From Viola odorata (lineage: Eukaryota; Streptophyta; Magnoliopsida; Malpighiales; Violaceae), in contig OY829539.1 in assembly GCA_963691705.1 (NCBI GenBank), forward strand, positions 39,751,656 to 39,815,655: a DNA stretch of 64,000 bases. Reading direction: 5' to 3'. How positions within the stretch are numbered: the first letter of the stretch is position 1; each line of letters begins with the position of its first letter. Positions 1 through 64,000 of this stretch are shown here, in pieces. Under the pieces are notes generated by a model. It had not been told where the DNA came from and did not search any database. It saw nothing but the letters and a program-made list of their open reading frames with translations. The position numbers and the translations under genes were made by a program.

Positions 1-942
1 TGTACTCTTTAGCTTCTAATTGCATCTCTCCTCTAATTGATGGAGATAAGCTTGGCATTTCCTTCATTCGATGTGATAGAACTTAGCTTTTGTTTTTATT
101 TCTCTCCATCTTATATAAAAATAAATAAATTTATGAACTCTTAGAATTTTTGATGAATTTTTAAATGATTACGTTTTAGTCCCATAATTATTAGTCTCTC
201 TATCCTCCAAAAATGCACATTCATAAAAATTAAAAAAAATAATTAATTTATATTTTTTTATGTATTTTTAGCCAATTATTTCTAATAATACTATTAAATA
301 GAGTCAATCAACATTAACTTTGATTTTCTAATGTATTGGAAATGATAAAAATGACAATTTTTTAAGTACAAATGAAAGATGGTAGAAATTTTTGTTTTGA
401 AAGACGGGGAGAAATTTAATTTTAGTTTCACCCTTAATTATAATAATTATTTCTATTCTTGAGTTATTCTTTTCATCTGTATACCGTTTACCTTTATCTG
501 TAAGTCAAAATTTAACTATATACATCTAAAAATTAAATAGGATGTAACTAACATTTTTTCAACTTCCCTTCCATTCCATTAAAAAATTATTATTAATTAG
601 TGCTTATTAATTAGGATATAATCATTATTTTTTGTTCGGAAAAATAAAGATCATTTCGTTCCATTTTTAGTAAAATAGAAAATGATATTCGAAAAGGTGT
701 TGAAAGGATCCGTATATGTTGTTCAAGTCGATTAAAAGGCACAAAAATAGCTAGAATTAGATGAGGAAAGTCTGGAAAACCATCTCGTAATATATTTAAC
801 CAGAAAATAGATTATGCTCCCGCGGAAGTATCTACTCACTACAGAATTTGGGGTGTCAAAGTGTGAAATTCATACAGTAAACAAAATGCAGGGCGTGCTA
901 TATCCAAAACGTACCCAATATAGTAAATATAGGACGGTGACT
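1..942. other. AT-rich flank without a recognised gene
   Basis: I see no open frame with protein-like composition in this stretch, which is very AT-rich. From about 690 to 942 the composition is slightly more balanced and could be the edge of a transcribed or older repeated sequence, but nothing identifies it. It ends at the target duplication of the hAT element. Confidence 0.5.
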
Positions 943-950
943 CTCTAAAT
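943..950. repeat. Left hAT target site duplication CTCTAAAT
   Basis: This is identical to 5154-5161 and directly abuts the element's terminal inverted repeat. Confidence 0.93.
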
Positions 951-1403
951 CAATGTTATCAGAACCGGACCGGACAGAGAACCGGAAATGAAAATTTGGT
1001 GTTTCAACCGGGTTGAACCGGGTTCAACCGGATTGTAGTTACTGGTCCGTCCGGAACCGTTCACACATTAAACCGGTAAATCATAGACTAAAAAACCGGA
1101 TTGAACCGAATTGAACCGGCTGGTTTTTTTCCTATACCATTTTATAATATATCAAAATAAAGTTATAATATATCAAAATAAAGTATATCAAGTAGATCAA
1201 AAGTTAAAAATTAAGAAACTATCTAACATTCAAATGACACTTAAATATTCCAATTACAAAATAAATAAACAATCCAACATTCAAACACACTTAAATATTC
1301 ATACACACTTAATTATCCAAATTACAAAATAAAGAAACAATCCAACATTCAAATGAAATCATTATCAAAGTTCAAACACCTAAATATTCAAATTACAACA
1401 TTA

Positions 1404-4086
1404 TTAATTCCATGGATTGGTTTCAGGTTGAGAGGTCGAGCCACTAGTATTTTCGAAAATGTCTTGAACAAAAAATCCGCTTTCATTTCCTTCATCTTCA
1501 TCATTGTCATCATCAAGCACATTTTGTAGGTTCAACTCTAGTATCATCAAATAAAACATAAAAACAAGGAATCAATAAATTAACAACAATAGTTTCATAT
1601 CAACAACTTTTAAAATAAATAGGTAGTTACCAACTTACCATCATCAGGGACATCTTTTTGAATATTGCATGCTTCCATCTCATTTCGAAAAGTCTCTAAT
1701 TCAACACTTGTTAGATTTGACGGTTCATCCTCTAATATCCAACCATCATTATCTCGAAAGTCCTCAAAGTTTATAGGGTCATAATTCCTACCCTTTAAAC
1801 TCCTACATTAATTAACCAAAATATTAGCCAAACAATTTAATCCAAATGCAACTACAATCAAAACTCAAAATTATAGATTGTTTGTTAATAAATAAAAAGT
1901 AAAAAGTATAGAAACTTACTTTTGTTGTAGCCTTAGATTGTAATGAACATATACCAAATCATTAAGTCTTTGATGCTCCAATCTATTTCTTTTCTTGGAA
2001 TGAACACGCTCAAATATGCTCCAATTTCGCTCACAACCAGAAGCACTACATGTTTGGCTCAAAACTCGGATAGCTAGCTTTTGCAACTCTGGTGCATCAC
2101 TCCCATAGTTCATCCACCATTCATCTACACATAAAATTAAAAATATTAGTTTTCTATATTTTTAGTAAACCAAAAAACATTAATGAAAAATATATATGAA
2201 TATATTTAAAAAAAACTACCTGGAGGCATCACAAAACGATCATCTACTGCACTAGGATGACCAAAATTCCTCTCTGCACCTCGGAATAACTTCACCTCAC
2301 TTGTCAACTTACTTCTGAGAGTGTTGTTTCCATAAGCATACCTCTCTATGACGTCAAACAACCCAGAAGTAGTGCGTCTAAGCTTGTCTGTCTCACTAGG
2401 TTTCTACTGGATTTGAGGATTCAGCCAAAACCCAGCAGCATGGAGGTTTTTATGCAATTGCCGGTCCCATCGATCATCAACAATCTTAATATAAGAATCA
2501 ACCCTCTTCTTCCTTTTCCGAAATCTTCTCAACATCTCATCTCTAGCCGTGTGAATAGCCTCATATATGTATGGCATTGCTGGTCGATCATCACCATCAA
2601 CAAGACGCAAAACACGAACTAGAGGTTCAGTGAGCTTAACAATTACAGCACATTCCTTCCAAAAATAAGGATCCAAGACATCATTCTTAAACTTTTTCCC
2701 CTTGATTTCCTTAGCATAAGAGGAAGTAACCCACTCTCTAGATGTAGCCATGGCTCTCAAAGCATCCTTTTGACTTAATATACTTTGCAAAGCAATAAAG
2801 TTAGTAGCAAATCGAGTAAGTGCAGGACGCAATATCTCCCTTCCTCTAGTAAATTGTCGCATCAAATGCAAGGGAAAACAATGATTGTAGACATACTTAG
2901 TTATCCTAGAAGCATGAGCTACAATATCACCAACTTCATCTAACTTTCCAATATCATGCAACATTAAATTAATTCAATGAGCAGCACATGGAGACCAAAA
3001 CAATGTCTTAAATTCATCTTCTAATTTTCTTCCTGCTGCAACATAATTTGCAGCATTGTCCGTGACAAGGTGCACAACATTTTCAGCCCCAACAAATAGC
3101 ACAACTTCTCTAAACAAACTATACAACATATCAGCAGTTTTGGAAGCATCAGAGGCATCTACAGATTTGAGGAAAACAGTACCTTTGGGAGAATAAACCA
3201 GGAAGTTGATGAGAGTTCTTCTAGATTGATCTGTCCACCCATCAGCCATTATGGTGCATCCAGTTTCTCTCCATGACGGGCGAAAGCTCTCAACATAATT
3301 GTGCACCTCCTCAACATTTTTCTTCAATAAGAAACCGCGGAGGCTATGAAAATGTGGAGCTTTATAACCAGGACCATACTCAGCAATTGCATCAACCATG
3401 TGCTGAAAATAGATGGAATTGACAGCATTGAAAGGAATGGATGCATCAATCATCCATTTTGAAACTGCTAAATCACACTGTTCTTTAGTCTCTTGACTCT
3501 GCATCGCACTTATGATTGTTGGTTGATCTCCAGGTTCTGTTCTTGAGAGAAAATAAGTTCCGATTGTCCTATTTCGTTTTTTCCCTCTCCGAACTTGTAC
3601 ACCACTACCACTACCCAATGGTGTAGGCACTTGTACACCACTACCACTACCACCACTACCCGATGCTCCAATAGGTACTTGTACACCACCACCTCTACCT
3701 AATGGAGGAACTTGAACATTTGTTTGTTGAGTAAGAAAGGGATTTCGTTCTGCAAGTAATTCTTGTTCTCTCATTTTCTTTGAAGTAAAATCATCTAAAG
3801 TTTTCCTTATTTGTACTCTAACTTCTTCAGGAGCTTCCTTACAAGACACCGCATCACCCCTAATACCAGCTAAATGTTGCTTGAATCGGAAGATACCCCC
3901 ACCACTAAACACCTTATTGCAAAAATTGCAAATAAGTTGTTTCCTCTTACTTCCCACAGAATCAGCAACTTCTACACAGAAATTCCATGCAATATCAGTT
4001 TTTCCTCTTACAGGTACAGAGGCACTTGAAGGAGCAGACGTTGAATCAGAATTAGACCCGGTCCCGGATGATTGCATTGAAGCCAT
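1404..4086 (-). pseudogene. hAT transposase with two in-frame stops
   Basis: Cut-and-paste transposase of the hAT superfamily. I join four exons by GT-AG sites: 4086-2220, 2124-1920, 1802-1639 and 1537-1404. This gives 790 codons with consistent phase. Domains in order are a BED zinc finger (about residues 25-75, CNFC then a downstream His and Cys), a Gly/Ser-rich linker with repeated VQVP, the DUF659 catalytic region (DGWTD and VTDNAANY supply acidic residues), and the C-terminal dimerisation domain (SGCERNWS, then SKKRN). Two point nonsense codons interrupt it: TGA at 2976-2974 (codon 371), where the family has Cys in CAAHCINL, and TAG at 2406-2404 (codon 561). No frameshift is seen. I chose the ATG at 4086; the in-frame ATG at 4119 is preceded by a possible acceptor and is less likely. 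The C-terminal exons end in an acidic tail. Confidence 0.9.
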
Positions 4087-4653
4087 ATGAAATGAAACCT
4101 GAAAAATCAATGTATGCAATTCGGCACCAACAAATGAGCATTTAATTAATTATATATCACAACCATGACAATAAAAAAAATCAGCATTTACTTAATTATC
4201 AATTCCCAATCCCAACAGCAACATTCGGCAACCATCTAATTCCAGAAAAAGGACACCATGTAATTCCATGTAATTCCAGCAATATTAATTTAATTATAAT
4301 CCATATAAAAACCAGTTTCACCATAGCAATACACATGGAAATGAAACAAGGTGCTCCTTAATTTGTTAGACTAAGCCGTGGCTTATGCTAAGAAATTAAG
4401 AGAAAAGAAGTTGGATCGGTGTCATTTGTCAACTCTAGGCACACGGCAATGCAATTAAAGCTTTTCCCTCGCTAGTATTGGGATTGATCATTGAGTAAAT
4501 TATTTCTTTGGTTATCACCCCATTACACACCGGACAAAATGGAATTGCAATGCCCAATTAAATATAATTCATTGCATATAATATAATCCATATAATATAT
4601 ATAATTTACGACAACAATACAAAACAAGGAAAAAGAAAGAACCTGTCACCGTG

Positions 4654-4787
4654 GCCGTCGCCTGCTGCTCGCCACTCACTGTCGTCGCCTGCCGAAAGAG
4701 CCTGTCACCGTGGCCATCTCCTCTCGCCGTAGCCTGCGTCGCCGGTCGCCTGAAGCCTCTCGCCGTCGCCTGCTGCTCGCCACTCAC
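4654..4787. repeat. GC-rich direct repeat in hAT 5' region
   Basis: A block beginning GCCGTCGCCTGCTGCTCGCC occurs at 4654 and again at 4762, with related CGTCGCC units between. It lies upstream of the minus-strand transposase, where its promoter or 5' UTR would be. Apparent ORFs on both strands here are by-products of the repeat. Confidence 0.6.
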
Positions 4788-5153
4788 TACCGTCGCCTGC
4801 CGAATGAAACAAAACTCTAGGGTTTGGTTTGCTGCTGTGCTGCTGTGAAGTGAAAGTGAAAGGAAATTGAATGAAACACAGGGAAAAGGATTCGCGAAAG
4901 AGATAGGGAATTTAAGTGAAGAAACAAAACGACGTCGTTTTGGCTAGCACAAAAACGACGCCGTTTTGTCCAGGTGGCAAACCGGATAGTCAGGGAGAAA
5001 ATCGGCCGGTTCGCCGGTTGGCAAAAAACCGGCCGGTTCGTCCGGTCCAACCCGGGTCGGTGGGCAATCCGGTCCAAAAGGTGAATCGGGCCGGAAACGT
5101 GAAAAATCCGGTTGAACCGGACCGAACCGGCCGGTCCGGTTCTGATAACATTG

Positions 5154-5161
5154 CTCTAAAT
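5154..5161. repeat. Right hAT target site duplication CTCTAAAT
   Basis: Second copy of the 8-bp duplication made on insertion. Confidence 0.93.
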
Positions 5162-6057
5162 AATCATTATTCTTACATTATTAAATAAACAATTTAAATC
5201 AGTTCATCTTACTTCCATAACATTATTCAACAGCTATGAGCAACTCGCTGGTTGATTGCACGAGTAACATGAGCATATAAAGCCATCACTCTCTGCCTCC
5301 GACACATTTGTGATAGCCCAATCACCCTACGATAGCATCATCCACAATCAAGCTAAAGGATGGAAAACATCAGGCGTACAAAGAGCATATAACACCCTAT
5401 AATAACTCTGTCCTCTCTGAAGCTAAGAATCAGTTTTATGCTTCAACTCTAATTCTCCTGACATTCAATTATTGGTGGCTACCATATCCAGCCAGCTTAC
5501 GCCAGCTCTAATTGCTCTAGATATGAATTACTGGGGGGCTAGAATATCCTGCCAACTCCCGATACAATCAGTAGACTATGTACATTATTGAATACACTCT
5601 TCCACACACCAACCAGTGGATCGTTGTTCCCACTCTCGCTCTCTTTTTTCAATATGAATGAATCTAGCTAACTCCTAACTTATGTGAAATGAACTTTTCC
5701 CTTTTTTTGTTCAAGTTAACCACAAACAACATTGAGAAACAAACACGATGAAGCTCAACTTGATGAAACTGTTAGGCAATTCTCAAAGGAAGCAAAATTA
5801 TCTTTTAACTCATTATAACAGCTCTAGCTTGTTTTCACAAATAAGTACTCCTAAATTACATGCTCATGTACTCAAACAGTTTGTTATATTATTTACTTAA
5901 AGAGTAAAAGTACATTAAAGGTAAACTTCCAAGTAGAATAGCAGTGTTATACAACTTATTAAACAAATTAAAAAGGTAAAACCACATAGGACGGATGGAT
6001 GGATGGATCATGAAAGTTAAATCAAAACACAAACCCGTGAAAGGAAGCCACAATTGA
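5162..6057. other. Intergenic; probable 3' UTR of the MGST3 gene
   Basis: I see no gene. The right part (about 5700-6057) lies directly downstream of the minus-strand MGST3 stop and probably contains its 3' UTR, including a short GGAT microsatellite near 5995. Confidence 0.4.
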
Positions 6058-6997
6058 TCACCCTCGAACAAGATTGATTCCAAACGAAATGGTGCAAATC
6101 ATTAGCCCGAACAAAGCAAGCATCCCATATTTCCTGTGTTTGACAAATCGAACTATTAGTACCATTTGGCCAATAATAAAGTCCACCACAGTTAAAACCC
6201 TAGAAGCATTCTTGACAGGTTTCAAAGAAGAATACATAAAACCAGCTTAAATTCCCCACGGAGCTATTGTGTGTGGTTGTGCTGGGCTGCTGATTGAAAA
6301 CCTTAGTTCTTGTTTTTTAACAATAAAGAGTTGAAAAGGAATAGTCCTAGTCTACTCGAGTTAAGGATACCTACGGTTCAGACTAAAAAACAATATAGAG
6401 TTGAACTAATTCTATCTGTAAATACGAAATAGTTTTGGGGTGATGCAAATGAGTTCTAGTTGAGTAGATACCAAACAAAAGCAACAAGAGCAAAAGAAAT
6501 GAGGAGTGAATTGGACAAACCCGATGGTAAGACGATTCTTGGGATCTCCAGTAGAATAGCCAGTGAAATAGAAATAACGAGCAACGATGTAGACAGATCC
6601 AAGCGAAGCGCTAATGCAAGGGTGCCTGAGGCCACCTAACATCATCAGAACGAAGAACATGGGCATAAACTCCAGCGAGTTCTGATGTCCTCTCTGCAAC
6701 CAAAAATTCACCACCACAAACAAGTCTCATTCATTTAATCAAACATATCTTAATTAATTGATTAATTGCGATTAAAACAAAAACCAAGAACATGATAATC
6801 AAACTAACCTGGACACAGTTGAATCGATTGGCCTCCTTGTTCTCAGATTCCAAGGCGTAAAGGGTAGGATATGGGACACTGTACTTCTTGCGAGCCCTGC
6901 CGACCTGGACAGCCATGTAGAAATTGAGAAAGCAGTAGGCCACGATAACCAAAGCAACATAACCGTACTCCTTCGCTAATACTTCTACTCCACCCAT
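6058..6997 (-). CDS. MGST3: Microsomal glutathione S-transferase 3 (MAPEG family)
   Basis: Small membrane enzyme of the MAPEG family. These proteins conjugate glutathione or reduce lipid hydroperoxides in endoplasmic reticulum membranes. Exons are 6997-6809, 6693-6521 and 6133-6058, with introns of 115 and 387 bp and GT-AG ends. The frame closes perfectly at 145 residues, close to my recall of plant MGST3 (about 146). Recognisable blocks are KEYGYVALV at the N-terminus, VGRARKKY then VPYPTLYA, the glutathione-site segment FNCVQRGHQNSLE, the TGD loop before LTIGKYG, and a last hydrophobic helix ICTISFG. Four membrane helices are expected. The start is the ATG before GGVEVLAKEYGY; the upstream extension opens only with GTG. 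The gene looks intact and is unrelated to the neighbouring transposons. Confidence 0.95.
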
Positions 6998-7117
6998 CCT
7001 ATATCCTTTGCTCTTGATGCCGGATACCACCACCTCCACCGCTCACAGCTTTTGCTAAATAAAGATGGCGATGAGAACAACTGAGTGGAGAATATTGGTT
7101 TCTATCGTTTTCCTTTT

Positions 7118-7126
7118 ATTTATATA
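7118..7126 (-). promoter_or_regulatory. TATA box of MGST3
   Basis: On the minus strand the sequence reads TATATAAAT, about 121 nt upstream of the MGST3 ATG, a normal plant distance. Confidence 0.6.
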
Positions 7127-8944
7127 AAATTTATGGAATTGAAACGAGACAAGACGAGAGGTGATGAGATTGGAGTGTTTTGACATTGTTTTTAGTGTTT
7201 GACTTTGTCTTTTGCATTCGGTGTTCTCCTCCGCCGCTCCGCTGTAAGTTTCTGAATAAAATAAAAATAGATATTAATCTTTTTACTAATTTTTATATTA
7301 CAATTAGATGTGTTATCTTCACATCTATTTAGTAGTTATTTATTTAAATAAAAATAATAATATAATTTAATTAAGAAGAAAAATATCAATTATGACACAT
7401 TAATTAGTACAATTTTATTAATGAAATAATTAGTATCTCATTGTTTATTTTTCAAATAAAACAATCAGCTTAATCCAAAGAGTCATTTCTTAAATTGTAT
7501 ACATAATTTTTCCATGTAGTTGATTTGTTTGTTTTCGATGGGAAGCTATAAATGTATTGATATTACATTGTATAGAACATTGTGTTGTACATTTCTTCCA
7601 TTTTTTTATTTTTTTATATAAAAATTTACATATATAGAATATATAGAAACATTTTTAAAAATTATAATTCATAGAATATTAGAATGAATAGAAATTTTAC
7701 TTAATTTCAACAAAAAGTTTAGAGCCAAAAATATTTTTTTGAACAAAATATAAGTAGGCTTAACTAAAAAGGATAAGAAAAAAAATGATTTCTTTTTTAC
7801 GAATCGAAGCGATATAGGGTTGAATCTCAATGAATCATAGTAACAAGATCACTCTACTATTTACAATACTCACCGTATATTTAAGTCGTTTGCAAAGAAT
7901 TTTGTCCACCGCTCGGTGAGAATTGTACTTTGAAGCGGTCTGCAAGGCTCATCAGCCGCACGGGTTTAGTCATTACTAAAAAAGCAACCGTGTTGTTTTT
8001 GATTTAGAGAAAGCCATTCCCTTAATTTTTGCCCGACTTCCTTACTCGGTTTATGAGTTGGTAGTTTCCTAAGAGAGGAGTGATATCTCTCCGAGGCTTT
8101 ACCCGTTAAAGTCTGATCTTAATAGCTAGGAATCGGTTTGTGATTTCCCTAAAATTTATCTTTTTAAGATCGATTTTAGGTTAGTTCTTACTCTAATTTT
8201 GGGTGTTATCTATCCAATGCCCGTATAAAAAAAAATACAGACATGAAAAGAAATACAACTTTGATCTCATTTTTATGATTTTAACTAGTTATATACCCGT
8301 GGATCACACCTGTATTATTTTTCTAATTCTGCAACTTTACAATATAAGATGTCATATAATTAAAAAATATTGTTAGTATAGTATAATGACATAGTTTTAG
8401 TTTTAACGTTTATTATATTATTAATCTTTGTATATATTTATGAAATATTATTTTAATTAAAAATGATAAATTATAATAATACAACAGAACTAATTAAAAA
8501 CATTTAAACTACATTATTAATTTCTATATATTAAATATTAGTATAATATATAAATGTTTCTTTTAATTTGATTAGATAATTATGATATAATGAATATACT
8601 TAAAAATAATAATTTGAATATACTTAAAAATAATAATTTCTATATATTAAATATTAGTAACTTAAATATTTACTCTTTATTATAATATCACATGTCAACG
8701 TTATTTTCATTACAAATACGATAATGTATTATTCATTAGCTTTACAATCTCTTTATATTAGCTTTACTGTATATCCTAATACAGATGCGTATGGTAAAAG
8801 GGTGGGGGGGGGGGGGGGGGGGGTTGGGGTTAAAAGTATAAATTTAACACAAGTAAAAATAGTCTTGACTAAAAAAGCTAAAACTAAAAATGCTAAATTG
8901 AGTATTTTGAGAAAAAATTAGATGTTATGTTATGTTATTACTTA
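7127..8944. other. AT-rich intergenic region
   Basis: No gene is recognised. About 7800-8220 is less AT-rich and may be old repeat DNA, but no termini or coding remnant are visible. The segment 8280-8720 is almost pure A/T. Confidence 0.4.
8804..8823 (+). repeat. Run of 20 guanines
   Basis: An uninterrupted G tract follows GGGT and precedes TTGGGG. It could form a G-quadruplex. The exact length in the genome is uncertain because such tracts are hard to sequence. Confidence 0.85.
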
Positions 8945-9676
8945 CTCCTTCTGATTGGAAATAAACGACGTTTTAGGTGTTGGCACAATTCTTAAGATAA
9001 TGATTGGTTCGGAAAAATCGAGACACTTTATGATTATACTCTCCATGGTACTTTTTAGTATTTATGAAAATGCCATCAGCTACAGTTGTAGCTTCATGGC
9101 GTGAACATGTGCTGCAAAAGTGGCCCAATGCTTTCCTTCGGCTGGGCTTGGGCAAACAATTTAGCATAAATGGTGACTTACCCTGCTTGAGCCATCTATT
9201 TTATGATTTACCTCTCGTCTCTCTCTCTCTTCCCATCACTTTCATCTGGGTTTTTTCTTTCTTTCTTTTTTTCTTTTTTTCTTTTTTTCTTTTTTTCTTT
9301 TCAATCTCTTTACAGTGATATAAGACAACTCATTTTCATCTTCTACAATAGCATTGCTGGAGGTGGATCTGATGTAGATCGAAGATGAGGGAAAAACTTT
9401 ATAATTTTCAAAGATGAGAGCTTTTTAGGTATGTATAGATCTAGATCTAGATCTAGGAAGTGAGAAAAATTGATAGATGATGGAATTGAAATAAGGATTT
9501 GTATTGCTTTGAAATCACCTTAGTCCTTAGAAGAGGAAGCTGCGATGGTTGAGCCAAGCCGAAGCCGCCATCGTCAACAGCAAACGCAGGCAAGGGTAGC
9601 ACTGTCATCTCCAACGTCATTTATTTCCGGTAAACAAATATTGTCTAGAACGTCATTTATTCTAAACCAGAAGGAG
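8945..9676. mobile_element. Non-autonomous Tc1/mariner-type element
   Basis: The element opens with CTCCTTCTGATTGGAAATAA at 8945 and closes with the inverse of CTCCTTCTGGTTTAGAATAA at 9676. The imperfect terminal inverted repeats are about 32 bp and include a shared GACGTT block. TA dinucleotides flank both ends (8943-8944 and 9677-9678), as expected for this superfamily. Inside are a TC-rich tract (9215-9310) and no transposase. The opening resembles the MLE at 10462, so that kind of transposase could have mobilised it. Confidence 0.75.
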
Positions 9677-9884
9677 TATCTTGCTGATGACAAAAGTACT
9701 GTTAAGGAATCAGAGTCGGTGTGATGCCCTCCCTTATTCTTCCTCATCTCCCTTTAATTATCCAAATTCACACGGACACATTTTACACCATATTCTGATT
9801 TGAAAATAATTGATTTCTCACAATTTACACCGGAAATGCTAATTTTTGCAAACGGTCTCATTGAATGACGTGACTGAATACTTG

Positions 9885-10100
9885 GGTTTTGTATGAGAAC
9901 AAGGATTAGGGTGGAAAGGAAAGGAAGGGAAGGGAAGGGAAATTTTTAAATTTTACCTTGTATGGGAAAAAAAGTCCAAGGGAATGAAAGGAAATGTAAC
10001 GGAATGCAGAGAAAATAAATTGTAGAAATTTTCTTCCGGGCCCATAAAGGAAGGAATTAAAGAAAAGAAAAAGTTATTTCATTAATATCCTTGCTAGTTA
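9885..10100. repeat. Left arm of an older inverted-repeat element
   Basis: GGTTTTGTATGAGAAC at 9885 recurs inverted at about 15865-15880. Further in, both arms share purine-rich GGAAGG/GGGAAATTT blocks and CCTTGTATGG / CCTTTGTATGG. The arms look like terminal inverted repeats of a MITE or fold-back element into which the MLE inserted. No clean target duplication could be fixed. Confidence 0.45.
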
Positions 10101-10872
10101 TTTTCACGTTTTTTATTGCAGAGCGATCTTTTTTACCAAACTCTTTTCTTGGTTCCCTCTCTATTAAAGAACAGGATTTTTTTTGGATGTCTAGTACCGG
10201 AGCGCAAGGATTACTTGATGCACCAAATGTTTGGTACATAAATTTGAAGTCTTTCAATTCCACTAATTATCTAGATTCTAGACTACAATCATGGACTTAT
10301 GTTTCTTGTTCAAGAAAACCTTATTTACTACTTATTTTATTTGTTGAATTTTATTCAAACTTTGCTATGTAACTTGAATTATTAACCATGAATTAATAAG
10401 TTTGCCATATATATTTTGTTCAAATCATGTTTTGAAATTGAATATAGCTAGTAATTTGTTACTCCCTCCGTCTTTGTAAAAACGTCGTTTTACACTTTTT
10501 TCCTGCGCTTACCAATGGTTGTCGTTCTCGTGTCCCAAAATATTTCTGCTTCACTGTGACCATCTTGCCCTTAACAGTAAACATAAACACATTCGAGCTC
10601 CTTCTTTGCCATTTCAAGCTTCTCTTTTACAAATAGCCACTTCGTTCAAATTTTTGGAAAATTTGTGAGGGAAATTGAAAATCTAATTGGGTGGGAAATG
10701 AAAATTTGGGTAACAAATCACTGTTTTCATTATCTTTTATTTGGATTTAGTCCATATTTTATTACTCCATTCCATAGAAAATTTGGGTTTATCCATCTTG
10801 CTCAAATCCATCATGGAAATCATCCAGTATTGAGAAGATTCTCAATACGACTCCGTGGTTGAATTTGATGAT

Positions 10873-11493
10873 TGCATGAACATGGTAGTCAGGGATTCAA
10901 TTAGAATTAGGGAAGATGCCAATGATGCGGTGATTGAGGATTCCGGCGAGGAGAGGGAGGAAATCGTGGAGGATACCTATGATAATGATGGGGATATGGT
11001 TGCGGATGCAGATGCGGTGATTGAGGATTCCGGCGAGGAGAAGGAGGCAATCGTGGAGGATACTTATGATAATGATGGGGATAAGGTTGCGGATGCGGTG
11101 ATTGAGGATTCCAACAAGGAGAGGGAGGCAATCGTGGAGGACACCTACGATAATGATGGGGATATGGTTGCAGATGCGGTGATTGAGGATTCTGGCGAGG
11201 AGAGGGAAGCAATCGCGGAGGATACCTATGATAATGATGGGGATATGGTTTCCTATGCCGTGATAGAAGATTTCGGCAAGGAGATGGAGCCAATCGTGGA
11301 GGACATGAGTGTCAAGTCTATGGTTTTTGAATCACGACCCAAAGTGATTCATGATTTTGACTTAAACGAACCGTCTACTGAGGAGAAGCTGTTGGCAGCC
11401 AAGTACAAGGGAGAGAGATTTCGACCTCAGCAAGCTCCCAATTGTAGGTATGTATGTGTTGGAGGACCCAAGTTGAGAACCAAATTTTATTGA
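10873..11493 (+). CDS. Acidic tandem-repeat protein with DLN (EAR-like) motif
   Basis: I do not recognise this protein. The frame is open from a GTG at 10855; the first ATG is at 10873, giving about 206 residues. The first two thirds consist of about five units of 25-28 residues, each containing AVIEDSG, then EREAIVEDTYDNDGDMVADA or variants. Units are very acidic and nearly identical at DNA level (75-84 bp, about 10925-11300). After the repeats comes HDFDLNEPS; the DLNxP pattern matches the plant EAR repression motif. The C-terminus is basic. A separate short frame at 10665-10862 just upstream might be an earlier exon, but I cannot prove a splice. The gene lies within the MLE boundaries. It could be captured host sequence or an accessory transposon gene. 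Confidence 0.5.
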   Translation, partial: CMNMVVRDSIRIREDANDAVIEDSGEEREEIVEDTYDNDGDMVADADAVIEDSGEEKEAIVEDTYDNDGDKVADAVIEDSNKEREAIVEDTYDNDGDMVADAVIEDSGEEREAIAEDTYDNDGDMVSYAVIEDFGKEMEPIVEDMSVKSMVFESRPKVIHDFDLNEPSTEEKLLAAKYKGERFRPQQAPNCRYVCVGGPKLRTKFY

Positions 11494-12045
11494 AATGTTG
11501 TGTCTCCTACTTCCATCTTTCTACTGATGAAACTAAAGGATTGGTTTGTATTTTGTATGTTGTTGATTAGTTGGGGTTTTTGTTGATGAACATAGTTGTG
11601 TTGTGGATGTATATTCCCAGATTAGAATGGTTGTACCTTCCTTGTAAGGAATATTTTTTTGATTTTGTTAGGAAGTGAATGGTGTAGTGGAAACTCCAAC
11701 CAGTTGTGCAATATGTTGACCTTGGCAGAATGATGTAAATTGCAGCTTAAATATCAATGTTATTCAAGTTTGATTTGCATTTGAGCAATGATTTATGTTT
11801 TATAAATGATGTCAGTTTATGATTTTCTAGTTTTGCTTCATTTCTTGTGGTTTATGATTCCAGTTTTGCTTCAAATTTTGTGTAGTGAATGTACCAATTT
11901 GAGCATCAAATAAATGGAAAGTTTGAATTGAATCAAATTGAAATGCCTGTATAAGGAAAGTAAGAATTGAAAGCTTAAGCGTTTTTCATGGTTTATCAAA
12001 GTCTAAGGAAGAATGAGAAAACACTTGGAAATTCCACTCTAGGAC

Positions 12046-12165
12046 TAGCGGTATGCCGCTAAAAGGTTAGCGGCATGCCGTTAGCCTCGCTTCAGCTTCA
12101 ATTGAAAATCCTGGTGCTAGCAATATACCGCTAAGGAGCTAGCGGCATGCCATGAGCTTCGCTTC
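12046..12165. repeat. Duplicated block of TAGCGGCATGCCGCTA-like palindromes
   Basis: Two roughly 76-bp direct repeats each contain a pair of imperfect palindromes built on TAGCGGYATGCCGCTA, at about 12046-12084 and 12118-12155. No coding role is visible. A similar palindrome occurs at 61722-61743. Confidence 0.55.
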
Positions 12166-12424
12166 TGGTAAATTAAGGTTGTCGTAATTTGTTTATGTGG
12201 TTGCCGAAATTTAACTAGAATTATTACACTAACTTTTGTGCTTAAGAACCTTTTTCCTTAGCCAACAAATTGAACCAAATAACATAAATAAAGCTAAAGA
12301 AAACACTGGTATGATAAGGCAAACCAATTTATTGAAACTGCATCACAAAACTTATAATTAAAGGAAAACACAAAACAACATGACAAACATTTGTTGAAAG
12401 GAAACAGAGTACATGAACCCTAAA

Positions 12425-12787
12425 CTAATCTCGGGTTGAAATGTCTGGCATGACATCTGCAAACTTGTTGAGCTCATCAACAACAACTCTCACATTGGTA
12501 AGTGCCAGTTGCATCACATCCCTCTTTTGCTCCATATGAGCAATTGTAAGAGACAGATGGGTGATGCAGGAACCTAGGGAATCAACAACTTGAAGGGTCA
12601 AATCCTCTTCTTCATCATCATTGATATCTTCCTTCCTTTGGCTCATTTCCTCCACTCTCTCTATCAGCTGCTGGATGTCGTGATTTATTTGCAGAACCTT
12701 GTGTTCAAGCTGGACAATATCATATTGAAGATGAGCACTCACTAGTCCCACACAGTTGAGGAGTGTTATCTTGTCCCAACGTACCAT
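12425..12787 (-). CDS. Small helical protein of unknown function
   Basis: This is a complete 120-residue frame with ATG at 12787 and a TATAAAT box on the same strand at 12902-12896, about 109 nt upstream. It is predicted mostly helical: LEHKVLQINHDIQQLIERVE has coiled-coil spacing and is followed by the acidic stretch NDDEEEDL. The C-terminal part (IAHMEQKRD, then VRV, then MPDIS) resembles the C-terminal part of the antisense Tat protein at 52660-53127 (IAMLQQRKD, MRV, IPDIP) in order and spacing. That similarity is my own by-eye observation. No function is assigned. Confidence 0.45.
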   Translation of the reverse strand: MVRWDKITLLNCVGLVSAHLQYDIVQLEHKVLQINHDIQQLIERVEEMSQRKEDINDDEEEDLTLQVVDSLGSCITHLSLTIAHMEQKRDVMQLALTNVRVVVDELNKFADVMPDISTRD

Positions 12788-13166
12788 GGTTAAAAACTAG
12801 AAAATAAATAGAAACAAAGCAAAGAAAACAATGAATAGGGGAAACAATAAAATTGTGGCAGTTTAGGGTTGACAAGAGAACTATGAAAGGAAAGAATTTA
12901 TAGTGGTAAATTAAGGTAACAGAGAGTCGTGTGAAAGGGTGTCTTTGAAGCGGTGCATGGTTTGGGAAGGTAAAAAGCTGGAGAAAGTAGTAACCGATCA
13001 GGAATCTCATTGGGGTATGCAGAGGTAGTGGAATCCTTTTGACTACACACTTCTTATCCAACAATACACGAAATAGACTAGTAAAAGCATCCTGCAATAA
13101 TGTTTCTGTCCAACAGTTGCAGATGCATGGAAAACATCCATTTCTTATCCAACAATACATGAAACA

Positions 13167-13482
13167 ACACAAATTACCATTCAAAGCCAAGCACAAATTA
13201 CCATTGTAGACCAATCACAAATTACCATTGCAAACCTGTTTAGATAAAGCATATAATGTTTGCTATACCATCCTACACATAGTGACATCCTTCACCAAAA
13301 AGATACAGTAGCAAACAAAGCTTGCTATATCTACTTTCCATCCTACACATAGTGACATCCTTCACCAAAAAGATACAGTAGCAAATAGAGCTTGCTATAT
13401 CTACTTTCCATCCTACACATAGTAGCATCCTTCACCAAAAAGATACAGTAGCAAACAGAGCTTTCTATATCTACTTTCCATA
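13167..13482. repeat. Two short tandem repeat arrays in the MLE
   Basis: First there are about three copies of a 27-30-bp unit containing CACAAATTACCATT (about 13167-13235). Then come about three copies of a 70-bp unit containing CATCCTACACATAGTGACAT and CACCAAAAAGATACAGTAGC (about 13255-13482). Confidence 0.8.
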
Positions 13483-13544
13483 TACTCCATAAAAATATGA
13501 ACAACCTAATTACTATATCTACCACAAAATGTACAATCTAATGA

Positions 13545-15313
13545 CTATATCTGTCCAAAAATTAACAATTCTAGTTGGCTCTCCCAACTAAAAAATAAAT
13601 TGTTAGGTTCATCAACAATCAATATTCCACTATGTATCCTGAAAAACAAATAATAAGGCAGTGTCAATAACATGTCGGTATTAAAGAAGTGGATTGATAG
13701 TATATGATTGAACAAATCACAGTATGTCTTAAATTGTAACAGAGGGAGATGAGCAACAATAGTTGCAATGAGAAGTGGATCACATGACAACCTGGATGGA
13801 AGCAAACCAAGCCTAGCTAACTGTTTCTTTTTCATTTGAGGGATTCTATACGTATTGGAACCTCTAATTTTCAAAATTTCAATCATGCATGACTGGAGAG
13901 TTATAAAAATGCTATTTGCCTTAACATTAGAAAACTCAACAAAAGATTTCTTAATAGCTTCCACTAATTGTTCTACATCTCTTGCACACTTCTTTTCTTG
14001 CAAAGATTGAATAACTCTAAAAAATCCAAGATCAAGCACATTTAAATCAGGGGAATTAGGAGGCTGACATAACAATTTAATATTCAATTCTACATTCTCA
14101 GCTGCAACTAAGAAATCAACATCATCCGCATGGATATGTGTCTTTGTATTATCTTGTTGGATGATAATTGGATCCATGAGGCTATCCCTTGGACATTTCT
14201 CCTTAATGACAGGTAAAACTTGTTCAATCATGAACTGCCTAATGACTTTCCTATCTATTTTTAGAATCGGCTTCACTTCTATGGTTCCAGCTACCCTATT
14301 TGAACTGGACCTAATAGTAACAATCTCATTTACTATTGGAAAAACTCCTATCCAATCATCAAACATACAATTCCCATGAGAGTCATACCTAGGCCTATCA
14401 ACAACTGCAAGGAACATAATCTTAGGAATAAAATTGAAACTTTTGATGTTTCTTATAGGTTCATCTTCGTCAAGAAGAAGGTAGTAAGTCTGGACTTTTT
14501 TTTGTCATTTGGAACCATTTCTCATCGATGTGAACCACATTCTCCATGTCGTGTAAAGTATTAGATGCTGGAAGTGAGTTTGGATCAATCATTGATAGAC
14601 AATATTGAACCCTTTGCACACGATTTGCCTCTCTCAATAATGGTTTGATGTAATTACTGTGGCGCTTCACTTCTCCACTTTTCAATTTGGAAGCCAAGAA
14701 GGATCTGGAAATACCTAAAGCACAAGTAAGAGACCTTAGAGTTGATCTCTCATTTAAAGGAATCTCTCTATTTTTTTGCAAATCTAATTGAATCCTTTTT
14801 CTACCACAATTTTTGACTTTGTTTAGAGAAACATTGTGGTTGCCGGAGTCCCTTCCCATTTTCCATAGTCGCTGGATCCATCGAATATTCACATTGAGTA
14901 ACTCAACAACTTCCTTAGTTGTTGTCTTTTTTAGCTTTCCACCAACACTTTTTTTCCAAAATCATATTATAAGCTAAGAGTCTGTCCTCATGACTGAGCT
15001 CTCTTCTTATTGGATTTAGACCTAATATTAACACAATACCACATCATTGAAATTGAGGAGAGGAACACCTTCAAACTTCCACAATACTACTATAAGATGA
15101 AGTAACATTACCTTGAACACCAATGTGAGGTACTGGTTCCACATTTATATCTGGCATTTCTTCACGGACTTTGTCTTCTTCACGGATATTTGTGGGTTGT
15201 TCTTCATCTTCATTTCGGTCAGGGAATTCTTCACCTTCTAACACAATCTCAACATTTAGGGAGGGGTGATGGATTATGTTGAAACAAATTGAAAGGGTCG
15301 CATTCGATGTCAT
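13545..15313 (-). pseudogene. Mariner-like transposase remnant
   Basis: DDE/D transposase of the plant mariner group. Reading right to left, an N-terminal part starts at ATG 15313 and has the acidic PDINVEP stretch. A helix-turn-helix region follows (IRRELSHEDR, then RSLTCALGISRSFLASKLK). The catalytic blocks come next: VVHIDEKWF, IIQQDNTKTH, and NSPDLNVLDLGFF for the third aspartate. The frame is broken: stops and a shift near 14900-14950, and a one-base shift after WFQMTKK near 14490, beyond which the next frame resumes and leads into MFLAVVDRPRYD. A first intron may lie near 15010-15070. The end at 13545 is that of the open frame; the true C-terminus may be nearer 13780. Confidence 0.85.
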
Positions 15314-15669
15314 CCATTGTTTTTCACGAAAACAGTGCTTGAGAGTGCAAGTCGAAATTTGAGAGCTGAAGAGAAATGGGAATATGGATGTATAGAGTGA
15401 GAGCATTGTAAACTGGGATTTGAAAAATTGGGCGGAGGGAATTGAAAATTTAGGAGGGATGAGGAAAAAATTGAACATATTTAGTGTGGAGAAATGATCA
15501 AGTGTTAAATCATTAGCTTATAATACGGTAGAGTTGAAAAGTGAGGAGGCAGTATCGTAATTATGCGAAAAGCATAGGGGCAGTATGGTAATCAATACTC
15601 ATCAACAATCTCTCCTTAATCTCCATGTCCATCCTCCAAAAGACATAACCAAGGACGGACGGAGTATAA

Positions 15670-15880
15670 GAGTAAAGTGGTAAAATAACTAAATTTTCTT
15701 TTCCTTCCATCCATGTTGCCATGCACAAATATTATAATTTTTTTCTTTTTTCTTTGTATCTGAAAGATGTAGCCATACAAAGGAAATGAAAATAGAAATT
15801 TCCTTCCTCTCATTTCATTTTCTTTCCCTAATTAAATTTTTCTTCTTTTTTTTCATACATTTTAGTTCTCATACAAAACC
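15670..15880. repeat. Right arm of the older inverted-repeat element
   Basis: Inverted counterpart of 9885-10100; it starts a few bases outside the MLE end. Confidence 0.45.
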
Positions 15881-17117
15881 TTTAGGTGCTAAATCTTCTT
15901 TCTTTTTTAAATTTTTATTTGCAATCACTTATTAAAAAAGAAAAAACCTAAAAATCTTCTCCCATCCCCTTCCTATTTCTTCTCTGAGTTCTCTCTTCCA
16001 TCTTCATCTTCTTCCTTTCATACTTAATTGTTACGGATGAGTATTTTGCGCAGTGGAAAACAACATTTAAAATCCAATTTATCCCAAAAAGTGCAAGAGT
16101 TACAATTTAATTTGTAGTTATTTACTAAAATGAACATATGCAAAGTAGAAAACTCAACGCAAATATATTTTCCAGATCTAATTTTCATAGCCTTAAGAAT
16201 TTTGAGATGGTAGAATAGGAAAATTTGGGATGGTGGAGCACCCTTGCAATCTCTGGATTATTATATACCCTTCTTCAAGGCAGATCTGGTGAGCACGAAC
16301 AAACCAGCAAACCTCCTCCAGACCTCCACCGCAAGACCACCACCACGCTACAACAGCTCTCATCTGTTCTTCATAAAACCGATTGCCACTTGATGATTCA
16401 GACCACCATTTCCGTCCATCTCCCAATTTCTAGTCACCATCGTGCCTCCGACGACCCTCGTCCCTCCCTCTTGCGATGATGTTATTCTGAACAAAGGAAA
16501 AAGGAAAGAAAAATAATAAAGTATGACATCTTTGTTGTACTTGCTAGAGTTAATGATTTGAAGAATGTTAATTAGGCCATTCTCCTTTTAAGGAATTAAA
16601 CAAGTTCATATCTAAGTTTAATGTTTAGAAAGAAAGATGGTGATTAGTTAAATTTTGGATTGAGTCCTTGAATAATGAATATGCAAAGGTGATGAAAATG
16701 AAAACATTTACCAAAAGGAAAAGGAATGCCGTGAAGGATGGTGGTTGCTTTGGTTTGTTTGCCTTGTCTGCATCGATCTTTCTTACAAACACGGAAAGAA
16801 AAGAATCCAATTTGTATCAACATTAGTTTCGATCAAAATGGTAACGAATTTATCTACTCTTAATTAAAATCTCGAGTTCAAATCTTGAAAATAGAAAAAA
16901 TTATAGTGGTAGAATCATCGCTTTTTAAAATCCAACCGAACTTGAACAAAATTGGTATGAATTGAGAAGATATGCTGGGAACTAAACAAAAAAGAAGGAA
17001 TCCAATTGGTGAATTCTTTGGTATTTGTTATCTTCTAACTTTGAATAAGGAATGCCGTGACACTTTTTTTTTTAATGATTTGATGGCTCCGCATCAATCA
17101 TTCCCTCTGCCCTCTAC
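15881..17117. other. Region upstream of sucrose synthase
   Basis: I see no gene. Small frames at 16193-16479 face each other on opposite strands and have no recognisable motifs. The last few hundred bases should contain sucrose synthase promoter elements. Confidence 0.4.
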
Positions 17118-17124
17118 TATATAA
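17118..17124 (+). promoter_or_regulatory. TATA box of sucrose synthase
   Basis: TATATAA lies 104 nt upstream of the sucrose synthase ATG, placing transcription start near 17150. Confidence 0.65.
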
Positions 17125-17227
17125 GCCATCTAACATGTCTATCCCCAGACAAGTGAGTAATTAAGTAAGTAAGTTGGCTGACACCATTTGATTCAAGTTT
17201 CAAGTCAATATATAGGCATAGCTAAGA

Positions 17228-20200
17228 ATGGCCGGTAAAGCAACGTTAAAGCGGTCGGATTCAATAGCCGATAACATGCCAGAGGCGTTGAAGCAGAGCA
17301 GGTATCACATGAAGAAGTGCTTTGCAAAGTACATTGATAAGGGAAGAAGATTGATGAAGCTTCAAAATCTGCTCGATGAAATGGAAAATGTCATAGACGA
17401 CGTCTCCCAAAGAACCAAGGTCCTCCAAGGTTTGCTTGGGGACATCTGGTTCTCTATTCAGGTCCGTCCATCCATCCATCTACCTACTGTTTCATATAAT
17501 TTAGTATCTTTTTGTCATCTTATTATAAGTTACTTTGTCTATGCGAGCATGATTCATTGTGGTGTTTTTGGACCGTTGTTTTTTTGGTGCTTATGGATAC
17601 TATTCCAGGAAGCGTTAGTGATTCCTCCTTACGTAGCATTTGCAATAAGACCAAGTCCTGGGTTCTGGGAATTTGTCAAAGTCAATTCGGCCAATCTCTC
17701 TGTTGAGGGTATCAGCTCAAAGGATTACTTGAAACTCAAAGAAATGATATATGACGAGACTTGGTAACAACATAGCCTCTGCCTCTGCCTCTGCCTCTTT
17801 TAGCTGCTACTGCTAGCTTTTAACCAACTTTTTTTGAAACCATGGATTGGCAGGGCAAAAGATGAGAATGCTCTGGAAGTGGATTTTGGAGCATTTGATC
17901 ATGCTACGCCTCACATGACCTTGTCCTCTTGTATTGGGAATGGCCTTAACTTTGTGACAAAGTTCATTTCGTCAAAGCTAGGCAGCCGTCTCGAGAATGC
18001 TCAACCTCTCATCGATTATCTACTGTCGCTCACTCGTCAAGGAGAAGTACACTCAATGCTCAATCATCTTCTTTTTCACCAATCTTTTTTCGTGGATTGC
18101 TTATGTCTTTTTTTCTTTGAATTTGCAGAAACTCATGATAAATGAGAATCTCAGCACTGCTGCAAAGCTTCAAATGGCCCTGATTGTTGCTCAAGTCTAC
18201 CTCTCTGGACATCCCAAGGACACCCCATACCAAACTTTTGAGCTAAGGTAATAAACATTTTTTCACTAGTTAAGTAGAGCGGCGTGAGAGCTGAAACAAA
18301 GATTTCCTGTGGTTTTGCAGCTTGAAAGAGTGGGGATTCGAGAAGGGATGGGGCGATACTGCAGAACGAGTGGAAGAAACAATGAGATGCCTTTCAGAGG
18401 TACTTCAAGCCCCGGATCCTATCAACATGGAGAAGTTCTTCAACAGGTTACCCGCGGTTTTCAATGTTGTCATTTTCTCTCCTCATGGCTACTTTGGACA
18501 ATCGGACGTCCTTGGATTGCCTGACACCGGCGGACAGGTAACAATTCCTCTTCTGCTTCTGGCATGAAAGAAAATGTCAAATTCGGTATTTATCAATCTG
18601 ATGAGCAAACTATGGTCCTGCATTTTTCCTGTGTTCAGGTGGTTTATATTCTAGACCAGGTAAAAGCTTTGGAGGAGGAATTGCTCTTCAGGATTAAGCA
18701 GCAAGGACTTACAATAAAGCCTCAAATTGTTGTAGTAAGTTTAGAATTATTACCATAATGACTTAATTTCCAATAAAGCCTCAAATTGTTGTAGTAAGTC
18801 AAGTGCAATCAACGTGTTCTTTCACTTGCTGAACAGGTCACAAGACTCATTCCGGATGCTCACGGAACCAAGTGCAACCAGGAGCTGGAAGCAATTGAAG
18901 GAACGAAGCACTCCAACATTCTTCGGGTTCCATTTACTACGCCAGAAAATCAGGTCCTTCGCCAATGGGTTTCTCGCTTCGATGTCTACCCCTATCTCGA
19001 AAGGTTTACTCAGGTGCCTGCTTGTTCCTGGACAAAGTTTCTGTGGTATTAAACCCATCTTTTGCAACTGTTTGTGGTGAATCTCTAGTTTCTGTTGATT
19101 CCTATAGGATGTCACTACAAACATCCTAGAACTAATGGAAGGAAAACCTGATCTCATCATTGGAAACTACACCGACGGCAATTTAGTAGCGACTCTCATG
19201 GCCAGTAAACTTGGAATAACTCAGGTGCCCCTAAACCATTACAATTGCCTTAATTCAGTTACTTCTGTAGAAAACCATTCCGAAAGTTCTTATCATTAAG
19301 AAGGTCTGACTCCGATATATCACATCAGGCAACAATAGCCCATGCTCTTGAGAAGACAAAGTACCAAGATTCAGATATAAAGTGGAAAGAATTAGACCCC
19401 AAATATCATTTCTCCTGCCAATTCATAGCTGATACAATAGCGATGAACGCTGCTGATTTTGTAATTACAAGCACATATCAGGAGATCGCTGGAAGGTTAG
19501 CAAACTATCTTCACACCTTGCCATTTTTGAATTTGACTATAAACTTTTTGGTACAATACAAGACAATTTAAAAGCACCGTAAGAGAAAATCCATTATCTT
19601 GGCTCTTTTTCTTCCATTTTGAATTATCATTATTATTATGATAAATCACTTGCATGCACAAAATATTACCAAATAAATCACAGGAAGGTGTTTAAGTTCC
19701 AGGATATTGTATTGAATGAGAATTGAAATGGTTGCAGCAAAGATAGACTGGGACAGTACGAAAGCCATTCTGCATTCAGCCTCCCAGGCTTGTGTCGTGT
19801 TGTTTCAGGCATCAACATCTTCGATCCCAAGTTCAACATCGCGGCCCCTGGAGCTGACCAATCTATCTATTTTCCACACACTGAGAAACAGAACCGGTTC
19901 ACCCAATTTCATCCTATTATTCAAGAACTATTGTATGGTGATGAGGAAAACGAACAACATATGTAAGTAGCAGAAGTAGCATCTTTACTCTAACATAAAC
20001 ATTAATTGACAATTATTTGAAGTGATCATATAGCTAATCCGATGGGCATTGTCAAACAGTGGATATCTAGCAGACAAGAACAAACCAATTATCTTTTCAA
20101 TGGCGAGGCTCGATACAGTTAAGAACCTGACTGGATTAACTGAGTGGTATGGTAAGAGCAAGAGGCTGAGAAATTTGGTTAACCTGGTTATAGTTGGGGG

Positions 20201-21403
20201 GTTCTTTGATCCAAACAAATCCAAGGATAGAGAGGAAATTGCTGAAATAAAAAAGATGCATAACTTGATGGAGAAATTCGAGCTCCGGGGTCAGATGAGA
20301 TGGATAGCGGCACAGACTGATAGGAAGCGCAACGGGGAGCTCTACCGGTGCATTGCTGATACAAAGGGGGCTTTTGTCCAGCCAGCTCTCTATGAAGCAT
20401 TTGGACTGACAGTCATTGAGGCAATGAACTGTGGACTGCCAACCTTTGCAACCAACCAAGGTGGTCCTGCTGAAATTATTGTTGATGGAATCTCAGGCTT
20501 CCATATCAATCCCACCAACGGAGGTGATTCGAGCAACAAAATTGCTGATTTCTTCGAGAACTGCACAGTCAATGAAGGTTACTGGAATAAGGTTTCGGAG
20601 GAAGGGCTTAACCGTATAAACGAATGGTAAAGTACATTGTGCTTTGCGCTGTTCTAATTGAGTTCTGTTTTTTCTCTGGATTCAATGGTCGAAACTGCTT
20701 CTGGCAGTTGAATCTATTATATGGGAAAACAGAAGTCAATCACATACAGACTACTAATGTTTATGCATTTGTTCTTGATTGATGTAATTTTATTTTCAGA
20801 ATCATCAGTAACTGACATGGCCTTGTCTTTTGTAGCTACACTTGGAAAATCTATGCGAACAAGTTACTGAATATGAGCAACATGTATGGCTTTTGGCGGC
20901 AGCTGAACAAGGACCAGAAACTAGCAAAGCAAAGATACATCCAAATTCTGTACAGTCTCCAATTCAAGAAATTGGTATGTCATTCTTGTACTCACAGCTA
21001 TGCATCAAGAAGATTGCAAGAAAATCTTCTAACACTATAGTTGGTTTTCATCCCACAGTCAAAGAATGTTGCTATCCCAAATGAAGAGGCACAAATACCA
21101 GTCTCTGAGCCAATAGCTAAAACCCAGCCCACCACAAGGCAAGCAAGGTAACTAAACTTTCCTCCTTAAAAGAATGAAAGTAAATTAAGCAGATGCCATT
21201 GCTTTTCGACTATCGACTGATGTACCTTTTTTTCTCTCTCTAAACTCGAATGCAGCACAAAAAGTACACAGAGTCGGCTGCAAAGGTACAATTAGCTAAA
21301 ACATAGAGCCGTAATAGCGATATTCTCATACAAATCATGCATTAGTTTAATAAAGCTACTAACAACAGACTTTTAACCTATTCTCAGGTTGCTTGGAGCT
21401 TAA
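17228..21403 (+). CDS. SUS: Sucrose synthase, 15 exons, group III (SUS5/6/7-like)
   Basis: Cytosolic GT4 glycosyltransferase that reversibly converts sucrose plus UDP to UDP-glucose plus fructose, feeding sink metabolism and callose or cellulose synthesis. Exons: 17228-17461, 17609-17763, 17854-18046, 18129-18247, 18321-18537, 18639-18734, 18837-19013, 19108-19224, 19329-19495, 19738-19962, 20060-20626, 20836-20974, 21059-21147, 21256-21285, 21388-21403. All junctions are GT-AG, phases agree, and the total is 2541 nt (846 residues). The N-terminal regulatory domain has a serine context KRSDSIADN. Catalytic blocks are SPHGYF then [32 protein letters not shown] (Arg and Lys of the active site), and the E-x7-E motif in [12 protein letters not shown]. 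The length exceeds the usual 805 because of a Ser/Thr/Gln-rich C-terminal tail spread over two tiny exons (30 and 16 nt) ending RLLGA. That tail suggests the phloem-associated SUS5/6/7 group. The gene looks intact. Confidence 0.96.
17776..17800 (+). repeat. GCCTCT hexanucleotide microsatellite
   Basis: About four GCCTCT units lie in intron 2 of sucrose synthase. Confidence 0.85.
18712..18799 (+). repeat. 29-bp duplication of exon 6 end and its splice donor
   Basis: The sequence from CAATAAAGCC through GTAGTAAGT occurs at 18712-18740 and again at 18771-18799, 59 bp apart, inside sucrose synthase intron 6. The second copy supplies an identical 5' splice site. Confidence 0.9.
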
Positions 21404-22107
21404 ATTGCTACAAGCAGGAGTCTCCATTACTTGTGTGGACCTTCCACATGCTCAGATCATCAAGTGGTGCAATGTATAATAATGATTGGAAACAAATAGA
21501 TGTATTAATAATGCCATAAAAAGCTACAAATAGCTTACCATATTATATTATTTCATTGCTACAAAATATGGAATCTAATAATAGCTGCCACTCATTTCTG
21601 TTTTTACTATAACTATTCTTACCTTAAGTATACATATATACACTATATACAAGTCCAAAAAGTAATACCGTATGCATAATCTCACGCTAATTTTGTATTA
21701 AAGTAAATAAATAAATTAGTTTAATAGAAATTAAGTATTGTTACTAACCTTAATTTGTATGAACAATCATTATTATATATAAATATCGTTATGGAATAAT
21801 ATGAATACTTTATTTGTAGATGATTACAAATTAGTGTTTACCTATATAGAGAGCGATGTGATTCTTAATATTTTGAAACTCCAACCTTTCTGGATTCTAT
21901 AACTTGCGATATAAGTTCACACTAAACATTTCAACTAATTATGCAATAACCAATTAATTTTTTGTAACATTATCTTTGGAAAATTAAAATTCTAATATAT
22001 ATAAGTTATGTGGTGAAACTTTAAAAATGACTTGAGAGGAAATCATATAAGATTCCTAAAATCCTCACATAATGCCGTATGTCATTCTTGAGTCACTAAT
22101 AAATTAA
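21404..22107. other. Sucrose synthase 3' UTR and AT-rich spacer
   Basis: The stretch after the TAA stop probably holds the 3' UTR in its first 200-300 bases. The rest is AT-rich without recognised features. Confidence 0.45.
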
Positions 22108-22360
22108 CATGTGGTTAGGGGTGTACAAGAAACGGAACCGACCCGGTCTGGAAACTGGCCCGGAACCGACTCGGTCTGGAAACTGGCCCGGAACCGGCCT
22201 GGTTTGGAAACCGGCCTGGAACCGACCTTTTTTTGGTCCGGACCGGACCGGTCAGTTTTTTTTTTTTTTTGACCAGGTTCGGTCCGGTTCTCCACCCCTC
22301 AAAATTCGGGAACCGGCCCGGAGAACTAGTAGAACCGGAAGTATATATATATATCAAAGT

Positions 22361-22433
22361 TTCCATTTGGTTTAATGGTTAAGTCATCACCTATTGTATT
22401 AGAGGGGAGAGGTTCAAATCCTCTTGGTTCCCA
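22361..22433 (+). other. tRNA-like sequence with pol III terminator
   Basis: An A-box-like TGGTTTAATGGTTAAG and a B-box GGTTCAAATCC (22411-22421) sit at tRNA spacing. The T arm is perfect: AGAGG / CCTCT around a 7-nt loop (22408-22424). Nine thymines follow (22435-22443), an ideal pol III terminator. However, the 5' acceptor strand does not pair with the 3' strand and no convincing anticodon stem is seen, so this is not a functional tRNA gene. It may be a tRNA pseudogene or the head of a SINE. Confidence 0.45.
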
Positions 22434-22538
22434 CTTTTTTTTTCTTTCTAAACTTAACTCTTTCTCTTTCTTTTTTCCTTCTAAACTATATTAAAACTCC
22501 TCATGCATATAGATATTTTTTCTAGTAATATAGTTGTA

Positions 22539-23875
22539 AACTCAATTAAAAGTCCTCATTTTTTCTTTTTATTTGTTATTTTAAATACAAAATTTTATTA
22601 AGAATGTTATATGAACTAAGAAATAAAATTTTAATAGCCATTTATATAGTTAAGATGACACATACTACTAATATATTACTGTAAATTGTAATAGCCGTTT
22701 ATATAGTTAATATGTATAAAGTAAGACTTTTAATTATTAATAATATAGTTATTAATTATTATCAATTGTCATAAAATTAAAATTTACTAATTGTTTAGAG
22801 TTTTATGCTTTTAATTTAAATTGTATTAATGTTTAAATTACTAATGTATTATGCATTTTTCCTTTTTTTTCTTTTAAACTCAATTAAAAGTCCTCATTTT
22901 TTTTCTTTTTATTTGTTACTTTAAATACAAAATTTTATTAAGGATGTTATATCACCTAAGAAATAAAATTTTAATATCCATTTACATAGTTAAAATGACA
23001 CATACTAGTAATATATTATTGTAAATTGTAATAGTCATTTATATAGTTAATATGTATAAAGTAAGACTTTTAATTATTAATAATATAGTTATTAATTATT
23101 ATCAATTGTCATAAAATTAAAATTTACCAATTTTTTAGAGGTTTATGCTTTTAATTTAAATTGTATTAATATTTAAATTACTAATGTATTATGCATTTTT
23201 TCTTTTTTTTCTTTTAAACTCAATTAAAAGTCCTCATTTTTTTCTTTTTATTTGTTACTTTAAATACAAAATTTTATTAAGGATGTTATATCACCTAAGA
23301 AATAAAATTTTAATAGCCATTTATATAGTTAAAATGACACATACTAGTAATATATTATTATAAATTGTAATAGTCATTTATATAGTTAATATGTATAAAG
23401 TAAGACTTTTAATTATTAATAATATAGTTATTAATTATTATCAATTGTCATAAAATTAAAATTTACCAATTGTTTAGAGTTTTATGCTTTTAATTTAAAT
23501 TGTATTAATGTTTAAATTACTAATGTATTATGCATTTTTCCTTTTTTTTCTTTAAACTCAATTAAAAGTCCTCATTTTTTTCTTTTTATTTGTTACTTTA
23601 AATACAAAATTTTATTAAGGATGTTATATCACCTAAGAAATAAAATTTTAATAGTCATTTATATAGTTAAAATTACACATACTAGTAATATATTATTGTA
23701 AATTGTAATAGCCATTTATATAGTTAATATGTATAAAGTAAGACCATTAATTATTAATAATATAGTTATTAATTATTATCAATTGTTATAAAATTAAAAT
23801 TTATTAATTGTTTAGAATTTTATGCTTTTAATTTAAATTGTATTAATGTTTAAATTACTAATGTATTATTGTAAA
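22539..23875. repeat. Tandem array, four units of about 338 bp
   Basis: Units begin with AAACTCAATTAAAAGTCCTC at about 22539, 22876, 23216 and 23554 and are nearly identical. They are strongly AT-rich and non-coding, and they form the core of the hAT-type element. Confidence 0.9.
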
Positions 23876-23879
23876 TCAT

Positions 23880-23935
23880 GTTTAATGTCAAAATGACGTG
23901 TTTATTGTTAAAACGACGTCGTTTTGACATTAAAC
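23880..23935. repeat. Short hairpin around AAAACGACGTCGTTTT
   Basis: GTTTAATGTCAAAATGACG and its inverse flank the perfect palindrome AAAACGACGTCGTTTT at 23910-23925. Confidence 0.75.
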
Positions 23936-23959
23936 CAAATTGAATTGAAATTAGATTGT

Positions 23960-24350
23960 AGGAAGCCCTAACTCCTCTCTCTCTTGTCAAACAAACTCAA
24001 GCACGCAGTCGCACAACAGCCTTTCCTCTCCTCTCCTCTCCCGTTGCAGCCATGGGATTTCACTTCCTTCTCGGGATCGGTCGCAGAAGAGCACGCTCGT
24101 CGAAGCACCACTTCTATTGACGAAAAGATATCCAAACATGCCCTCCCTTTGAATGATATTTCCTCCTCCGATGTCGATTTGGAACCCAACAACAAATAGG
24201 TACCTTTCCTTCTTTCCTCTCTTTGTTTTCTGAACGTGCTTCTAATTTTTGAAGTCTTGATAGGAAGATTTTAAAGAAGAAGAGGATGATGACGATGGAA
24301 TAGGCAGCCCTGATGAAAGCAGAAAGCCAGAACAAGATTCCCGGGTCAGA
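23960..24350 (+). pseudogene. Possible captured host gene fragment
   Basis: A mixed-composition segment, unlike the AT-rich array before it, has pyrimidine-rich leader-like sequence, a 71-codon frame (23984-24199), then a GT...AG intron-like stretch (about 24200-24263), then an acidic exon-like stretch (KEEEDDDDGIGSPDE). The frame stops at the putative donor, so the exon chain is not continuous. The protein is not recognised. Confidence 0.3.
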
Positions 24351-24521
24351 ACTGAAACCGGCCTGGAAAAATTGGAACCGGCTCGGTCCGGACCAGACGG
24401 TCCGGACCAGAAGTGTCCAGTCCGATCCAGTTCTGTCCCAGACAAGAACCGGTAATTCCGATCCGGTCCGATTCTAGCCTAAAAACCGAACCGGCCCGGC
24501 CCGTGTACACCTACATGTGTA

Positions 24522-25563
24522 TCTCAAATGAGATAATAGAAAATTAATTCCATTAAATTTCCACTAGGTACTAGAAAAGTTAATAATATTTATTTAAGAT
24601 GGTGAAAATTGTTGAGAACTTTTATTTGCACCATTGAATTCATTTAATTTTATAATTAAATTATTAAAGTTAATACAATTTATTGTGAAATTTGCAAGAA
24701 GTGATGTATAAGGATTTAAAAAGTTGCATGATTCTTTATGATAAGTGCTTGAAAACTACTCATTTCATTTACCAAATCTCAATTGTGTCTTCAAATGTTG
24801 ATTATTATTTGTGCAAATCAAAGGTTAGTTGCATTCCTTATTTGTTTAAAATTTAATTTCTTAATATTATTTATTAGATGAATGTTTCTGCTGTAAAACA
24901 ATTATATGTTTTGTAAAATATTACATGTTATACAACATTTTGTTTAACATACAATTATTTATAATATAACTCGCGCTCGCGAGTCTGACACTAGTTTCTA
25001 TTAAAATTTAACATTCATGCCATATATCAACCTCTTAGGAATTCAAGAAATGACTCATAGCAAATTAGCAATTTAAGAGAAATTTAAGAATTTTAGGTAG
25101 ATTCCTCTCAAACCCCAACTTAAGTTTTCAACACATCCTTTTTATATTTATATAGATGGACTAGTCTTACACTCATAGCGTTGCATATGCAATATTTTAT
25201 ATAACTAGTTTTCTTTATATGTACTAATGTGACTGAAAAAATTATGTTATGTCAGTAATTGAAGTAAAATAAACAATAAATTAACTAAAAATGTCATCAC
25301 TATTTACAATTAATAATTAATTTGAAAACATTATAGTAAAAAAAATACATAATTTAAAGTCTATATTATTTATCACTTACTAAAGTACATTAATATTGAC
25401 CTTTTACTCAACAATAGTTTTTAAAATATCATGAATACATGTTTCTTATTTTAGATTACTCAGATAAATCTCCAACCACGACTTCTTTAAATTCAAGTTG
25501 ATATATTAGGTGTCCATATTTTGAGAGCTTAGTTTTGTTATTTTTTATTGTACTTTAAAAATG
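24522..25563. other. AT-rich region without recognised genes
   Basis: No coding sequence is visible. A CG-rich palindromic segment near 24968-24985 (CTCGCGCTCGCGAG) may be the end of an unidentified small transposon. Confidence 0.35.
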
Positions 25564-25699
25564 GGGTAATGACATTTGAATTCGACAGAAATTATCATAA
25601 TGGATCTCTAATAATTTTTAGAGCTATAATAGACCATCGAGTCGTCGAAATTGACATTTTAGACCCTCTGTCAATATGTGGCCGTTAAATGCTGACGTA
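25564..25699 (+). repeat. Left MULE-like terminal inverted repeat
   Basis: Pairs with 59626-59770 in inverse orientation at an estimated three-quarters identity. Confidence 0.65.
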
Positions 25700-26624
25700 T
25701 TTTTTTTTCTTTTTACTTCAGTAAATACGTATTTAATTTAAAATATACAAAAAAAATTAGAAATTAGAAAAAAATCAAGAAAAAAAAGTTAAAGGTTTTC
25801 ATCGTCATCTCCGCCAATCTCTAGAAATCCATGCAAAAAAATTATTTTGTTCTAGAGATGTGATTCATCAGTCATGAGTAGAAGCATCATTAACGGAATG
25901 TCGCAGGATAAGATATAATTTTCAGACAAGGTCCCTACCTAGACCCAACTCATAAATCGCCTCTCTTCCCTCGCCACTTAGCTCCAGCTCCCTCATTTCA
26001 TCCATTACTTTACCGCTTTCTTGCTCACCATGCGCCGCGAGTGACCAGGCATTGATCATCTCAGGTTAGAAAAGTTCTATCTTTTTATTCGGTGTGTTTT
26101 CGCTCATTTTTTGCTCTATTGAAGAATAATTATTGGGATTTGGAGCTATCCAAGAGGTTGATAGGAGTTTTTGGGGTTGTAGTGTCATATGATCTGGCTT
26201 AGGGTGAGTAGGCCGAAAGATATATGGAGCTTTAGAGGATCTAGCCCTAGAGTTTACTAAACAAACAACAACACAATGACCAGCACAAGCAAAGGAAAAT
26301 GAAGGTACGGACACGCAGCGGAGAGGAAACACACAGACAAGAGAGAAAACAATATTACCGAGGGAAGTATGGGATAGAAGAGACGGAAGGATGAGCACCA
26401 GGAAGACGTCACACACACGGAGATACTCAAGAACACATGGTTGAGAATCAGTAAATGAAACAGATAGGAAAGCTCACACTCGTTTACAAGAAACAACTCA
26501 CAAATGATTTCACACAAAGTCACACATACACGGTTGATGGTTTGCATTTTACTTACTAAGGATCAAAGCACCATCAAGCTTAGAAATTCACAAGACGAGT
26601 TTAACGTGATGAAGAAGGAGTATT

Positions 26625-27349
26625 TGATGCGAACCCACGCATTGATAAAACTTTGCCACCTCCGGGTCCAATGACGTGCGAGAGCGGGAACACCCGAGTC
26701 GTTTGGAAGATAAGCCAAACCCTAATCCAGGGTGCGGAAGCGCGCGAGTCCTTACGGCGCGAGGATTCCTTGTCCGAGTCCGAGTGCGGCCTGAAGACAC
26801 GCTCTTGTCCTAAAGAGTGTGTGGCGCTTCCTTGTCTGATTTAAGACAACAGACTTAAGTTTTAGTTATTTTAATTAATTAGTTAATTAGGTTATTTTAA
26901 TTAATTAGTTACTTAAGTTAATTTCCTTAATTAGAGCTTCTATTTCTTATCGGATTAGGGTTGCTTGTAAAACTCTATATAAGGAGCCGCTTGGCCTCCT
27001 TATTCAGTTGGCTGTTATTTTATTTAATCAAGAACATTGTTTCTTTGTAAATCTCTACCCATCGTTCACGTGTTGAACCTTGTGCCTTCTCAAGTCTGCA
27101 ATACTCGAGTCGTCACAAGTAAATTCCAAAATTGCAACTATTATCTCGTCTGTCTTAGTTTGGTTCTCACCTAGTCGAGTCTAGACCTAAGAATTCGATT
27201 CAAGATCCTTGACATGAAATAGATTAGGGCTCTTAGCACAGGTTGGCTGAGTGGTCTAAGCTTGTACTCGTCAAGTTAATCATTTCCGCATCGAAATCCA
27301 TCCTTGAACAACGATCAGAATTATGTGCTACGCAACTAGGATCGTATCA
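26625..27349 (+). repeat. 5' LTR of plus-strand Gypsy
   Basis: The LTR starts TGATGCGA and ends TCGTATCA, near-perfect short inverted ends. A TATATAAG box lies at 26976-26983. Relative to the 3' LTR it lacks about 239 bp (equivalent to roughly 30649-30887). Confidence 0.92.
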
Positions 27350-27351
27350 GT

Positions 27352-27363
27352 TGGTAGCGGAGC
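27352..27363 (+). promoter_or_regulatory. Primer-binding site (initiator tRNA-Met type)
   Basis: TGGTAGCGGAGC begins 3 nt after the LTR and differs at two positions from TGGTATCAGAGC, the complement of the plant initiator tRNA-Met 3' end. Confidence 0.7.
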
Positions 27364-28283
27364 TTAAGGCATTCAAAGATTGGTAAGTATCCATAATTTT
27401 TTTCAAGTTTTCTTTGCTGAAATCAGTTTCTTCTTATTCTCCATTCTAAAATCGATTTCCTTGTGTGTTTGGTTCGTTACGTGCGTGTCAGTATCGAAAT
27501 CATATTTCAATACATACCTGCTGAAGTCTGATTTTAGTAAAACAGAGTCCGTTGGAAAGCTGTGTCTGTTAAGAATCTGAATCAAAAAGAATCAAGTGAT
27601 TCGAACATAGGAGTCAAAATCTGCACCCGAAATACTAAACTGTATTCACCAAAAATAGTCCCCCAAAGTGTTAGTTGAGTCGAGCTAGGGATTAGCTCTT
27701 GTTTGCGTTTTCACTTTAGATTGTGTGTGTTTAAATTAGATTAATTTTGCTTTCATTTTCTGTCAACAAAAGAGTAAAAAAAAGTAAAAAATAGCAACAT
27801 CAAAAGAATCAAAAGAAAGTTGCATTCATCAAACACAAAAAGAATCGAAGTGTTTGAAGCATAACAAAAGACAGACAAGCAAAAAAAATTGACAAAGGGA
27901 AAACAAATAGCATCGCTGGAATCACACAGGCCCTAAACGCAATTTACAAATCTTTGTTTGAGTATTTCGTGTGTCTTTGAGTTGTTCTTGATTCCTATTA
28001 ACTTGCTTTCTACTCCGCTTAATATTTGTTTGATTGATTGTTCTTGCGATTAAGCAAATATTAAGCATCAAATTCTTTTGCAGCTAGTTTTCCTTGAGAG
28101 TCTTCTTGGAAGCTTTTCTTTGAACTCTTGAGTCTTACTAACACTTGAACAATTGCAGGGATTTTGAGTGATTTTTGTGAGTTCATTAAAGAGTTTAAAC
28201 ACGAGAGTAAACACGTGAGGGAGTGCTAGGATTAGTGCAATTTTACGCTTGTATTTCGTGTTGTGACATTTAAGAAATCTTAG

Positions 28284-28739
28284 ATGTCTCAAGAAGGAGG
28301 ACAACCGGATGTGATGGCCTTGTTCACGACCCTTACCGAGCAGATAAGGTCGCTGGGAGACAGGCAATTGGCTACTAATGTTAATTTCAGCATCGACAAG
28401 TATAAAGAAGAGGTACTTTGTGATGTCGTACCTATGCAAGCAAGTCATATCATCCTTAGAAGGCCTTGACAGTTTGATAGAGAGGCAAATCATGAAGGGA
28501 AGAGCAATCACTACAAGCTAGTGAAAGATGGCAGAAAGTTCACTTTGGCACCTTTGACACCAGCCGAAGTTTTTGAGGATCAGCAATGGCTAGCTAAGTC
28601 ACATGCTGAATACGAGATTACCAAAAGAATTGAGAGAGAAAAAGAAGGATTGAGTGTCGAAAATAAAGAGAGCGAAACTGAGTGTGTAAGTTTTCAACAA
28701 TCGCATGAAAAGAGTAAGCATGTAGAGGGTGAGTGCTGA
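28284..28739 (+). pseudogene. Fused remnant of gag start, protease end and spacer
   Basis: The ATG at 28284 opens a gag-like N-terminus (MSQEGGQPDVMALFTTLTEQ). About 40 codons later it jumps into the end of the protease region (CDVVPMQASHIILRRP), so gag core, zinc knuckle and protease active site are deleted. A TGA then replaces an expected Trp in RPWQF. In the following frame (28521-28739) the pol spacer DGRKFTLAPLTPAEVFEDQQ continues and resembles 38028-38327 of the minus-strand Gypsy. A 33-bp tandem repeat containing CGCATGAAAAGAGTAAGCAT follows (28698-28820). The 930 bases before the ATG are a leader without other features. Confidence 0.8.
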
Positions 28740-29015
28740 AGAGAAAAACATTCGCATGAAAAGAGTAAGCATGCAGAGGGTGAGTGTAAACATTCGCACA
28801 AAAAGAGTAAGCGTGCTGAGAGTGGCATTGAGAGATCAAAAGGAGAGGCAAATAAAAAGAAATTGAGTGTATATGCCAAGGGGAGCGAAGTGAGGAAAGC
28901 TCTGATTTTACAAAAAAATTATTTTGGTGCAAACCACCCTCTACTTTTACTTCATTTTCGTGCTTCATGTTTAAACACCTCTAACCCTAACCCTTTGAAT
29001 TTTGTTCATGTTTAG

Positions 29016-30818
29016 AAGCTAAAGGACGCGCAGCTGAGATATCCAACTTATGACAAGGAATTCTATGCCCTTGTGCGTGCACTCTGGACTTGGCAGCATT
29101 ACCTCATGCCGCGTGAGTTCATCGTAAATACAGACCATTTAAGCTTGAAGTACCTCAAGGGACAAGGCAAGCTCAATTGACGCCATGCCACATGGATGGA
29201 GTTCATCGAAGCCTTTCCCTACCACATTCATTACAAGCAAGGTCAGGAAAATGTAGTCGTCGATGCCCTATCGCAAAGGTATGCACTAATTACTTCCCTT
29301 AATGCTAAATTACTTAGATTTGCGCACATAATTGAGCTATACCCTCTTGATGCTGACTTCGGTGATATATACAAATATGGTGTGTCTGTTTCTTGTTCTA
29401 AATTTTATAAGCATGAGGGTTATTTATTCAAGCATAAATGGTTGTGTATTCCGCATTGCTCATTACGTGAATTGCTTGTGCATGAGTCCCACAGTGGCGG
29501 CTTGATGGGTCACTTTGGTGTGACTAAGACTTTAGATGTACTTCATGATCATTTTTATTGGACTCATATGAAGCGCAATGTAGTGCCCATTGTTGCTCGA
29601 TGTTTAATTTATCGTAGAGCCAAGTCTAAGTCAGCCAATCATGGCGAGTTTATTCCATTACCTACGCCTTCCCATCCTTGGACCAATCTGTCCATGGATT
29701 TTATTGTGGGGCTGCCCAAGTCCAAACATGGGAAGGATAGTGTCTTTGTTGTGGTAGACCGATTTTCCAAGATGTGACACTTTATTCCATGTTCAACTAC
29801 TTATGATGCTACTCAGATTGCTGATTTATTTTTTCGTGAAGTAGTTCGTCTGCATGGAATTCCCTTGTCTATTGTGAGTGATAGAGATACCAAGTTCCTT
29901 AGCCATTTTTGGCGTGTCTTATGGAGGAAACTTGGTACGAAATTGCTCTATTCTACTTCTTACCACCCTCAGACAGATGGACAAACAGAGGTAGTGAATC
30001 GTACACTTGGTTCATTATTGCGCACATTGGTTCGTAAGCATGTTTCTACTTAGGTTGATCATTTTCCGTTTATTGAGTTTGCTTACAACTGCGTTGTCCA
30101 CTCTACTACTCATTACTCACCTTTTGAACTTGTTTATGGTTTTAATCCTAGAACTGTTTTGGATTTAACTCCTTTACCTTCGAGTGATGCTGTAAGTCTA
30201 CATGATGCGCAGAAGGCTGCATTCGTGAAACAACTACATACCAAGGCGAAGCAGAACATTAAGCGCATGAATGAGAAGGTTACGCTTAAGCGGAATGAAG
30301 GAAGGAAGCTGGTTGCTTTCAATGTAGGCGATTGGGTATGGCTGCACATGCGCAAGGAACATTTTCCAGCCCAACACCGTGGCAAGATTTCCCCGCGATG
30401 AGATGGACCATTTCAGATTGTTAAGAAGATCAACAATAATGCTTATAAACTTACTTTACCTAGTGAGTATGGGTCCATTAGCTCTACTTTCAATATTTCT
30501 GACTTGTCTCTATTTGATGTAGGAGACGACTATGGAGTTGATGATGATGCTGTCTTGGATTCGAGGACGAATCCTTTCGAAGGGGGAGGGAATGATGCGA
30601 ATCCACACATCGACATACCTTTGCCACCTCCTAGTCCAATGACGCGTGCGAAAGCTAGAAAGCTTCAAGACAAGTTGTCATCCCTCATTCACAAGGAGCT
30701 GGAGTGCGAGATGACAGTTGAGGAGGCCATGCTTCGAGAGAAGGTCCAACGCGTGGTCAACCTACTCACCATCACGACGTGCAATGGTGTTTCTACTGGG
30801 CAGCAGATCGACGCATAG
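29016..30818 (+). pseudogene. Gypsy RNase H - integrase remnant
   Basis: The frame resumes mid RNase H ([15 protein letters not shown], then [17 protein letters not shown]) and stays in a single frame to 30818. Integrase follows: a zinc-finger region with [17 protein letters not shown] and a first Cys, but Tyr where the second Cys should be. The catalytic D, D and E lie in [18 protein letters not shown] and [16 protein letters not shown]. Stops interrupt at TGA (LN*RHA, expected Arg), TGA after DRFSKM, TAG (HVST*) and TGA (SPR*DGPF). The C-terminus (NPFEGGGND, then SPMTRAKARKL) runs 226 bp into the 3' LTR. RT is absent. A point-mutated and deleted copy cannot supply its own integrase. Confidence 0.9.
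30580..30592 (+). promoter_or_regulatory. Polypurine tract
   Basis: AAGGGGGAGGGAA immediately precedes the TG of the 3' LTR; it would prime second-strand DNA synthesis. It overlaps codons of the pol C-terminus. Confidence 0.85.
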
Positions 30819-31566
30819 ATGGAATGTTCTTCTCCATCAATTGAGTCCGACATATACTGCAACATGTCAAGGTGTGTGTGCCCAAGAATCAGCGGGAACA
30901 CCCGAGTCGTTTGGAAGATAAGCCAAACCCTAATCTGGGGTGCGGAGGCGCGCGAGTCCTTGTGGCACGAGGATTCCTTGTCCGAGTCCGAGTGCGGCCT
31001 GGAGATGCGCTCTTGTCCTAAAGCGTGTGTGGTGCTTCCTTGTCTGATTTAAGACAACAAACTTCAGTTTTAGTTATTTTAATTAATTAGTTAATTAGGT
31101 TATTTTAATTAATTAGTTAATTAAGTTAATTTCTTTAATTAGAACTTCTATTTCTTATCTGATTAGGGTTGCTTGTAATACTCTATATAAGGAGCCGCTT
31201 GGCCTCTTTATTCAGTTGGTTGTTATTTTGTTTAATCAAGAACATTGTTTCTTTGCAAATCTCTGCCCATTGTTCACGTGTTGAACCTTGTGCCTTCTCA
31301 AGTCCGTAATACTCGAGTCGTCACAAGTAAATTCCGAAATTGCAACTATTGTCTCGTTTGTCTTAGTTTGATTCTCACCTAGTCGAGTCTAGTCCTAAGA
31401 ATTCGATTCAAGATCCTTGACTTGAAATCGATTAGGGCTCTTAGCACAGGTTGGCTGAGTGGTCTAAGCTTGTACTCGTCAAGTTAATTATTTTCGCATA
31501 AAAATCTATCTTTGAACAACAATGAGAATTACGTGCTACGCATCCTACACAACTAGGATCGTATCA
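30593..31566 (+). repeat. 3' LTR of plus-strand Gypsy
   Basis: This LTR is 974 bp with the same ends as 26625-27349. The TATATAA box is at 31184-31190. It retains a 239-bp segment absent from the 5' LTR; that segment encodes the last pol residues. Confidence 0.92.
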
Positions 31567-31944
31567 GTATTCTCACTCAATAAAATCACTCAAATAACTA
31601 AACTAATGAAAATAGTAGCTAAGTTTGGTATTTATACTAAGGGTTGTAAAAATGGCCTTGTGATGAATGTGCCCTTAGTGAGGGACGCGTTCTCCATGGG
31701 AGGGTCAAGGCCTTAAGGTGGGTTGTCTAGGCCCATGACTGTTGCACAAAATGGAAGACAGCGGCCCTAGCTTGTTGTGCTTGAAAGGGCTCAAGGTCAA
31801 AGGCTCGGAAGAGTTCATGGCTTAGTAGGGTTGGTGCGAGGGTTCCTCATGTGATGGCCGATGGAGGTATAACGCTTGCGGGAAGTCTTCATGGGTTGCC
31901 CGACCAAGGTATAAGTCACGCGATGGATGTCCCGAGCTTCTCCC

Positions 31945-32270
31945 GATAGCCTACATAAGGGATATAGGGTTGGCGCTGGCCTCGCCTCTGTCCCTGATAG
32001 CTTGCACAAGGGGCGTAGGGTTAGCGATGGCCTCACCTCTGTCTCCCAATAACTTGCATATCTCCTGATAGCTTGCACAAGGGATGTAGCATTGGTGTTG
32101 GCCTCGCCTATGCCTACTGATAGGCTCTCGATAGCTTGCCTATTTCCCGATAGACCTTCCCCGATAGCTTGCACAAAGGACTTAGGATTGGCGCTTGCCT
32201 CACCTATGTCTCCCGATAGGTTTCCGATAGGTTCCCGATAGCTTGCATGTCTCCCGATAGATTCCTAATA
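31945..32270. repeat. Degenerate subrepeats in the minus-strand Gypsy LTR
   Basis: Repeats of roughly 70 bp contain CCCGATAGCTTGCACAAGGG and GGCCTCGCCT, with about four divergent copies plus extra CCCGATAG units. They lie within the LTR of the minus-strand element. Confidence 0.7.
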
Positions 32271-32645
32271 TGCTGCGCGAGCACCATTATGACCCATTCC
32301 TCGACTCTTGGTTGATCTTTGCTTATCTCATACTCAAACCAAAGGGCTAGGTTCCTTGTTTGGCTTCGTGTGATTGGCCCCTCAGACTCGGTGTCCTCGG
32401 CTTCAAGGTGTGAGGGGTCTATGATCGCATCATCTCCTCCCCCTTCGAAAGGATTCACTCTCGAATCTATTTCTTAGGGCTCCTCGTCATCTGCATCAAA
32501 GAGGGATAAATCATTGACATGAAATGAATTACTTATTGAACCGTACTCACTCTGAAGGTCAAGAACATAAGCATTGGCGTTGATGCGGTGGAGGATTTGG
32601 AATGGACTGTCGCTTCTTGGACTTAGCTTTCCTCGTTGATGGTTG
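32204..32645 (-). pseudogene. C-terminus of minus-strand Gypsy pol
   Basis: On the minus strand the segment from about 32645 reads SPFQILHRINANAYVLDL, the usual integrase tail, then NPFEGGGDDA, and then continues past the LTR boundary at 32432 to a stop near 32204, including GPITRSQTRN. It is the downstream end of the pol frame separated from integrase by an insertion. The tail and its overlap with the LTR parallel the plus-strand Gypsy. Confidence 0.75.
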
Positions 32646-34134
32646 GGGAACCTAATTGAGCTTAATTATAGTGGTTTTTACCACCTGTTCTCTTGCTATT
32701 TTGAATGGTATGCTATTGATTTCTTTGAGAAACACTCGTTTATTGTAGGGAATAGAATTTAAAAGAAGAATAGTAGAAAGGAAGATTTGCGCATGATTTC
32801 TGGGCATTTTTGGAACAGTCGACTTCCTGGTCCAACATTCTGGACCAAGATGAGTTTTTTCCAAGACACTCTTACTTGACCAATCCCTCACTTGGTGAAC
32901 AAAACTTTTGTAGCAATTAACGATTGAGGCGCTGGTAGAAGATATCCCTGCCCCGACGATCTAGAGTGTTAATCACGGGCTAATTTGGATGCATCCCGCC
33001 GATCTGATCTGATCTTATTTCTTTTGTGAGGAGGAGAGCATTTAAAATACAATTTTATCTTAATTAGGATTTTGATTAATTTCTGCAATCAGTTACTTTC
33101 TTAGGAAAATAAATACCCTTTTTAGGGTTGAGAGCAAGGCATCGATCGATCGATCGGGAGATTGGGATTTTTTAATGGTGGCTGCTCTTAGCTGAAACTC
33201 TTCTTCAGGTTTTATCTTTCACATACTCTTGCTCCTTCAGAAACGAAGGATTTTTATCGTCTTAATATATATTTATTTTCTTGCGATTATGAGTATGCGT
33301 AACTAATCCCTATCTTCTTAGTAGAGGCATTTTTGTGGCATGAGCTTGAATATGCACGAGACCTAATTGTTCTTATCAATCTCCATATCTGCATTTAATT
33401 AATTCCGCACTTATTCTTAACACGTCTATATTTGGTATTAGAATTGATCACTCTAGGATTGAATAGATCTCGCAGCTATCATTCTTCTGGTTGTGAATTA
33501 TTGACCAAGAAGATCTAAGTAGACTCCTACGCGCTATTGGGTGTATCCAGGAAATGGTAGGGGGAAAGGTTAATCAGATCAAGTCCCGACTGACAACCGA
33601 GGATACCAGTCTGGAGTTGTCTTCCCCTGAGCCATTGAGGACGAACGCACCGCAGAGGTGTAATCGACTCAAGCCAGTTGCCAACTCGGTAAACCCTTTA
33701 ACCAGCAAGGTGCTGATTGGTAAGACATCATCTCTAAGCGTACCTGAGGTGGTGTTGATATAGGAGGGAAGCAGGGGTCATAAGCGTACCTTGATCCTAT
33801 AGCAACTCTGTGGATTGGAGATGAATATCCTTGTGTAGATGATTGCATCTCATATCTCATTGCTCGCCAGCCTCTACTAGGAAGCTACTCTCGTATTTGA
33901 TCTCAATCTCTGAATCCGACTTCTTGACCAAGATCATTATTCTTGGCCAAGACAGTTTTGCTATTTTAATAAGTTTTAGTCGTGATACAAAACCCCACTT
34001 TTCACCTAAGTGTCATCACTGACATTTACATGCATACACAATAATTGTACCTTAATTCTCTGTGGTTTGATCCTCTTACTACTCTCTACAAACTGTTTGT
34101 TCTTAGTAGCAAGTTGTAACTCTTATTTATTTTT
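32646..34134. mobile_element. Unresolved 1.5-kb insertion, possibly a solo LTR
   Basis: The minus-strand pol frame stops at about 34135 and resumes at about 32645, so roughly 1.5 kb was inserted. The inserted DNA has no coding sequence. Its right end (CTCTGTGGTTTGATCC and a T-rich stretch) resembles Athila-type LTR ends as I recall them. A possible 5-bp duplication is TTGAT/TTGAC, but TG...CA ends could not be fixed. Other explanations remain open. Confidence 0.35.
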
Positions 34135-36680
34135 GACGGGTTCGACATCCCAGTCAGAACCTCTCCTTGCCCCAATGAAGCCAAACTCATTGGCCCGGTT
34201 CAAAGGCATTAGGCTCATTGCCTTTGTTGCACTTGATTGTCTCGCATTCATTCATGCCTTATATATTCTTGCGCACTTGTTCATGAAGTTTTCTCACCTC
34301 GCCTGCCTTACCATCTACACATTTGAAAGAACTCATGGACAAAGGTAAGAGGTCAAGAGGGGTAAAGGGTTTGAACCCGTAGACCACCTCAAAAGGAGAA
34401 AAACCAACTGACGAGTGATAAGCATTATTGTACCCAAATTCAGCAAAAGCAAGACAATCTTCCACTTAATTCTTTAGCAATTAAGACCTGAAGTAGAGAC
34501 CCTAAGGTCCTATTCACCACCTCGGTTTTCCCATCCGTTTGAGGGTGGCAAGTGGTGGAGAAGAGGAGCTTAATGCCTAACTTCGCCCACAATGTTCTCC
34601 AAAAGTGACTTAGAAATTTTGTATCTCGATCACTTACTATACTTTTGGGCATGCCATGAATGCACACAACATGTTAAAAAAACAAATGTGAAATATGTCT
34701 TAGAGCATGGTATAAAATGTGCCATTTTAGAAAATCTAACAACCACAACAAAAATTGAATCATTACCATGCCGAGATCCAGGCAGTCCTAACACGAACTC
34801 CATGGACAAGTCTAGCCACGAGTGTTAGCTCACGGGAAGGAGCATATGGACCGCATGATGCATTGACCTAGATTTAGCTTGTTTACATACAATGCAACAA
34901 TTCACAATCTTAACAACGTCATTTTGCACCGTGGCTAAGATTTTAGAGCATGCAATGTCTTAGTGATGCCAAAATGTGCAGGCAAATCTCCGCAATGAGC
35001 TTCCAAAATAAGCAATTCTCTAATGCTAGAGCATGGAATGCAAAGCCTGTCATACTTGAAAAAAAAACTATCACGGCGAAAGAAATGAAGGTGAGGTCCA
35101 CGGGTGCATGTAACATATATATCACAAAAATCCTCATCTTTTTCATAGAGTGCAATGAGATGTGAAAACCCAAAAAAAATTACGTTTAAGGAATTTAAGA
35201 GAGCGTACCTTTGTGAAAGCGCGTCGGCAACGACGTTCTCCTTGCCTTACTTGTACTTTATCGCGTATGGAAATGTCTCTATGAACTCCATCCACTTTGC
35301 TTGTCCTTGAAGGAATTTCAAAGACAAGTGATACGTGTGGATGATGAATTGTACGGGTAGAAGGTAGTGCTCCCATACCATGAGTGATCTCACCAAAGCA
35401 TACAACTCTTAGTCATATGTGCAGTAGTTGAGCTGCGGGCCACTCAACTTCTCGCTAAAGTAGGCAATCGATCGTCCTTCTTGTGTCAAAATAGCTCCAA
35501 TACCAATGCCACTTGCATCATATTCTAACTCAAATGCTTGGGTGAAGTTGGGAAGGGCCAATACCGGTGAGCTCATAAGCCTTTCCTTCAACTCATTGAA
35601 AGCCATGTTCTTTTTGGTGAGTTCATTCAATTGTGTGACAATGGATGAGAAATTTGGGACAAACAATAGAAGCTTGCTAATCCATGGAAGGACCACACCT
35701 CACTAGCATTTTTATGGTTAGGCCACTCCCTAATTGCTTTCACCTTCTCATAATCAACTTGCACTCCTTCGGTGCTCACTACAAAACTAAGAAAATGCAC
35801 ACGGTCCAAGCAAAATTTACACTTAGCCAATTTAGCATACAATTTGTGTGTGCGTAAGGTGTCAAGAATCGTGTGCAAGTGCAAAACATGATCTTTAAGT
35901 GTGGTACTATACACAAGAATGTCATCAAAATACAAAATAATATATTTTTCAATAAATTCCCTCAACAAAAAATTCATTAATCTCATAAAGGTACTTAGAG
36001 CATTGGATAGAGCGAATGGCATTACTAATCATTCACACAAACCATATTTTATTTTGAATGGCGTCTTCCACTCATCACCTTCAAACATCCTTATTTTGTG
36101 GTAGCCACTCATGAGGTCTATCTTGGAGTACACTCGGTTCCCACTCAATTCATCTAGCATGTCATCTAGGCGCGAAATTGGAAGTCTACAACGCACGGTG
36201 ATTTTATTGATGGCGCGGTAGTCCACACACATGCGCCAAGACCCATCTTTCTTTGGCACTAATAAAATAGGCACGACACAAGGTGACATGCTTTTCCTTA
36301 TGAACCCTTTGCTCAATAGCTCATCAACCTTCCTTTGTAGTTCTTTGGTCTCCTCGGGGTTGCATCGGTATGCTGGCTGGTTTGGTAGGGTTGCGCCGGG
36401 AATTAGATCTATCTTATGTTTAATGCCGCGTGTGGGAGGTAAGGCCATCGACATCTCAGAGGGGAAGACATCATTGTATTCCTACAAAAGCTCAACAATT
36501 TGATTGGGTAGGGAAGAAGGGAGGTTAGTAGAAATATTTAGACAATGTGACTTGTACCGAAGTACAATACACAACTTATTCGCGAGGAGTGCATGCCTCA
36601 CATCCTTTCCTCTCATCATTACACTCAAGTTTTTAGCCTCACCCTCTCTACCATGCTTGCTTTTGTCATGGCGTGTGTTC
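34135..36680 (-). pseudogene. Minus-strand Gypsy RT, RNase H and integrase
   Basis: Reverse transcriptase, right to left: [51 protein letters not shown] and the catalytic block YFDDILVYS near 35911-35937. RNase H follows, with the first catalytic Asp in LEYDASGIGIGAILTQEGRS and then FSEKLSGPQLNY. The integrase zinc finger (about 34850-35060) is badly decayed. The integrase core is recognisable: [13 protein letters not shown] and [19 protein letters not shown] at 34440-34667, then [23 protein letters not shown] at 34259-34465. Multiple frameshifts and stops separate these blocks, so no protein is made. Confidence 0.88.
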
Positions 36681-38040
36681 GGTTGTTGCAGCAGTAAAAA
36701 ATAATAATAAAATCTATTGCCTAATGCACAATATAAATTACGTATAGTGGTAACATGGTCGAACTTAGGGACTAGGGCAAGACGCTTACTTCAGCATATG
36801 ACAGGGAATATCAAACCGAGAAAGTAACCAAGGGGGGTTTTGAGAGAGTGTTTGATTAACTACTGAATAAACAGAATAAAATAGAGTAAATAAAAGGTAT
36901 GAAATCGATGAGGGAAAGATGCCTAGTAAAGATCTATCTCTAGTTGCATTGCGGTTAGTTGGTCATTGGTGCAAGGATATTCCATTCCTAATTTATAGGT
37001 GTGCTATGGGGTCCCGGTACGTTTAGGTCCCCTACTTTCCTTCGTAAGAGAAGCTACTCCAAGGTACGTTTATGGAATAACCTTGACAATCCATCATCCT
37101 CCAAGGTACGTTTATGGAGACAATAGTCAGATGCCCATGAATAGAAGGAAAGACACACCTAGCGCGAGATACTCACTACGTTCGAGGCACTACCCTAATT
37201 GGTTATTTACCCTAGTCAGATTGGACCAGTGACCTGATGAATCTGATCTAGTTGCCTACTCTACCATATAGCCTCACGTTAGTTATTAATACATAGATGG
37301 CGGCAATTACCTAGGTTCAATTATTAGTTGGCCGAACCTTTAACCGTTCCTAGATAAATTGACAAGCAATTGATAAACAAGCAAATATAAACATAGGAAT
37401 TTATTAAACTCAGTTCGACCTCCCAACTCACCTGAGCAACCTTTGATGACCGTTACTAAGAAAGGGGGATTTAGCTACTCATACTGGAAATTAAATAAAC
37501 AAAATAATTAAAGAAAAATTGCATAAAGGAGAAAGGAGGAAAACGTCGTAAATTGCAACTTAATACCGGCCGAAGCTAAGGCTCCGGGTTTATTACAAAC
37601 AGGAAAGGCACCAGAGGCGGAAGTATGGAATGACTAAATCAGAGAGGGAAGAAGTTCTTCTAAAACCCTAATTTACTAAAGTACATATAGTAAATAAAAA
37701 ATAGAATCCTAAGTCTAATAGAAGTAGTTTTTTCATAATTACAAGCTGGAGACACGGAAGGGAAGTACGAAAATCTATCGAATTTATTAGATTTTCCTTT
37801 TCAGATAATTTCTTTTTCTGTCGTAGGCTCCTCGGTATCTATGAACATTCAGCTGCGAGGCCTCGACGCTCAATGTCCTTCAGAATCTGGCCAAAAATAT
37901 GTATTTCCATAAATTCTCCTCTCCATGTCCATATCTGCAAAAAGGAAGGGAACAAGTGCAAATCAGAAACATCAAATTCAAAAGTGGACCAGAAATGGAG
38001 AGGAAAATACGCATAAAATACACACTATTATCGTGTATTT
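36681..38040 (-). mobile_element. 1.36-kb insertion, also present inverted near 62.7 kb
   Basis: This interrupts the pol spacer/RT linker of the minus-strand Gypsy. Its minus strand matches the plus strand of 62720 to about 63660 over nearly 1 kb, with small indels. No coding sequence is found. Flanking ACACG 5-mers on both sides (near 36676 and 38033) could be a target duplication. It is probably an LTR or a short terminal-repeat element, but the ends are not proven. Confidence 0.5.
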
Positions 38041-38634
38041 TTATCCTTTCTCTCTCTTTTCTTTTCGTCCACTTTTTGTTCACTCACACTCGGCTTGCCA
38101 TGCTCAATCTTTTCATGGCGGCTTTTGAGCTCACTACTTACTTTTTTCTCCCCACTCTTCTCTCTCATTTTTCTCATCAAATGAAATTCCTCACTTGCTT
38201 TCTCCACGTACCTTTGGTCATCTCGGACTTGTGCGGGTGAAAGAGGTGGAATGTTGTTCTTTCCACGGCGAGTCAAGTGAATTTTATTGCTGCGACCGTC
38301 GTGCATCACATGGCGATAAACTGCCACGGTCGGCCTAGCAAGAGGTGACTTGCATCCATCAGGGCCACATCAGAGAGTCATTCATCGTCATATCCTCTCA
38401 TTTTGAAAGCAACTAACACTTTCTCTTCAACCTTTACTCCGCCCTCATCATTAAACCAATAGAAAGAATAGGGCTTCGGGTAAGGTGAGGTTGGAAAGTT
38501 GAGCTTATGAACCAAAAGGTGGCCTGCGGCATCCACCACACTTCCATTATCAATAATGAGTGACGCTAGCTTACCTTGAATCTCACACCTCGAATGGAAA
38601 AGGTTTTCTCTTTTTTCTTCACAACCAGCCTTAC
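38041..38634 (-). pseudogene. Minus-strand Gypsy protease region
   Basis: The retroviral-type aspartic protease motif appears as LIIDNGS (usual DSGS; Ser to Asn), followed by DASHLLLGRPW and, after a frameshift near 38325, DGRSNKIHLTRRGKNNIPPL and a charged spacer. It is cut at its N-terminal side by the Tat element (38635), beyond which gag continues at 54780. Confidence 0.75.
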
Positions 38635-38859
38635 TGATAACAATCAAGACAATCCCAAGGACATTGCTGTAATTATGACCCCTACCGAGACCGGAATCTT
38701 ATAAGCCTATCGGACATCTAAGCTATCGCTACTAAACCGTGAGGTATTTTCTGGGATGGTCGACATCAGCGGGGGGGAGGACTCACGCATCTCTGGACGC
38801 ACGGCATCATCCCATCCCAGGGGACCCATGGAGTTATCGCCCCCGACATCATCATGGGT

Positions 38860-38975
38860 ATCGCCCCCGGTACCCTCCTCAGGTATCGCCCATGACGACA
38901 CCTCAGGCATCGCCCATGACGTCACCTCAGGTATCGCCCATGACGTCATCCCCAGATATCGCCCATGATGTCATC
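38860..38975 (+). promoter_or_regulatory. TATCGCCCATGACGTCA repeat array in U3
   Basis: About four 23-24-bp units contain TATCGCCCATGACGTCA or close variants. TGACG/TGACGTCA is the core bound by plant TGA-type bZIP factors (as-1-like). The array lies 60-170 bp upstream of the TATA box, where enhancer elements are expected. Confidence 0.65.
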
Positions 38976-39031
38976 CAGAGCGGTATCTCCCCTGGATATC
39001 GCTCTCTCCCCGGATATCGCCCCCAGCGGCC

Positions 39032-39039
39032 TATAAATA
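39032..39039 (+). promoter_or_regulatory. TATA box in the Tat 5' LTR
   Basis: TATAAATA follows GCGGCC and is conserved in the 3' LTR. Confidence 0.7.
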
Positions 39040-39248
39040 TTCTCTCATTTTAAAACATCAAGTAAGCCGGAAAAAACTGCCTACCAGACCCTCTGTTATT
39101 TTTGAACTGCTTACTGACTTAAGCATCGGAGTGTCTACGCCGGAGTCCCCCCTCCAGCGCTTTGCAGGTGGATTCGACGTCATCTACAACGCCTCCGACC
39201 AACAGTAGGCATCGTCCCGATCATCTCGAAGGTCGAATCTTATCAAAT

Positions 39249-39266
39249 TGGTGCTTTCATTGAGAG
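39249..39266 (+). promoter_or_regulatory. Probable primer-binding site
   Basis: TGGTGCTTTCATTGAGAG begins three bases after the 5' LTR. The leading TGG would pair with a tRNA CCA end. I recall similar sequences after LTRs of other plant Tat elements but cannot name the tRNA. Confidence 0.5.
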
Positions 39267-39325
39267 GCTTGGTACATTAAGTGAGCGTCCTTAATAACCA
39301 AGCTCTATTTTACCCAGAGATCGGA

Positions 39326-42300
39326 ATGATCATGACTTCTGAATCGGAGCCGATGCAACCCTCATCCTCTAGTCTTCCTTTTTCGATTTGTAGATAGTTA
39401 TTCCCTTTTGCTACTGCTGATCTTTCTGTGACAGCGCAACAAATCAGTTCAGAATCCCCGGATCTGTTGACCAGGTCGGCAGGGGGAACCCTCTCCTCGC
39501 AAACAACCGTTTCGTTATCCCAGATGGCAGGATCTAGCTTTTCTACTCCTCCTCCAAGGGGATTTGTGTTAAAAAGTATAGAACACCCTTTTGCGAGTGA
39601 AATAGCGACCCTTCGTTCTCGGTTGGACTATTTGACTGAAATGGCTGCCAGAATCACACCTGAGATTTCTGGATCGAGTGTCCCTCCCCGTGTCATGTTC
39701 ACGCCGTCTATTGTCACTGAGCGGCCCTTGTCACTGTTGTTACAGGGAAACCTCCAGTTAACTTTACCTACAACAGACCCCCCGATCAATTTTGTGTAAC
39801 TCACTCAAGGACGAGTAGAACCTTATGTGCCGCAGGTACCACAAGGTCCCATCCCTCAGGAGGATCGACACCTCGAGGGGGTCAGGAACCGTTGGGACGG
39901 TCGAAGAGAAGGAGCGAATAGAGATTTCTCTCCTGAGTACAAGGAGAGATCCAGTAGCAGAAGACGTAGAACTCGTTCGCCTAGGAGCCGCAACCGGTCT
40001 CCTAGGCGACATCTTACACCTGAACCGCGAGACCAACGATGTCACGTGGAAATATCTCCCCTGCGCTAGGCGTGTGAAATCCTTGATGACACATCGGGTC
40101 ATCCATTTAGCCGTCGGATAAGACGCCATAAGGTCAGTCGACATGTGAAACTTCCCACTGAGACTTATGACGGCACCAGAGATCCCATTTCCCACGTCAA
40201 TAAGGTGAAGGATTTCGTTCAATTTCAGACTCACAGTGATGCGGCGTTGTGCCAAATATTTTTTATGACATTATCAGGAGTTGCGCGTCTCTGGTTCGAG
40301 GGCCTTCCGAGCGGATCTATTAGCAATTTTGCACAATTGGAATCCAAGTTCCGGAGCAGATTTAGTACTGCGATTCCAATCAGGAAATCCGCCGTCGCGT
40401 TATTTGACATACGTCGAATGCCTCAAGAAACTTTGAAGGACTTTCTTAGTCGATTTGATCTGGAAATGTCACTAACGTCGGGCGTTACCATTGATTTCGC
40501 TATAGAAGCCCTGAAAAGGAACTGCCGTTATGGTAAATTGAAAGATGCACTGATGGTGAACCCTCCAACGACTTTAGACGCATTAAGACTCAAAGCCCAT
40601 AATTACGCGAAAATGGAAGAAGAGGAAAACAGAGATAGAACCTATAACATGCCGCCTGAGACACCTCTGATTCCTAACGCTCCTACAATTACCATTCCTG
40701 ATGACCGCCTCGCCGACGATTATGCTCGGCGGAAAGATCATATTCCCAAGACCTCCAGTGGGCGGAAAGGTAATACTTCGAAGGTAAAGCCTGGTGGTTT
40801 CCCTAATCGGCGTCAAGGAGATCCTTCTAAAGGTCGGATGTACGACCCTGATTTCCCTTCCTTTAATATACCAAGGGCGGAGATTTTAGCGATAGTGGAG
40901 CAGCGAAACCTTCCCATCCGTTACCCTGCGCCTATGAAGCCCGGAGTGCTTCTAGGGAAAAGAGAAAATGCTTATTGCAAATTCCACAAAGCCAGGGGGC
41001 ATTCTACAGAAGTATGCAGAGAATTAAAATCAGCAATAGAACGTTTGGTGGAAGAAGGTTACTTGGGAGAATTCGCAGCCAAAGTAAGAGAAGACGCCAG
41101 AAATAATCCCACGAAAAGGATAGCAGACGACCGACGACTACCCCTTCGCGCCCCACAGAAGGATAATACTCCCGAAGGGAGAGGTGAAGAAGCTTTCACG
41201 GTAGATGACGAGGACTTCCCTATGATTAACATCATAGCGGGAGGGACTCCTTATATAGACGAAGCAGAGCCACTAACGACCGCGTTAGGAGAAAAATGCA
41301 AACGAGATGACATGGTAAAGAAAGGTGAAGCAATAAGCATCCTGGATCGCATGATATTATCCTTCTCAGAAGAGGACGAAAAGGGAGTTGCCTATCCGTA
41401 TAATGACGCATTGGTGGTTACGCCCATCATTGCCAATCACGGAGTCAGAAGAACTCTTATAGATAACGGGAGGGCAGTGAACCTCTTCTCGTTAGAAACG
41501 TACAATCTCATGAAATGACCCGACAACGAGTTAGCACCTTGTAAGAAACCCATAATTGGAGTGGAAAAGGTCCCAATCCCTGTCACAGGGATCACTACTC
41601 TGCCCGTGTACTTCAAAGAAGACACCTCCAAGTGATCAGAGGATCTGTTATTCCTTGTCGTAGACTTAAACTTGCCCTACAATGTCATACTCGGATGACC
41701 TTTTCTCAACCGCTTTGGAGCGGTGATATCTCAGAAGCACCTGAAGATGAAATACCCCTCCTGGGACGGAGTGGTATCGATAAAGGGCAACCAAAAACTG
41801 GCAGCAGAATGTTACCTGCTCATGACTCAAAAGAGTTGCGATAGGTATGTATGTATAACAGCGGACCCATATGAACAGGGTGATGAGAAGTGCGCTCAAC
41901 CTCTGGACAAAATGGTGCCCGTACCGGTGATAGGCATAGAGGAGGCGAGCTTTCTAGTCAGCGAAAAGCTCAGTCCAGAGGAAAGCCTTTAATTGGCCCG
42001 GTTATTGAACAAATATCAAAGAGAGTTCGCATGGAAACCCGCAGACATGCCGGGTATATCGCGCAAAGTAGCCGAACATCGTCTCAACGCTGACCCTAGC
42101 ATCAGGCCGGTCCAGCAAAAGCGACGCGCGTTTTCTACGGAAAAAGCTTTAGCCGTTGATAAAGAAGTGGCGAAACTCCTTGATGCAGGGTTCATCCACG
42201 AAGTTCAATACCCTACGTGGTTAGCCAACCCAGTTCTCATTCCTAAGTCCAACGAAGATTGGCGCATGTGTATTGACTTTACCGATTTAAACGATGCTTG

Positions 42301-45205
42301 CCATACGGATTGCTACCCGCTTCCCCGAATTGACCAACTAGTCGATCAGACTTCCGGGTATGCATACTTAAGCTCACTTGATGCTAACTCCGGATACCAC
42401 CAAATTCCCATGGCCGTTGAAGATGAAGAAAAGACTGCCTTCATCACTCCTAAGGCCACTTACTGTTATACGGCGATGCCGTTCGGGCTAAAAAATGCAG
42501 GGGCGACGTTCCAACGTATGGCAAACAGAATATTCAAAAAGCAGATAGGAAGGAATGTGGAAGCATACGTTGATGATATATTGGTAAAGAGCGCGAACTT
42601 TCAGGATCACCTGCAGGATCTGCAGGAAGTCTTTGATGTGATGAAAAGGCACCGCATGAAGCTGAACCCCCGAAAATGCATGTTTGCGTTTCAAACGGGG
42701 AAATTCCTGGGCTACGTAGTCAGCCGAAAAGGAATCCAACCTAACCCCTCAAAGATTAAAGCCATACAAGACATTATATCTCCAAGAACCGTTAAGGAGG
42801 TACAAAGGCTGACAGGGCGCGTTATCGCTTTAGGGCGATTTATTTCCAAACAAGGCGAGAAGTGCCTCCCTTTCTTCAAAGTCATACGCAAGAAAGCACT
42901 GTTCGGGTGGACCCCGGAATGTGAAGAGGCATTCATTAGCCTAAAAGATTACCTATCGTCTGACCTACTGTTGACCAGGCCGGAACCGGGTGATAATTTA
43001 TATCTATACCTTGGCGCTGCCGATGAAGTGGTTAGTGCCGTCCTCGTTCGCGACGATAGCCACACGCACCGCCCTGTGTATTTTGTAAGTCACGTTCTGA
43101 AAGATGCGGAGCTACGATACGCCTGAATCGAGAAAATAGCGTTTGCACTGATACAAGCTACTCGAAAAATGGGTAGATACTTCCAGTCCTACCCCGTTAT
43201 CGTGCTTACAGACCAACCTCTAAAGAGAATATTTTGAAAGCCTGAGTCCTCAGGAAGAATGTTAATCTGGGCCCTCGAACTCGAGCAATACGGGCAGAGG
43301 TATCAGTCCCGGCCATCCGTGAAGGCTCAAATCCTGGCGGATTTTATAGCGGAATGCACCTTTACAGAAGATCTGTTAACAGATGTACCCGAAGAGGAAT
43401 AGGGCGACGTGGATCTCCCGTTCCCGGAAACTTATACGGACCTCTGGATCATTCATGTAGATGGAGCTAAAAACCAAGAATTGGCTGGAGTAGGAATCTT
43501 CATAAATGGGCCGCACGATATGCGAATACAATACGCCATCCGGATCCTACAACAATTATCCAATAATGCGGTGGAATACGAGGCGTTGCTAGTCGGGCTC
43601 AGGATAGGGAGAAGCCTTTCTTCCAAAGGTAGGCACGACACCGGAAGAACAGGAGACCTGCGTCTAAAAATGTGTGGTGACTCTAAACTAGTAATCGATC
43701 AGGTCTTGGGGCGCTCTCAGGCTCGGGAGCCCATCATGGTCCAGTACCTCTCCAAGGTAATGTGAGAGCTGTTGGAGATAAAGAAAGAAGGCATGCAAGT
43801 CAGCTTTGAGCACATTCCCCGAGAGGACAACGCTGAAGCTGATAGTCTCGCCAAGCTGGCAGCAAACCCGGAAGCGTCCATACCCGAAGGGGTGTATTAC
43901 CGTGAGTTATTTGTACCTTCTTTCATGGAAGAGCAAGCGTCTCTGTGTGTGGAAGAACTGGAGGATGACTGGCGGGTTCCTGTAATCAAATACTTGAAAT
44001 ATGAAGAACTACCTGTGGATATCGCTGAAAAGAAAAGGGTGCTGAAACAGGCAGCTCGCTGAACGTACTATGATGGGGACTTGGTTCGGAGATGTTTTTC
44101 TCACCTAGCCGCCAAATGTATAACGGAGCAAGAAGGTCTTCACACCCTACGCGAAATTCACGAAGGGGTGTGCGGTATGCACGTGTCGGCTGGCACCCTG
44201 GCTGCACAAGTTTTCAGATCTGGATTCTACTGGCCCACCATCCGGAGAGATTGCCACAACTATGTACAGACTTGCCCGAAATGTCAAGAGTTCTCTAAAA
44301 TTTCTCGACGTCCCGCCACCAAAATATCTGAGATTATCGCTCCTTGCCCTTTTGCTAAATGGGGGATCGATATCCTGGGCCCGTTTCCAAAGGCAAGGTC
44401 TCAACTAAAATTTGTAATAGTGGCAGTGGACTACTTTATGAAGTGGGCAGAAGCTGAAGCGGTCGCCAACTTCACGGCAGAAAAAACTTGGCGTTTCTTC
44501 AAACACCAAGTCATCATGAGGTTTGGCGTACCCCGTATCCTAGTCAGCGATAACGGAACACAGTTCACCAACTAATTCTTCAAAGACCAGTGCTCGGAAT
44601 TTGGGATTGAACAGCGATTCTCTTCCGTGGCTCACCCGCAAACCAATGGACAGGCGGAAGTGACCAACCGGAGCATCCTCTGCGGCATTAAGAAAAACCT
44701 GGAGGGGTATAAAAAGAAGTGGGCTGATGAGTTGCCATACGTGATGTGGGCGTATCGCATGACCGTTAAAACCAGTACTGGAGAAACACCTTTCGCATTG
44801 GCCTTCGGGACCAAAGCTGTTACGTCGGTAGAAATCGGTACCATGAGCCTGCGAGTGGCTCACTTTCGAGAAGAGCTGAATGAGGAAAGGTTACGAGCTA
44901 ACCTTGACGCGTTACCGGAGGTCCGAGAAGAAACCCTCCTGAAAACGCAACATTACAAGCGAAAGATGGCCCGTTATCATAACAGGCGCGTCAAAGAATG
45001 ATTGTTAAAGGCAGGCGACTTGGTGCTTAGAGACAAGCGAGCGACTGGTCAACGTGTAGGGAAGCTTAGTACAAACTGGGATGGGCCGTATCGCGTTACC
45101 CGCGTTATCGAAAAAGGAGCCTATCATCTGGAGACACTCGATGGTACTCCCTTATCTAACTCTTGGAACATCGCTTGTTTGAAATTATATTATCCTAGAA
45201 GTTGA
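39326..45205 (+). pseudogene. Tat gag-pol, one frame of 1960 codons with 14 internal stops
   Basis: From ATG 39326 to TGA 45203-45205 the whole polyprotein stays in one frame. Order: N-terminal gag with an Arg/Ser-rich stretch (about 190-250), retrotransposon gag domain (about 275-430), a zinc-knuckle-like CKFHKARGHSTEVC (about 550), protease with LIDNG (about 712), RT with MCIDFTDLNDAC, SSLDANSGYHQ and YVDDILVKS (about 1080), a first RNase H (LGAADEVVSAVLV), a second archaeal-type RNase H (HVDGAKN, EYEA, GDSKL, NAEADSLAKL), and integrase (zinc finger to CPKCQ, WGIDILGPFP, LVSDNGTQF, HPQTNGQAEVTNRS). Internal stops are at 39395, 39797, 40067, 41516, 41633, 41696, 41990, 43124, 43235, 43400, 43763, 44060, 44573 and 44999; eight are TGA. 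No frameshift was found. Confidence 0.93.
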
Positions 45206-45295
45206 TTTTATCTGCACCTTTGACTGATGCCAACCCTAACCTTAGCTAACGCTCGGTGAGAGAGCATTCTTGGGTGTTTGTGGTTGCTTTTGTGC

Positions 45296-45775
45296 AGATA
45301 AAAAAGGGGGATCCTGGGAGTGAAAAGTCCTATCCTTGTGATGGCCGGTCCTGATTAGACGACTCACTAAGTGAGGGCACGACCCAGCATGCCTTGAACT
45401 AGCGTTGGGATTGAAAGATCCCTAGCGCTCCCGGGAGTGAAAAGTCCTATCCTTATGATGGCCGGTCCTGATCAGATGGCTCACTAAGTGAGGGCACTAC
45501 CCGGAATCCTTGGGAGTGAAAAGTCCTTTTCTTGTACTGACTGTTCTCGTGGAGACGACCCATCAAGACAAGGCACGCCCCAAGGAAATAGTAACTCCGT
45601 GCTAGAAACGAAAAGCCCTACCTTAGTGACCGGACTAGTGTAGTCGGTTCATCAAGTGAGGGCATGATTCTAGACGCGAGGACAACGCCTGAAGGTGAAA
45701 AGTCCTATCCTTGTGACGGTCTGTCCTGATCCGATGGCTCACTAAGATGAGGCACTTTCTAGGCCGATCGTGGAA
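45296..45775 (+). repeat. Degenerate tandem repeat downstream of pol
   Basis: About five units of 80-120 bp share GGGAGTGAAAAGTCCTATCC, GGCCGGTCCTGAT and CACTAAGTGAGGGCA, starting near 45316, 45433, 45512, 45604 and 45691. A purine tract AAAAAAGGGGGATCC precedes them. Tandem repeats in the 3' untranslated part of Tat elements are known in relatives such as Ogre and are a source of satellites. Confidence 0.8.
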
Positions 45776-45779
45776 AAAT

Positions 45780-46370
45780 GGAAACGCAAAGAATCACGAA
45801 ATCTCAACTAGTAGCTAGATGTGTAATCCCTAGCGAAGTACAGAGCTGATAGAAAAAGCGATTTACGCGGTTTCCGTACTAACGCCCTATGACGGCAGTG
45901 GAAAGGCTCCTACGGGTAATTACTGTCTCTTGTAACCCGTTATGCTACTAATGGTTTACAATTAGAAATGTGCAGAATACTTTTCAAGCAGCGGAAAGAT
46001 TGACGATCACGTAAGAGGCGATATTATGAGGCTCGCCGGGAAAACCAACCCGATACTGACCTCAGTGATTTCTGTTGATGAAACACTAGGAGCCTGCTCG
46101 AGAAAGTAAACACATTATGTTATCGAGGCGACAATGGCGCCAAGGGAGTTTTAAAAGGTGAAAACTAAAGGAAAGGAAAGACAGCGATAAGGATATAAAT
46201 TGTTTGAACATATGAAAATGCCTTTGAAGGGTCACAAGTTTTAAGGCCAAAACAATAACACCACGGAGACAAAAAACGAAAAGCCTGGCAACTCCCGATA
46301 GCTACGGAAGAGGCGGAGAAGCGTTAGGATGCGTCAGCCCTCGGGGTTCCTCCGTTTCCAACCCTCTGCC
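45780..46370. other. Non-coding stretch between repeats and antisense genes
   Basis: No open gene. It would contain the 3' UTR of the antisense gene ending at 46371. Confidence 0.4.
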
Positions 46371-48618
46371 TTAGCATTGGCGAAAACCCGCTTCATTGAG
46401 GTCGGCAGACTTCTGTTTGAAAGCCCTCGTGACCTCCTCACCTTTATACGCATCCACTCCATGGACCTCCTCGAAGCAATTAACCAAGATAGTGGTAGTC
46501 CGCTCGATATGCCACAGGCACTTATCGGCTGACTCCTCTTCCAGAGCGGTTTTCCTTTCCTCCAAGGCAGCTTTCTCCCTTGCCAAGGCTGACTTCTCTT
46601 CCTCCAGCAACTTCTTCTCATTTCGCTCCCGCGAAAGTTCAGACAGGGAGGTGGTAAGAGAAGCAGCCTGACACTGCGCGTGCTCTGTCTAGTAATGGAA
46701 CTTCAGAAAATTGGGGAAGAGGCTAGAGCGCAGCGAATTCGCCTTGTCATCATCAACCTCAGAGAGGAAAGCTTCCCGATCGGCCGCGGACGATAATATC
46801 TGGGCAGCCAATAAAGCGGAAACCTCATCCGAGCCATTGCCCCTAATAGCCGCTAAGCCTGTATTACGAAAATCATACAAGCCAACTTGGTGAGTCACAG
46901 TGCCGGACTCGCCCATTGGACTTAGATCCGCAGCAAAATTGAAGGCGGTGGCCCCTTCGCCAGAACGCTGCGACAAGGGAATGCTCGAAGGGACAAATGC
47001 CAGGGGAATGAGGGGGTGAACCTGTGTAGAAGGGCCCCCTTGGACGATATAGGAACTGTGGGGATGGTAGCCCGAAAAGTCATGTAAACCCTCTTGATAG
47101 TCCAAGTTAGGACCATATGAGTGAACAGGCCCACCAAAGGAATTGGGCGAAGCCCCGAAAGACTCAGTCGTACCCATGTTTGCCATGAACTCAGAGGGGT
47201 GATTCTGGCGAACGTCCAAAGAAACGAAGGCGCTGTCAGGTTGCACTTCCGTCGCAGCGATGGTAGAGGATAAGTTTCCACCCTCACCCTCCAGCCGAGG
47301 TCTCTTCTTGGAACCACCCAGCACATAGCCCATGTCCATATCGCCTATGGGAGAGGCAGAAGTAGAAGCAACAATAGTATCCTACAAAGAACCCGGTATA
47401 AGACGCAAATAAGAGAAATAGATGAAATAACGACAGACATCAATATACAGCGTATCGCGGCCAAAAAGCACACTCACAACAGCAGTGTTAAGAGGAGGCG
47501 CTTCCGAAGAAGTTGCCACGTCCGGAGAAGGAGTGAGAACGGTAACACTTCTCGTTCTTTTCTTCTTTTTTCCTTTGGTAAGGGCCTTAGGGACTTTAGA
47601 AGAAGATGGCTGAGCAGGAGGGGCAGCGACGGTCACGATGGGGATACCTGAAGGGATGTCGGTATTTCCCTCACCAGCTGAGGAAGAGGATACTTGAGCA
47701 AGGCTCACAGAGGCAGCAGGTAGTACAGTTGGGTTATCAGTAGCTCCCGTGGAGGTGGCCCTCTCTTTTTCTTCTCTCTCCTAGGCCCTTTTCAGTCTTC
47801 TCCTAACGCTTTCAAGCTTGTAATTGGGATCCATCGCTGCATGATAATAAAATAACGTTAGTATTAGTATCAGCGGTAATAAGGAAGGAAGCGATACGAC
47901 ACTCACGTCTAACGTAGTCCTTGATATCAGCCCCGCATGCTAGATAACGGATGTGAACGCTGATTTCCAGTTGAAGCAATTTGTCTAACCAGCCTTGTTC
48001 CCGCTGAGGAAGGCTCTCCGGCCGGCCCCAGACGTTATCTTTGACGTCTTGGTTAAACCCAGATCGCCACTAGGAACTAGGAGCTTCTGGAAGATTTATC
48101 ACAAAGAACTCCTTTTTCCAAGCCTCGACGGAAGACTCGATGTGGAGGAGTTTCCAAGTAAAAGACTTGAGGGAATCATCATCGTATCGGGGCGATATCG
48201 TTATCACACCCCGACACTTCATCAGCTTAAAAACCGACTTAAGCAACAAAAGAGAAGTGGAAGTAATCCCCTTATATTTACAAAGTTCCAGAAAGGCACA
48301 AACACAGCAATATGCATCTAGGGCTAATTGGACGAGATTCAAATCACAGGCAACAAGCAATTGTTTTATGAAAGGGTCGATGGGAAGCCGGAAACCATAA
48401 CGGAACATTTGTGTGTACAGAACCCTACGCTTGCCCGTCAAAACGCTATTCAAGCGTATCGACTCAGGGGCAACGGTGGCCTTATAACCGTCAGGGATAA
48501 CAGCATTATGTGTGGCTAAATGCTCATTGAGAGCGATTTCAGAGGTGATACTGCTAACCGTAATATCCATCTTTTTCTCATCGGCGGACTTCGACTCAGG
48601 GCGGCGAGTCTTGGCCAT
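46371..48618 (-). pseudogene. Antisense Tat gene, copy 2 (PF04195-like), three exons
   Basis: I join 48618-47907, 47836-47478 and 47381-46371 at GT-AG sites; phases agree and the chain is 694 codons. Three TAG codons break it (codons 183, 256 and 588). The N-terminal domain (RYGFRLPIDPFIKQLL, then DLNLVQ, ISPRYDD, EAWKKEFFVINLP, then WRSGFNQD) matches the paralogue at 51365-49152 in order and spacing and resembles the Pfam 'putative gypsy type transposon' domain PF04195. A Ser/Pro and basic linker (KGKKKKRTRS) follows, then a low-complexity middle, then a predicted coiled coil (KKLLEEEKSALAREKAAL). A TATAAAAA box lies 34 nt before the ATG. The function of this family is unknown. Confidence 0.75.
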
Positions 48619-48651
48619 GGCAGAAAAGTAAGAAAAAGAAATAAGTGTTGG

Positions 48652-48659
48652 TTTTTATA
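48652..48659 (-). promoter_or_regulatory. TATA box of antisense gene copy 2
   Basis: TATAAAAA on the minus strand, 34 nt upstream of the ATG at 48618. Confidence 0.55.
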
Positions 48660-49151
48660 ACCCTAGTGGTCAAAGGAAACGACGGTCGCTGCAGTCGTTG
48701 CGTGAGAGCATCACAAGGAACATACTCAAGCAATGAGTACAATCCTAGAGAAGCGCGACAGCGCTTCGATTCTGTTAAAATTCTAGAGCACGCTAGCCCG
48801 TGGCATCATAAAAAATGGACACGTGTGTCTGCGCTATCACAACTTTCCTCTCATATTAATAAGGGGATCGTGAACATTAAATGCACTGAAAAGCATAAAT
48901 GATTTTCTGGAATAAGACGAGCGATATTGCAACAATGGAGATAATGCAGAATGGCGTTAATCGAGCCGGCGGCTTTCGAGATAATGCAGGAAAGTGAAAT
49001 GAAGATCAGTTATTATATAAAATAAAGTACAGATATCGTTGCGCGATAAGGTGTTATTACAAGACAGAAAAAGTAAATAAAGAGGAAAATCCTCTAAAGG
49101 GTCAGCCTTGACCATTCATTGGTCGGCACGGATATCGCAGCCACCCTTCCC

Positions 49152-51365
49152 CTACTCCTCTCTGAAAGAAAGAAGATCTCCCTCGCTTTCGCTTAAATCC
49201 TTTATCTTCTTGGAGGCGTAATCAGCCAACTTAGATGGGTCAACAGTTCCCTGGCGATGGAGATCCGTAAATCCGGCGATACAGACTTCCAGGATCTTGT
49301 CTTTCCACCCGGCTATCTTCGAGGGTACCTTGGCCAAATCCACGTCACGGGACGATATCTCTTCACGTAGGAAAGAGTTTCTTTTGTCGGCCGCCACCAA
49401 TTCCGCCTCCAGCAGTTCTATCTTAGCCTTTCCTTTTGACTTTTCTCGTGCGAGCTCGGTACGACACTCAATCAACTCTGCCCGGGTTCGATCTTGAAGC
49501 TTTGACAGCTCTGTTACCTTCGCCAAAGCGGCGTCTAGTTGTTCTTTCGAACCGAGAGAGCGCCGAACTTTGTCGCTCTGATCCTCAAGAAAATAGTACA
49601 GCTCGCGGAAGCTGGCCAACATGTCATTCAGAAGGCGTGAGTGCTGAAATTCAGGGGGATGTCGCAGGAACTCTTCCTTGTCCTTCGAAGAACTAAACAT
49701 CTGGCCCACTATAGAACCTACTGGCTCGTCTCGCGATAGCGGATCCGATATCCCTAAAGCGCGAAGCCCATTAGTCCCAAAAGATGACAGATCCAGCTGG
49801 TATGTGACATTTCCTTGAGGACTTTGAGGGGAAAGATTGGCGATATAGGGAGGAGGATAACTTTTTGCGGAATTACCAATGCCCGAAATGGAAGAAAGGA
49901 ATAAGGGCTGAGGTTTCCTCGGGGAAGGTTCAGGAGGAACACTTGGATTCGAAACTGGCATGGTCACATCCGGAATACAGGAAGAGATCGGAGAACCAGG
50001 GCCACCAGGAGGCAAGGGTGAATCCACCGCCGCTGAAACCTCATTAGCTTTGGAAGGAATGACAGAAGACAGCTTGACAACCTCCGCTACTTGCGAGGTA
50101 CTCGCGACATGAGAAGTGTCAACCTCCGCAGTAGAAACTGCTTTAACTTCCCTCAAGGGAGGAATCGGTGGTCCAGTTTTCTCTTTCCGGATTCTCTTTC
50201 AGAGACGCTCCGTCTCGACAGCCATCTCTTCGCTATCGTCCTCGGTTGACTCCGCCGCGGAGTCATTTTTTCTCGCCCTAAGCTTAACTCGTTGGGCAAG
50301 GGTAGCGTGATGTAGTTCGGAAACGACATCTATACTCTCGCTATCGCTGTCAACTATTCCAGACGCAGAACGACTCGGAGTCACTCCCTTACCCCGAGGG
50401 GGCAACCAATTCTTAAGAAAGCGAGAAGATCGAGTGGAAGCACTGCGTGTTGCGACGGTCTTAGCTCTCCTTCCCCTCGGCGGAATAGTCGGAAGGCTGG
50501 AACTTTTAGGCGGTGGAGAAGGAGGTAACGTCTGAAGTGGCACCACGTTTAGAGGAGTGTTATTCCCCCCGGAGGAACGACCCCCAGTGCTACCTGCCAG
50601 CGAAGCATGTTAATGCAGCATGCAAATTAAAGCGATAACATGGCAAAAGAAAAACTCACCAACGACACACTCTTTCAAGGGCCTGAACCGAGCAAATTCC
50701 CGAATGCGGAAAGGCCCTTCTATTTCTAGTAGGGCGGTAACATAGGACACATTAATGCTAGACAGCACTTCTGGTTTTTTCCAAGCGGCGCTGGTAATCT
50801 CTCGGTTAAAACCCCCGCGCCACCAGTGGGACGGCAGGCGAAGGGTGAAGAAGCCATTTTTCCAGTTGACCACGTTGTCCTCAAAACCTTGAAAGTTCTG
50901 CCAGAAAAATTGTACGATGGCGTCATTCCATCTCGGGGTGATATCTACCAAGCAGTCGCGACAGCTCAAGCTGAAAAATGTGCGGAACATATCGAGGGAT
51001 GGAGTGAAAATATGCTTCATCTCGCATGACCGAAGAAAGGCATAAATCCCACACCAGGAAGGCGGAGTTATTTGTACGGGATTGAGATCGTAATGGTTTA
51101 GCAGCTTCATCAGAGAAGTATGGATTGGGAGATGAAATCCGTAGAGGAACATCTTGAAATAAACCAGCCGGAACGTTCCCCACATGGCATCATGAAGTCG
51201 AATATCCTTCATAGGGATATAAGGGCGGCAACCCAAGGGGAAGGTGATACCGTTCTCCTCTAATTCTGCCCTCAAAACTTCATTACAATCAAAAATACTA
51301 CGAGCTCTTCTAGCCTCGAGATCTATGGGATTTTCGGCACTCGCAGAGGCTTTAATATGAGACAT
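49152..51365 (-). pseudogene. Antisense Tat gene, copy 1 (PF04195-like), two exons
   Basis: Exons 51365-50660 and 50593-49152 join at G|GTGAGT...CAG with correct phase, giving 715 residues with a single in-frame TGA (50201-50199, codon 367) where ERL*KRIRK implies a former CGA Arg. The N-terminal domain has YGFHLPIHTSLMKLLNHYDL, VQITPPSWCGIYAFL, DITPRWNDA, then NWKNGFFTLRLP and WWRGGFNRE. This resembles PF04195 as found in antisense ORFs of Tat elements. The middle is Ser/Pro-rich with acidic SDSES and TEDDSEE patches. The C-terminal 150 residues form a likely coiled coil (ELIECRTELAREKSK, then KIELLEAELVAADKRN). Apart from one stop it is intact, better preserved than gag-pol. Its role in the element is unknown; coiled coil and acidic regions hint at protein binding. 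Confidence 0.78.
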
Positions 51366-51557
51366 AAGGGACCGGAAAAATAAAACTACAATGAGAGAGG
51401 AACAGAATAACTGGAACGAAAAAGCCAGTAAACAGGCCGTCGGCGCCGGCGAGCAATTGCAGGAACTTCTCTTGAGCAGAAAGAAGCACAGGAGAAAGAG
51501 AAAGTGTGAAAAATCTCAAAATATTGGCAAAAGTAATAAAAGAGAATAACGGTTCCC

Positions 51558-51564
51558 TTATAAA
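51558..51564 (-). promoter_or_regulatory. TATA-like box of antisense gene copy 1
   Basis: CCTTTATAAGG on the minus strand about 190 nt upstream of ATG 51365; weaker placement than for the other antisense genes. Confidence 0.35.
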
Positions 51565-51838
51565 GGTCAAACTTGAAGAAGAGACAACTTGTAAAAGTGA
51601 AACACGTGCGGAGCAGAAAGCGACGCGTGGACAGTCATTTATGTCTTTGGGAGAAGACAGTTACTGATAAGAAACCGAAAGACGATTGCACCCAGCAACA
51701 GATATCCCTCCGCGCCAACCCTTAATGTTTAAAGAAATGACACGAGAAGGCGATAGGAGGACAAAAGGAAAATGAAGCGTTATTTTATTCATTTTTTAAA
51801 AGCCATACGGCATCTACAAAGAGGCAAGACCCGCTAAG

Positions 51839-52261
51839 CTAATCACCCTCAGACCAAGAGATACCATAACAATAAACTACATCGTCATCTGAGAACGATA
51901 GCTCCCTACTGACGGGAGGAAAAGGCTCATCAACCCTCTTTCCTATGCGTATCATTGATCGGCTGGACTCCTCCTCAATGGCTGACGTCACCGCTTCCAT
52001 GTCCACGCTGGCAGGAAGAGCCATTTTTGGCGAATCGTGAGGAAGAAGAGATGGTTCATTCCCCCTTTGAACAGAAGGGGCGAAAGAATTGGAAAGCATT
52101 TCAGACACCTTTAAGGCATTTTTCCTCAGCCTCTTGTGACGCCATCGGTGGACGTACGGCCTCCATGGAGGCGACGGAGGAGGATTGTCTGAATCTGGCG
52201 AGGTCGGAGGAGTTGGCGGAGAATCCCGCGCAGCAGTGTCCAAAAAATAAGAATCGGCCAT
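51839..52261 (-). CDS. Antisense Tat small protein B, Pro-rich and basic
   Basis: This is an intact frame of 140 residues. The N-terminus is Pro/Ser/Asp-rich (SPPTPPTSPDSDNPPPSPPW), followed by the basic cluster HRWRHKRLRK, which could be a nuclear localisation signal, then an acidic C-terminus (SFSDDDVVY). TATTTAAT lies 70 nt upstream (52338-52331). It matches no family I know. It lies between the copy 1 gene and small protein A in the same orientation. Confidence 0.55.
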   Translation of the reverse strand: MADSYFLDTAARDSPPTPPTSPDSDNPPPSPPWRPYVHRWRHKRLRKNALKVSEMLSNSFAPSVQRGNEPSLLPHDSPKMALPASVDMEAVTSAIEEESSRSMIRIGKRVDEPFPPVSRELSFSDDDVVYCYGISWSEGD

Positions 52262-52330
52262 GAGCTCCCAGGCAACCTGTCAAGAGGAAAAATAAGCAAG
52301 AAGATGAATGGAAAAATGGAGTGGGATCCC

Positions 52331-52338
52331 ATTAAATA
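52331..52338 (-). promoter_or_regulatory. TATA-like box of antisense gene B
   Basis: TATTTAAT on the minus strand, 70 nt upstream of ATG 52261. Confidence 0.4.
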
Positions 52339-52659
52339 GCCAAAAAAGGGGGAGAAGTTTTTGATCATCCGGCGCGACTCTTGAAAACTGACACACGTAC
52401 AACCTGTAGTGCAAATCTAGATTTGCAGTCACGCCTGTTGAAATCTCCACAGATCGAGGAAAACTGAAACTTTACCTAATCAGTTGACACTGAAATAGCG
52501 GCGCAAAATTAATGCAGAACGGTTAGCGAGGAAACCGTCGTGAAAAGGCCGCCCAATGACTAACTCATTTTCAGTTGGGCTGAGGATGCCTCCAATCGGA
52601 AAAGGACAAAGGGCACATTGAAAAAGAAGAACAGTTACAAAGGGCATAATAAAAACTGT

Positions 52660-53127
52660 TTATTTATTATGGCCTAACGGCCGGAAAGTACAGCTGCATA
52701 AAAAAAAAAAAGAGGAAAGAGAAAAAAGGCTCAAAGGGAGCCTCCGCCTTGAGGCGTCAGAACCAGCATCCTCGGGTATGTCGGGAATGTCTCTCAGGGA
52801 GTCCATGACTAGAGTGAGGTCAGCAGAGGTGACCCTCATCCCCTTCAAGCAGCACCCCAGCATGTCCTTGCGTTGCTGCAGCATGGCGATCACCACTTGA
52901 ATCCGAGCGATGGAGGTGGCCAGCTTTGACACGCTCTCTAAAGGACTGAAATCCTCCAGAGATGTAGCTCCCAGCCTAGAATGGAGTGGGGTCAGCATCC
53001 CTTGCAACTCCAAGATGTCCTCGGAGGTCTTGACCAGCATGTTCTCCAAGAACCCGACGTCACCATCATTGAGGTTCTTGAGAGTATGGCCTTTGGAAAG
53101 GAGAAATTTTTTGGTCAAATGATCCAT
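52660..53127 (-). CDS. Antisense Tat small protein A, helical
   Basis: This is an intact frame of 155 residues with a TATAAAT box 57 nt before the ATG (53190-53184). It is predicted helical; segments VGFLENMLVKTSEDILELQG and ARIQVVIAMLQQRKDML have coiled-coil-like spacing. The last 25 residues are hydrophobic and low-complexity and may be a read-out beyond the original end. The C-terminal half resembles the 120-residue protein at 12425-12787. Unknown function. Confidence 0.55.
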   Translation of the reverse strand: MDHLTKKFLLSKGHTLKNLNDGDVGFLENMLVKTSEDILELQGMLTPLHSRLGATSLEDFSPLESVSKLATSIARIQVVIAMLQQRKDMLGCCLKGMRVTSADLTLVMDSLRDIPDIPEDAGSDASRRRLPLSLFSLSSFFFLCSCTFRPLGHNK

Positions 53128-53183
53128 GATGTGGATTGCAAGAGAAAAAAGATAAGATGAACTTGAGTGAAGAAAGCTCTCAG

Positions 53184-53190
53184 ATTTATA
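53184..53190 (-). promoter_or_regulatory. TATA box of antisense gene A
   Basis: TATAAAT on the minus strand, 57 nt upstream of ATG 53127. Confidence 0.5.
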
Positions 53191-54025
53191 GGCTCCGAGA
53201 AATGGGCCTTTGGAAAGAGGAGGTCCTCAAAAGACGAGCCGCCCCGTTACCATCAAAGACTGATGGACCTGAGGCGGGAACGAGGATCGATGTCTGTATG
53301 CTGCTAATGATACAGGCACTCGAGAGGAGTATGAGCTAGAATCCTAGAAAACGCGAAGTAGCGCGATATTACGGGTAGCCATGACGTAAAAGCAGTACGA
53401 TTGTAGGTGTCCATAGTGTAAGGCCGCGTCGATATCGCAGGTAGCTCCTGGCAGTGTAAAGCCTCACCGGTATCGCGGGTATCTGGTGGTATAAAGCCTC
53501 ATAAATCATAGACATCCGATGGCGTAAAACCGGGTAAATATCGCTGACTCCATGAGCAGAAAGGAAAGAAAGAACCCGCATGTTCTCAAAATCCCTGTAA
53601 GTATAAAGTTTACTAATATCTCCGTAGAATGCCTACCTCCTCTCCGTGTTTGCAGTTCGCCCGACATGCCGATGGACCTGGAACGTATGCGAACGTAACC
53701 CAACGGTATGAACCTGGTCGCAGTCCGCGGCAACGTCAATAGTAGTCCGTCAGCATCAATAACTTTCCTACGGCACAAACGAGTTTACAACCTTCTAAGC
53801 ACTACTGATGGCCCAGACCTATTAATACCTCTAGGCGAAAATGACATCCTAATGGTTCTGGACGAGTTAGCGGCGTCTCTCGCTGATATCGAAAGAGACA
53901 AAGAAGCTCGGAGATTCCGTAAATATATCGCCATAAGGAGGAAATGACCCTCACCTAAGATACCCGACATGGACAGGGAATGACAGCCCTTGGTAAACAC
54001 CCAGGCTCATTTTCAGTTGGGTTTA
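53191..54025. other. Spacer between antisense cassette and 3' LTR
   Basis: An 80-codon plus-strand frame at 53708-53947 is open but has no recognised motif. No classical polypurine tract precedes the 3' LTR; instead CTCATTTTCAGTTGGG is found there and again at 52564. Confidence 0.4.
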
Positions 54026-54612
54026 TGATAACAATCAAGACAATCCCAAGGACATTGCTGTAGTTATGACCCCTGCCGAGGGCGGAATCCTATAAGCCTA
54101 TCGGACATCTAAGTTATCGCTACTAGACCGTGAGGTCTTTTCTGGGATGGTCGACATCAGCGGGGGAGAGGACTCACGCGTCTCTGGACGCACGGCATCA
54201 TCCCATCCCAAGGGACCCATGGAGTTATCACCCTCGACATCATCATGGGTATCGCCCCTGGCACCCTCCTCAGGTATCGCCCATGACGTCACCTCAGGTA
54301 TCGCCCATGACATCATCCCCAAATATCGCCCATGACGTCATCCAGAGCGGTATCTCCCCTGGATATCGCTCTCTCCCTGGATATCGCCCCCAGCGGCCTA
54401 TAAATATTCTCTCATTTTAAAACATCAAGTAAGCCGGAAAAAACTGCCTACCAGACCCTCTGCTATTTTTGAACTGCTTACTGACTTAAGCATCGGAGTG
54501 TCTACGCCGGAGTCCCCCCTCCGGCGCTTTGTAGGTGGATTCGACGTCATCTACAACGCCTCCGACCAACAGTAGACATCGTCCCGATCATCTCGAAGGT
54601 CGAATCTTATCA
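54026..54612 (+). repeat. 3' LTR of the Tat-type element
   Basis: 587 bp with the same ends as the 5' LTR, the TATA box conserved near 54400, and three rather than four TGACGTCA-type units. Confidence 0.93.
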
Positions 54613-54779
54613 CTCACATTTCAATTGAGTACTCATGCTCCTTCGAACTACTAAGGTCATAGCCATTGCAGGACTTACTTCTTCCTCACTACTCTCAGTT
54701 TCCTCTCCTTCTACTTCATTCTCTTCCTCCTCGCCTTCATGTTCACTCTTAGAGTCATAAACTCCCTCTCGGATAACTA

Positions 54780-56291
54780 TCACGTGGTGGTTGGGACATT
54801 CGGAGGAAATGTGCCCACGCCCGTGACATTTGAAGCATTCTACATTGGCAGAGAATTTTCATGGTGGAGGGTTTGAGTTAGGGGTGTTGGCAGGCTTTGG
54901 TGGAATTATTTTTAAGGTAAGGTGTGTAGGTTTTTTGTGTGGAGGTTGCGGTTTTAGGTGGTGGGGCTTGTTTGGGGTCTCCTTGGTAGGTTTGGTGTTT
55001 GTGGTAAAGTTTGTAGGGCTGTTTGTTTCAAGACGAGTAGGGTTGGGGTACTTTTCGAGTGTATGACTTTTGTTTAGAGGCTTCGTGCACCTCTACCTTC
55101 AACACGTAGTGAAGCATGGATTGTAGGCTCTCAAACCCTTCAATTCAAGCTTGAACTTTAACTTCTCATTGAGACTATTTAGGAACCGTGCCATACTAAC
55201 TTCTTCTTCTTCATAGGTGTTGGTCTTGGTTAGGAGGGATTCCATCTCATTATCATAGTCTCCCATGGTCTTAGTTCCTTGTTTGAGCCCTTGAAATTTG
55301 TTTTGCAAATCTCACTTATAGGTGGAAGGAACAAACCGCTCTCGCATTATGTGCTCCATCTCCTCCCAAGTTCGGATGGCATCGGTTTCACCTCTTTCCT
55401 TGCATACCTTGTCCCACCAATTAACGACATATCCATCAAATTCCATGACCACTAGCTTGATCTTCTTACTCTCAGAGTATTGGTGACAATTGAATATTCG
55501 TTGTATCTTCCCTTCCTATTTGAGGTATTCGGATAGGTCGGTGGTACCTTAAAATGTAGGGATTTGCACCTTGATGCTATTCAAGTTGTCATCTATCCGT
55601 GACTCTTGTTGCCTCTCAAACGGCTCGGCAAATCGTGGACCTTGGCCTCGCCGTCCCCTATTAAGGTCCTCATATTCATTAAAATCTTCATGGGCTGCTC
55701 ATAGACATCTTTATAGAATTCGCGTGCATGGTGAGGTCTAGTGCGTGCTCGCATGTGAGGAATTAGGGTTTGGGCATTAGGACCATTATCGGTAACTTAC
55801 TGACCACGACCCCGCGGTGGCCTAGTGGCTTGACTCTCGCGATGATGTTGGTATTGGGCGGTGATGCCCTTGGCTTGATGGTCTCGGATGATGAAGGCAT
55901 GGGTATCGGGTATGGCCTGGCTGGTGGATGCCTCTTGCCTTTTGGAACCTATTGTGAGAACACTTAGGAAGCCTCGGTCAGCTGCCCTCTTATAGGCATC
56001 AGCCTCATCATCGCTTTCGTGGGCCTCCTCCTCGGTCTCGCAAGTGACTTGCTCCTTATGCGAGTCATCGTAGGACATAAGAGGTAGGTTTTGTGGGGGT
56101 GTTGGAGGAGCGGAGGTATCAGAGGGCTTATTTCCCGATAGGTCGTGGGACTTTAGGGTTTCTTCTAACAAGGCCTGGCGTGCCTCAGACTTGGCCAAGG
56201 CCAGCTTTATTTCGGCCAAGGATGTGAGAATTTGGCTAAGGACATTCTCGGCGCTACCCTCATTAGTCCCGACTACACTTTGGTCTGACAT
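54780..56291 (-). pseudogene. Minus-strand Gypsy gag
   Basis: The ATG at 56291 opens MSDQSVVGTNEGSAENVLSQ, followed by Ala/Leu-rich helices and a Pro-rich part (to about 55800). A degraded capsid-like domain continues (about 55740-55100, including GLKQGTKTMGDYDNEMESLL and a helical ARFLNSLNEKLKFKLEL segment). A CCHC zinc knuckle CFKCHGRGHISSEC is visible at about 54846-54805. Frameshifts and stops separate the parts. The frame continues into protease at 38634 if the Tat element is removed. Confidence 0.8.
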
Positions 56292-56968
56292 TATGGAATT
56301 TGTACCTGCACACTTAAACAAAAGTTAGCAAAATAATCTCTCACTCACGTGTTTAAACTCTCATATTTAGGTCACTCATAAAAGATAACCTCACAATCGC
56401 TCTACTCTCGCTTGCAAGCCTTGCTAAGCTTACCGCACTAACCTTGCGCTTCAAGTAAAATAATATGCACAATTATCTTCACACAAGCTCAAAAGTTTAG
56501 GACGAGATGGGAAAGGATTAGACTCGGTGAAAGACTCTAGAAAAGGACTAGAAAATATTTTAAAAGAAATGTAAGAAACGTGGAACATAAGACGCACTCG
56601 GAAAAGACTTGGATGGAAACTTGGTTTGGGACTCGAGAAGAAATTGAGTTGGAATGGAGATAGACATTGTGATTTGAGGTAAAGGATGACACAAGACTCG
56701 AGTAAGAGACTGGATACAAGTGGTGATGTTGGTGGGTGGCTCAGCCGCTTACTCTCTTCACTCACTAACTAGCCAAGTATGGTAGGATCTTTTCTTTTCT
56801 TTTTCTTTTTTTTTTGTATAGAACCAGCTAGGTTCTCTTTTAGTTAGACAAATAGAACTAAATGAGTCTAGATTCTATGCTTGGTTAATACCACTAACGG
56901 TTCCTAGCTAGGGAGAGAGAGGAAGACTAGGTGTTTGGTGAGGAAAATCCAAAAAAATGAGGTGAGAG
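56292..56968. other. Minus-strand Gypsy 5' leader, part 1
   Basis: Untranslated leader between the primer-binding site and gag of the minus-strand Gypsy. Small minus-strand frames here show no conserved motifs. Confidence 0.5.
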
Positions 56969-57466
56969 CAGTGTTATCAGAACCGGACCGGACAGCGAAC
57001 CAAAAATGAAAATTTGGTGGTTCAACCGGGTTCGACCGGATTGTAGATGTTGGTCCATTTTGAACCGTTCACGCATTGAACCGTTAAATCTTAGATAATT
57101 GAACCGGCTGGTTTTTACTATAGCATTTTATAATATATCAAAATTTATTATTAAAATTGAAAAAGAACTAAAACGGCGTCGTTTTGGGCTGTGTCAAAAC
57201 GGCGTCGTTTTGCTTTGGCTCTGACATGGGCTCGCGGGTCGTGTCAAAATGGCATCATTTTGGGGCCATGGGTCGTGTCAAAATGGCGTCGTTTTGACAT
57301 GTCAGTTTGATGGAAAACCGATCGGTTCGCTAAAAACTGACCGGGTCGACCGGTCTGACCTGGGTCAATGGCAAATCCGGTCCGGTAGCTGAATCGGACC
57401 AGAGAGGTGAAAAATCCCAGTTGAAATGGCCAGACCGGCCGGTCCGGTCTGGTTCTGATAACCAGG
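56969..57466. mobile_element. 498-bp deletion derivative of the 951-5153 hAT
   Basis: The left end CAGTGTTATCAGAACCGGAC matches the autonomous element, as do the following 150 bp with only scattered changes (to about 57143). The right end is the inverse of CCTGGTTATCAGAACCAGAC. An 8-bp duplication GGTGAGAG flanks it (56961-56968 and 57467-57474). The interior holds four AAAACGGCGTCGTTTT-type palindromes and no coding sequence, so it would depend on transposase supplied in trans. Confidence 0.92.
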
Positions 57467-58026
57467 GGTGAGAGGGTCTGGCGCCGCTTACTTGCATTAA
57501 TTGCAAGAGGCGAACGTGTGATGGTCGGAGATTTGAAAGAAATAATTGTTTAGAGAGAGACACAAATGGTTCAGTTTTTTTTAAAGGTATGCTGGATCAA
57601 AGGTACTCTCCCTCACACAAGATGAAAAACTCGGAAGAACACTCGGATGAACACCAAGAACACTCTTTCGAATTTTGATCTTTTGAGATAGCAAATGTTA
57701 CCACAAAAATCACCAACTTATACCACACGAAACTAGAGGAAAATAAGAACACTTTAGGCTTAAGAAACGCTGGAAATGGTGGAGGAAAACTCAACTGACA
57801 CTGTTCACAAGATGAACATGCAAGAACTCAGAAAAGCTGAAAACATTGCACCCTTCGGCTAAGGGGACCAAAACGTGCAAGATTTTCACCAACACAACAA
57901 AGATTCACGTGAAACACTTTGAAGACACTTTTGGGGATGATTTTAACAGAAAATTTGAAACTTTTTGATGGGAAAATGAAGACAACACAAAGAAAACTTC
58001 AAGGCGCCAAGAGCTCCGCTACCTCT
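57467..58026. other. Minus-strand Gypsy 5' leader, part 2
   Basis: Continuation of the leader up to the LTR; no gene. The primer-binding site is at its right end. Confidence 0.5.
58013..58024 (-). promoter_or_regulatory. Primer-binding site of minus-strand Gypsy
   Basis: The minus strand reads AGGTAGCGGAGC just after the LTR end, similar to the initiator tRNA-Met type site of the plus-strand Gypsy. Confidence 0.6.
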
Positions 58027-58245
58027 TGATATGATCCGGCTTAGGGTGAGTAGGTCGAAAGATATATGAAGCTTGAGAGGATCTAACTTGAGAGTTTACT
58101 AGACAAACAACAACACAATGATCAGCACAAATAAAAGAAGACGAAGGTACGGACATGCGGTAGGGAGGAAACACACAGACAAGAGAAAGAATAACGTTAC
58201 AGATGGAGGTACGGGATGGAAGCGACGGAAGGATGAGCACAAGGA
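58027..58245 (-). repeat. Truncated 5' LTR of minus-strand Gypsy
   Basis: Plus-strand TGATATGATCCGGC onward matches 26185-26400 of the other LTR, then stops abruptly where a palindrome begins. About 1.1 kb of the expected LTR is missing. Confidence 0.8.
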
Positions 58246-58553
58246 TGATGAAGGGAAGGGAGAAAGGGAAAAGGAAAAGAAAAAGAAAAGAAAGAGAAAA
58301 AAAGAAAAAAAGGCTAGAAAAGAAAAAGAAAGAAAGAAAGAAAGAAATTAAGGAGTAAGAAAATAAGAAATGAAAATGCTACAAAAAATTTGAATGCAAA
58401 AAATTTAATTTTTTTGCAGCATTTTCATTTCTTATTTTCTTACTCCTTAATTTCTTTCTTTCTTTCTTTCTTTCTTTTTCTTTTCCAACCTTTTTTTTTC
58501 TCTTTCTTTTCTTTTTCTTTTCCTTTTCTCTTTCTCCCTTCCCTTCATCATCC
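58242..58553. repeat. Large imperfect palindrome, arms about 138 bp
   Basis: A polypurine left arm (58242-58380) is the inverse of a polypyrimidine right arm (58418-58553), separated by 37 bp. Part of the arm occurs a third time at about 59330-59392. Opposing ORFs here are artefacts of the purine/pyrimidine tracts. Confidence 0.9.
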
Positions 58554-58639
58554 TCTTCTTTTCTTTCTTTCTTTCTTATTTCTTATTTTCTTATCATTAA
58601 TTTCTTTCATTTTCAGCATTTAATAAACTCAAAAAATCC

Positions 58640-58990
58640 AAAAAAAAATGCATCTAAACCACAAAATAAATAATGCAGAGTATAATAAAAATAAAAAATT
58701 AATCAATTAACCCACATCTAAACCACAAAATCAAAAATGCAGAGGATAGCAAAAATCAAAAATTAATCAATTAACACACATCTAAACCACAAAATCAAAA
58801 ACATAATCATAAACACAATCAGATCTGACCATGAAATCCCCCTCCTCAAACCCAGCCAAGCCAACCCTCTCGGCTCTCAACAGCACATCACTGTCGTCCT
58901 TGTCGCCACAAACCATCAAATTTGACCGTGAAATCCCCCTTCTCAAACCCAGCAAAAACCAACCCTCTCGGCTCTCAACCGTACATCACT
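58640..58990. repeat. Short direct repeats inside the MULE right half
   Basis: Two copies of a 70-75-bp unit contain AATTAATCAATTAAC and CACATCTAAACCACAAAATC. Two copies of a roughly 107-bp unit follow, containing GAAATCCCCC and AACCCTCTCGGCTCTCAAC. Confidence 0.75.
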
Positions 58991-59625
58991 GCCGCTCTCC
59001 CTCACTCCCTATCCATTACCGTCGTTGTGCCCCCGCTCTCCCTCACTCCGATCTGCCTCGCCGCTCTCTCCATCTCCAATCCAATCACCCATCCCTGATC
59101 CAAACCAAATTAAAAAAAAAAAAGAAGAAATAAAAGGAACAGAGAAGGGAATAGAAGAGAAAGGAGAGTGCAGAGTAGAGAATAGAAAGAGGAAAAGAAA
59201 GAAAAAGAGAAAAAAAAGAAGTTTTAGGCTACGGCCCAAGGAAAGGAAAAAAAGGAAAAATGGAAGAAAAGGAAAGAAATGAAAAAAAGATGAGAGGAAG
59301 AAGACAGAGAGTGAGGAAGAAGATGAGGAAAGGAAGAAAGAAAGAAAGAAATTAAGGAGTAAGAAAATAAGAAATGAAAATGCTGTAAAAAATTTAGCAA
59401 ACCCCAAAAATTAATTCAGCTATCAACCGGGAAAGAAAAGGCAACAGGGAGTGAGAGGTCACTTTGGACGGACATGAAAGTTGACTAACAGAGGGACGTG
59501 CATTTGCAATTGACCAGTAGTTCAGGGGGGACTATTTGAATTTTTATAGTACAGGGGAGAAGTCTGTTTTTTTTAAAAGTACAGGGGGCCTTCATGCAAT
59601 AAACCCAATATTATAAAATAAAATT

Positions 59626-59770
59626 CACGCCAGCACTTAACGGTCACGTATTGACTGAGGGTTCAAAATATAATTTTGGGCGACTCGAGTATCCATTATG
59701 CTTCTAAAAACCGTTAGAGGTTTCATTATGGCAATTTCAGTTGACTTTAGAGTCCAAAGTGCCATTACCC
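59626..59770 (-). repeat. Right MULE-like terminal inverted repeat
   Basis: Inverse partner of 25564-25699. Confidence 0.65.
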
Positions 59771-60012
59771 TTTTAAAAAAGATTACTACTATAATACCTA
59801 GCCATAATAGTATTAATATGACTAAATTATATAAAAATCTTTAAGTTTATAAAAAAAAATCACTTTAGGCTAGACATGTGCATTGGTCTGGCAAAGCCAA
59901 AAAATTTACCCCCTAAATCAGGGCTAAGTAATAAATTTCTAAGCTCAAATCCAACCCAAGCCTGAAATAGATTGGGTCAAGCCTAGCCCTTATGGGCTTG
60001 GGGGCTTCCGAG
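59771..60012. other. Short spacer, possibly part of an older hAT-like repeat
   Basis: No gene. GCCC/GGGC-rich words near 59880-60010 and 61200-61360 suggest that the next element inserted into an older low-copy repeat. Confidence 0.35.
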
Positions 60013-61012
60013 TAGGGGTGTCAAAAAGTCCCGAGACCCAAAGACCCGGTCCCGGTCCCGGGTTTTTTTTCAAGACCGGGACCAAAATTTTGCTCCCATT
60101 TTTTTCCGGGACTGGGACTGGTCCCGACCCGAATTATCTCAGGTCCAGACCGGTCGGGCTTGGCCCGACTAAAAATGGTCCCGAAACTCAGCTCTATCTC
60201 TGCCAAAAATCCAAATCAAACCCTCTGCCAAATCCAATTAATTACAAATTCCTCATTCGATCCAAATTAATCCCAAACAGCCCCTGCCAAATTAAACCCA
60301 ATCCATCTCTACCAAATTAAACCCAATCCATCTCTACCAAATTCCAAATCAAAAACCATCTCCCTGCCAAATTCCAAATTAAAAAAGCCATACCCCATCT
60401 CTACTAAATTAGAGATGAAAAAGCCATTGTCGATCCACCCATCACCGCAGCCGGACCGATCTACCCAAACCCACAACCAAACGACCACCTAAACCAAAAT
60501 CCAACCAAAAATCCCGATCTTCATCGCCACACAATCACAAATCCAGCCTCTGCCGCTACTCGCCGCTGTTGCTGCCATTGCTTGCTGCCGAGCCTCTCTA
60601 TGCCAATCGCCACCCCCAAACCGCCTCAAACCCCTGAGCCCAGTTGTACCATCACCGCTGCCCGATCTTCAAACCAGCCACTGAACTCCCGTTGTTTGCG
60701 CCTTGGCCGGAAACAACAGAGAAGGAATAAAAACAAGAAAAGGGAAAGAAAATAAATGGAAAGGGAGGAAGAGTGATGTCTGCGGCAAGGAGGAAAGAAA
60801 AGAAAGAACAAGGAAAATGAGAGGAAAAGAGAGTGAAAAAAGGAAAACCCGGGACCATTTTTTCCCGGGTCTGGTCTCGGTCCCGGAAAGATTTGACGGG
60901 TCAGGACCGGGACCGGGATTTTGGTCCCATTTTTTGTCAAGACCGGGACTGATCCCGACCCGAAGGGGCTCGGGTCTACGGGTCCCATTCCCAACCCAAA
61001 TTGACACCTCTA
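60013..61012. mobile_element. 1-kb non-autonomous hAT-like element
   Basis: The ends are TAGGGGTGTCAA and the inverse of TAGAGGTGTCAA, with GACCCGGTCCCGG-type subterminal repeats on both sides. Flanking 8-mers CTTCCGAG and GTTGCCCG match poorly, so the target duplication has decayed or the boundary is slightly off. Inside are CCAAATTAAACCCAATCC direct repeats (about 60290-60350) and no transposase. The termini resemble those of 22116-24513 without being the same family. Confidence 0.65.
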
Positions 61013-61721
61013 GTTGCCCGCAAGCCTAACTTTATGGACTTTTTTATTTTCTCCTGAAAAGATAGATTTTTTACTTTAGTTCTTCCATGATTTTGCTGCT
61101 AATTGAACTAACAAAGTACTGTTATTATTCGTGGATCATTTTCTTTCCTTTTTGCATCATTTTCTAACTAATTCACAATACATAGGTTCTTAAAAAACAC
61201 ATGGTTACATTATTTTGCGGTAAATATGGGCATTGGGTGGGCCTAGTTATGTTATGTAGGGAGCTTGAGCTTGAGCTTCAAAGCCTTGGTCTAGTCAAGT
61301 CCATCAGGCTTAGGCTGGCTTGAGGCTACCCACGGATCGGCTCTGCCCATTCTAGGTCTACTTTGCACCTTATAGTTACTTTGCATCTTATAGTTTTAAA
61401 ACGTACAATATAAGTTCTATTATTTCCCAAAAGTAGCAATTTAAACTTTATTATTAGTTAAAGTTTTTCAAAAAACATTAGTTTAATTTATTTTTACAAC
61501 TTGTTTTGTAACTTTTTTCCTTTTAAAATTCTTATTATTTTTTCCATTATGTTTTTCAATTTTTGCTATGAAGTTGAATCTAGCATATTTATTATGTTTT
61601 TCTTTCATTTAACATATTCTTTTTTTCAAAATTTAAACACATATTTCTCCAAATTATAGCATGTCTTTGGTAAAAAATAAAAAAATAAAATATAGTATGT
61701 TCTCCATTAGTTATCTAATAG
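61013..61721. other. AT-rich spacer
   Basis: No gene is seen; it includes a small CTTGAGCTTGAGCTT repeat at 61262. Confidence 0.35.
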
Positions 61722-62404
61722 TGCTAACGGCATACCATTAGCAGACAGTGTTTTGTGCCCTTTTGTGTAATAGTATAAATAGCTAGCTTCTTTACTTTCT
61801 TAGTTAGTTTTGGATGAGTGAATATTGATAGAGTGAGTTTCTTCTCCTTATTCACCTAAAACTCATACCTTGTGGGATTCTAAGTTTGATAGTATTTTGA
61901 TACCTCACAAGTAAAACGTAAACCATCACGCGTGTGTAGTTTGTTGCTACTTCAATTCGTGTGAGCATTTGAATATGAAATATTGAGTGTTTGCATTCTT
62001 GATAATTGTAGTCGTGTGTTCAAGACGTTTTTCAAGAAAGACTCAAGTTTCAATCGTTCGATTGTTCAAGTTTCCACCTCAATCTCCATCCGCATTCTTA
62101 CGAGTAACGAGTAACATCTATCCATTTGTGTGTCTTTCTTTAAGCTTCTTCTGTTGCGTTCTCCCTTATTTTTCCACCATATATTCTTGTATATTTTTCC
62201 TCTGTGTTTTGTGCGACAAACTCAAGGCTAGATCCTTGCTCAAAAGCTATACGGATATTCGAACCGTATCAAGTGACCTTCTTCCGCTGCGTTCTCCCTT
62301 GTTTTTCCACCATATATTCTTGTGTATTTTTCCTCTGTGTTTTGTGCAACAAATGCAAGGCTAGATCCGTGCTCAAAAGCCATACGGATCTTCTAACCAT
62401 ATCA
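61722..62404 (+). repeat. LTR of a further retrotransposon
   Basis: The LTR end ...CATATCA at 62404 is followed three bases later by a tRNA-Met primer-binding site. A TATAAATA box lies at 61774-61781. The start at TGCTAACGG (61722) is my best guess. The 3' part contains a 133-bp tandem duplication. The element's interior is interrupted at about 62720 and its other LTR is outside the window or lost. Confidence 0.65.
61774..61781 (+). promoter_or_regulatory. TATA box in the LTR
   Basis: TATAAATA, 52 bp from the presumed LTR start. Confidence 0.5.
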
Positions 62405-62410
62405 AGTGGT
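62145..62410 (+). repeat. 133-bp tandem duplication spanning the LTR 3' end
   Basis: Copies at 62145-62277 and 62278-62410 share CTTCTTC, GCGTTCTCCCTT, TTTTTCCACCATATATTCTT and end ATCAAGTG, i.e. they include the LTR end and the first bases of the primer-binding region. Confidence 0.85.
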
Positions 62411-62418
62411 AGCAGAGC
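62407..62418 (+). promoter_or_regulatory. Primer-binding site, initiator tRNA-Met type
   Basis: TGGTAGCAGAGC differs at one position from the standard TGGTATCAGAGC. Confidence 0.8.
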
Positions 62419-62719
62419 TCTTGAGTTTGTTTTGTTTGTGTCTATTCTCCCACCCAAAAAAATCCATCATTTTGTGTCCAAAAACTTCAGTTTGTGTGTG
62501 ACAATTTTTATTCTTGGGTCGCCTGAATTTCTATGAAAAAATCATGCCTTTTGGGCAACCAAAATCGAAAGGAGCACATTTGCACCCTTGGGCGCTCTTA
62601 AATTTTCTTCTTCGAGTGTCTGTGTTCTGTCGAGAAAAATCCACCATTTTTGTGTCAAACACTTCATTTTAGGTGTTTCAAACATCGTTCTTTGCTAACG
62701 TTTGGTGAAGTTTTCATGT
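62419..62719. other. Retrotransposon leader, no gene seen
   Basis: Downstream of the primer-binding site; no gag start is reached before the next inserted sequence. Confidence 0.4.
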
Positions 62720-63665
62720 CATGTTGATAGTGTGTATTTTATGTGTATTTTTCTCTCTACTTCTAGTCCACTTTTGGTTTAGATGCTACCGATTTGCATC
62801 TGTTTCCCTCCTTTTTTGTAGATATGGACTTGGAGAAGAGAATTTAAGGAAATATGTGTTATCGTGGGAATTCTGGAAGAAATCGAGCGTCGAGGCCTCG
62901 AAGCTAAATGTTCGCAGATGCTTAGGAGCCCGCGATAGAAAAGGAAATTATCGGAAAAGGAAAATCCAGCAAATCCAATAAATTTTCCTACTTCCCTTTC
63001 GTGTTTCCAGCTCAGCAAAGGCGTACTTATGGAAAACCTATTTCTATTAGACTTAGGAATTTTATTTTTATTACTATATATATTTAGACAATTAGGGTTT
63101 TACACCTCTCTTCTTCTCTTCTCGATTTTTCTGCCGCTTTGATACTTTCCCCTCCGGCGCCTTTTCAGCTTTGTAATAATACCGAAGCTTTAGCTCCGGC
63201 CGACATTAAGCTGCAATTGTGCAGCGATTTCTTCCCTTCTCTTTTACGAATTTCATCTTTAATTATTTAATTTATTTAATTTCTAGCATGAGTAGCTAAA
63301 TCGCCTTTTCTTAGTAAAGGTCATCGAAGGTTGCATAAGTTAGTCGTGAGGTCAAATTGAGTTTAATACATTCTTGCGTTTGTATTTGCTTATTTATTGC
63401 ATGCTTGTCAATTTATCTAGGAATGATTAAAGGTCCGACCAACTAATAATTGAACCTAGGTAATCATCGCCATCTTTGTAATGATAGCTAACGTGAGGTT
63501 ACTTAGTAGAGTAGGCAACTAGATCGGAGTCATCAGGTCATTGGTCCAATCTGACTAGAGTAAATAACCAATTAGGGTAGTTCCTCAAACGTACTAAGTG
63601 TCTCGCCCTAGGTGTGTCTTTTCTCCTCTTTATGGGCATCCGAGTATTGTCTCTATAAATGTACC
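62720..63665 (+). repeat. Copy of the 36.68-38.04 kb insertion, opposite orientation
   Basis: From GATAGTGTGTATTTTATGTG to about GTCTCTATAAATGTACCTTAG the plus strand follows the minus strand of 38035 down to about 37080, with indels and scattered substitutions. Non-coding. Confidence 0.75.
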
Positions 63666-64000
63666 TTAGTGATGTGTTCATGACCACGCCTAACTTAGAA
63701 GGTGAAGACATCATCCCCCAAAGGGCAATCACGCGTAGCATGGCTAAGAATCTCACGCTTTGGATTGAGGCTACAACGACCTAAGAAGCCTCTCAAGCCA
63801 AGAACCGGACCTTGACAATTATCGTACACCATACCGAGGCCCAAGAATATTACCGAGAGCAACACTTTATCAGGATTGGACATCTACCGGAAACTTCTAA
63901 GGAAGTTACCGGGGGCATGTATATTACCGGGAGAGGACACTTACCTGAAGCTCCGGAAGAACTAGGCGACAACGGGCCAACATGCACCTATCGGGATCCT
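63666..64000. other. Unassigned sequence at window edge
   Basis: Similarity to the 37-kb copy ends here. TACCGGGAG-type words recur (63880-63940). No gene is supported; a terminal repeat continuing beyond the window is possible. Confidence 0.3.

What the first reader, a model, noticed from the sequence alone, without database searches (positions are those of the whole stretch)
46371..53190. Four-gene antisense cassette in a Tat-type retrotransposon
About 6.8 kb on the strand opposite gag-pol encodes two roughly 700-residue spliced proteins and two small proteins (155 and 140 residues), all in one orientation. Antisense or additional ORFs are known in Tat-lineage elements, but usually as one gene. 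A cassette this large amounts to a second genome on the reverse strand. Its frames are better preserved than expected for junk: one stop in 715 codons for copy 1, and none in either small gene.
Basis: partly seen in the sequence, partly recalled or inferred. Interest (0 to 1): 0.88.

Follow-up and report, generated by a model that had tools for sequence, protein, structure and literature searches.

The report
Retrotransposon with four antisense genes
A plant jumping gene carries, on the strand opposite its replication genes, four extra genes with promoter-like boxes of their own, and selection has kept all four as proteins, one of them about as strictly as a part of the element's integrase.

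Summary
The window has a 15,978-bp Retand-like (Tat clade) retrotransposon, LTRs 38635-39245 and 54026-54612. Between pol and the 3' LTR lie four genes antisense to gag-pol, in transcription order D, C, A, B. A and B are ancient paralogues with the Transposase_28 (TRP28) domain; C and D match no known family. The three predicted introns are conserved GT-AG introns. Sibling copies and more diverged elements of the same genome show protein-level selection: dN/dS against the most diverged one is D 0.06, A 0.15-0.24, B 0.16-0.19, C 0.20, integrase C-terminus 0.05. Each gene has a TATA-type box at a near-fixed distance. Corrections: D is 125 residues in the family (the window copy lost its stop); B is broken in the window copy. 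Antisense TRP28 genes are already a known hallmark of Retand elements, and maize Grande has an antisense gene with its own promoter. The TRP28 pair plus two small conserved genes I did not find described; two published surveys used length cut-offs that pass over C and D. Function is inferred: nuclear trans-acting accessory proteins, perhaps anti-silencing. New variant of a known kind.

The parts
38635..39245 (+). 5' LTR
   Evidence: LTR pair, 23 mismatches in 587 aligned bases plus a 24-bp gap; TG...CA ends; flanking 5 bp match the other side at 4 of 5
40070..41515 (+). gag frame
   Evidence: PF03732, 38.2 bits
41993..43123 (+). reverse transcriptase and RNase H frame
   Evidence: PF00078, PF17919
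43403..43762 (+). second RNase H-like domain between RNase H and integrase
   Evidence: PF13456, 22.8 bits, cut-off 21.6
44063..45204 (+). integrase, interrupted by stops in this copy
   Evidence: PF17921, PF00665; weak PF24626 at the end
45312..45765 (.). four diverged 79-bp direct repeats after pol
   Evidence: the repeat finder D4, 68-90% to the reference copy; Tandem Repeats Finder lists no array here
52753..53127 (-). gene D, 125 codons in the family; the window copy reads on to 52660
   Evidence: pN/pS 0.21 in 21 copies; dN/dS 0.06 vs L054; open in 17 of 19 copies
53185..53190 (-). TATA-type box of D
   Evidence: at -63; -56 to -63 in 6 of 6 elements
51839..52261 (-). gene C, 140 codons
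   Evidence: pN/pS 0.46; dN/dS 0.20 vs L054
52332..52338 (-). TATA-type box of C
   Evidence: at -77; -73 to -79 in 8 of 9
50660..51365 (-). gene A exon 1 with TRP28 domain
   Evidence: PF04195, 44.4 bits, cut-off 26.2; dN/dS 0.15
50594..50659 (-). intron of A
   Evidence: GT-AG in 21 of 21 copies
49152..50593 (-). gene A exon 2: linker, second domain, coiled coil
   Evidence: similar to B exon 3, E 1.6e-8; dN/dS 0.24
51557..51563 (-). TATA-type box of A
   Evidence: at -198; -194 to -198 in 7 of 9
47907..48618 (-). gene B exon 1, diverged TRP28 domain
   Evidence: 31% to A exon 1 over 175 aa, E 3e-27; 20.1 bits here, below the cut-off, 34.4 bits in L054
47478..47836 (-). gene B exon 2, linker
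   Evidence: pN/pS 0.81 within the family, not different from intergenic; dN/dS 0.19 vs L054
46371..47381 (-). gene B exon 3: second domain and coiled coil
   Evidence: pN/pS 0.42 and 0.36 for its tail; dN/dS 0.19 and 0.16
48654..48659 (-). TATA-type box of B
   Evidence: at -41 in the window; -175 to -177 in 4 of 4 other elements
54026..54612 (+). 3' LTR

Best explanation
This is an accessory gene module of a Retand-like retrotransposon: four separate transcription units (D, C, A, B) on the strand opposite gag-pol, each with its own core promoter in the integrated DNA copy and each selected for its protein. Shown by sequence: order, frames, splice sites, promoter-like boxes, selection. Inferred: A and B are paralogous nuclear proteins (TRP28 domain, linker, second domain, coiled coil) that pair through their coiled coils and bind the element's own DNA; C is a small nuclear partner; D a small helical adaptor; together they act in trans on copies of the element, perhaps keeping them transcribable against silencing. 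Inferred too: antisense placement lets the module keep introns and promoters, since the sense genomic RNA that is reverse-transcribed cannot be spliced at them. The confidence is for a coding module with an accessory trans-acting role; the anti-silencing step alone I put near 0.3.
For: Siblings: pN/pS D 0.21, B exon 1 0.36, B exon 3 0.42, A exon 1 0.41, C 0.46 against 0.64 for intergenic stretches and 0.36 for RT. More diverged element L054: dN/dS D 0.06 (0.02-0.11), A 0.15 and 0.24, B 0.16-0.19, C 0.20, integrase C-terminus 0.05. Order D-C-A-B in L054, L056, L057, L058. Coding signal of D ends at the family stop codon. D open in 17 of 19 copies. Splice sites and TATA-type boxes kept in siblings and other elements. 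A related antisense gene, Grande gene23, is transcribed from its own promoter and its product is nuclear, as PMC7264820 reports.
Against: No transcript or protein data. Within the family A exon 2 (bootstrap P 0.07) and B exon 2 (0.86) are not distinguishable from intergenic, and C is borderline (0.02); codon-position bias is not significant for A (0.07) or C (0.19); C against closer elements is only 0.39-0.59. Single intergenic frames reach 0.48, and the mirror frame on the plus strand is as low as the coding frame for C. The three intergenic frames overlap, so that interval is too narrow. TATA words were chosen after inspection. No step of the mechanism (binding, pairing, nuclear action) was tested; the A/B model was unusable.
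Confidence: 0.7

Rival explanations
1. Same coding module, but the proteins serve the replication cycle: nuclear entry of the pre-integration complex or choice of integration site.
For: PMC7264820 discusses this role for antisense proteins; D is about as constrained as the integrase C-terminus.
Against: Nothing here favours it over regulation; the genes have their own promoter-like boxes rather than being part of the sense mRNA.
Confidence: 0.22
2. The antisense RNA, not the proteins, is what matters: it forms double-stranded RNA with genomic RNA and tunes silencing.
For: The cassette is antisense to the genomic RNA; PMC7264820 leaves this possibility open.
Against: Selection follows codons and reading frame in all four genes against L054, splice sites are kept, and the signal of D stops at its stop codon.
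Confidence: 0.04
3. The block is another mobile element or host gene cluster inserted in antisense in one element.
For: C and D have no relatives found outside; L055, a more distant element, has one TRP28 gene and no C or D hit in the 9 kb fetched.
Against: 20 of 20 siblings hold the block in part or whole, and four more diverged elements keep the order. A very old insertion or gene gain cannot be excluded as the origin of C and D.
Confidence: 0.03
4. Chance or decaying open frames without function.
For: Most copies carry stops or frameshifts in A and B.
Against: 9 frames of at least 130 codons against 0.91 expected; dN/dS 0.06-0.24.
Confidence: 0.01

Closest known systems
Retand lineage with antisense TRP28 ORFs (PMC11963269; text parts 1-3 of 5 read, passages)
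   Same: Tat-clade gypsy element, long pol-3'LTR region, antisense ORFs there, TRP28 domain, repeats near pol
   Different: Here two TRP28 paralogues plus two small conserved genes; pol-3'LTR 8.8 kb against 2.9-6.6 kb in the survey, which counted ORFs of 600 bp or more (shorter ones only if they hold TRP28)
Maize Grande gene23 (Gomez-Orte 2013, not read; as reported in PMC7264820)
   Same: Antisense gene downstream of pol with its own promoter; nuclear product
   Different: Described there as one gene; homology to A-D not tested here
Plant eORF-3'R class of PMC6317226 (passages)
   Same: Extra ORFs, Transposase_28 in 23% of Retand elements, second RNase H between RNase H and integrase
   Different: Cut-off of 250 codons for extra ORFs, so C and D fall below it
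VANC anti-silencing proteins of VANDAL transposons (PMC10398659, PMC5735166; start of abstracts in a listing only)
   Same: Model for what sequence-specific proteins encoded by an element may do
   Different: Analogy only; no homology tested

Membership tests
Tat clade (aRH) | additional RNase H domain; between RNase H and integrase in Ogre and Retand (PMC6317226) | tested here: met
   PF13456 at 43403-43762, between RT/RNase H and integrase, 22.8 bits over a cut-off of 21.6
Retand lineage | antisense ORFs with TRP28 between pol and the 3' LTR | tested here: met
   PF04195 in A, 44.4 bits; B over the cut-off only in L054
Retand lineage | long internal region | tested here: met
   internal region 39246-54025, 14,780 bp from LTR ends, against 7.4-12.9 kb in the survey
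Retand lineage | 5-bp target site duplication | tested here: inconclusive
   flanks agree at 4 of 5 bases
Retand lineage | position in the RT tree | not tested
   no reference RT set of named lineages at hand; the RT search lists plant proteins without lineage
TRP28 protein family (PF04195) | domain score over the curated cut-off | tested here: met
   A 44.4 bits; B 20.1 bits in the window (below) but 34.4 in L054
Grande gene23-like antisense gene | own promoter | tested here: inconclusive
   TATA-type boxes at conserved distances, no transcript data
Grande gene23-like antisense gene | nuclear protein | not testable with these tools
   basic clusters seen by eye only
VANC-type anti-silencing factor | sequence-specific binding and loss of methylation on the element | not testable with these tools
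   analogy only

The most novel reading that the evidence does not exclude
Some plant LTR retrotransposons carry a retrovirus-like accessory gene set of four independently promoted antisense genes, including two protein families overlooked because they fall below survey length cut-offs. The 125-residue protein D is as indispensable to the element as integrase and is a new kind of retroelement accessory factor, for example an adaptor that, with a heteromeric TRP28-A/TRP28-B complex, keeps methylated copies transcribable.
Probability: 0.3. Interest if true: 0.8.

Novelty: new variant of a known kind. Interest (0 to 1): 0.58.

Why it matters
Antisense genes in Retand elements are widespread and their function is unknown. 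This module splits the question into testable parts: an ancient TRP28 duplication, two small partners, a protein (D) under integrase-like constraint with no known relative, and promoter positions that can be tested. It also suggests why such genes sit antisense: introns and promoters can persist through retrotransposition. If general, annotation of plant retrotransposons misses small conserved genes.

Tried and rejected
Chance ORFs: rejected. RNA-only function: disfavoured by frame-specific selection. An alternative acceptor for B exon 2 at a recurrent in-frame stop: dropped, the frame would not fit; the stop is in 5 of 21 copies and in L056 and L057; my pattern did not find the place in L054 and L058. 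Homologue searches: D (given as the 155-codon frame) none of 62 candidates, A exon 1 frame none of 252, although the same database holds plant RTs; weak evidence of absence, since these proteins diverge fast and small ORFs are rarely annotated. IMG/VR scans with A/B, D and RT: no relative, and the failed RT scan shows that collection to be unsuited. PDB by sequence: none for the A/B profile or for D of L054. AlphaFold: D a low-confidence helical hairpin (mean pLDDT 56.8), A/B unusable (34.1), so no fold search was run. Rfam and tRNA scans of the window: nothing. Two scripts ended in error and were corrected and rerun (74 as 75, 76 as 78).
Full report
WHAT IS THERE. The window lies in a 699-Mb genome held as 26 contigs. 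The element spans 38635-54612 (15,978 bp). Its LTRs differ by 21 transitions and 2 transversions in 587 aligned bases plus a 24-bp gap: K2P 0.041, about 1.6-3.1 million years at two assumed rates. Ends are TG...CA; the 5-bp flanks agree at 4 of 5 bases. On the plus strand come gag (PF03732), RT (PF00078), RNase H, a second RNase H-like domain (PF13456) and integrase (PF17921, PF00665), with several stops in pol in this copy. After pol and four diverged 79-bp repeats the rest up to the 3' LTR, 8.8 kb counted from the end of pol at 45204, has no sense frame over 125 codons in the part examined (46371-53227).

THE ANTISENSE GENES. On the minus strand, in transcription order: D (ATG at 53127), C (52261), A (51365, one intron), B (48618, two introns). 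The minus strand of 46371-53227 holds 9 frames of at least 130 codons against 0.91 expected, maximum 4 in 500 shuffles; one of the 9 overlaps B in another frame. A exon 1 carries TRP28 (PF04195, 44.4 bits, cut-off 26.2). B exon 1 is a diverged copy (31% over 175 residues, E 3e-27): 20.1 bits here, below the cut-off, but 34.4 bits in L054. A and B also share a second domain (E 1.6e-8), while their coiled-coil parts match only weakly (E 0.1). C and D match nothing in Pfam at the thresholds used; D of L054 matches no PDB sequence, and the protein search with D found nothing.

SIBLINGS. A 1-kb probe from gene A gave 40 scored copies, the window's own included, the others at 95-97%. I fetched 20 of the 39 others. 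Over these 21 copies pN/pS is: D (125 codons) 0.21 (0.14-0.32), B exon 1 0.36, B exon 3 0.42, B tail 0.36, A exon 1 0.41, C 0.46, A exon 2 0.54, B exon 2 0.81; intergenic stretches pooled 0.64 (0.57-0.73), an interval that is too narrow because three overlapping frames were pooled. The bootstrap chance of reaching the intergenic value is below 0.005 for D, A exon 1, B exon 1, B exon 3 and B tail, 0.02 for C, 0.07 for A exon 2, 0.86 for B exon 2. RT (window plus the 14 of 20 siblings that matched) gives 0.36. The predicted frame has the lowest pN/pS of the three minus frames for A exon 1, A exon 2, C, D, B exon 1 and B exon 3, not for B exon 2; the in-register frame on the plus strand is close to it (for C 0.454 against 0.458) but full of stops, and single intergenic frames go down to 0.48. 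Variable columns by codon position are 26, 22, 46 in D (P 0.005), and favour position 3 in B exon 1 (P 0.008) and B exon 3 (P 4e-5); A exons have P 0.07, C 0.19, B exon 2 0.77, intergenic stretches 0.6-0.9. Open copies (no stop, no frameshift): D125 17 of 19, C 11 of 20, B exon 2 11 of 19, B exon 1 7 of 20, A exon 1 6 of 20, A exon 2 5 of 21, B tail 4 of 14, B exon 3 4 of 19; RT 4 of 15 over the part covered.

TWO CORRECTIONS. D has a stop at codon 126 in all 18 siblings that cover it and in L053, L054, L056, L057 and L058. The window copy lost it, hence the 155-codon frame; beyond it there is no coding signal (pN/pS 0.68; no position bias). B in the window copy has three internal stops and lacks two stretches, upstream of its ATG and in its coiled coil, that the 20 siblings have (106-134 and 65-110 bp as aligned).

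OTHER ELEMENTS IN THE SAME GENOME. A PF04195 search gave 11,413 candidates; the 150 scored passed the cut-off; none of 14 control genomes rang. I fetched six 9-kb regions chosen from that list. L054, L056, L057 and L058 carry D-C-A-B in that order, with integrase on the other strand where it falls within the piece (L054, L057, L058). L056 and L057 are close enough to be subfamilies of the window's family; L054 is clearly more distant (about 70-75% nucleotide identity over the cassette). L053 has D and a local duplication of C with the first part of A. L055 is more distant still (RT and integrase 67-70%), has a single TRP28 gene about 36% identical to both A and B, and no hit to C or D in the 9 kb fetched. 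Window against L054 (dS 0.68-1.56, the higher values near saturation): dN/dS D 0.06 (0.02-0.11), A exon 1 0.15 (0.09-0.22), A exon 2 0.24 (0.18-0.31), B exon 1 0.17, exon 2 0.19 (query with some intron sequence), exon 3 0.19, tail 0.16, C 0.20 (0.11-0.32), integrase C-terminus (69 codons) 0.05 (0.01-0.13). Over all elements compared: D 0.06-0.15 (5), A exon 1 0.15-0.22 (8), B exon 1 0.15-0.35 (4), C 0.20-0.59 (8). So D, A and B are firmly constrained, C more loosely.

FOUR PROMOTER-LIKE BOXES. A TATA-type word lies upstream of each ATG at near-constant distance: D TATAAA at -56 to -63 (6 of 6), C TATTTAA at -73 to -79 (8 of 9, not L052), A TTATAAG at -194 to -198 (7 of 9, not L052 or L056), B TATAAA at -175 to -177 (4 of 4 others) and -41 in the window, whose missing stretch lies between box and ATG. 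In L056 the codon at the projected start of D is not ATG, and in L053 the match to C starts at residue 59. In the 6.95-kb cassette the four boxes are among six such words on the minus strand. The words were chosen after inspection, so the positional conservation is the evidence, not the count. The A intron keeps donor and acceptor in 7 of 8 other loci (not L053); B donor 1 and the last acceptor are kept in 4 of 4.

HOW IT PROBABLY WORKS. Shown: protein-level selection, separate promoter-like boxes, conserved introns. Inferred: transcription of the integrated copy by host RNA polymerase II, splicing of A and B, nuclear action in trans. Genomic RNA is of the opposite sense and cannot lose these introns by splicing, so antisense placement preserves introns and internal promoters through retrotransposition. 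A, B and C contain basic clusters that look like nuclear localisation signals (by eye, untested). PMC7264820 reports that the Grande gene23 product is nuclear and made from its own promoter. I favour trans-acting regulation, perhaps anti-silencing as with VANC proteins (listing only), over help to the pre-integration complex; the present data do not separate the two.

KNOWN AND NEW. The Retand survey states TRP28 in 97% of clusters and tabulates 63 clusters with pol-3'LTR regions of 2.9-6.6 kb (PMC11963269). A second survey finds Transposase_28 in 23% of Retand elements, with a 250-codon cut-off for extra ORFs (PMC6317226, passages). C and D fall below both cut-offs. Searches listed no description that I recognised of paired TRP28 genes or of small conserved antisense genes; figures and supplements were not available to me, so published maps may show two TRP28 ORFs in one element, and Steinbauerova 2011 and Gomez-Orte 2013 were not read. 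Verdict: new variant of a known kind, with one unusually constrained protein of no known family.

Noticed in passing
window 35627-36481 (-) and 29460-30515 (+): Fragments of other gypsy-type elements: RT-like and integrase-like, 27-34% identical to this element's pol.
   Followed up: no
window 58241-59396: Long pyrimidine/purine-rich inverted repeats, arms of 41-131 nt, one pair 98% complementary.
   Followed up: no
window 47783 (gene B exon 2): The same in-frame stop recurs in 5 of 21 copies and in L056 and L057, as if this codon were a mutation hotspot.
   Followed up: partly
window about 52566 and 54007: A short shared stretch lies downstream of gene D and just before the 3' LTR, where no clear polypurine tract is seen (by eye).
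   Followed up: no
L053:1934-5545: Local tandem duplication of gene C with the first part of gene A, about 2.2 kb per unit.
   Followed up: no
L055:2429-5021: A more distant element with a single TRP28 gene about 36% identical to both A and B; it may show the state before the A/B duplication, not resolved by a tree.
   Followed up: partly
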